Shown here piece after piece: positions 1 to 33,196 of a DNA stretch of 33,196 nt. Both the position numbers and the translations under genes were made by a program. The DNA comes from Comamonas sp. lk (GTDB lineage: Bacteria; Pseudomonadota; Gammaproteobacteria; Burkholderiales; Burkholderiaceae_C), in the NCBI GenBank assembly GCA_945865425.1, contig CAMBFN010000006.1, positions 1 through 33,196 of the forward strand, written 5' to 3'. Within the stretch, counting starts at the first letter, position 1. Each line of letters starts with the position of its first letter. The notes under the pieces were generated by a model. The model had not been told where the DNA came from, ran no database searches, and was given only the letters and a program-made list of their open reading frames with translations.

Positions 1-1
1 C

Positions 2-43
2 GACTTTCTGGCCGGCGATGCCCAGGCGCAGCGCGCCGCCTGA
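2..43 (+). CDS. 3' end of an unidentified gene (partial)
   Basis: The first bases read as an open frame ending DAQAQRAA followed by TGA at 41-43, 29 bp before the ABC ATPase start. Only 13 codons are visible, so no function can be assigned. The same orientation and short gap suggest it belongs to the same operon as the ATPase, where a permease or a cytoplasmic beta-glucosidase would be natural. That is inference only. Confidence 0.45.
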   Translation, partial: DFLAGDAQAQRAA

Positions 44-72
44 TAGCGCCCACCGCAACAAGGAACACACCC

Positions 73-1125
73 ATGGGTACCGTCACGCTGCAAGGCATAC
101 GCAAAAGCTACGGCACCACCGAGGTGATACGCGGCATCGACATCGAAGCCCGCGATGGCGAGTTTTTGGTCTTTGTCGGCCCCTCTGGCTGCGGCAAAAC
201 CACCACGCTGCGCATGATCGCGGGGCTGGAGAGCATCAGTGCTGGCGAACTGCGCATCGATGGCGTGCGGGCCAATGATTTGCGCCCCTCCGACCGGGGC
301 GCGGCCATGGTGTTCCAAAGCTACGCCCTGTACCCGCACATGACGGTGGCCGAGAACATGGGCTTTGCGCTGAAGATGGCCGGTGTATCAAAGGCCCAGC
401 GCGAGCGCCAGGTGCAGCAAACCGCCGAAACGCTGCGCATGACCGAACTCTTGCAGCGCTACCCCAAAGAGTTGTCCGGCGGCCAGCGCCAGCGCGTAGC
501 GATTGGCCGCGCGATTGTGCGTAAGCCCAAAGTATTTTTGTTTGACGAGCCCTTGTCCAACCTAGACGCCGCCTTGCGCGTGGACATGCGCGTGGAACTG
601 GCCCGCCTGCACAAAGAGCTGGGCACCACCATGATTTACGTCACCCACGACCAGGTCGAGGCGATGACCCTGGGCAATCGCATCGCGGTATTTAACCAAG
701 GGGTGATCGAGCAAATCGGTGCGCCTTTAGAGGTCTACCAGCGCCCGGCCAATGTGTTTGTAGCCGGCTTTATGGGTGCGCCCAAAATCAATCTGCTAGC
801 GCAGCCAGGTGGCGCCGCAGAGCTGGCCCACCAGGCGCTATGGAAATCCCTGGCCGGCGAACGCCTGGCCAGCGCAAAGCACCTGGGCGTGCGCCCCGAG
901 CACCTGCAAGTCCGCGGCAGCGGCGAGGGCGTAGCCGCCACCGTGGTGCTGGCCGAGCACCTGGGTGACGCCTCGGTCTTGCACATGCGCGTGCAAGGCG
1001 TTGCCGACCTGCTCAAGGCCAAAGTGGCCGCAAACAGCGGGCCGTTTCAGGCCGGACAAATGGTGTTTTTGCGTGCCCCACCTGAGGCGGTGCTGGGCTT
1101 TGACGCTGTGGGTAAAGTCTTATAA
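73..1125 (+). CDS. Sugar ABC importer ATP-binding protein (MalK/UgpC/MsmX type)
   Basis: This 350-aa protein is the ATPase subunit of a carbohydrate uptake (CUT1-like) ABC importer and acts at the inner face of the cytoplasmic membrane. All motifs are intact: Walker A GPSGCGKT at residues 36-43, Q-loop Gln82, signature LSGGQ at 134-138, Walker B ending in Glu159, and H-loop His192 in THDQVEA. About 120 C-terminal residues form the regulatory OB-fold extension typical of MalK-like proteins. The ATG at 73 follows an AAGGA ribosome site. No permease or binding protein is in the window; they may lie upstream. Next to beta-glucanases, the likely cargo is beta-glucan oligosaccharides or glucose, but such ATPases often serve several transporters. 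The gene converges on the GH30 gene with a 13-bp gap and no visible terminator. Confidence 0.9.
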   Translation: MGTVTLQGIRKSYGTTEVIRGIDIEARDGEFLVFVGPSGCGKTTTLRMIAGLESISAGELRIDGVRANDLRPSDRGAAMVFQSYALYPHMTVAENMGFALKMAGVSKAQRERQVQQTAETLRMTELLQRYPKELSGGQRQRVAIGRAIVRKPKVFLFDEPLSNLDAALRVDMRVELARLHKELGTTMIYVTHDQVEAMTLGNRIAVFNQGVIEQIGAPLEVYQRPANVFVAGFMGAPKINLLAQPGGAAELAHQALWKSLAGERLASAKHLGVRPEHLQVRGSGEGVAATVVLAEHLGDASVLHMRVQGVADLLKAKVAANSGPFQAGQMVFLRAPPEAVLGFDAVGKVL

Positions 1126-1138
1126 ATAGACGGGCCGT

Positions 1139-2482
1139 TCAGGTCAGTTGCGCGGCCTGCACATAAGTGGCTATCGCATGCGGCGGAAGTTCGGTAGCGT
1201 AGTCCTGGCCGCACCAGTGCAGGTCAAAGGCAATCGTTGTATCGCTGCGGTTGCACACCACCACGGCAATCGATCCGTCGGTGTTGAGAAAGCCGCAGCA
1301 CTCCAAGGCTTCGCGCGTGGCGGCGCACAAAATGCGCTTGGCGCCGGGCCGGACAAAGCGCGAAAAATGCCCTAGGTAGTAATACGAACTTTGGTAGTCC
1401 AATGACCCGGATTGCGGATCTGCCAATATCGGGGCGCTGCACAAATTGCCCACATGGTTGGGCCCGCCGGTGTCGTCAAGCAGCAGGTTCCAGTCGATCC
1501 AGCCCACGGTCCAGCGATTCAGGTCGTTGATGATGGAGCGCGCGTAGCGCTCACCCACCGCCCACTCGCCTGTGTGTGGCCCGCCTTCCTGGCAGCCTTC
1601 GGTAAATAGCAGGTGCTTGTCGGGCCAGGCGTCGTGCAGCATTTGCACATGCTCAAAATGGTCTTCCACATACCAATGAAAACCCGTACCCCAAATAAAT
1701 TGCGCCGCTTGGGGGTCGCTCAGGACCCGGTCTGCACGCTCCACCATGCGGTCGCGGTTGTGATCCCAGATCACGATGCGCACATGCCCCAAGCCCGCTG
1801 CCGCCAAAGTAGGCCCGAGGTGGTCGCGCACAAAATCGCGCTCCTCTTCGGCGGTGTAAATACAGCTGTCCCAGGTCTGCACCGCTTCGGGTTCGTTTTG
1901 CACCGAAACACCCCATACTGGCACGCCTTCGGCCTCGTAAGCGCGTATGAACTCCACAAAACAGCGCGCCCAAGCAGCGCGGTACTGCGCCAGCAAATGC
2001 CCGCCACTATTCATTTGCCCATTGCTCTTCATCCAGGCCGGCGGGCTCCAGGGCGAGACCAAGAGTTGCAGTGTGCGCCCGGCCACTTGCTGCGCCGCTT
2101 GAATCATGGGCAGCAAGGCTACGCGATCGCGGTCGATGCTAAAGCTATGCAAGTCCACATCGCCCGCCGTTTCCACATGCGCATAGTTGCCCAGCGAAAA
2201 ATCGCAGCTGTTCATATGCACCCGGCAAAAGGTATAGCCATGCCCCTGTACCGGATCAAAGTAAGCGCGCAGAACCTCTTGCTGTTGCGCCAAGGGCAAC
2301 TTTTTCCAGGTGGTGGCCGCGGATTCGGTGAAGGCGCCGCCAAAACCTTCCAGGGTTTGGAAGGTTTTGGTGGGGTTGATGTAGAGCGATGGCACGCCGC
2401 CATTGCTAAGGTAGCCAAGCAAAGGCGCTTGTTCTAGCAGTTGGGACGCCGCACCCTGCTTGCTGAGGTAATGGCGGATCAT
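1139..2482 (-). CDS. Glycoside hydrolase family 30 (beta-1,6-glucanase / beta-glucosidase type)
   Basis: This 447-aa protein has the GH30 (clan A) barrel. The N-terminal strand carries GFGGAFTES (47-55), followed by SPWSPPAWMKSNG (143-155). The acid/base Glu197 lies in QNEPE and the nucleophile Glu295 in FTEG. The C-terminal part forms the usual side beta-sandwich. No signal peptide is visible, so the protein may be cytoplasmic, unlike its lipoprotein neighbours. GH30 members include glucosylceramidases, beta-1,6-glucanases and xylanases. In a laminarinase cluster, removal of beta-1,6-linked glucose branches is the likeliest job, but substrate is inferred. It is the last gene of the leftward operon, 44 bp after the GH17 stop, with an AGG-containing ribosome site before ATG. 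Confidence 0.88.
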   Translation of the reverse strand: MIRHYLSKQGAASQLLEQAPLLGYLSNGGVPSLYINPTKTFQTLEGFGGAFTESAATTWKKLPLAQQQEVLRAYFDPVQGHGYTFCRVHMNSCDFSLGNYAHVETAGDVDLHSFSIDRDRVALLPMIQAAQQVAGRTLQLLVSPWSPPAWMKSNGQMNSGGHLLAQYRAAWARCFVEFIRAYEAEGVPVWGVSVQNEPEAVQTWDSCIYTAEEERDFVRDHLGPTLAAAGLGHVRIVIWDHNRDRMVERADRVLSDPQAAQFIWGTGFHWYVEDHFEHVQMLHDAWPDKHLLFTEGCQEGGPHTGEWAVGERYARSIINDLNRWTVGWIDWNLLLDDTGGPNHVGNLCSAPILADPQSGSLDYQSSYYYLGHFSRFVRPGAKRILCAATREALECCGFLNTDGSIAVVVCNRSDTTIAFDLHWCGQDYATELPPHAIATYVQAAQLT

Positions 2483-2526
2483 GCTTTTACCTAGAGCCCT
2501 TTTACTTCAAGGTGCGCAAGATGAGC

Positions 2527-4332
2527 TTATTTGGACCAGTAAATATTGTCGATAAAAAGCTTGGTGTTGGTAGCACCGGCTTGGTTGTTACCGGTTTTGC
2601 CAAAGCGATCTGCGATAACGAACGGGTTGGTCACTTTGCTCAGATCAAACACCGATGTGGCGGAGCCCTCATTGCCAGAGCCTTTGTTGCCAGACGGTTT
2701 GATATCCCGAATCGGAATGGTGACCGTGTGCCAATTGCCATCGTTCACGTAGCCGTAACTGCCGCTTACTAGAGGCATGTAAACGTCATAGCCCGATGCG
2801 CCGCTGCCGGTGTAGAAGCCCACCTCCAACTTTCCAGGGTAGGTCGTCTTGATGCTGAAGTTCAAATTACCTGTCGCTTCGTAGGCGCTGAGATCCGCAG
2901 TGACCGTGCCCTTGCCTGGAGCTATCAGCAGTCCCCAGCCCCAAACCTTGGGTACAGGCTTTACAACAATCCCGTGAGCAGTGTCCCCGGGTGCGCCTAC
3001 TATCCGTTCACCTGGGGCATCTTCTTCGCCGCCATAGGCTGTTGGCGGTGTGTCCCAGCCGAACAAATCGAAGGCGGTCGCTATGGCTGTGGACGCGCCC
3101 GCCGGCACAATGTCCGCATACACCGTAAACCGGGAGCCCGAAATAAGCGCGTCGGTCACATCCGGTGCGAAAAGTGCATCCGCTGCAATGTAAGTGCCAG
3201 CCTCATGCTTGAAGCCCTTGCTTTTTGGATACAGGCCCTGTACTACGTAACGTGCTTCTCGGCTTTTATTGAATAGGCCCCATTTGTCGTCGGACCCCTT
3301 CCATTGTTCATCAAAGGCCGCAAAATAAAAGATGGATTTGGGGCCACCCTTGCCAGCGCGCATTTCGTCCGTCCATGTCTGAAGCCGGTCGAAATACATT
3401 TTTTGGTTCACCGGATGGGCGCGATTGATCTCGCCATCGGAGACCTCGGCCTTCCAACCGGTTTCGCCGATCACGATCGGCATCGAAGGAAATCCAAGGC
3501 TGTCTAGTTGCGCGCGGACTGCTGCGTACTGGGCACGCGTGGCGGCAATGGATGCATCCATCATGGCAGTGGCCCGCAGAGGTCCGGCAGCTACTCCAAA
3601 TTGCTGCCAGTTCCAAGTGGCCGGGGGATGAATCGTCTCCGCCAGTGGGTAGGTGTGCATTGCCACGAAGTCGATCACATCAAGCACCGCACGCGGATTT
3701 TTCTCAGTGCCACTAGCTTGCGCAAAAAACGCCCAGTTGTCATCAGTGGTGACCGGCTGAGTGACCTGGTCACGCACACTTTTAATGTATGCCGCCATTT
3801 GTGCGACAGACAAGGGATTAAAGGACCAACTTACCATGGTTTCATTGCCCACGCTAAGGGCGACCACGATGTCGCTGTACTGCTTGCTTAATGCTACTGC
3901 GCGTGCAATCTCTGCCTGGTTGAAGGTGTCATTGCCACTGGCAATCCAGACGCCTAGCATGACCTTGATATCCAGGCTGTTGTCGCGAATCACTTTGAGG
4001 GTTTGTTTAGCTACCTTATCCGAGCTGTCAAACAGGCGTATGAGCTTGAAGTTGCCTGCCACCATCAGGTCCAAATCCTGCTTGATCATGGCTTCGGTGA
4101 TCGTTTCTGTGGCACGGTCCGATTCCACTTTCGAGCTACGGTAGGGCGCGTAATTAACGGCATTGCGCGCAGACATTTCCGTACTGAGTTGCCGTAGCGT
4201 AACGCCGGTTTTGATAGTGCCGCCGTCACTGCCCCCGCAGGAGGCGAGCAGCGCGCAGCCAGAAAGGGTTATTGCTGCGCGCAGCCAGAAAGCGCGGTGC
4301 GCAGAGCTTGAGAAAAATCGTGAAAATTTCAT
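2527..4332 (-). CDS. GH17-type beta-1,3-glucanase lipoprotein with C-terminal binding module
   Basis: This 601-aa lipoprotein has a signal sequence ending LLAS-Cys32 and then a GH17-like TIM barrel of about residues 45-370. The acid/base Glu164 sits in SVGNE and the nucleophile Glu290 in IVIGETGW, both classic GH17 positions. A linker rich in Gly, Pro and acidic residues (about 425-460) leads to a beta-sandwich module (about 463-601) ending LFIDNIYWSK, the same ending as modules in the 10144-12027 lipoprotein. GH17 enzymes cleave or transglycosylate beta-1,3-glucan; anchoring suggests action at the outer membrane. AAAGG precedes the ATG. The gene lies between the barrel gene (24 bp upstream) and GH30 (44 bp downstream), forming one leftward operon. 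Confidence 0.88.
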   Translation of the reverse strand: MKFSRFFSSSAHRAFWLRAAITLSGCALLASCGGSDGGTIKTGVTLRQLSTEMSARNAVNYAPYRSSKVESDRATETITEAMIKQDLDLMVAGNFKLIRLFDSSDKVAKQTLKVIRDNSLDIKVMLGVWIASGNDTFNQAEIARAVALSKQYSDIVVALSVGNETMVSWSFNPLSVAQMAAYIKSVRDQVTQPVTTDDNWAFFAQASGTEKNPRAVLDVIDFVAMHTYPLAETIHPPATWNWQQFGVAAGPLRATAMMDASIAATRAQYAAVRAQLDSLGFPSMPIVIGETGWKAEVSDGEINRAHPVNQKMYFDRLQTWTDEMRAGKGGPKSIFYFAAFDEQWKGSDDKWGLFNKSREARYVVQGLYPKSKGFKHEAGTYIAADALFAPDVTDALISGSRFTVYADIVPAGASTAIATAFDLFGWDTPPTAYGGEEDAPGERIVGAPGDTAHGIVVKPVPKVWGWGLLIAPGKGTVTADLSAYEATGNLNFSIKTTYPGKLEVGFYTGSGASGYDVYMPLVSGSYGYVNDGNWHTVTIPIRDIKPSGNKGSGNEGSATSVFDLSKVTNPFVIADRFGKTGNNQAGATNTKLFIDNIYWSK

Positions 4333-4356
4333 GGAAATGCCTTTGGCTGCTAAGCC

Positions 4357-5724
4357 TCAAAACGTGTAAACCACACCCGCGCCAAACCAGTTGCCTTTTT
4401 GCTTGACGCGGGAGTCAACACCCCAAAATGCGTTATTGCCCGGCATGGACATGGGCGACAGGCCGATGCGGCCAAAGCGGCTCATCCCAGCAAAGCTATA
4501 CAACTGAATGCCTTGTCCGTAGTCGTAATTTAGGCCTGCGGTAGCGGCAGCAGCGTCATTGCTCTGGCCGCGCTCAGTGGGGTTGCTGGTGGTGGCGGTG
4601 CCGAGGTAAATCACACCTACCGAGGCTGTCCAGGGCCCGGTGCGGTAACGGGCCCCGGCGCTCACGTCCACCGACGTGGCTGAATAGCCCGGGTTGGCCA
4701 CACCGTCCACGGTGGTATCCCATGCCACGTTAAACATATTGTTCCAAAGCCCTTGCGCTCCGGTCGATAGCTGAATCGCCCGCATGCCGCTCCAACGGTT
4801 GGTGCGCACGCCGCCCGATAACTCAATTTGCGATGTCAGTTGGTAACGCGCCACCGCCATGGCCATGCTTTGTTCGGCCCCGCTGGTGAGCAAACTGTCA
4901 TCGGCTGCTGAATCGGTCAATGCACCGAAAGGCCCGTGACCCCAAGCCAAGGGTTTGCCGTTTTTGGCGTTTTGAAATACCGCATCCACCACCAAGTCGC
5001 CCTGGTGGTATTGCGCATACAGCTCAATGAGCAAAGGTTTGTTTTTGGTAAAGCCGGTCTTGCCCTGGTCGATAGTGGCTTCTAGCACCAGGTCACCGTT
5101 CATCACGTCCAAGGGGCGTGTGGTCACGCGAATGGCATTGCCCAGCATGCCGTAACCGGCGCCGCTGCCCGCCCATTCATTAGAGAGGCCAATGTTGGTG
5201 CCATAAGGGTAGTCCGCCACCGCCCAGCCGCGCGCCGTCATGCTGCCAATAGCGACGCGGCCATAATCCTCGTGGCTGATGGCGATATTTTTTTCGTACC
5301 AAATGCTTGGATCAAATGCCATGTCCCGGTCTATGGACTTCACGGAATCGAGCACAGTGCCCGCGCCACCACGAAAGCGCTGGCTGAGCAAGGCACTGGC
5401 GGTATAGCCCTCGCCCAGGTTGTACTTGGCGCCCAGCCAGGGCTGGAACAAGATGGTGGTCTGCGCCATGGTTTTGTATTCTTTGCCATTGACCAGCTCA
5501 TCGGCCCAAACGCGGTGCTTGTCTTCAAGGGGAAAGCGCGCGCAGTCCTTACACTGGTTGCTGCTCATCGATGTTTCCGCCTTGGCAAAGCCGGTCAGGC
5601 TGAACATGCCGTCAGGGCCGAAATCGATGGCATAACTGGAGGCAGACAGGCTAAGCAAGGTGCTGGCAAGGACCAGTCGCGTGCTGCTACGGAGCGGGGG
5701 GCGGAATTTTCTTGGTAGGCTCAT
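4357..5724 (-). CDS. Outer-membrane beta-barrel / carbohydrate-porin-like protein
   Basis: The 455-aa product begins with a signal peptide ending around ASSYA (residue 32). The rest shows alternating hydrophobic and polar residues with frequent aromatic girdles and ends in VVYTF; a C-terminal Phe is the normal BAM signal. Two cysteines spaced C-x-x-C (58 and 61) lie near the mature N-terminus. I do not recognise the exact family; it resembles large porin-like barrels rather than TonB-dependent receptors, since no plug domain or TonB box is visible. As first gene of the leftward glucanase operon it probably lets beta-glucan oligosaccharides into the periplasm. A LacI-type operator at 5746-5761 sits 21 bp before the start codon. 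No strong ribosome site is visible. Confidence 0.75.
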   Translation of the reverse strand: MSLPRKFRPPLRSSTRLVLASTLLSLSASSYAIDFGPDGMFSLTGFAKAETSMSSNQCKDCARFPLEDKHRVWADELVNGKEYKTMAQTTILFQPWLGAKYNLGEGYTASALLSQRFRGGAGTVLDSVKSIDRDMAFDPSIWYEKNIAISHEDYGRVAIGSMTARGWAVADYPYGTNIGLSNEWAGSGAGYGMLGNAIRVTTRPLDVMNGDLVLEATIDQGKTGFTKNKPLLIELYAQYHQGDLVVDAVFQNAKNGKPLAWGHGPFGALTDSAADDSLLTSGAEQSMAMAVARYQLTSQIELSGGVRTNRWSGMRAIQLSTGAQGLWNNMFNVAWDTTVDGVANPGYSATSVDVSAGARYRTGPWTASVGVIYLGTATTSNPTERGQSNDAAAATAGLNYDYGQGIQLYSFAGMSRFGRIGLSPMSMPGNNAFWGVDSRVKQKGNWFGAGVVYTF

Positions 5725-5745
5725 GGTATTGGTGTGCCAAAATGT

Positions 5746-5761
5746 ATGAAAGCGCTTTCAT
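5746..5761. promoter_or_regulatory. LacI/GalR-type operator O1 (leftward operon)
   Basis: A perfect 16-bp palindrome, ATGAAAGCGCTTTCAT, with the central CG typical of LacI/GalR-family operators. It lies 21 bp upstream of the porin-like gene. On the minus strand a TACAAT hexamer (5760-5765) touches its edge and could be the -10 box, so a bound repressor would block initiation. The operator is directly seen; the promoter is weakly supported. Confidence 0.8.
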
Positions 5762-5889
5762 TGTAATTGCATGGTGCGCGGTTTGGAGCCATTTGCAACC
5801 TAGGGTTTCCCCTCGTACGGCGCAAAAAATCTCCCTGAATTGTGGTGCAACCCCAGTCGCCGTCGGGCCTATGGAAAACCCTAGTTCCC

Positions 5890-5915
5890 GAATTATGAAA
5901 GCGCTTTCATAATTC
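5890..5915. promoter_or_regulatory. LacI/GalR-type operator O2 (26-bp perfect palindrome, GH81 promoter)
   Basis: The core ATGAAAGCGCTTTCAT is the same as O1 but the symmetry extends to 26 bp, with arms GAATT/AATTC. It lies 58 bp before the GH81 start codon in the divergent control region and 144 bp from O1, centre to centre about 150 bp, so looping between the two is possible. The palindrome contains CATAAT on both strands, a possible -10 element in either direction. Confidence 0.82.
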
Positions 5916-5973
5916 TGCATTTAAAAACTCATCTTTGGTCAGGCCGGCTAGCTTGCCCAGAACAGGAAATCTC

Positions 5974-8238
5974 ATGCCGTCTATCCGCCCTTTGTGCCTT
6001 GCTTTGCTGTGCGCCTGTGCCACCTCTTTTGCGGTGCAGGCCCAAACGGTCAAAGCCGGCGCTGGCGCTTACACCCTGTCCCCCAAGGCGGCCGACCAGG
6101 CGGTGCCGCCCGCGCTTTACCGCACGCCGGCCATGCTCAAGCGCGCTGCGCCTAGCAACCAGTGGTATTCGGCCCTCGTCTATAGCGCCAAGCCCGAGGT
6201 TTTGTTTGCCCATCCCTTAACTATTTTGCCCAGCAGTGCGGGCATCGAGTTTTCGTTGCCCAGCAAAACCGTGGTGCCTACCGAGCGGCGCGATGTGGAA
6301 ATCCACTACCCCCACCAAGACGGTTTGCTGCTTTCGCCCACCGGCGTTGCCTTAGAGCGCCCCAAGTTAGCCAATGCCAGTGACTGGGCTATCGACATTG
6401 CTTGGGGCCCTAACGATGCCGCCATGACGGCCACCGTGGCGCATGGCAGCCCATTTGTATCGCTGCAAATCCCCAAAGGTAATGTGCGCCTGCAATTGCC
6501 ATTTGCTGGCACCCGCGTGCCACATGCAGACGCACGGGTATTGGCATTGCGCCTCAAAGGCAAGTCTTATGCATTGTTCGGCCCCAGCGGCGTGCGCTGG
6601 GAACAAGTCTCAGGCACCGAATGGATAGGTCACTTGCCCGAAGGCAAAGGCTATGCGTCAGCCGCTGCGCTGCCCGACGACAGCGCCGCCACCTTGGACT
6701 TGTTCACTCGCCACGCTTATGCGTTTTTGCAGGACACCCGGGTGGACTGGCAGTTCGACGAAGCCGCCAGCCGGGTACGCAGCACTTTTGTGGCAACAGC
6801 GCGCAACATGGAAGGGCCCGATGTGCCGCCGCTGCTGGGTTTGTTCCCCCACCAGTGGCACAACAACCGCGCCTTGCAAGGCAAGCTCGGCCCTGCGTTT
6901 GAAACTCTGCGCGGGTCTATCAAGCTGCTGGCCGCCAAGCAATTTGAGCTAACGCGCACCTACAACGGCTTCGTGCCTTTTTGGCCTGGTCTGCCCGAGC
7001 AAACCCGCAGCGCCGAATTGCGCGACCTGATGAAAACGGATGTGCGCAACGCCAGGCGCATGATGCTGGAAATAGGCGTCGGTCCTTACTGGCAAGGCAA
7101 AGGATTGCAGCGCATCTCTAAGCTGATGGATGTGGTCGAACAACAAGGCGACTTGGAGGCGCGCGACCAATTGCTCAAGCATATGAAAACACGCATCGAG
7201 CAATGGTTTTCCGGCAAGGACAGTAAAACCTATTTTCACTACGACAAAGCGCAAGGCACCGTTGCTTCCTACCCCGAGGAATATTTTGCGGTCGAGCAAA
7301 TGAACGACCACCATTTTCACTACGGCTACTGGATACGCACCATGGCCGAAATCGCGCTGCGCGACCCGCAATGGGCGTCCAAAGCGCAGTGGGGCGGCAT
7401 GGTGGACTTGCTCATCGCCGACATCGCCACCCCACGTCGGGGAGCAGCGGACTTCCCTTTTGTGCGCAACTTTGACCCCTACGAAGGCCACTCCTGGGCA
7501 TCGGGCATCGGCTTGGGGCCTTTTGGCAATAACCAAGAGTCGTCCTCCGAGGCGATCAACGCCTGGGCAGGCCTCATTTTGTGGGCCGAAGTCACCGGCG
7601 ACAAAGCATTGCGTGACCTGGGCATCTACCTCTACACCTCCGAGATCGAGGCCATTAACTACTACTGGTTTGACATCCACCACCTGGTCTTTCCGCCCGA
7701 ATACAAAAACGTGGAAACCAGCATGCTGTTTGGTGGCAAGTACGCGCACAACACCTGGTGGATTGACGAGCCGCGCCAAATTAAAGGCATCAATCTGCTG
7801 CCCATCACCACTGCGTCCACCTACCTGGGGCGCGATGGGGCCTTTGTCAAACGCAGCCTGGCCACGCTCAAACCCGAAGCCGAAGTCTATGCCGCGCGTG
7901 GCAAAGTCGCTAAGCCCATAGACATCTGGCAAGACCTGTTTGCCAAGTACATGGCCACCGCCGACCCGCAGGCGGCATTGGCCATGTGGGACCGCTGGGG
8001 CTCGTTTGAGCTGGGCGATACCCGTAGCCACGCGCTGCACTGGATGCTCAGCCTGCAAAATATGGGCACGCCCGACTTTGAGACCACCGCCAACACCACG
8101 CTGTACAGCGTGTTCCAACGCGCAGACGGCAGCAAAACCTACCTTGCCTACAACCCAGGCGCGCAGCCTTTGACGGTGTTGTTTAGCGATGGCAAAAGCC
8201 TGCAGGTGGCGCCGCGTGCGCTGAGCCGATCCAACTGA
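5974..8238 (+). CDS. GH81 endo-beta-1,3-glucanase, secreted
   Basis: This 754-aa enzyme starts at the ATG at 5974, preceded by AGGA and giving a good signal peptide (LALLCACATSFAVQAQ). An upstream TTG at 5935 would put a poor leader before it. The GH81 hallmarks are clear: NDHHFHYGYW with Asp445, then DPYEGHSWASG, and NQESSSEA with Glu522 and Glu526, the positions expected for the acid and base. GH81 enzymes are inverting endo-beta-1,3-glucanases active on laminarin, curdlan and similar polymers. The cleaved-type signal peptide and lack of a lipobox suggest a periplasmic or secreted protein. It heads the rightward arm, controlled from O2, and is followed 22 bp later by the GH16 gene. It probably works with GH16 and GH17 as complementary cutters of the backbone. 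Confidence 0.93.
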   Translation: MPSIRPLCLALLCACATSFAVQAQTVKAGAGAYTLSPKAADQAVPPALYRTPAMLKRAAPSNQWYSALVYSAKPEVLFAHPLTILPSSAGIEFSLPSKTVVPTERRDVEIHYPHQDGLLLSPTGVALERPKLANASDWAIDIAWGPNDAAMTATVAHGSPFVSLQIPKGNVRLQLPFAGTRVPHADARVLALRLKGKSYALFGPSGVRWEQVSGTEWIGHLPEGKGYASAAALPDDSAATLDLFTRHAYAFLQDTRVDWQFDEAASRVRSTFVATARNMEGPDVPPLLGLFPHQWHNNRALQGKLGPAFETLRGSIKLLAAKQFELTRTYNGFVPFWPGLPEQTRSAELRDLMKTDVRNARRMMLEIGVGPYWQGKGLQRISKLMDVVEQQGDLEARDQLLKHMKTRIEQWFSGKDSKTYFHYDKAQGTVASYPEEYFAVEQMNDHHFHYGYWIRTMAEIALRDPQWASKAQWGGMVDLLIADIATPRRGAADFPFVRNFDPYEGHSWASGIGLGPFGNNQESSSEAINAWAGLILWAEVTGDKALRDLGIYLYTSEIEAINYYWFDIHHLVFPPEYKNVETSMLFGGKYAHNTWWIDEPRQIKGINLLPITTASTYLGRDGAFVKRSLATLKPEAEVYAARGKVAKPIDIWQDLFAKYMATADPQAALAMWDRWGSFELGDTRSHALHWMLSLQNMGTPDFETTANTTLYSVFQRADGSKTYLAYNPGAQPLTVLFSDGKSLQVAPRALSRSN

Positions 8239-8260
8239 GCACTGCCGATTGGAAAATTCA

Positions 8261-9961
8261 ATGCAGATGCACAACTTGACCATTCATAAATTAGGGGCGG
8301 CACTGGCCGTGCTTGTGGCCAGCGTGTTGGCAGCGTGTGGGGGCGCAGCAGACTCAACAAAGGACACACTCCCGCCCACCTTAGTTATTTCGTCTCTTGC
8401 CACTAGCGAGACGGCTCGCGGCCCGCTTACCTTGCTCTTCACTTTCAGCGAGGATGTGGGCAGCAGCTTTTCCATTGAAAGCATTTTTGCAAGCGGGGGC
8501 ACCGTTGACACCTTTATCAAGCAAGATGCCACGCACTACAAGGTGCAGCTAAGCCCGCCCTCCAATGCCAAGGGCGCTGCCTCGGTCAGCGTACCTGCCA
8601 GCCGCTACAAAGACCTCTCCAATAACTGGAACACGGCCGCTGCCGCACTACCCATCAACTATGACACCACGCCGGAGCTTACAGCCACTTCCGGCAACAC
8701 CGGCTCCTGCGCCAGCAGCAGCACATTGACCTGCCTGGACATGGAGCCCGGTGCCACCACCGCCCTCGCGCCTTTCGGCCGCCTGGTCGCTTCCTTTGCC
8801 GCAGACCCCTCCAACCCACAAAACCGGGTGGTGCAACTGGTCAAAAACATTGGCAGTGAGGTATGGGCTGGTGCTACGCTGGGCGCGTCCGGCACCTTAA
8901 AGGTAAGCCCCGTCACCATGGGCGCCAACAGGGTATTAACGCTGCGGGTCTATGCGCCTGCAGCGGGCGAAAAGTTCATGCTCAAGCTAGAAAACAAAGC
9001 CAGCAACAACACCGTCTTCGTTAGCGCAGAAGCGAAAACCACCAAGGCAGGCGCCTGGGAAACCCTTAGCTTTGACTTTGATAGCCCCACGGAAGGCACG
9101 AGTTACAACTTCAAAACCACGTACGACATGGTGAGCGTCTTTCCGCATTACGGCCAGCCGGTATCGGGCACGACCACCTTTTATATCGACGAACTGAAGC
9201 TCAAAACCGAAGACCGCTTAGCCGGCTGGGGCCTGGTGTGGTCGGACGAGTTTGCTTACACGGGCTTGCCGGACCCGGCCAAGTGGGGCTATGACACCGA
9301 ATTCAACAAACGCTGGTGGCACAACGGAGAACTGCAGTACTACGCTAACGCACGCACGCAAAACACAATGGTGAGCGATGGCACCCTCAAAATCATCGCC
9401 AAAAAAGAGACACTCTCCGCAGCCGACTCAGGGGGGCAAAAGTACACATCGGCCCGCCTTATTACCCGCGACAAGGCCAAGGGGACATGGACCTATGGAT
9501 TTTTTGAGATCAGGGCCAAAACCCCGTGTGGCATGGGCACCTGGCCCGCGATCTGGCTCTTGGGCATTCCGGACGATCAATGGCCCAAGTACGGCGAGAT
9601 CGACATCATGGAGCAAAAGGGCTTTGGCGCCGCCGATAAAAGGGAGGTGTCGGCCTATTTGCACCATGCCGGCGGCGACCCAGGCAACCTGACCTCGCTG
9701 GCTGACGCGTGCACCAGCTTTCACAACTACCAGTTAACTTGGACCCCCGAAAAGATCGTGATCGCGGTGGATGACTTCAAGTACTTCGAGTACACCAACC
9801 CAAAGGATGGCAACTTCGCCAACTGGCCCTACAGCGGGCCCCAGTACCTCATCCTCAATGTGGCCATGGGTGGTGCTCTAGGCGGCTCAATACCGGCAAG
9901 CTTTGTGTCCGACCAGATGGAAGTGGACTATGTGCGCGTCTACCAAAGGCAAGCTAACTGA
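8261..9961 (+). CDS. GH16 laminarinase (endo-beta-1,3-glucanase) lipoprotein
   Basis: The start chosen is ATG 8261 with GGAAAA upstream, giving 566 aa; an earlier in-frame TTG (8249) overlaps that ribosome site. A lipobox VLAA-Cys26 indicates a lipoprotein. Next come a bacterial Ig-like domain (about 30-133, with the TFSEDV motif), a beta-sandwich binding module (about 145-325, ending FYIDELKLK), and the GH16 jelly roll (about 330-565). The catalytic motif GEIDIMEQ holds nucleophile Glu446, Asp448 and acid/base Glu451, the laminarinase-type spacing. GTWPAIWLLG and the end VDYVRVYQR are also typical. It is an endo-acting beta-1,3(1,3;1,4)-glucanase displayed on the envelope, in the same arm as GH81. 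Confidence 0.93.
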   Translation: MQMHNLTIHKLGAALAVLVASVLAACGGAADSTKDTLPPTLVISSLATSETARGPLTLLFTFSEDVGSSFSIESIFASGGTVDTFIKQDATHYKVQLSPPSNAKGAASVSVPASRYKDLSNNWNTAAAALPINYDTTPELTATSGNTGSCASSSTLTCLDMEPGATTALAPFGRLVASFAADPSNPQNRVVQLVKNIGSEVWAGATLGASGTLKVSPVTMGANRVLTLRVYAPAAGEKFMLKLENKASNNTVFVSAEAKTTKAGAWETLSFDFDSPTEGTSYNFKTTYDMVSVFPHYGQPVSGTTTFYIDELKLKTEDRLAGWGLVWSDEFAYTGLPDPAKWGYDTEFNKRWWHNGELQYYANARTQNTMVSDGTLKIIAKKETLSAADSGGQKYTSARLITRDKAKGTWTYGFFEIRAKTPCGMGTWPAIWLLGIPDDQWPKYGEIDIMEQKGFGAADKREVSAYLHHAGGDPGNLTSLADACTSFHNYQLTWTPEKIVIAVDDFKYFEYTNPKDGNFANWPYSGPQYLILNVAMGGALGGSIPASFVSDQMEVDYVRVYQRQAN

Positions 9962-10031
9962 TCACCAGGCGCCGTAGGCACTAGGTGAAAACACTGACCT
10001 CCTTACTAGGGAAATCCCTTATGGCGAGCTA

Positions 10032-10060
10032 TTGCATTCCCTGTCAACAAACCTTAACAT
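10032..10060 (+). promoter_or_regulatory. Candidate sigma-70 promoter of the binding-module lipoprotein
   Basis: TTGCAT (10032-10037) and TAACAT (10055-10060) are separated by 17 bp and lie immediately before the operator at 10065. A start near 10067 would fall within the operator, the standard repressor geometry. The hexamers are only moderate matches, so the position of the operator is the main support. Confidence 0.4.
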
Positions 10061-10064
10061 CCTA

Positions 10065-10091
10065 TGAAAGCGCTTTCAGAAATCGCTTTCT
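10065..10091. promoter_or_regulatory. LacI/GalR-type operator O3 with an adjacent imperfect copy
   Basis: TGAAAGCGCTTTCA (10065-10078) matches the 14-bp core of O1 and O2 exactly. Directly adjoining is AGAAATCGCTTTCT (10078-10091), whose inner 12 bp differ from the operator by one base. This suggests a tandem or decayed second site. It gives the third gene of the rightward arm its own regulated promoter in the 182-bp gap after the GH16 gene. Confidence 0.75.
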
Positions 10092-10143
10092 TTTGTTCAA
10101 TTATTTAATTTTCATCACCCAGATCCAGTCAGGAGTGCTAACC

Positions 10144-12027
10144 ATGAAACGTCTTGCAAAACTATCCACACTCTTGGCTGGCGCCTTGGTGGCAGCCCTC
10201 ACCCTGAGCGCCTGTGGCGGCGCGGACCCCGCTGACACCGTGGCCCCGACGGTCGAGCTGACGGACAGTGTGACGGATGCCACGGCCACCGGGCCGGTCA
10301 CCTTCACCTTCACCTTTAGTGAAGAAGTGAAAGGTTTCACAGCCGAAGACGTGACGGTGACAGGAGGTGATAAGGCCTCAACAGTAACCGCGGGCAGCAC
10401 GAATAAGGTTTACACCTTGGTTGTCACGCCAACGGCGAACACCACAGGGACCATCAGCGTTTCTATCGATCAGGGCAAATTCACGGATGTGTCCAATAAT
10501 CCAAACGCTGCTGTACCGGCTGTGACGCAGGCTTACAACACGGCGCCCGTTAGTTCTGCGCTGACTTTTGAGCAGGGTGGACGCGGCGCATCGTTTACTT
10601 GGAGTACGTTTGAAAATGGCGCCAATCCTGGGGTGGAAATTGTGGCGAATCCGGCTTCTGGCGGGGTAAACACATCTGCTAAGGTGGCGAAGTTTACGTC
10701 GCTGAAAATAGGCCAAGCGTGGGCGGGATTCGAAAGCAAACATGGCGCCGACTTTGGTGCTATGACTTTAAGCATGTCTAATGCAGTCGTAAAAATCATG
10801 GTTTACAAACCAGTGATCAGCAACGTTGGCATCAAATTTGCCACGGCATCCGGTGGCTCAACGGGTGAAATAAAGGTGGCCAATACCAAAATCAACCAAT
10901 GGGAAGAGCTGACATTTGACTTCTCTGGTGTCATCGGTGGCGTAAATGACAGCATTGATCAAATTATCTTGTTCCCTGACTTCGGTGTGAGGGATCAGGA
11001 CAACGTGTCTTATGTTGACAACATCACGTTCTCTGCCAAAGAGGCAAGCGCTCCGGTCGCGCCCACTACTGCGGCGCCCACACCTACTGCTGCTGCTTCC
11101 AACGTGATCGCCCTTTTCAGTAATGCCTATACCAACAAGACCGTAGATACATGGCGCACCAGTTGGTCGGCGGCAACGTTAACTGAAATAAAAATTTCTG
11201 CAGACGATGTCAAAAAATACAGTGGACTTGATTTTGTAGGTATTGAGGCGATGGGCGCAAACGCAATCGATGCCACCCAGATGACGCATGTTAACTTCGA
11301 CGTTTGGACCCCCAATGCAACGACGGTCAGGCTCAAGCTGGTTGACTTTGGTTCTCCGCAGTCGGAGTTCGAAGTCGCTGGCGTGCCCACAGTTGGCCAG
11401 TGGACCACTGTAAAAATTCCACTCGCAGATTTTACCGGCCTTAAGGCGCGAGCAAACCTGTCCCAATTCATTTTCTCGGCTTTACCTACAGGGGCAGCTA
11501 CTGTTTTCTTGGACAACATTTACTTTAGCAAGGAATCAACGCCGTTGGCACCGACAACAGCAGCGCCTACGCCTACTAAAGCATCGGGCGACGTCATATC
11601 GCTTTTTAGCAACGCCTACACCAACAAGACTATTGACACTTGGCGCACGAGTTGGTCAGCTGCCACATTAACTGAGATGAAAATTGCTGATGATGACGTC
11701 AAAAAATACAGTGGACTTGATTTTGTAGGTATTGAGGCGATGGGCGCAAACGCAATCGATGCCACCCAGATGACGCATGTTAGTTTCGACGTTTGGACCT
11801 CGAATGCGACGACTGTCAGGCTCAAACTGGTTAACTTCATTGGTTCTGGGAATTCGGAGTTCGAAGTCGCCAAAACGCCAACTGCTGGCACATGGAACAC
11901 GATAAAAATTCCACTGGCAGACTTTACTGGCCTTACGGCGCGAGCAAACTTGTCCCAGTTCATCTTCTCGGCCTTGCCGACAGGGACGGCTACGGTCTTT
12001 ATTGACAACCTGTATTTCAGTAAGTAA
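10144..12027 (+). CDS. Multi-module glycan-binding lipoprotein without catalytic domain
   Basis: The start is ATG 10144 with AGGAG upstream; earlier in-frame starts would place operator O3 inside the gene. The 627-aa product has a lipobox TLSA-Cys24 and a bacterial Ig-like domain (about 29-130) similar to that of the GH16 protein. A beta-sandwich module follows (about 135-297, ending VSYVDNITFS), then two tandem copies of another module (321-463 and 484-627). These begin VIALFSNAYTNK or VISLFSNAYTNK and end in LDNIYFSK or IDNLYFSK. Short TTAAPTPT linkers precede each copy. No catalytic motif is present. Location, lipidation and module content suggest it captures beta-glucan at the surface, functionally like the SGBP/SusD-type proteins of Bacteroidota. 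The tandem module resembles ones I associate with Bacteroidota glucanases, so domain transfer is possible. Confidence 0.82.
   Translation: MKRLAKLSTLLAGALVAALTLSACGGADPADTVAPTVELTDSVTDATATGPVTFTFTFSEEVKGFTAEDVTVTGGDKASTVTAGSTNKVYTLVVTPTANTTGTISVSIDQGKFTDVSNNPNAAVPAVTQAYNTAPVSSALTFEQGGRGASFTWSTFENGANPGVEIVANPASGGVNTSAKVAKFTSLKIGQAWAGFESKHGADFGAMTLSMSNAVVKIMVYKPVISNVGIKFATASGGSTGEIKVANTKINQWEELTFDFSGVIGGVNDSIDQIILFPDFGVRDQDNVSYVDNITFSAKEASAPVAPTTAAPTPTAAASNVIALFSNAYTNKTVDTWRTSWSAATLTEIKISADDVKKYSGLDFVGIEAMGANAIDATQMTHVNFDVWTPNATTVRLKLVDFGSPQSEFEVAGVPTVGQWTTVKIPLADFTGLKARANLSQFIFSALPTGAATVFLDNIYFSKESTPLAPTTAAPTPTKASGDVISLFSNAYTNKTIDTWRTSWSAATLTEMKIADDDVKKYSGLDFVGIEAMGANAIDATQMTHVSFDVWTSNATTVRLKLVNFIGSGNSEFEVAKTPTAGTWNTIKIPLADFTGLTARANLSQFIFSALPTGTATVFIDNLYFSK
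11209..11293 (+). repeat. 85-bp direct repeat, copy 1 (within tandem binding modules)
   Basis: These 85 bases recur without any mismatch at 11698-11782, 489 bp (163 codons) downstream. The sequence on both sides within the same module copies has diverged at synonymous and nonsynonymous sites. It encodes the YSGLDFVGIEAMGANAID segment. Confidence 0.9.
11698..11782 (+). repeat. 85-bp direct repeat, copy 2
   Basis: Identical to 11209-11293. The sharp boundaries between identical and diverged sequence suggest gene conversion or recombination between the two module copies. Confidence 0.9.
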
Positions 12028-12034
12028 CACGTCC

Positions 12035-12073
12035 AAATCCAATCCTTGCGGTTAACACCGTCAGGTTGGATTT
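12035..12073 (+). terminator. Weak inverted repeat after the binding lipoprotein
   Basis: AAATCCAA (12035-12042) and TTGGATTT (12066-12073) can form an 8-bp stem with a 23-nt loop just after the stop codon. There is no T-run, so intrinsic termination is doubtful. It may instead be a processing site, or partial read-through to the next lipoprotein may occur. Confidence 0.25.
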
Positions 12074-12115
12074 AGCTGTCACATCAAAACGTGGCAGCTT
12101 CCTCCAATATCAAGA

Positions 12116-13786
12116 ATGGATACAGAAATGCAATCTACCCGTATGAAATACTTGTTGGGCGGCGGGCTGGCTTTGATGATTGCCGCCTGCGGCGGCGGCG
12201 CAGACGAATCGCCTGTGCTCAATCCAGCGCCAAGCTCTGGTGTGGCGGTGGATGGTTATCTCAGGTCGGCCACGGCCACTTGCGATGCCAATGGCGATGG
12301 CTTGGTGACCACCGGCGAGGTCTCCGTGACCACCAATGCGGTAGGCGTTTACACCTTCCCTGCGGGTTGCAATGCGGGCGTGATCGTCACGGGGGGTATC
12401 GATATTGATACCAACACCGAGTTCAAGGGCGTGCTCAGAGCGCCTGTGGGTGCGACAGCGGCCACACCGCTGACCACCTTGATAGTGGCGGGTGCGACGC
12501 CGAGCCAGTTGAAATCTTCGCTGGGCCTGGATGGCAGCTTGGACTTGCACCTCCTTGACCCCGCTGCCAAAAATACAGCGGGCAACTTGGTGAATATGGA
12601 TGCCATGAAGAAATCGCTTGCTGTGCAGCAATTGACGCAAAAAGTAACCGAGGTTTTTGCAGGTTTGGCAAGTGGCACGGGCAGCGCGACATTGCAGCCG
12701 ATATACCGGGAAGTGACGAGTGCCTTTGCCGCTTCTTTGGCAAGCAAAACGCTGATGGTAAACGCGGGCTCGATGGACATGGCGGTAGTGAAAGATTTGG
12801 TCAAGGCTGCCACCGAGAAGGTAGCCCAGTCCACGACTGTGACCAGCGCGGTTAAATCGGCGGCAGCGACCTTGAATGCGGACACCTTGGCGCAGGTGAT
12901 ATCCGGTGGCCTCAAAGTGCAGGTCGAAGCCATTCTTGGCGCGACAGAAAGCAAACTCAAGGACGAGACCAAGAAGCAGCAAGCTGACGAGACCATTAGC
13001 GCCTTCGTGGTGTTAAAGAAATCACAGCTTACAGCGGCGCCCTCTACAGCCACGGCCGTAATGGGTGAGAACCTAGGCAATGCCGTGAAAGATGCCACGT
13101 CCACCGCACCGCCTAGTAATTACTTGGCGCTGGTCGAAGATGCGATTAGCTTGGTGGCCTCCAATGTCACCACCAAGTACACCAAATCGGCCTTCACCTC
13201 CGACGCAGGTATCAGCGTTAAATGGCCAGTGTCATCGACTGCTGTAATCCAGTTCACATTCAATGAAACCGGTACCTTTGTGTGGGCCGACGGGCAAACG
13301 GTAAGTGCGGCACTCAAAATCTCCGAAACCGGTGGCGGTCTGGGCCAGGTTGTGGCCTATATAGACAAGGTTGGCGTGAAGAAAGGCGCTTCGGGCATGG
13401 AGTTTTTGGTTCCCAGTGATGCCACTGCCACGGTGTACGGGGTGTCCACCGACGGAAAGAAAAAAGCGGTGATTGATTTCAGCCCAGGCGTGCGCGGGGT
13501 CAAAAATACCCTGAGCACATCATTACCCAACAACGTGTTGCTAGGTGATGTGATCAACTACACGATCAATAATGTCAGTAATGATTTCACCAACATTACT
13601 ACCCTGCGGGGCAAGTACAAGGTGTCCCTGGTCGTCAGCAATATGCCTTTGCGGCAAGTAGACGGTACCAAGTTCACTACAGTGGGTATCGATGTGCCGG
13701 TTAAGTTGGGCGCAGGTGGCGTGACTACAGAAACCAAGTCCGTGGTCGGCGCCGGGTTGGAAGGCTACATCACGCTCACTGACTGA
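12116..13786 (+). CDS. Lipoprotein A1 of duplicated lipoprotein/barrel cassette; unknown function
   Basis: The product is up to 556 aa; ATG 12116 has little ribosome site, and ATG 12128 (with GGA 7 bp upstream) is an equally good start. A signal sequence with lipobox IAA-Cys25 indicates a lipoprotein. Residues 57-68, DANGDGLVTTGE, fit the 12-residue EF-hand calcium loop (D-x-N-x-D-G...E), flanked by Cys56 and Cys85. An Ala/Ser/Thr/Lys-rich, mainly helical region (about 140-340) precedes a beta-rich C-terminal domain starting at NYLALVEDAIS. The protein is homologous end to end with the product of 15046-16968. I do not recognise a named family. It is followed 10 bp later by a barrel gene, suggesting a partner pair at the outer membrane. 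Location beside glucanases hints at polysaccharide handling, but function is unknown. Confidence 0.75.
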   Translation: MDTEMQSTRMKYLLGGGLALMIAACGGGADESPVLNPAPSSGVAVDGYLRSATATCDANGDGLVTTGEVSVTTNAVGVYTFPAGCNAGVIVTGGIDIDTNTEFKGVLRAPVGATAATPLTTLIVAGATPSQLKSSLGLDGSLDLHLLDPAAKNTAGNLVNMDAMKKSLAVQQLTQKVTEVFAGLASGTGSATLQPIYREVTSAFAASLASKTLMVNAGSMDMAVVKDLVKAATEKVAQSTTVTSAVKSAAATLNADTLAQVISGGLKVQVEAILGATESKLKDETKKQQADETISAFVVLKKSQLTAAPSTATAVMGENLGNAVKDATSTAPPSNYLALVEDAISLVASNVTTKYTKSAFTSDAGISVKWPVSSTAVIQFTFNETGTFVWADGQTVSAALKISETGGGLGQVVAYIDKVGVKKGASGMEFLVPSDATATVYGVSTDGKKKAVIDFSPGVRGVKNTLSTSLPNNVLLGDVINYTINNVSNDFTNITTLRGKYKVSLVVSNMPLRQVDGTKFTTVGIDVPVKLGAGGVTTETKSVVGAGLEGYITLTD

Positions 13787-13796
13787 TTGGGCAGTC

Positions 13797-14939
13797 GTGC
13801 AGTCAAGCCCGCCCCATCCTGAATGGGTTTTCGCTCGGATCGGGAAGGCGTGCCGACTGATTGCTAGGTGGATAGGCGCTGCATCGGTGGCGGCGCCTGT
13901 AGCCGCCGCTCCCTTGGACGGTTTGTTGACCGCAATGCCCGAACGGCTTGCGCCATCGGGTTTTGTGGAGTTTGCCACCGACCATATGAACGACAGCTTG
14001 GATGTGTTCAGGATTCGGGAGGGTGATCCTCTCATCGCAGGTACGAAAGCGGGTGATTACCGCGGCCAACATGTCAATGCCGGCTGGAATGCCAGCCAGG
14101 GTTTGTGGTTGTCCGGTGGTCTGTGGCAACGCAATGTGAGCGACGCTGCCGATACCTATCTGTATAACAGCTGGCAGTTGGCTGCGCAGTATCGATTCAT
14201 CGAGGCGCAGGAGCACCGACCGGCACTGGCACTGCGCTTGTCGAGCTGGGGTAATTGGGCTGGCGCCACAGAGTCCTCTACGCCAGTGAATGTCCCCGGT
14301 GCCATCTTGAACACCGTCAAGGTAACTAAGCCTTCCGACCAGCAACTGCAAGCTGATTTGATTGCGACTTGGGACCTGAGTCCCACTTTGGAGCTCAGCG
14401 GTCTACTTAGTGCTGGCAGTAATCGCTTGTCCTATGGTGCTTTGTCAGCGACCACCACGCGCAATGGCTGCAATTACCAGCTCAGTTTCACAGGCAATGA
14501 CATTTTTGGCACTTTGATTCCCCCTTGCGCGGCTAAAGGCGGCATCATTCAGCAGTTTTTTGATAGCAGCGGTGACTATGGCGTGGACGTTGCAAATGAA
14601 ATCGCATGGCGCGGCACTTTCATGCAGTTTGGCATCAACAGTACTTGGCAAAATGGGCCCTGGACCTTAAAGGGCGCTTACCTATTTCATGCTGTGCGTC
14701 GAGAGGCAGTGGATGCGATATTGTCCGCCCGCGGCAAGCCCGCCTACACCCAAAATCAGAACATAATAGTAGAGACGGATTACCGATTGCATCGAAATGT
14801 GAGTTTGTTTTCGCGTGCGCAATTCAATAGCAGTTTGTTTTCCAATGACATTCCGGTCACCTACAACAGCAGTACCGCTGCCCGATTTCGCAGCAAATAT
14901 TCTCTCTTTTCGATCGGTTTGCGCGCCGATTTCTTTTGA
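13797..14939 (+). CDS. Predicted outer-membrane beta-barrel B1, partner of lipoprotein A1
   Basis: The 380-aa frame starts at GTG 13797; no ATG is available before the signal peptide and no good ribosome site is seen, so translational coupling to A1 is likely. The signal segment ends around VAAPVAAA, leaving mature APLDGLL. Many amphipathic strands such as GLWLSGGLW and ALALRLSSWGNW follow, and the end KYSLFSIGLRADFF has the terminal Phe of BAM substrates. Cys225 and Cys244 flank a predicted loop and are conserved in the paralogue at 16978-18060. Both copies also share FFDSSGxYGVDV and VTYNSS or VMYNSS near the end. I do not recognise the family. It could be a porin, or an exporter or anchor for the neighbouring lipoprotein. 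Confidence 0.75.
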   Translation: MQSSPPHPEWVFARIGKACRLIARWIGAASVAAPVAAAPLDGLLTAMPERLAPSGFVEFATDHMNDSLDVFRIREGDPLIAGTKAGDYRGQHVNAGWNASQGLWLSGGLWQRNVSDAADTYLYNSWQLAAQYRFIEAQEHRPALALRLSSWGNWAGATESSTPVNVPGAILNTVKVTKPSDQQLQADLIATWDLSPTLELSGLLSAGSNRLSYGALSATTTRNGCNYQLSFTGNDIFGTLIPPCAAKGGIIQQFFDSSGDYGVDVANEIAWRGTFMQFGINSTWQNGPWTLKGAYLFHAVRREAVDAILSARGKPAYTQNQNIIVETDYRLHRNVSLFSRAQFNSSLFSNDIPVTYNSSTAARFRSKYSLFSIGLRADFF

Positions 14940-14975
14940 TGTCGCGCAGTAATTTATGGCAATCAACTGGTTTGA

Positions 14976-15005
14976 TTGACAACTTGAGCTAGTCCTAGTT
15001 ACGCT
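14976..15005 (+). promoter_or_regulatory. Candidate sigma-70 promoter of the second cassette
   Basis: TTGACA (14976-14981) is a perfect -35 consensus. TACGCT (15000-15005) follows at 18 bp as a partial -10. The site lies 41 bp before the ATG of the second lipoprotein, in the 106-bp gap after barrel B1. If real, the second cassette can be expressed independently. No copy of the TGAAAGCGCTTTCA operator is present here. Confidence 0.4.
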
Positions 15006-15045
15006 AGGGTCGTTGGAACTGAAAATTAAAAAGGAGCAATCCAAA

Positions 15046-16968
15046 ATGTTTAACTTGCGATATGTACCCGCTATTTGTCTGGTGCTGTTTTCAGCTTGTG
15101 GCGGTGGTGGTGGTGGTGGCACGACCCCAACGCCAACGCCAACACCAACGTCTATCACTGCAATAGATGGCTACCTCTCTGGTTCCAAGGTGCTGTGCGA
15201 CGCCAACAATAATGGCCTAGAAGACACTGGCGAAATTACGGTTCAAACGGATGAAAAGGGCTTGGCCACGTTTGCAGCTGGTTGCAAATTTCCCGTCGTA
15301 GTCACCGGCGGCACAAACACCGATACGAAACTAGAATTTAAAGGCCAGCTCAAGAGCCCTGCAAACGCTTTAGTTGCCACGCCTATTACAACGCTGATTG
15401 CCAGCGGCATGTCCGAGGCCGATGTAAAGACAGCTTTGGGCCTCCCGTCCAGCGTGTCATTGCTGAACACGGACCCTTTAAAGAAAAATACGGACGGTGT
15501 GACTGACAACCAAGAGTTGCTGAAAAAGACTTTGGCTGTTCAGCAAATGATGCAACAAACCTCCGAGGCTGTGCGTAGTGCAGGAGTCGGTACGACCTTG
15601 TCTGCCGCTGCGGGCCAGGCACTCTACGCCGAAGTTGCCAACTCCTTTGTGAAGGCGCTGACGGATGGTGGCACGGTGAAAAAACTAATGTCCACAGGGG
15701 ACAGCGGTACGGCCGACACCACGATTATGAAATCCATGGTCAGGGAGGCGGTGGTTCAAGTGAAAGCTTCTACCAATACAGAGCTAGCGTCCGTTAAAGC
15801 TGCAACGGCAGGTTTGAATGCGGACTCCGTGGCCTTGGTTGCGGCTGCCAGTATTCAGATTCAAGCACAAGCCATTCTGAAAGCTGATCTAAGTACTGCA
15901 AGCAATGCGACGGCGTTTATCGCTTTTGTGAAAGCAAGTCAGAGCGACACTACCTTGGCTACCACGATGTCAGAAAGCAAAACTGTTTTGCAGAAGGCTC
16001 CGGATGCAGCTACCGAACAATTGAGTACTTCAATGAGTACTGCAGTGTCCAAGGTGGTAAGCACAAGCGGCGGCACAAGCGGTGGCACAAGCGGCGGTAC
16101 AAGCGGCGGTACAAGCGGTGGCACAAGTGATAGCACAAGTGGCGGCACAAGTGATAGCACAAGTGGCGGCACAAGCGGTGGCACAAGCGGTGGCACAAGC
16201 GGTGGCACAAGCGGTGGAACAAGTGGCGGCACAAGCGGTGGTACAAGTGGCGGCACAAGCGGCAGCACGTCGCCTAACAACTATCTCGCCTTAGTGGGCG
16301 ACTCCATCAGCATTGATGCAGGCGAGGCACTGACGATGGCCGCATTCCAGTCAGATGCCGGTATCAAGCTGACTTGGCCACTGCCTTACACATCCGCTAT
16401 CAAGCTGACGCTCGCAAGCGTGGGCACTTATGTTTTGCCGGAAAAGCTTAAAGTCACGGCCGCCATTTCGATTGAAGAAACCGGCACAGGCAAGGCCAAG
16501 GTCATGGCTTATGTTGACAACGTATCGGTCACCAAAACCTCTACCGGTGATTTGTCCATTGCTATTGCAGACGCTCCCAATGCCCAGGTATATATGCTTT
16601 CCACGGACCAGAAAAAGTTCAAGTTAGTCAATGTTGCTTCTGATGTAAAAAATATTGTCAACACCTTGGGCGTGAGCAGCGGCCTGACGGGATCGTCTTT
16701 GAAAAAATGGAGTATTCAAATCGGGGACGTGGCGGATTACGCCATCACCCAGTCGACGTCCGCCGGGTTCAGTGGCATAACTAACCTGACCGGTAAATTC
16801 AAAGTGTCGGTAGTGGTTACGGATCTGCCTTTACGCAAAGCCAATGGTGACGAACTCACGTCCATGACACTATCGGTGCCAAGCGAGCTGAACACTGACG
16901 GTACGATCAAAAATTCCAAGGTTGTCGCTGGAAAAGGCTTAACAGGGTTTATTACCTTTACCAAGTAA
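15046..16968 (+). CDS. Lipoprotein A2 of duplicated cassette, with Thr-Ser-Gly-Gly repeat linker
   Basis: ATG 15046 has AAGGAG nine bases upstream, giving 640 aa; an upstream TTG (15013) lacks this. The lipobox is LFSA-Cys18, followed by a Gly run and a Thr-Pro repeat (PTPTPTPT). Residues 51-62, DANNNGLEDTGE, form an EF-hand-like loop bracketed by Cys50 and Cys79, as in A1. The helical middle and the C-terminal domain beginning NNYLALVGDSIS also align with A1. Between them lies a linker of 17 TSGG-type units (residues 340-407) that A1 lacks. Function is unknown; it is a surface-lipoprotein candidate paired with the barrel gene 9 bp downstream. The linker could extend the C-terminal domain away from the membrane. 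Confidence 0.8.
   Translation: MFNLRYVPAICLVLFSACGGGGGGGTTPTPTPTPTSITAIDGYLSGSKVLCDANNNGLEDTGEITVQTDEKGLATFAAGCKFPVVVTGGTNTDTKLEFKGQLKSPANALVATPITTLIASGMSEADVKTALGLPSSVSLLNTDPLKKNTDGVTDNQELLKKTLAVQQMMQQTSEAVRSAGVGTTLSAAAGQALYAEVANSFVKALTDGGTVKKLMSTGDSGTADTTIMKSMVREAVVQVKASTNTELASVKAATAGLNADSVALVAAASIQIQAQAILKADLSTASNATAFIAFVKASQSDTTLATTMSESKTVLQKAPDAATEQLSTSMSTAVSKVVSTSGGTSGGTSGGTSGGTSGGTSDSTSGGTSDSTSGGTSGGTSGGTSGGTSGGTSGGTSGGTSGGTSGSTSPNNYLALVGDSISIDAGEALTMAAFQSDAGIKLTWPLPYTSAIKLTLASVGTYVLPEKLKVTAAISIEETGTGKAKVMAYVDNVSVTKTSTGDLSIAIADAPNAQVYMLSTDQKKFKLVNVASDVKNIVNTLGVSSGLTGSSLKKWSIQIGDVADYAITQSTSAGFSGITNLTGKFKVSVVVTDLPLRKANGDELTSMTLSVPSELNTDGTIKNSKVVAGKGLTGFITFTK
15100..15150 (+). repeat. In-frame microsatellites near the A2 lipoprotein N-terminus
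   Basis: Seven GGN codons (15100-15120, five of them GGT in a row) directly follow the lipid-anchored Cys codon, then CCAACG-type hexamers (to 15150) encode Thr-Pro repeats. Both are multiples of three, so slippage would change tether length without a frameshift. Confidence 0.7.
16063..16266 (+). repeat. 12-bp tandem repeat, 17 units (TSGG linker)
   Basis: Seventeen 12-bp units of the type ACAAGCGGTGGC run in frame, encoding TSGG, with two TSDS variants (units 6 and 8) and a final TSGS. Third positions vary between GGC and GGT and between AGC and AGT, so the array is not freshly amplified throughout. The corresponding site in the A1 paralogue has no repeat. Confidence 0.93.
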
Positions 16969-16977
16969 TAGCCTGGC

Positions 16978-18060
16978 ATGACTTGGTCCGGGTTGGCGGG
17001 GGGCATCCTGCTTTTAATGGTTTGGTGCCTGCCCGCATCATCGGCACCTTTGGATGGTTTGCTACGTGCAAGTGGCGATTACCCGGATGCCGACTACTAC
17101 ATCGAAGTGGGTGGCGACGTGATGAGCGGGCCTCTCGATTTTTGGCGCGTGCGCGCCAATGACAAGCGCCTAGCCGGCACGCTGGCAGGAGATTATCAGG
17201 GCGGCCATATCTCTGGCGGCATGCAGTTGTTGCCTGGCTTGTGGCTTTCCGGCGCCTATTGGGACCGCACCATTCGGGACGTGTCCGACCCCTACCACTA
17301 CAACAGCGGTGCAGTTGCAATCCAATACCGTTTCTTTGATGGTCAGGAAGCTTTGCCTGCCCTTGCACTTCGGTTTTCTTCCTGGGGCAATTGGTCGGAT
17401 GCAGTGGCCTCTAGTACCCCGGTCAAAGTCAATAACGTAGTCCTTGATACGGTCAAAATTACCCTCCCCGGGGACTCCCAGCTGCAAGCAGATCTGATTG
17501 GCACCTGGAACTTGAGCCCTAGTACCAGTGTGACGCTTCTTGCCAGCGGCGGCACTGTGCAATTGGGTTATGGCGCCTTGACCGCCACGACGACACTGGA
17601 CGCCTGTAGCACCGAATTGGTTTTTAACCGGAACTCAATTTTCGGCCAATGCGTTCAGAAAGGGGTGATTAAATCGCAGTTTTTTGATAGCAGCGGGGAG
17701 TATGGCGTCGACGTGGTCAAAGAATTGGCCTGGCGCGGTGTTTTCGCACAGCTTGGCGCTAATGTGCACTGGAGATATGACAATGTCACTTTGCGCGCTG
17801 CCTATTTGTACTACAGCATCCAGCGCGATGCGGTGGACCAGATACTCGCCGCACGCGGCAAGAAGCAGTATGTAGTCAATGAAGTCATGACACTCGACGC
17901 TGGTTACCAATTACACAAATACCTGTCGGTCTACGGGCGCGGCGAATTCATGACCCATTTGTTTTTCAACGATGTACCGGTGATGTACAACAGCAGTAGC
18001 TCGTCTAATTTCGCAAGAAAGTACTCGCTCTTTTCCTTCGGTTTGCGCAGCAGCTTTTGA
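16978..18060 (+). CDS. Predicted outer-membrane beta-barrel B2, partner of lipoprotein A2
   Basis: The 360-aa protein starts at ATG 16978, nine bases after the A2 stop. The signal peptide is hydrophobic (GGILLLMVWCLPASSA), leaving mature APLDGLL, identical to B1. The product aligns with B1 along its whole length, sharing AGDYxGxH, RxSSWGNW, LQADLI, FFDSSGxYGVDV and the end KYSLFSFGLRSSF. Cys210 and Cys225 match the B1 pair but with a shorter loop between them. The C-terminal Phe and alternating pattern support an outer-membrane barrel. Function is unknown; pairing with A2 mirrors the A1-B1 pairing. An insertion-like repeat element lies just past the stop. Confidence 0.77.
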   Translation: MTWSGLAGGILLLMVWCLPASSAPLDGLLRASGDYPDADYYIEVGGDVMSGPLDFWRVRANDKRLAGTLAGDYQGGHISGGMQLLPGLWLSGAYWDRTIRDVSDPYHYNSGAVAIQYRFFDGQEALPALALRFSSWGNWSDAVASSTPVKVNNVVLDTVKITLPGDSQLQADLIGTWNLSPSTSVTLLASGGTVQLGYGALTATTTLDACSTELVFNRNSIFGQCVQKGVIKSQFFDSSGEYGVDVVKELAWRGVFAQLGANVHWRYDNVTLRAAYLYYSIQRDAVDQILAARGKKQYVVNEVMTLDAGYQLHKYLSVYGRGEFMTHLFFNDVPVMYNSSSSSNFARKYSLFSFGLRSSF

Positions 18061-18067
18061 TAGCTTG

Positions 18068-18227
18068 GGAAGGTCTGCATAAGTCCGTCATCGCGAGGAG
18101 CGGCCTTTAGCCGCGAGGCGCTTGCGCCGTGGCGGGACGCGGCGATCCATAAGTGATTGATTGACAAGCAAAAATAGATTGCTTCGCTACGCTCGCAATG
18201 ACCGGTTTGGACTTATGCAGAGCTTCC
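18068..18227. repeat. 160-bp inverted-repeat (MITE/REP-like) intergenic element
   Basis: The ends are 19-bp inverted repeats with 18 matching positions (18068-18086 and 18209-18227), containing TCTGCATAAGTCC and its complement. Inside, GTCATCGCGAG (18087-18097) pairs with CTCGCAATGAC (18192-18202) with one mismatch. There is no coding frame. Repeats beginning GTCATTGCGAG are common between genes in many bacteria. It fills the gap between the converging B2 and proC genes and could fold into a bidirectional terminator. The remaining 67 bp before proC show nothing further. Confidence 0.75.
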
Positions 18228-18294
18228 TTCGTACTTGCTGTTAATTTGCGACTTTTATATATCGCTTTATCAAAAAGTCGCGACCTTTTGATAG

Positions 18295-19107
18295 TCAGCC
18301 TTCAAATTCGTCGCCCAATTCTTTGGCGCGTTGTTGCGCGGCCCGCATCGCGGCGATAAAAGAAGCCTTCACGCCGTCAGCCTCCATGGACGTCAGCGCC
18401 GCAAAAGTGGTACCGCCTTTGGACGTAACGCGTTGGCGCAGCGTTTCGGGTCCATCGCTGGAGGCGCCGGCCAATGCGGTGGCGCCGCTAAACGTGGCCA
18501 GCGCCAACTGGTAGGCCTGCGCGGGCGATAAGCCCATGGCGGCGCCCGCATCACGCATAGCCTCCAGAAAATAAAACACGTAGGCCGGGCCGGAGCCTGA
18601 CAGCGCAGTGACCGCGTCGATATGGGCCTCATCGCTGAGCCAAATAAATTGGCCGGTGCACTCCATGAGTTGCGCTACGCGCGCCTTGTCTGCATCACTC
18701 ACGCCACTACGCGCAAACAGGCCGCTAATGCCTTGGCCGATCAGTGCCGGAGTGTTGGGCATGGCACGTACGATGCGTTCGCTGTGCAGCCATTGCGCCA
18801 GGGTATCGCTGCGAATGCCTGCGGCTACGCTCAGGTGCAAGGCCTGGCTGGTATAGCTTTGGGTGGCCGCTGAAGCGTCTTTAAAAGTTTGCGGCTTTAT
18901 GGCCCAGACCACCACATCGCTCTCTTGCAAAAACGCGCCGGGCGCAGCTTGCGCCTGTACGCCGTAGCGCGCCAGCAAATCGTCACGGGCTGCGGCCAAG
19001 GGTTCAACTACGGCGATGTCCGCTGCTGCGCAGCCGCGCTTGAGCAGGCCACCGATGATCGCGCCGGCCATTTGGCCGCCGCCTATGAATGCAATGGATG
19101 GGGTCAT
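18295..19107 (-). CDS. proC: Pyrroline-5-carboxylate reductase
   Basis: The 270-aa cytoplasmic enzyme performs the last step of proline synthesis, reducing 1-pyrroline-5-carboxylate with NAD(P)H. The N-terminal Rossmann motif is IAFIGGGQMAGAIIGGL (residues 5-21). RAMPNTPALIGQG (114-126) and the family signature ALSGSGPAYVFYFLEAM (168-184) are complete, and length is normal for the family. It lies 47 bp downstream of glpK on the same strand and may be read from the same transcript, although proline synthesis has no direct link to glycerol use. Confidence 0.96.
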   Translation of the reverse strand: MTPSIAFIGGGQMAGAIIGGLLKRGCAAADIAVVEPLAAARDDLLARYGVQAQAAPGAFLQESDVVVWAIKPQTFKDASAATQSYTSQALHLSVAAGIRSDTLAQWLHSERIVRAMPNTPALIGQGISGLFARSGVSDADKARVAQLMECTGQFIWLSDEAHIDAVTALSGSGPAYVFYFLEAMRDAGAAMGLSPAQAYQLALATFSGATALAGASSDGPETLRQRVTSKGGTTFAALTSMEADGVKASFIAAMRAAQQRAKELGDEFEG

Positions 19108-19154
19108 GGAGTTTTCAATTGCAGTTGCGCTTAGCGCTTCAGTCTAACTGCCAC

Positions 19155-20648
19155 TTAAACCGCCGTAGTTTGCCGCACCGCATGTTCCCAGCGCTGCATT
19201 TGCGCTTGCGCTTGGGCGCGGCTGATTTGTGGCTCGAAACGGCGTTCGGCTTGCCACAATTGGCTCAGCGCCGCGGTGTCCGGGTACAGGCCGGTGGACA
19301 AGCCGGCCAGGTAGGCGGCGCCCAAGGCGGTGGTCTCGGTCACCTGCGGGCGCAGCACGCTGATGCCCAGCAAATCGGCCTGAAACTGCATCAGTAAATC
19401 ATTGACGCAGGCGCCGCCGTCCACGCGCAGTTCGGTCACGGCGGCAACCCCGGCTTGTTGCGCATCAAGCGCCATGGCTTGCAAGAGTGCGGCGCTTTGG
19501 AAGGCAATGCTTTCTAAGGCAGCGCGTGCGATATGGGCCACGGTGCTGCCGCGTGTCAGGCCGGTCATGGTGCCGCGCGCTTCGGGGTTCCAGTAGGGTG
19601 CGCCCAGGCCCGTAAAGGCCGGTACCAGCATCACACCGCCGCTGTCAGGCACGCTTTGCGCCAGGGCTTGCACCTCGGCGCTGCTGCGGATAGCGCCCAG
19701 CCCATCGCGCAGCCATTGCACCACCGCGCCGCCCACAAACACGCTGCCTTCTAAGGCGAATTCGGGCCGGGTACCAGGCTGTGCTGCGCTGGTGGTGATC
19801 AGGCCATTGGTCGAGGTCTGGAATTGTGTGCCCGTGTGCATCAGCATGAAGCAGCCGGTGCCATAGGTGTTTTTGGCCATACCGGCGCTAAAGCAAGCCT
19901 GCCCGAACAAAGCGCTTTGCTGGTCGCCGGCCATGCCGCCTACGGGAATCGCGTGGCCCAGCAGCCTCGGCTCGATATCGCCAAAATGCGCCGCCGAGGG
20001 CAGAACTTGCGGCATGAGTCCCTCGGGGATGTTGAGCGCTTGCAGCAGCTCCGGGTCCCAGCTGTTGCTGTGCACATTAAACAGCATGGTGCGTGCTGCA
20101 TTGCTCACATCGGTGGCGTGTACACGGCCGCTTGTCAATTGCCACAAGAGCCAGCTGTCCACGGTGCCAAAGGCCAGCGCGCCGTGTGCGGCCTGCGCGC
20201 GGGCATCAGGCACGTTGTCCAAAATCCATTGCAGCTTAGTGCCCGAAAAATAGGCATCCACCAGTAAGCCGGTTTTTTGGCGAATGGTTGGTGCCATGCC
20301 GCGCTCACGCAAGGCTGCGCAGGCGGGCTCGGCGCGCCGGTCCTGCCAGACGATGGCTTGGTAGATGGGCTGGCCGGTCTTGCGGTTCCAGACTACGGTT
20401 GTCTCGCGTTGGTTGGTAATGCCGATGGCATGCACTTGCTGCGCACTGATGCCGGCTTTGGCCAGCGCATTGCGCGCGGTAGACAACTGGGTGCGCCAGA
20501 TTTCCAGCGGGTCGTGCTCTACCCAGCCGGGCTGGGGGTAAAACTGGGTCAGCTCCTCCTGCGCCATGGCCACGATGCGGCCTTGCGCATCAAACACGAT
20601 GCTGCGGGAGCTGGAGGTGCCTTGGTCAAGAGCGAGCAGGTAGGTCAT
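19155..20648 (-). CDS. glpK: Glycerol kinase
   Basis: This 497-aa FGGY-family kinase converts glycerol to glycerol-3-phosphate with ATP in the cytoplasm. The N-terminal [15 protein letters not shown] (6-20) is the phosphate-binding motif of the family, and [29 protein letters not shown] and [17 protein letters not shown] are characteristic of GlpK. Length is full. It follows glpR by 44 bp on the same strand and faces away from the glycerol ABC operon. Its product feeds GlpD (27752-29341). No glpF facilitator gene is nearby, which fits active uptake by the ABC system. Confidence 0.97.
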
Positions 20649-20692
20649 GGGGTCTGGGCGTCCAAAGTTGGCGGAGAAGCGATTGACGGTAC

Positions 20693-21460
20693 TCAGTCAC
20701 CCGCCAGCGTAAATCGTACCTGTGCTTCGGCCATCAAGTCCATAAAAGGCTCAGGCGGTATGGCATCCGAAAACAGGCGGTCGATGCTGGAGAGTTGCGC
20801 TACTTCGACCATCGCGGCGCGGTTGAATTTGCTGGCATCTGCCGCTAGCCAGACTTCGCGCGCTTGGGAAATAATGGTTTGAGACACCTTCACCTCCCGG
20901 TAGTCAAAGTCTCGCAGCGAGCCATCTGATTCGATGGCCGAGATGCCGATCAAGCCGATGTCCACTTTGAACTGGCGGATGAAGTCCACCGCCGCTTCTC
21001 CCACAATGCCCTGGTCTCGCCCGCGGACCACGCCGCCCACCACAATAACTTCGCTTTGCGAGTTGGCGCTGAGGATGGCGGCCACATTGAGGTTGTTGGT
21101 AATCACCCGCAACCCTTGGTGCTTGGTCAGCGCCCGGGCGATGGCCTCGGTGGTGGTGCCAATATTGAGTAGCAACGAGCATCCATTGGGCACGGCATCG
21201 GCCACCGCACGTGCAATGCGGGCTTTGCCCTGGGCATTGAGGATTTCGCGTTGCGGATAGGCCAGGTTTTCTACGGTGGAGCCGGGCACGCGCACGCCAC
21301 CATGAAAGCGCGCCAGCAGGCCCTCGTCGGCCAGGCGCTGGACGTCGCGGCGCACGGTTTGCAGCGTCACTTGCAGCGTATCAGCCAGGCGCTCCACCGT
21401 GACCGAGCCTTGCGCCCGCACTACGCTTAAGAGCTTGATTTGTCGTGGATTAGGGTTCAT
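20693..21460 (-). CDS. glpR: DeoR-family transcriptional repressor of the glp locus
   Basis: The 255-aa protein has a DeoR-type winged helix-turn-helix at residues 16-56 ([22 protein letters not shown], then GLLARFHGG). The rest is a sugar-phosphate-binding DeoRC domain with [11 protein letters not shown] and [16 protein letters not shown]. GlpR repressors respond to glycerol-3-phosphate. Its place between glpK and the divergent glpSTPQUV-glpD operon makes this role very likely. It probably binds TTCGAA sites in the 166-bp gap next to it, controlling both directions. Confidence 0.92.
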
Positions 21461-21507
21461 GCGTGGATTGTCCGAGCCTTGGGGAAAAATGACTTCTGCA
21501 CTTTAAA

Positions 21508-21591
21508 TCGAACCGAAAGGAATAGATTTAGGGTAAACACCTAGTTAAACCGAATAATTTCGAACAATAATTCTCACATTCGAATTAATGT
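21508..21591. promoter_or_regulatory. Candidate GlpR operator cluster between glpR and glpS
   Basis: The divergent gap holds CGAA tetramers at 21509, 21514, 21551, 21561 and 21581, with another at 21607. Two are hexameric palindromes TTCGAA (21559-21564 and 21579-21584) exactly 20 bp apart, on the same helix face. The second is flanked by ACATT and AATGT arms (21576-21591). DeoR-family regulators often use such TTCG/CGAA half-sites. Binding is inferred; promoters could not be placed confidently in this AT-rich stretch. Confidence 0.5.
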
Positions 21592-21626
21592 TGCGCTAAA
21601 TTGGTGCGAACGATCAAGGGTGTCAG

Positions 21627-22697
21627 ATGGACTTGAGTCTGCAAGCAGTAAGTAAAAAAGTGGGTGCGCAGCCCTGGCTGTATGCGCTGGACATGGATCT
21701 GCGCCCGGATGCAGTCACGGTCTTACTGGGCGCCACACAAGCGGGCAAAACCAGTTTGATGCGCATCATGGCTGGCCTGGATGTGCCCAGCACCGGGCGC
21801 GTAGTGGTGGACGATATTGATGTAGTCGGCGTGCCGGTACGCCAGCGTAATGTGTCCATGGTCTACCAGCAGTTCATCAATTACCCGTCCATGACGGTGT
21901 TTGACAATATCGCCTCGCCGCTCCATTTGCGCGGCGAAACCGGCGTGCGAGAGCGGGTGCATGGGCTGGCGGAAAAGCTGCATATTGAGATGTTTTTGGA
22001 GCGTTACCCTTCAGAGTTATCAGGTGGCCAGCAGCAGCGAGTGGCGCTGGCGCGGGCGCTGGCCAAAGGCGCGCCTTTAATGTTGTTGGACGAGCCACTG
22101 GTCAATTTGGACTACAAGCTGCGCGAAGAGTTGCGCGACGAGCTCAGCGCTTTGTTCGCGGCGGGCAATTCCACCGTGGTCTATGCCACCACAGAGCCGG
22201 GCGAGGCTTTGTTATTGGGCGGTTACACCGCCGTGATGGACGCAGGGGAATTACTGCAATACGGCCCTACGGCGGAGGTGTTTCAGCGGCCCCGCTCGAT
22301 ACGGGTGGCGACCGCTTTTAGCGACCCGCCCATGAATCTCTTTCCCGCGCGGGTGCAGGACCAAGCGCTGGTCTTGGCTGACGCCAGCAGGGTCCCAATC
22401 GCAAGTGCCTTGGCAGGCGGCTCGGTCACGGCCGGTCTGCGTGCCAGCGCACTGCGTGTACAGGCACGTGAGGGTGATGTTGCGGTGCAGGCGAGCGTGG
22501 CACTGGCTGAAATTTCCGGCTCAGATACTTTTGTGCATCTGGATACCACCCTGGGCGCCATGGTCGCGCAGCTGGCCGGTGTGCATTACTTTGATCTGGG
22601 CGATGCCATGCCAGTGTATTTTCGGCCGCAAGATGTCTATGTGTTTGACAGCGCCGGTATCCTGGCCCTGGCCCCGACGCGCGAAGGGGTGCACTGA
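21627..22697 (+). CDS. glpS: Glycerol ABC importer ATPase GlpS (H-loop His missing)
   Basis: The 356-aa protein is one of two ATPases of the glycerol importer. It has Walker A GATQAGKT (35-42), an intact signature LSGGQ (131-135) and Walker B LMLLDE with Glu156. The switch histidine normally in THDQ is absent: the site reads YATTEPGEA, placing Thr at 189. A MalK-like C-terminal domain follows. ATG 21627 has AAGG upstream. It starts the rightward operon glpSTPQUV-glpD, whose order matches the glycerol transport operon described in Rhizobium. The H-loop change complements the signature change in GlpT, suggesting an asymmetric heterodimer. Confidence 0.9.
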   Translation: MDLSLQAVSKKVGAQPWLYALDMDLRPDAVTVLLGATQAGKTSLMRIMAGLDVPSTGRVVVDDIDVVGVPVRQRNVSMVYQQFINYPSMTVFDNIASPLHLRGETGVRERVHGLAEKLHIEMFLERYPSELSGGQQQRVALARALAKGAPLMLLDEPLVNLDYKLREELRDELSALFAAGNSTVVYATTEPGEALLLGGYTAVMDAGELLQYGPTAEVFQRPRSIRVATAFSDPPMNLFPARVQDQALVLADASRVPIASALAGGSVTAGLRASALRVQAREGDVAVQASVALAEISGSDTFVHLDTTLGAMVAQLAGVHYFDLGDAMPVYFRPQDVYVFDSAGILALAPTREGVH

Positions 22698-22698
22698 T

Positions 22699-23778
22699 AT
22701 GGCCCGCATTGATTTGGATCTGGCCCACGCCTACCGACCTCATCCGCAGCAGGACAGCGACTACGCCTTGTTGCCTTTGAAAATGTCCTTTGAAAACGGC
22801 GGGGCCTATGCCTTGCTCGGCCCCTCGGGTTGTGGCAAGACGACCATGCTCAACCTCATGTCCGGCTTGCTGCAGCCCTCGCAAGGCACGGTGTATTTCG
22901 ATGGGCAGGACGTGACACGCTCCACGCCGCAGCAGCGCAATATCGCGCAGGTGTTTCAGTTTCCGGTGATTTACGACACCATGACGGTGGCTGAAAACCT
23001 GGGCTTTCCGCTGCGTAACCGCAAGATGCCGCCTGAGCAAATCCGCAAACGTGTAGGCGAAATCGCCGAGATGCTGGACTTGAGCGGCCAACTCAACCAG
23101 CGCGCATCAGGACTCGCGGCTGATGCCAAGCAGAAGATTTCGCTCGGTCGCGGCTTGGTGCGCTCGGATGTGTCCGCTGTGTTGTTCGACGAGCCTTTGA
23201 CGGTCATCGATCCGCACCTGAAGTGGCAGTTACGGCGCAAGCTCAAGCAAATTCATCGCGAGTTGAAACTCACTTTGGTATATGTCACGCATGACCAGGT
23301 GGAAGCCCTGACCTTTGCGCAGCAAGTGGTGGTGATGACGCGCGGACGCGCGGTGCAGATGGGTACGGCGGCACAGTTGTTCGAGCGGCCTTCGCATACT
23401 TTTGTTGGCCACTTCATCGGTTCGCCAGGCATGAATTTTTTGCCTGCACACATGGGGCCGCAGGGCTTGCAAGTGTGCGGTATGCCCTTGCCGCTTGCCC
23501 TTATACAAGGCGATTTGCCTAAAGGCGATTTAAAACTGGGCATACGCCCTGAATACGTAAGCTGCGCGGGCAGTAGTTTTGAAGGCGCGCTGGCCATGCA
23601 AGTAGAGCAGGTGCAGGATGTGGGCACCCACTTTATTGTGACGGCCAGCCTGCAAGGGCAGGTGTTCAAAGCCCGCTTAGCGATGATGGCCGAGCCGTTT
23701 GCCGTGGGCAGCACAGTGTGGTGCCAGGTGCTCAATGACAAAAGCTGCTTTTACCGTAACGAGGAGATCGTGGCATGA
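22699..23778 (+). CDS. glpT: Glycerol ABC importer ATPase GlpT (degenerate signature motif)
   Basis: ATG 22699 begins one base after the glpS stop; an open frame extends upstream to 22405 but overlaps glpS and is not the start. The 359-aa protein has Walker A GPSGCGKT (41-48), Walker B VLFDE with Glu165, and H-loop His198 in THDQVEA. The signature LSGGQ is replaced by LAADA (139-143), followed by KQKISLGRGL. It should dimerise with GlpS so that its nucleotide site meets GlpS's intact LSGGQ. The name refers to the ABC subunit, not to the glycerol-3-phosphate antiporter also called GlpT. The stop overlaps the glpP start. Confidence 0.9.
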   Translation: MARIDLDLAHAYRPHPQQDSDYALLPLKMSFENGGAYALLGPSGCGKTTMLNLMSGLLQPSQGTVYFDGQDVTRSTPQQRNIAQVFQFPVIYDTMTVAENLGFPLRNRKMPPEQIRKRVGEIAEMLDLSGQLNQRASGLAADAKQKISLGRGLVRSDVSAVLFDEPLTVIDPHLKWQLRRKLKQIHRELKLTLVYVTHDQVEALTFAQQVVVMTRGRAVQMGTAAQLFERPSHTFVGHFIGSPGMNFLPAHMGPQGLQVCGMPLPLALIQGDLPKGDLKLGIRPEYVSCAGSSFEGALAMQVEQVQDVGTHFIVTASLQGQVFKARLAMMAEPFAVGSTVWCQVLNDKSCFYRNEEIVA

Positions 23779-24668
23779 GCGCAAGCAACAAGCCAGTTAA
23801 CCAGAAGGCCTGGTTTCTCATTTTGCCGGTGCTGGTGTGCGTGGCCTTTTCCGCCATCTTGCCTTTGATGACTGTGGTGAATTACTCGGTGCAGGACATT
23901 ATTTCGCCCGAGCGCCGCATCTTTGTGGGTACTGAATGGTTTGTCGCCATCATGCGCGACGAGGAACTGCATGGTGCCTTGCTGCGCCAGATCACGTTTT
24001 CGCTGGCGGTGCTGTTGATTGAAATTCCGCTGGGCATTGCGCTGGCCTTGTCCATGCCGGCGCAAGGCTGGCGGGCCTCGGTGGTCTTGGTGGTGGTGTC
24101 GCTCTCGCTGCTGATTCCCTGGAACGTGGTGGGCACGATCTGGCAAATTTTCGGACGCTCCGATATCGGCCTGATGGGCGCAGCTTTGCAGGGCATGGGT
24201 ATCGACTACAGCTATACCGGAAATGCCACGCACGCCTGGTTCACGGTCCTACTGATGGATGTATGGCACTGGACGCCGCTGGTAGCGCTCCTAGGTTATG
24301 CCGGTTTGCGCTCCATACCAGACGCCTATTACCAAGCTGCCAGCATCGACGGGGCGAGCAAGTTGGCGGTTTTTTGGTACGTGCAACTTCCCAAGATGCG
24401 GGGTGTGTTGATGATCGCCGTGCTGCTGCGCTTTATGGACAGCTTCATGATTTACACCGAACCCTTTGTGCTCACCGGCGGTGGCCCGGGCAATGCCACC
24501 ACCTTCCTGTCGCAGTTCCTTACGCAAAAAGCCGTGGGCCAGTTTGACTTGGGGCCGGCAGCCGCGTTTTCGCTGATTTATTTCCTGATTATTTTGCTCA
24601 TGTGCTTTGTTTTATTCAACTGGATGCAACGTGTTGGCACCCAAGCCAAGGAGGCCGGTCATGCATGA
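23775..24668 (+). CDS. glpP: Glycerol ABC importer permease GlpP
   Basis: This 297-aa inner-membrane permease has about six hydrophobic segments, starting at AWFLILPVLVCVAFSAILPL (residues 10-29). The EAA-type loop that contacts an ATPase is YYQAASIDGASKLAVFWYVQLP (residues 195-216). It has the MalF/UgpA-like binding-protein-dependent transport fold. Its ATG overlaps the glpT stop (ATGA) and its end overlaps the glpQ start, so translation of the three genes is coupled. With GlpQ it forms the membrane channel of the importer. Confidence 0.92.
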   Translation: MSASNKPVNQKAWFLILPVLVCVAFSAILPLMTVVNYSVQDIISPERRIFVGTEWFVAIMRDEELHGALLRQITFSLAVLLIEIPLGIALALSMPAQGWRASVVLVVVSLSLLIPWNVVGTIWQIFGRSDIGLMGAALQGMGIDYSYTGNATHAWFTVLLMDVWHWTPLVALLGYAGLRSIPDAYYQAASIDGASKLAVFWYVQLPKMRGVLMIAVLLRFMDSFMIYTEPFVLTGGGPGNATTFLSQFLTQKAVGQFDLGPAAAFSLIYFLIILLMCFVLFNWMQRVGTQAKEAGHA

Positions 24669-25473
24669 GAAGCGGTTTCATAAGCGCTCTATCTTCCTGA
24701 TCGCCTATATGGTCTTTGCCTTGTTGCCGGTGTATTGGATGGTCAATATGTCCTTCAAGACCAATACCGAAATTCTGGCTAGCTTTGCCTTATTTCCCCA
24801 ACACTTCACCTGGGAGAACTACCACCTGATACTGACCGACGTGTCCTGGTATTCGGGCTATATCAACAGCCTGATTTATGTGGTGATGAATACGGTGGTG
24901 TCTATCGCCGTAGCTTTACCGGCAGCCTATGCGTTTTCACGCTACAGCTTTTTGGGCGACAAGCATGTGTTCTTCTGGTTGTTGACCAACCGCATGACGC
25001 CGCCTGCCGTCTTTTTGCTGCCCTTTTTTCAGCTCTACACCACCGTGGGTCTGATGGATACCCACCTGGCAGTAGCCATGGCACATCTCTTGTTCAACGT
25101 GCCATTGGCCGTCTGGATTTTGGAAGGTTTTATGAGTGGCATCCCGCGCGAAATCGACGAAACCGCGTATATCGACGGCTATTCTTTCCCCCGGTTTTTT
25201 GTGCGCATTTTCCTGCCGCTGATCAAAGCCGGCGTGGGTGTAGCTGCTTTCTTTTGCTTCATGTTCAGTTGGGTGGAATTGCTGCTGGCCCGCACACTGA
25301 CCAGCGTCAATGCCAAACCGATTGTGGCCACCATGACGCGTACCGTGTCTGCGGCCGGTATGGATTGGGCCACCCTGGCCGCGGCTGGGGTGCTGACGAT
25401 TGTTCCCGGCGCGATCGTGATCTGGTTTGTACGCAACTACATCGCCAAGGGCTTCGCTATGGGGCGGGTCTAA
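24661..25473 (+). CDS. glpQ: Glycerol ABC importer permease GlpQ
   Basis: The start is ATG 24661, preceded by AAGGAGG and overlapping the glpP end; a frame extends upstream to 24607 but lacks such a site. The 270-aa protein has six predicted membrane segments beginning at SIFLIAYMVFALLPVYWMV. The coupling loop is IDETAYIDGYSFPRFFVRIFLP. It is the second, MalG/UgpE-like permease half. Here GlpQ denotes the permease, not glycerophosphodiester phosphodiesterase. The gap to glpU is 25 bp. Confidence 0.92.
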   Translation: MHEKRFHKRSIFLIAYMVFALLPVYWMVNMSFKTNTEILASFALFPQHFTWENYHLILTDVSWYSGYINSLIYVVMNTVVSIAVALPAAYAFSRYSFLGDKHVFFWLLTNRMTPPAVFLLPFFQLYTTVGLMDTHLAVAMAHLLFNVPLAVWILEGFMSGIPREIDETAYIDGYSFPRFFVRIFLPLIKAGVGVAAFFCFMFSWVELLLARTLTSVNAKPIVATMTRTVSAAGMDWATLAAAGVLTIVPGAIVIWFVRNYIAKGFAMGRV

Positions 25474-25498
25474 AGCGCCATGCACAAGGAGAAGCGCA

Positions 25499-25807
25499 AT
25501 GTTTGAGTGGATGGCGTGGACGACGCCGGTTGCAGTATTTTTTGTTTGCATCGCCTTGATGCTGGTGGCTATGACGGTGTGGGAAATCAAATCACCCACA
25601 GCGATGCGCAAAGGATTCCTGCCCATGGAAACCACGCGGGGCGACCGATTATTTATTGGCCTGCTTTGCGCCGCTTATGTGAACTTGGCCTTTTTGGGAC
25701 TCAGCGGGCGTTTGGCTCAGTTGCTGAGTCTGACGGAGGACCCGTCGGTCTGGTTTAGTTTTGTACTGTCCATGGCAGTGCTGGCCTTGGTCATGCGTAA
25801 AGGTTGA
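25499..25807 (+). CDS. glpU: GlpU-like small membrane protein (DUF2160 type)
   Basis: The 102-aa product starts at ATG 25499 after an AAGGAG site. It has three hydrophobic segments (about residues 8-26, 51-69 and 84-97) and the motif WEIKSPTxxRKGFLPMETTRGDRLFIGLL. This matches the small protein conserved in glycerol ABC operons (GlpU, DUF2160). Its exact role is not known; it may stabilise or regulate the GlpPQ permease. It sits between glpQ and glpV in the same order as in rhizobial operons. Confidence 0.85.
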   Translation: MFEWMAWTTPVAVFFVCIALMLVAMTVWEIKSPTAMRKGFLPMETTRGDRLFIGLLCAAYVNLAFLGLSGRLAQLLSLTEDPSVWFSFVLSMAVLALVMRKG

Positions 25808-25895
25808 TTTGAGTGTGAAGGATCGGTTCCCTATTCCCCTGGAGCCGAAGCTGCCTTTGAAATTAGGGGGTTGTCATTAATCGAGGAGACATAGC

Positions 25896-27626
25896 ATGAA
25901 GTTACGGTATTCAATGGTGTCTGTAGCAGTCGCCTGCCTGCTGGCTAACAGCGCGTGGGCAGATGAGGCAGCAGCGAAAAAATGGATCGATAGCGAGTTC
26001 CAACCATCCACGCTGAGCAAAGAAAAGCAGCTAGATGAAATGAAGTGGTTTATCGAAGCGGCCAAAAAGCTGCAAGCTAAGGGCGTGAAGGAAGTTTCGG
26101 TGGTGTCAGAGACCATCACTACACACGAATATGAGTCCAAGACACTGGCCAAAGCCTTTGAGGAAATCACCGGTATCAAGGTAAAGCACGACTTAATTCA
26201 AGAGGGCGACGTAGTTGAAAAGCTGCAGACCTCTATGCAATCGGGCAAGTCAATTTATGACGGCTGGATTAGCGATTCCGACCTGATCGGTACCCACTAC
26301 CGCTACGGCAAGATATTGAACCTGACGGACTACATGACCGGCGCGGGCAAGGACTACACCAATCCGGGCCTGGACATCAAAGACTTCATCGGCACCAGCT
26401 TCACTACCGCGCCGGACGGCAAGCTCTACCAGTTGCCGACGCAGCAATTTGCCAATTTATATTGGTTTCGCGCTGATTTGTTCGACCGTAAAGACCTCAA
26501 AGAAAAATTCAAAGCCAAGTATGGCTATGACCTGGGTGTGCCGCTTAATTGGAGCGCCTATGAGGACATCGCCGCCTTCTTCACCAACGATGTGAAGAAC
26601 ATCGACGGTAAGCCGATTTACGGCCATATGGACTACGGCAAAAAGGATCCCTCGCTGGGCTGGCGTTTCACGGACGCATGGCTGTCGATGGCCGGTACCG
26701 CTGACATTGGCATACCCAATGGTCTGCCGGTTGATGAGTGGGGCATTCGTGTAGCCGATGACAAGTGCACGCCCGTAGGCGCGTCGGTTTCTCGCGGTGG
26801 CGCGACCAACTCGCCTGCTGCGGTCTATGCCTTGACCAAGTACATCGACTGGATGAAAAAATACTCGCCCAAGGAAGCCATTGGCATGACTTTCGGTGAA
26901 GCCGGCCCGGTGCCTGCCCAAGGGCAGATCGCGCAGCAAATTTTCTGGTACACCGCGTTTACGGCTGACATGATCAAACCTGGTCTGCCGGTGGTCAATG
27001 CAGACGGCACACCGAAATGGCGCATGGCTCCCGGACCCAATGGCCCGTACTGGAAACAAGGCATGCAAAACGGCTACCAGGACGTGGGTTCATGGACTTT
27101 CTTCAAAGACCATAATCCGGACAAAGTCGCAGCGGCCTGGCTCTATGCGCAGTTCGTGACCGCTAAAACCACGTCCCTGAAGAAAACCGTGGTGGGCCTG
27201 ACGCCCATCCGCGAGAGCGATATTCAGTCCAAAACGATGACGGACATGGCACCCAAGCTCGGTGGCTTGGTGGAGTTCTACCGCAGCCCAGCCCGCGTGG
27301 CCTGGACACCTACCGGTACCAATGTGCCTGACTACCCCAAGTTGGCCCAACTCTGGTGGAAAAACGTGGCAGTGGCCGTGACGGGTGAGAAGACCCCGCA
27401 AGCGGCCATGGACAACTTGGCCGAGGAAATGGACCAGGTGATGGGCCGTTTGGAGCGCGCAGGTATGGCCAAGTGCGCACCTAAGCTCAATGCCAAGATG
27501 GACCCATCGAAATGGTTGAGCGACAAGGGCGCGCCATGGAAGAAGCTGGCTAATGAGAAGCCAAAAGGCGAGACCATTGCCTACGACACGCTGCTCAATG
27601 CCTGGAAAGCCGGCAAGGTTCGCTAA
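25896..27626 (+). CDS. glpV: Glycerol-binding periplasmic protein GlpV
   Basis: The 576-aa protein has a Sec signal peptide cleaved after Ala22 (ANSAWA-DEAA) and a strong GAGGAG ribosome site. It is an extracellular solute-binding protein, unusually long compared with ordinary sugar-binding proteins but normal for the GlpV group. Visible features include the lobes around YESKTLAKAFEEITGIKV, QQFANLYWFRADLF and GPYWKQGMQNGYQDVGSW. It captures glycerol and delivers it to GlpPQ. The 88-bp gap before it and hairpins after it may allow it to be made in excess of the membrane parts, as binding proteins need. Confidence 0.92.
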   Translation: MKLRYSMVSVAVACLLANSAWADEAAAKKWIDSEFQPSTLSKEKQLDEMKWFIEAAKKLQAKGVKEVSVVSETITTHEYESKTLAKAFEEITGIKVKHDLIQEGDVVEKLQTSMQSGKSIYDGWISDSDLIGTHYRYGKILNLTDYMTGAGKDYTNPGLDIKDFIGTSFTTAPDGKLYQLPTQQFANLYWFRADLFDRKDLKEKFKAKYGYDLGVPLNWSAYEDIAAFFTNDVKNIDGKPIYGHMDYGKKDPSLGWRFTDAWLSMAGTADIGIPNGLPVDEWGIRVADDKCTPVGASVSRGGATNSPAAVYALTKYIDWMKKYSPKEAIGMTFGEAGPVPAQGQIAQQIFWYTAFTADMIKPGLPVVNADGTPKWRMAPGPNGPYWKQGMQNGYQDVGSWTFFKDHNPDKVAAAWLYAQFVTAKTTSLKKTVVGLTPIRESDIQSKTMTDMAPKLGGLVEFYRSPARVAWTPTGTNVPDYPKLAQLWWKNVAVAVTGEKTPQAAMDNLAEEMDQVMGRLERAGMAKCAPKLNAKMDPSKWLSDKGAPWKKLANEKPKGETIAYDTLLNAWKAGKVR

Positions 27627-27633
27627 GCCGCTG

Positions 27634-27686
27634 CGGGCCTAAGGCCCGTGCGTTTGAATGGCCGTTCGGCATCGTGCCGGGCGGCC
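27634..27686 (+). terminator. Two hairpins between glpV and glpD (attenuator or processing site)
   Basis: CGGGCC-TAA-GGCCCG (27634-27648) is a perfect stem. GGCCG...GGCA-tcg-TGCC...CGGCC (27660-27686) makes a second, interrupted stem. Neither is followed by a T-run. They may stabilise glpV mRNA or partly stop transcription before glpD. Confidence 0.4.
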
Positions 27687-27751
27687 ACCTCTCCGAATTT
27701 TTGGACGTGCACTTAGCCGGTGGGGGATGGCACGTCCCTACGTATTGATAT

Positions 27752-29341
27752 ATGTCTAACCAGCACACTGCATCACCTGCGCCGCGCGCCGAGATTCTTG
27801 CCCGCCTGGCTAAGGATGCGGTGTATGACGTGGCCGTGGTCGGTGGTGGATCGACCGGCTTGGGCATTGCGCTGGATGCGGCAATGCGCGGCCTTAAGGT
27901 GGTGCTGGTGGAGTCGCATGATTTTGCCAAGGGCACTTCCTCGCGCTCTACTAAGCTCGTCCATGGCGGTGTGCGCTATTTGGGGCAGGGCAATGTTTCA
28001 CTGGTACGTGAAGCCTTGCATGAACGGCGTACGCTGCTGCACAGTGCGCCCCATATCGCGCAGCCCCTCGCTTTTATCGTTCCCGCCTACCGTTGGTGGG
28101 AAAAGCCGTTTTACGGGGTGGGCCTGAAGCTTTACGACCAGTTGGCTGGCGATGCCGGGCTGGGTAAGACCGAACTTTTAGCTAACCAGGCGACCTTGGC
28201 GCTGATTCCGGCGGCCCGCACCCAAGGGCTGCGTGGTGGGGTGCTTTATTGGGACGGCCAGTTCAACGACGCGCGCCTGGCCATCGCAATTGCCCGTACG
28301 GCGGCACAACACGGTGCATTGCTGGTTAACTACTGCCGGGCCGACGCCTTGCTGTATGCGGATGGTCGCATCGCCGGTTTGAACTGCACCGATACCCGCA
28401 GCGGAACTCCCTACCGGGTGCGCAGTCAATGCGTGATCAATGCAAGCGGCGTGTGGGTGGACGCCTTGCGCGAAAAAGATGCTCAGCAGGAGTCCGCAGC
28501 CACTTTCAAGCCTCTGGTGGCGCCTAGCCAGGGCGTGCATCTGGTGGTAGACCGCAGTTTTCTGCAAGGCGATACCGCCCTCATGGTGCCAAAAACTTCG
28601 GACGGGCGGGTGCTTTTCGCCGTGCCCTGGTTAGGTAAAGTCATCTTGGGCACCACAGACACCCCGCGCCAGGATTTGTCCCGCGAGCCTCAGGCTTTCA
28701 GGGAAGAGGTGGACTTTATTTTGGGCGAGGCCGCGAACTACCTGTGCCGCGCGCCCAAGCGCGCCGATGTGCGCAGCATTTGGGTGGGTTTGCGCCCCTT
28801 GGTAAAACACCAGGACGAGCAGGACACCAAAACTCTTAGCCGGGAGCATACTGTCGCGATTAGCCGATCCGGGCTGGTCACGGTGACGGGCGGCAAATGG
28901 ACCACCTACCGGGTGATGGCCGAGGACGTGCTGGCTGCTTGCCAGGAGGCCCGATTGCTAGCTGTATTGCCCGCCTGCACCACACAGCAGGTCAGGATGG
29001 TGGGTGCGCCGCCAGCGCAAGCCTCGGTCGCCTCCCTTAGCCTGCCGCCGGGCTTGCACTCGTATGGCTGCGAGCAATTATTGGTCCAGTCCCTGCCGGG
29101 TGCTGACCGGTGGATCTGCCCGGGCTTGTCCGAGGCCATGGTCCGTTTTGCGCTGCGCTATGAATATGCGCTGACGGTCGAGGACGTGCTCGCGCGCCGT
29201 TCGCGGCTCTTGTTTCTGGATGCGCACCAAGCCGCCGCGGTAGCCAGTCAGGTGGCAGCCCTTATTCGCGAGGAACTGGGGCACGACGGGAACGAGGCAG
29301 GCTTCCTGGAAATATGCACCCATTTTTCATTGATTCCTTGA
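27752..29341 (+). CDS. glpD: Aerobic glycerol-3-phosphate dehydrogenase
   Basis: The 529-aa FAD enzyme oxidises glycerol-3-phosphate to dihydroxyacetone phosphate at the cytoplasmic membrane and passes electrons to quinone. The FAD-binding motif VAVVGGGSTGLGIALDAAMRG is at 27-47, and the GlpD signature GTSSRSTKLVHGGVRYL at 61-77. The C-terminal domain contains the conserved VTGGKWTTYR. The ribosome site before ATG 27752 is weak. It completes the pathway begun by GlpSTPQV and GlpK and is the last gene before the ribosomal protein cluster. Confidence 0.95.
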   Translation: MSNQHTASPAPRAEILARLAKDAVYDVAVVGGGSTGLGIALDAAMRGLKVVLVESHDFAKGTSSRSTKLVHGGVRYLGQGNVSLVREALHERRTLLHSAPHIAQPLAFIVPAYRWWEKPFYGVGLKLYDQLAGDAGLGKTELLANQATLALIPAARTQGLRGGVLYWDGQFNDARLAIAIARTAAQHGALLVNYCRADALLYADGRIAGLNCTDTRSGTPYRVRSQCVINASGVWVDALREKDAQQESAATFKPLVAPSQGVHLVVDRSFLQGDTALMVPKTSDGRVLFAVPWLGKVILGTTDTPRQDLSREPQAFREEVDFILGEAANYLCRAPKRADVRSIWVGLRPLVKHQDEQDTKTLSREHTVAISRSGLVTVTGGKWTTYRVMAEDVLAACQEARLLAVLPACTTQQVRMVGAPPAQASVASLSLPPGLHSYGCEQLLVQSLPGADRWICPGLSEAMVRFALRYEYALTVEDVLARRSRLLFLDAHQAAAVASQVAALIREELGHDGNEAGFLEICTHFSLIP

Positions 29342-29536
29342 ATCAGGCCGAAGAAATACAGAATGCTGATAAAAATAGTGCATAATCGCGGGCTTCGCTT
29401 GTAAAAGCTGAAGATTCTGCCCACATGGAGTCAGCCCGAACGGTTCGGGTTGAGGACAGCGGGCCCAAGACTGACTGGTCTGCGTTTCCCCGGTGATCTG
29501 TGGTGGCGCTTCCGGTGCAAGTTGGGAAATATTGAC
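29342..29536 (+). promoter_or_regulatory. Leader/promoter region of the spc operon
   Basis: This 195-bp gap holds a CATAAT -10-like hexamer (29381-29386) with no strong -35 box, followed by about 150 bp of leader. A hairpin CCCGAA-CGG-TTCGGG lies at 29435-29449. A promoter of its own is expected because the operon starts here instead of following S10 genes. Whether the leader has a regulatory role cannot be told. Confidence 0.5.
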
Positions 29537-29905
29537 ATGATCCAAACTGAATCTCGACTGGAAGTCGCCGATAACACCGGCGCGAAATCAGTCCTCTGCA
29601 TCAAGGTGCTGGGTGGCTCGCGCCGCCGTTACGCCAGCGTAGGGGACATTATCAAGGTGAGCATCAAAGAAGCTGCGCCGCGCTCGCGTGTGAAAAAAGG
29701 CGAGGTGTACAGCGCCGTAGTAGTGCGCACCGCCAAGGGCATCCGCCGCTCTGATGGCTCACTGGTGAAGTTTGATGGCAATGCGGCAGTGTTGCTTAAC
29801 GCCAAGCTTGAGCCCATTGGCACCCGCATCTTCGGACCGGTTACGCGTGAATTGCGTACCGAGAAGTTCATGAAGATCGTGTCCCTGGCTCCCGAAGTTT
29901 TGTAA
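29537..29905 (+). CDS. rplN: 50S ribosomal protein L14
   Basis: The 122-aa protein is full length, starting [18 protein letters not shown] and ending SLAPEVL, typical of bacterial L14. It binds 23S rRNA near the L19 site at the subunit interface. The in-frame region upstream of ATG 29537 is not coding. It opens the spc operon, 9 bp before rplX. Confidence 0.98.
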
Positions 29906-29914
29906 GGACAGGCT

Positions 29915-30235
29915 ATGAACAAGATTCGCAAGGGCGATCAAGTGATCGTCATCGCAGGACGGGATAAAGGCAAGCGCGGCGTAGTGACATTGCGCAGCGA
30001 CGACTCGCATGTGCTTGTCGAAGGTGTAAACCAGGTCAAGAAGCACACCAAGCCCAACCCGCTCAAGGGAACGACCGGCGGTATCGTGGATAAAACCATG
30101 CCTATCCACCAATCCAATATTGCTATCTTCAATGCGGCATCGGGTAAAGCCGACCGGGTTGGTATCAAGCTTCAGGCCGATGGAAAGCGCGTGCGCGTTT
30201 ACAAGTCCAGCGGCGACGAAATCAAGGCGGCATAA
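29915..30235 (+). CDS. rplX: 50S ribosomal protein L24
   Basis: The 106-aa protein carries the KOW motif near its start ([19 protein letters not shown], residues 4-22) and the [15 protein letters not shown] segment typical of L24. It is an early assembly protein binding the 5' part of 23S rRNA. Only two bases separate it from rplE, suggesting coupled translation. Confidence 0.98.
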
Positions 30236-30237
30236 AT

Positions 30238-30777
30238 ATGGCACGTTTACAACAACACTATCGCGAGAAAGTCGCTCCTGATTTGATCGCCAAGTTTGGC
30301 TTTAAGTCGCCCATGCAGGTCCCCCGCATCACCAAAATCACACTCAATATGGGTGTGAGCGAAGCGGTTGCGGACAAGAAAGTCATGGACAGCGCCGTGG
30401 CAGACCTGACAAAAATCGCCGGCCAAAAGCCGGTGGTCACCAAGTCTAAAAAAGCGATCGCGGGTTTCAAAATCCGCGAAGGCCAGGCCATTGGCTGCAT
30501 GGTCACGCTGCGTGGCGTTCAGATGTACGAATTTTTGGATCGCTTTGTCACCGTGGCTTTGCCCCGTGTACGTGACTTCCGTGGTATTTCCGGGCGCGCC
30601 TTTGATGGCCGTGGGAACTACAACATCGGCGTGAAAGAGCAGATTATTTTTCCTGAGATTGAGTACGACAAAGTTGACGCTTTGCGCGGTCTCAACATCA
30701 GTATCACCACGACCGCAAAGTCCGACGAAGAGTGCAAGGCACTGTTGTCGGGCTTTCGTTTCCCGTTCAAGAATTGA
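30238..30777 (+). CDS. rplE: 50S ribosomal protein L5
   Basis: The 179-aa protein matches L5 in length and in [18 protein letters not shown] and [15 protein letters not shown]. It binds 5S rRNA and contacts S13. In E. coli the spc operon is controlled by S8 binding near the start of this gene; whether that site exists here was not determined. Confidence 0.98.
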
Positions 30778-30785
30778 GGTGACCA

Positions 30786-31091
30786 GTGGCAAAAATGGCT
30801 TTAATCGAGCGTGAGCTCAAGCGCGACAAACTGGTCGCCAAATACGCGAAGAAACATGCCGCCCTCAAGGCTATAGCGGGCGACGCCAAGCGTAGCGACG
30901 ACGAGCGGGCTGCAGCACGCCTGGACTTGCAAAAGCTGCCGCGCAATGCCAATCCCACACGCCAGCGTAACCGTTGCGCGATCACGGGTCGTCCCCGTGG
31001 CACGTTCCAGCAATTTGGTCTGGCCAGAGCAAAAATTCGCGAAATGGCGTTTGCCGGTGAAATCCCCGGTATCGTCAAGGCGAGCTGGTAA
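30786..31091 (+). CDS. rpsN: 30S ribosomal protein S14 (long, zinc-free form)
   Basis: The protein is 101 aa when started at GTG 30786, the same length as E. coli S14; a later ATG at 30795 would remove the usual MAK start. [15 protein letters not shown] is the S14 signature. Only one Cys is present, so this is the long form without a zinc-binding site. An AGGTGA-type site precedes the start. Confidence 0.97.
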
Positions 31092-31109
31092 GCGGCAGGA
31101 GAACCCGAT

Positions 31110-31505
31110 ATGAGTATGAGTGATCCCATCGCCGACCTGTTGACGCGTATCCGTAACGCGCAAATGGTCGCCAAGCCCACCGTGCTGGTGCCTTCTTCCA
31201 AAGTGAAGGTCGCTATTGCACAGGTGCTCCAGGATGAAGGCTATATCGACGGCTTCAAAGTAACGACGGCCGCTGGCAAGTCGGAACTGGAAATCGCATT
31301 GAAGTATTACGCGGGCCGTCCGGTGATCGAGCGTATCGAGCGCGTCAGCCGTCCGGGCTTGCGTGTGTACCGTGGCAGCGACGCCATTCCCCAAGTGCAA
31401 AACGGCTTGGGTGTAGCGATTATTACCACGCCTCAAGGCGTGATGACAGACCGCAAAGCACGCGCTAATGGCGTGGGCGGCGAAGTGCTGTGCTACGTGG
31501 CCTAA
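31110..31505 (+). CDS. rpsH: 30S ribosomal protein S8
   Basis: The 131-aa protein begins [18 protein letters not shown] and ends [19 protein letters not shown], both diagnostic of S8. It binds the central domain of 16S rRNA and in enterobacteria also represses this operon. The gap to rpsN is 18 bp and a GCAGGAG ribosome site is present. Confidence 0.98.
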
Positions 31506-31527
31506 GCTGCAATCTGGAGAACCAAAC

Positions 31528-32061
31528 ATGTCCCGAGTAGGTAAACGTCCCGTAAGCATTCCCGCTGGCGTTGATGTGCAGATCAAGGAAGACCAGATCA
31601 GCGTCAAGGCAGCCGGTGGCACTTTGCATCTGGCGCAAAATGCACTAGTCAAAATTTCTAACGAGTCGGGCTCGCTGGTGTTCGCGCCCGCCAACGATTC
31701 GCGCGCCGCCGATGCCATGTCTGGCACCATGCGCCAGCTGGTCAGCAATATGGTTACCGGTGTAACCCAGGGCTTTGAGAAGAAGCTCAACCTAGTAGGT
31801 GTGGGTTTCAAGGCGCAGGCTACGGGCAATAAGCTCAACCTGGCGATTGGTTTTTCACACCCTGTCAATATCGAGATGCCTGCGGGCATCACCGTGGCCA
31901 CGGCGACTCCGACGGAAATCTCCATCAAGGGTGCAGACCGTCAACGCGTGGGTCAGATCGCAGCGGAAATTCGTGGTGTGCGTCCTCCCGAGCCTTACAA
32001 AGGCAAGGGCATCCGTTATTCGGATGAGAAGATCACCATCAAAGAAACCAAGAAGAAATAA
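31528..32061 (+). CDS. rplF: 50S ribosomal protein L6
   Basis: The 177-aa protein starts at ATG 31528 ([15 protein letters not shown]) after TGGAGA; the longer frame from 31468 overlaps rpsH. The C-terminal [14 protein letters not shown] is the L6 signature. L6 lies near the factor-binding site of the large subunit. Confidence 0.98.
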
Positions 32062-32072
32062 GGAACTGCACT

Positions 32073-32438
32073 ATGTTGACGAAAAAAGAGCAACGTCTTC
32101 GCAGAGCGCGTCAGACCCGCATCCGTATTGCAACCCAAGGTGTTGCACGGCTTACGGTCAATCGTACCAATTTGCATATTTACGCAACCGTGATTGCCGG
32201 TACCGGCGACCGCATTGTGGCCACCGTTTCGAGCCTTCAGGCCGATGTGCGCAGCGCGCTGGGTGGTTCGGGCAAGGGTGGCAATGTGGTCGCAGCCCAA
32301 ATGGTTGGCAAGCTGGTGGCTGAAAAAGCCAAAGCTGCCGGCATCGAAAAAGTTGCCTTTGACCGTGCGGGCTTTGCCTACCACGGCCGGGTCAAAGCCT
32401 TGGCTGACGCGGCGCGCGAAGCAGGCTTGCAGTTTTAA
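32073..32438 (+). CDS. rplR: 50S ribosomal protein L18
   Basis: The 121-aa protein has a basic N-terminus ([16 protein letters not shown]) and the [13 protein letters not shown] and [24 protein letters not shown] segments typical of L18. It binds 5S rRNA together with L5. Confidence 0.98.
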
Positions 32439-32455
32439 GCAGATCGGAACCAACC

Positions 32456-32980
32456 ATGGCTAAAGTACAAGCAAAAATGCAGGGCAAGGTCGAAGGACCT
32501 GAGGACGGTCTGCGGGAAAAAATGATCGCGATCAACCGCGTGACCAAAGTGGTCAAGGGTGGTCGTATTCTGGGCTTTGCCGCCTTGACCGTGGTCGGTG
32601 ACGGCGATGGTCGTATCGGCATGGGCAAAGGTAAGTCCAAGGAAGTGCCGGCCGCAGTCCAAAAAGCGATGGAAGAAGCGCGTCGCAACATGATCAAGGT
32701 GAGCCTGAAAAACGGAACCATTCACCACCAGGTGATGGGACACCACGGCGCGGCCAATGTCATGATGGCTCCCGCCCCCAAAGGAACCGGCATCATCGCG
32801 GGTGGTCCTATGCGCGCGGTGTTTGAAGTCGTTGGCATTACCGATATCGTGGCCAAGAGCCATGGTTCTACCAACCCCTACAACATGGTGCGCGCCACCT
32901 TGGACGCATTGTCAATTTCCACCACGCCTTCGCAGGTTGCGGCTAAGCGCGGCAAATCTATCGAAGAGATCTTCGCCTGA
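32456..32980 (+). CDS. rpsE: 30S ribosomal protein S5
   Basis: The 174-aa protein has the S5 double-stranded-RNA-binding signature ([20 protein letters not shown], about 30-49, then [15 protein letters not shown]). It helps maintain decoding accuracy. Start ATG 32456 follows a short gap after rplR. Confidence 0.98.
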
Positions 32981-32993
32981 TCGGAGACTTGTC

Positions 32994-33176
32994 ATGACTA
33001 CACCTCAAACCGTAAAAATCCAGTTGGTGCGTAGCCCGATTGGTTGCAAAGAATCTCACCGTGCCACCGTGCGCGGTCTGGGTCTGCGCAAAATGGGGAG
33101 CACCAGCGAGTTGGAAGACACGCCGGCCGTTCGCGGAATGATCAACAAGATCAGCTATCTGATCAAAGTTCTGTAA
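32994..33176 (+). CDS. rpmD: 50S ribosomal protein L30
   Basis: The 60-aa protein starts at ATG 32994 after [30 protein letters not shown] is the L30 pattern (residues 8 onward), with [14 protein letters not shown] at the end. It lies between rpsE and rplO as in the standard spc order. Confidence 0.97.
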
Positions 33177-33186
33177 GGGGCGGATG

Positions 33187-33196
33187 ATGGAACTCA
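33187..33196 (+). CDS. rplO: 50S ribosomal protein L15, first codons (cut by window end)
   Basis: ATG-GAA-CTC follows rpmD by 10 bp and a GGGGCGG stretch. Position in the spc operon and the start Met-Glu-Leu, which fits betaproteobacterial L15, support the call. Only three codons are visible. Confidence 0.75.

Follow-up and report, generated by a model that had tools for sequence, protein, structure and literature searches.

Two diverged lipoprotein-barrel gene pairs in a putative beta-1,3-glucan locus belong to a conserved two-gene module that may serve surface polysaccharide

A contig of 33,196 bases from a Comamonas metagenome-assembled genome (MAG; 2.12 Mb, 72.7% complete), which we analysed whole and call the window, carries two successive gene pairs that each encode a lipoprotein (A) and a predicted outer-membrane barrel (B). 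This arrangement raises the question of what the two proteins do together, and how the genome came to have the pair twice. Judged from its enzymes, the locus is one for beta-1,3-glucan. Its features are as follows.

1139 to 2482, minus strand: GH30 (family match; context)
2527 to 4332, minus strand: GH17 (family match; context)
4357 to 5724, minus strand: 455-aa protein (signal-like start; no family match), retained in the L015, L019 and L023 loci (context)
5935 to 8238, plus strand: GH81 (family match; context)
8249 to 9961, plus strand: GH16 enzyme (family match), part of whose accessory region matches a module in the A proteins of relatives
9985 to 12027, plus strand: lipoprotein with Big_12, CBM_48 and CBM_11 above cut-offs (family match; context)
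12116 to 13786, plus strand: A1, 556-aa lipoprotein (sequence, alignment, model)
13088 to 13111, plus strand: site in A1 (about residues 325-332) at which relatives have an inserted module
13797 to 14939, plus strand: B1, outer-membrane barrel with 12 long strands predicted (sequence, alignment, model)
15013 to 16968, plus strand: A2, 651-aa lipoprotein, paralogue of A1 (sequence, alignment)
16048 to 16272, plus strand: GGTS-repeat linker of A2, at the module insertion site of relatives (alignment)
16978 to 18060, plus strand: B2, barrel, paralogue of B1 (alignment)

A UgpC-type ABC ATPase is encoded further out on the upstream side. The gene downstream of the pairs was read by eye as proC. 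The order GH81-GH16-Big_12 lipoprotein-A-B is conserved in L015, L019 and L023, as determined by phmmer with the source proteins and by Pfam.

The four plus-strand open reading frames, A1-B1-A2-B2, span positions 12116-18060, with stop-to-start gaps of 10 bp (A1-B1) and 9 bp (A2-B2) and a spacing of 73 bp between B1 and A2. The start of A2 may be the in-frame ATG at 15046 instead of the TTG at 15013. A1 and A2 align in two blocks with 39% and 40% identity (E 7e-53 and 3e-44), or about 41% across the full alignment, and B1 and B2 are 51% identical over 346 columns (E 4e-126). The initial annotation, made from the sequence alone, had described two pairs with matching layout whose members are homologous yet clearly diverged, and both points are borne out. 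A search of the 72.7% complete source genome found no further copies of A or B.

The proposal that B1 and B2 are barrels was likewise upheld by structure prediction, in that the model of B is a barrel with 12 long strands (pLDDT 84), preceded by about 22 residues. Its lumen is conserved and mostly polar. Both proteins have the motif APLDGLL after a signal-peptide-like N-terminus, and a loop hairpin with two cysteines is retained in most relatives. No Pfam or NCBIfam family model matches B above its cut-off. By its model B is a barrel, and we compared it with known ones. The nearest in geometry are KdgM and NanC, which are also 12-stranded barrels with a polar lumen (169/170 residues at 1.7 Å and 196 residues at 2.7 Å, respectively). 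However, identity to B is only 11% and 8%, and B differs from both in its extra loop hairpin, with two cysteines in most members, and in its lipoprotein partner. The Pfam profile for KdgM/NanC matched 0 of 30 aligned barrels at E 0.1, so that membership of B in that family failed although the fold is shared. (The 30 barrels are two from the source contig, one from genome G314 and 27 from the 32 loci introduced below; the L046 barrel, which is split over two frames, is omitted from this alignment and from the B tree.)

Lipobox-like stretches, LMIAAC in A1 and LFSAC in A2, are each followed by poly-G; the N-termini of A and B were judged by reading the sequences rather than with a signal predictor. 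The model of A1 (pLDDT 83.3, pTM 0.69) consists of an N-terminal beta module, a helical middle and a C-terminal beta domain. The core of A has no family model above cut-off in Pfam or NCBIfam. The A proteins had been described as large EF-loop lipoproteins, and A1 does contain an EF-like loop, DANGDGLVTTGE, of which A2 has a weaker version; the loop is absent from the other two lipoproteins of a four-member A alignment, and thus is not family-wide. A further feature is the site at about residues 325-332 of A1. A1 itself has no inserted module there, but A proteins of relatives have a carbohydrate-binding-like or Ig-like module at the equivalent position, which matches part of the source GH16 enzyme's accessory region (within residues ~141-321). 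By sequence comparison, the site in front of the C-terminal domain accepts carbohydrate-binding-like modules, and these are shared between relatives' A and proteins of the GH16 locus. Such module homology suggests that A binds glycan, in support of the glycan-binding theme of the initial annotation.

We next consider how widely the two families occur together. A profile built from two barrels matched 4 of 399 genomes of the order, and one built from five barrels identified 32 loci among GTDB genomes, whose hosts are Rhodoferax-type Comamonadaceae, other betaproteobacterial MAGs, Gallionella, Oxalobacteraceae, a Hydrogenophilales MAG, Azohydromonas, many Cupriavidus and a Magnetococcales MAG. 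(Contigs G355 and L044 are the same, as are G358 and L027.) In a class-wide sample, B was found in 7 of 369 genomes, namely the source and six added ones, four with weak or partial matches. Of the 32 loci, 30 have an A-type match, whole or partial, that ends immediately before B; among these, some A genes are cut by contig ends, that of L028 is a C-terminal piece only and that of L029 is broken across frames. The L027 contig ends upstream of B, and in L065 the gene order is reversed, with B before A. The upstream lipoproteins of L045 and L061 resemble the N-terminal part of A in profile comparison (E 4e-11 and 1.5e-12), whereas in L066 the relationship to A is doubtful and the barrel match weak.

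The A profile by itself has matches in 91 of 399 genomes of the order. With up to two candidates per genome scored, matches extend beyond profile position 400 only in G000, G314 and G355, all of which have B, and the shorter ones elsewhere mostly cover the N-terminal module or signal peptide; G358 has B at a contig end and no long A match. That long matches are confined to genomes with B indicates that the C-terminal domain of A goes with B. Moreover, the identity of this C-terminal part tracks that of B (r = 0.98 over 29 rows, to which clade structure contributes; the lipoproteins of L028 and L029, partial or split, are left out here and in the A tree). The A-B pairing is thus old and real, and the earlier idea that the two proteins work together is well supported. 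The homologues were not usually apart where this was tested; nonetheless, three Cupriavidus loci that we inspected (L058, L059 and L060) have orphan second barrels with no lipoprotein detected, so B is able to exist alone. The suggested link to glucanases held in part: the two families do lie together, but GH81 and GH16 adjoin the pair in one Comamonadaceae clade only.

The pair also has neighbours of other kinds. In seven of the nine loci of the source clade (L015, L016, L017, L018, L019, L022 and L023), gspG and more genes of type II secretion directly follow B, the L022 contig stopping within gspG; this arrangement is absent in L020, L021 and the source contig, and the gsp genes of the source genome lie apart from the pair, on contigs 17 and 20. 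gspG also follows B in L061 and L062, which belong to a single genus of another order, and 2 of 5 genomes of that order have B. NCBIfam confirmed GspG, GspL, GspD and GspE in L016, GspG and GspD in L023, and GspG and GspL in L061, and the remaining gsp calls rest on similarity to these proteins. GspD is above cut-off in 36 of the 39 genomes that have B (all three exceptions are MAGs, one with a fragmented GspD) and in 46 of 120 sampled genomes of the order; because the 39 genomes are interrelated and include other orders, p-values for GspD overstate the case. A gsp operon adjoining the pair suggests a route by which A and the glucanases could reach the surface.

In other lineages the neighbours are genes for exopolysaccharide. 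In the one annotated record that we examined, from C. pinatubonensis, the pair is annotated as hypothetical proteins and adjoins an undecaprenyl-phosphate glucose phosphotransferase, WcaI, an acetyltransferase and glycosyltransferases, with GH55, a polysaccharide pyruvyl transferase and an O-antigen polymerase also annotated nearby. Four lineages have exopolysaccharide genes at most about 7 kb away from B: Cupriavidus; G358; L029, L031 and L044; and L061. Near the pair are an RfaH-like gene and TviB in L029, TviB in L031, MarR_EPS, Wzy_C and glycosyltransferases in L044, and a KpsE-like gene with a polysaccharide export protein in L061. Two weaker cases are L066, with a Wzb-like gene directly 3′ of B and then a Wzc-like one, and L064, with an XrtA/PEP-CTERM ATPase near B at a contig end and no A seen. 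TviB and MarR_EPS are above the NCBIfam cut-off; RfaH (L029), KpsE and the export protein (L061), Wzc and Wzb (L066) and the XrtA ATPase (L064) are below it. These loci suggest that A-B also serves the cell's own polymers. Eight further neighbourhoods (L024, L025, L026, L028, L030, L045, L063 and L065) were inspected visually rather than scanned family by family, and neither a gsp operon nor an exopolysaccharide cluster was seen in them. One glycosyltransferase was noticed in the L030 neighbourhood.

Taken with the barrel and the modules of A, these contexts lead us to propose that A and B constitute a conserved two-gene module of the outer membrane that serves surface polysaccharide, in which A sits on B and is exported by type II secretion; we give this reading a probability of roughly 45%. 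In such a mechanism, which we infer, type II secretion would export A to the cell surface, A would use its C-terminal domain to dock on B and would hold glycan at the mouth of B, and B would either pass short glycans or anchor the complex. In the source genome the module is built into the GH81/GH16/GH17/GH30 locus, and the two pairs, now diverged, may serve different chains of glucan. Two families without a name are found to form a tight pair, recurring in Pseudomonadota next to genes for secretion and surface polysaccharide. This offers a testable partner relation, candidates for type II-exported lipoproteins that have a barrel of their own, and a possible way for some proteobacteria to keep glucan at the cell surface.

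The exopolysaccharide neighbours could instead mean that B, with A, exports or anchors the cell's own polysaccharide in the manner of Wzp or Wzi, and that the glucanase locus borrowed it. In 14 of 29 genomes, against 0.18 expected, there is a PF02397 sugar transferase no more than 7 kb from B, although 13 of the 14 belong to a single Cupriavidus-type lineage (the remaining one is G358, at 0.2 kb from B), and the four lineages and two weaker cases above point the same way. However, Wzi and Wzp, which the consulted portion of PMC9603273 describes as encoded beside polysaccharide genes, like B in those loci, have 18 strands rather than 12. They share no family model with B, and A-B also occurs in type II secretion and glucanase contexts. 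The glucanase and ABC-transporter context of the source contig and the loci with no visible exopolysaccharide cluster likewise argue against this explanation, which we regard as rather unlikely.

A bolder form of our preferred reading, that A-B is an unrecognised glycan system with a type II-exported lipoprotein lid on a 12-stranded sugar channel, serving the uptake of glucan fragments in one clade and, elsewhere, the holding or passing of exopolysaccharide made by the cell itself, is in our view doubtful to a greater degree. If true, it would make A-B a non-TonB counterpart of SusCD, common to uptake and surface-polymer loci. SusC and SusD are a glycan-linked barrel and lipoprotein encoded together; SusC is TonB-dependent and has about 22 strands, against 12 in B, and its partner is a SusD-type lipoprotein. 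None of 30 B and 21 A proteins has a Pfam match to a TonB-dependent receptor or to SusD.

It is less probable still that B acts as a translocon carrying A to the surface, after which A acts alone, similar to Slam, FapF or an autotransporter. Slam has a barrel profile with a TPR domain in front, and FapF is a 12-stranded barrel with a periplasmic plug, from the fap operon. The model of B has no TPR part in front, and none of the 30 barrels has a Slam-type Pfam match. The fold of B does not discriminate, since the scores for an autotransporter, NanC and KdgM are close; but orphan barrels occur, and in some genomes the adjoining gsp operon already gives an export route. MtrB, a much larger barrel than B, belongs to a precedent for our preferred reading. 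The MtrC and OmcA surface lipoproteins of Shewanella are most probably transported by type II secretion, with MtrB as an outer-membrane partner implicated in their placement, according to the relevant passages of PMC1974784. As far as those passages go, this is a precedent for lipoproteins with an outer-membrane partner, the secretion route of A being our extrapolation; on reading the sequences, A1 and A2 lack the multihaem CxxCH motifs of MtrC and OmcA. Membership in SusCD, Slam, MtrB/C and Wzi/Wzp was rejected, the defining feature tested being absent in each case. We therefore file A-B under none of the known families, in agreement with the earlier statement that no named system is known to have this composition.

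Finally, an accessory role in the type II machine, for example as an outer-membrane assembly or docking factor, is very improbable: gspG is immediately downstream in two distant groups and GspD is present in 13 of 14 lineages (by our own grouping), but B is far rarer (4 of 399 genomes of the order versus 46 of 120 for GspD), so the machine usually works without it, and the best GspD of Cupriavidus does not adjoin the pair.

As for the presence of two pairs, the A and B trees are concordant. A1-B1 is sister to the sole pair seen in L015 (99/99 and 97/98), and A2-B2 lies in the same Comamonadaceae clade, outside this group. Deeper branching of the clade lacks resolution, and A2 and B2 are long branches. 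The concordant trees and parallel identities indicate that pairs moved or duplicated as units. This agrees with the proposed duplication of the pair as a unit, but the event looks, from the sequences, older than this genome: it probably preceded the split of the source line from the L015 line, or else one pair was gained by transfer. Other genomes also have a second barrel elsewhere, namely G402, G425 and G423 (A parts adjoining) and the Cupriavidus genomes with orphan barrels.

The N-terminal module of the A lipoproteins (profile positions about 10-300) is present in many other large lipoproteins, and in the proteins whose Pfam tables were inspected it is covered by no Pfam model over the cut-off. 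Of the 399 genomes searched in the order, 91 contain a match to the profile built on A, and the weakest of these matches span barely more than the signal peptide. In genome G358, a lipoprotein gene about 0.7 kb downstream of the type II secretion gene gspF (locus L098, 5537-7423) encodes a protein whose similarity to A is confined to the N-terminal part.

Other A proteins are partial, split or enlarged. Upstream of the B barrel in Azohydromonas (L028, 9330-9812), only a C-terminal part of A was found; at L029 (7891-9794), A is distributed across three frames. The A protein of L057 (8969-12166) has 1066 aa and gives three separate alignments of the C-terminal domain of A1.

The arrangement of the pair also varies. 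At L065 (2863-4624) the gene order is reversed, with the lipoprotein after the barrel, and three Cupriavidus loci carry an orphan second barrel, at none of which an adjoining A-type lipoprotein was detected:

L058, 8098-9258: orphan second barrel, Cupriavidus
L059, 8808-10352: orphan second barrel, Cupriavidus
L060, 7925-8980: orphan second barrel, Cupriavidus; search match in separate pieces

One further protein adjoins GH81 in the window:

4357-5724, minus strand: 455-aa protein

This protein is without a match in Pfam or NCBIfam and is conserved next to GH81 in three related loci (L015, L019 and L023). It may be a further outer-membrane protein belonging to the glucan locus.

Read by eye, the downstream part of the window (18295-33176) has ordinary gene content, running from proC through glycerol kinase, a DeoR-type regulator, a glycerol-type ABC importer and glycerol-3-phosphate dehydrogenase to ribosomal protein genes.
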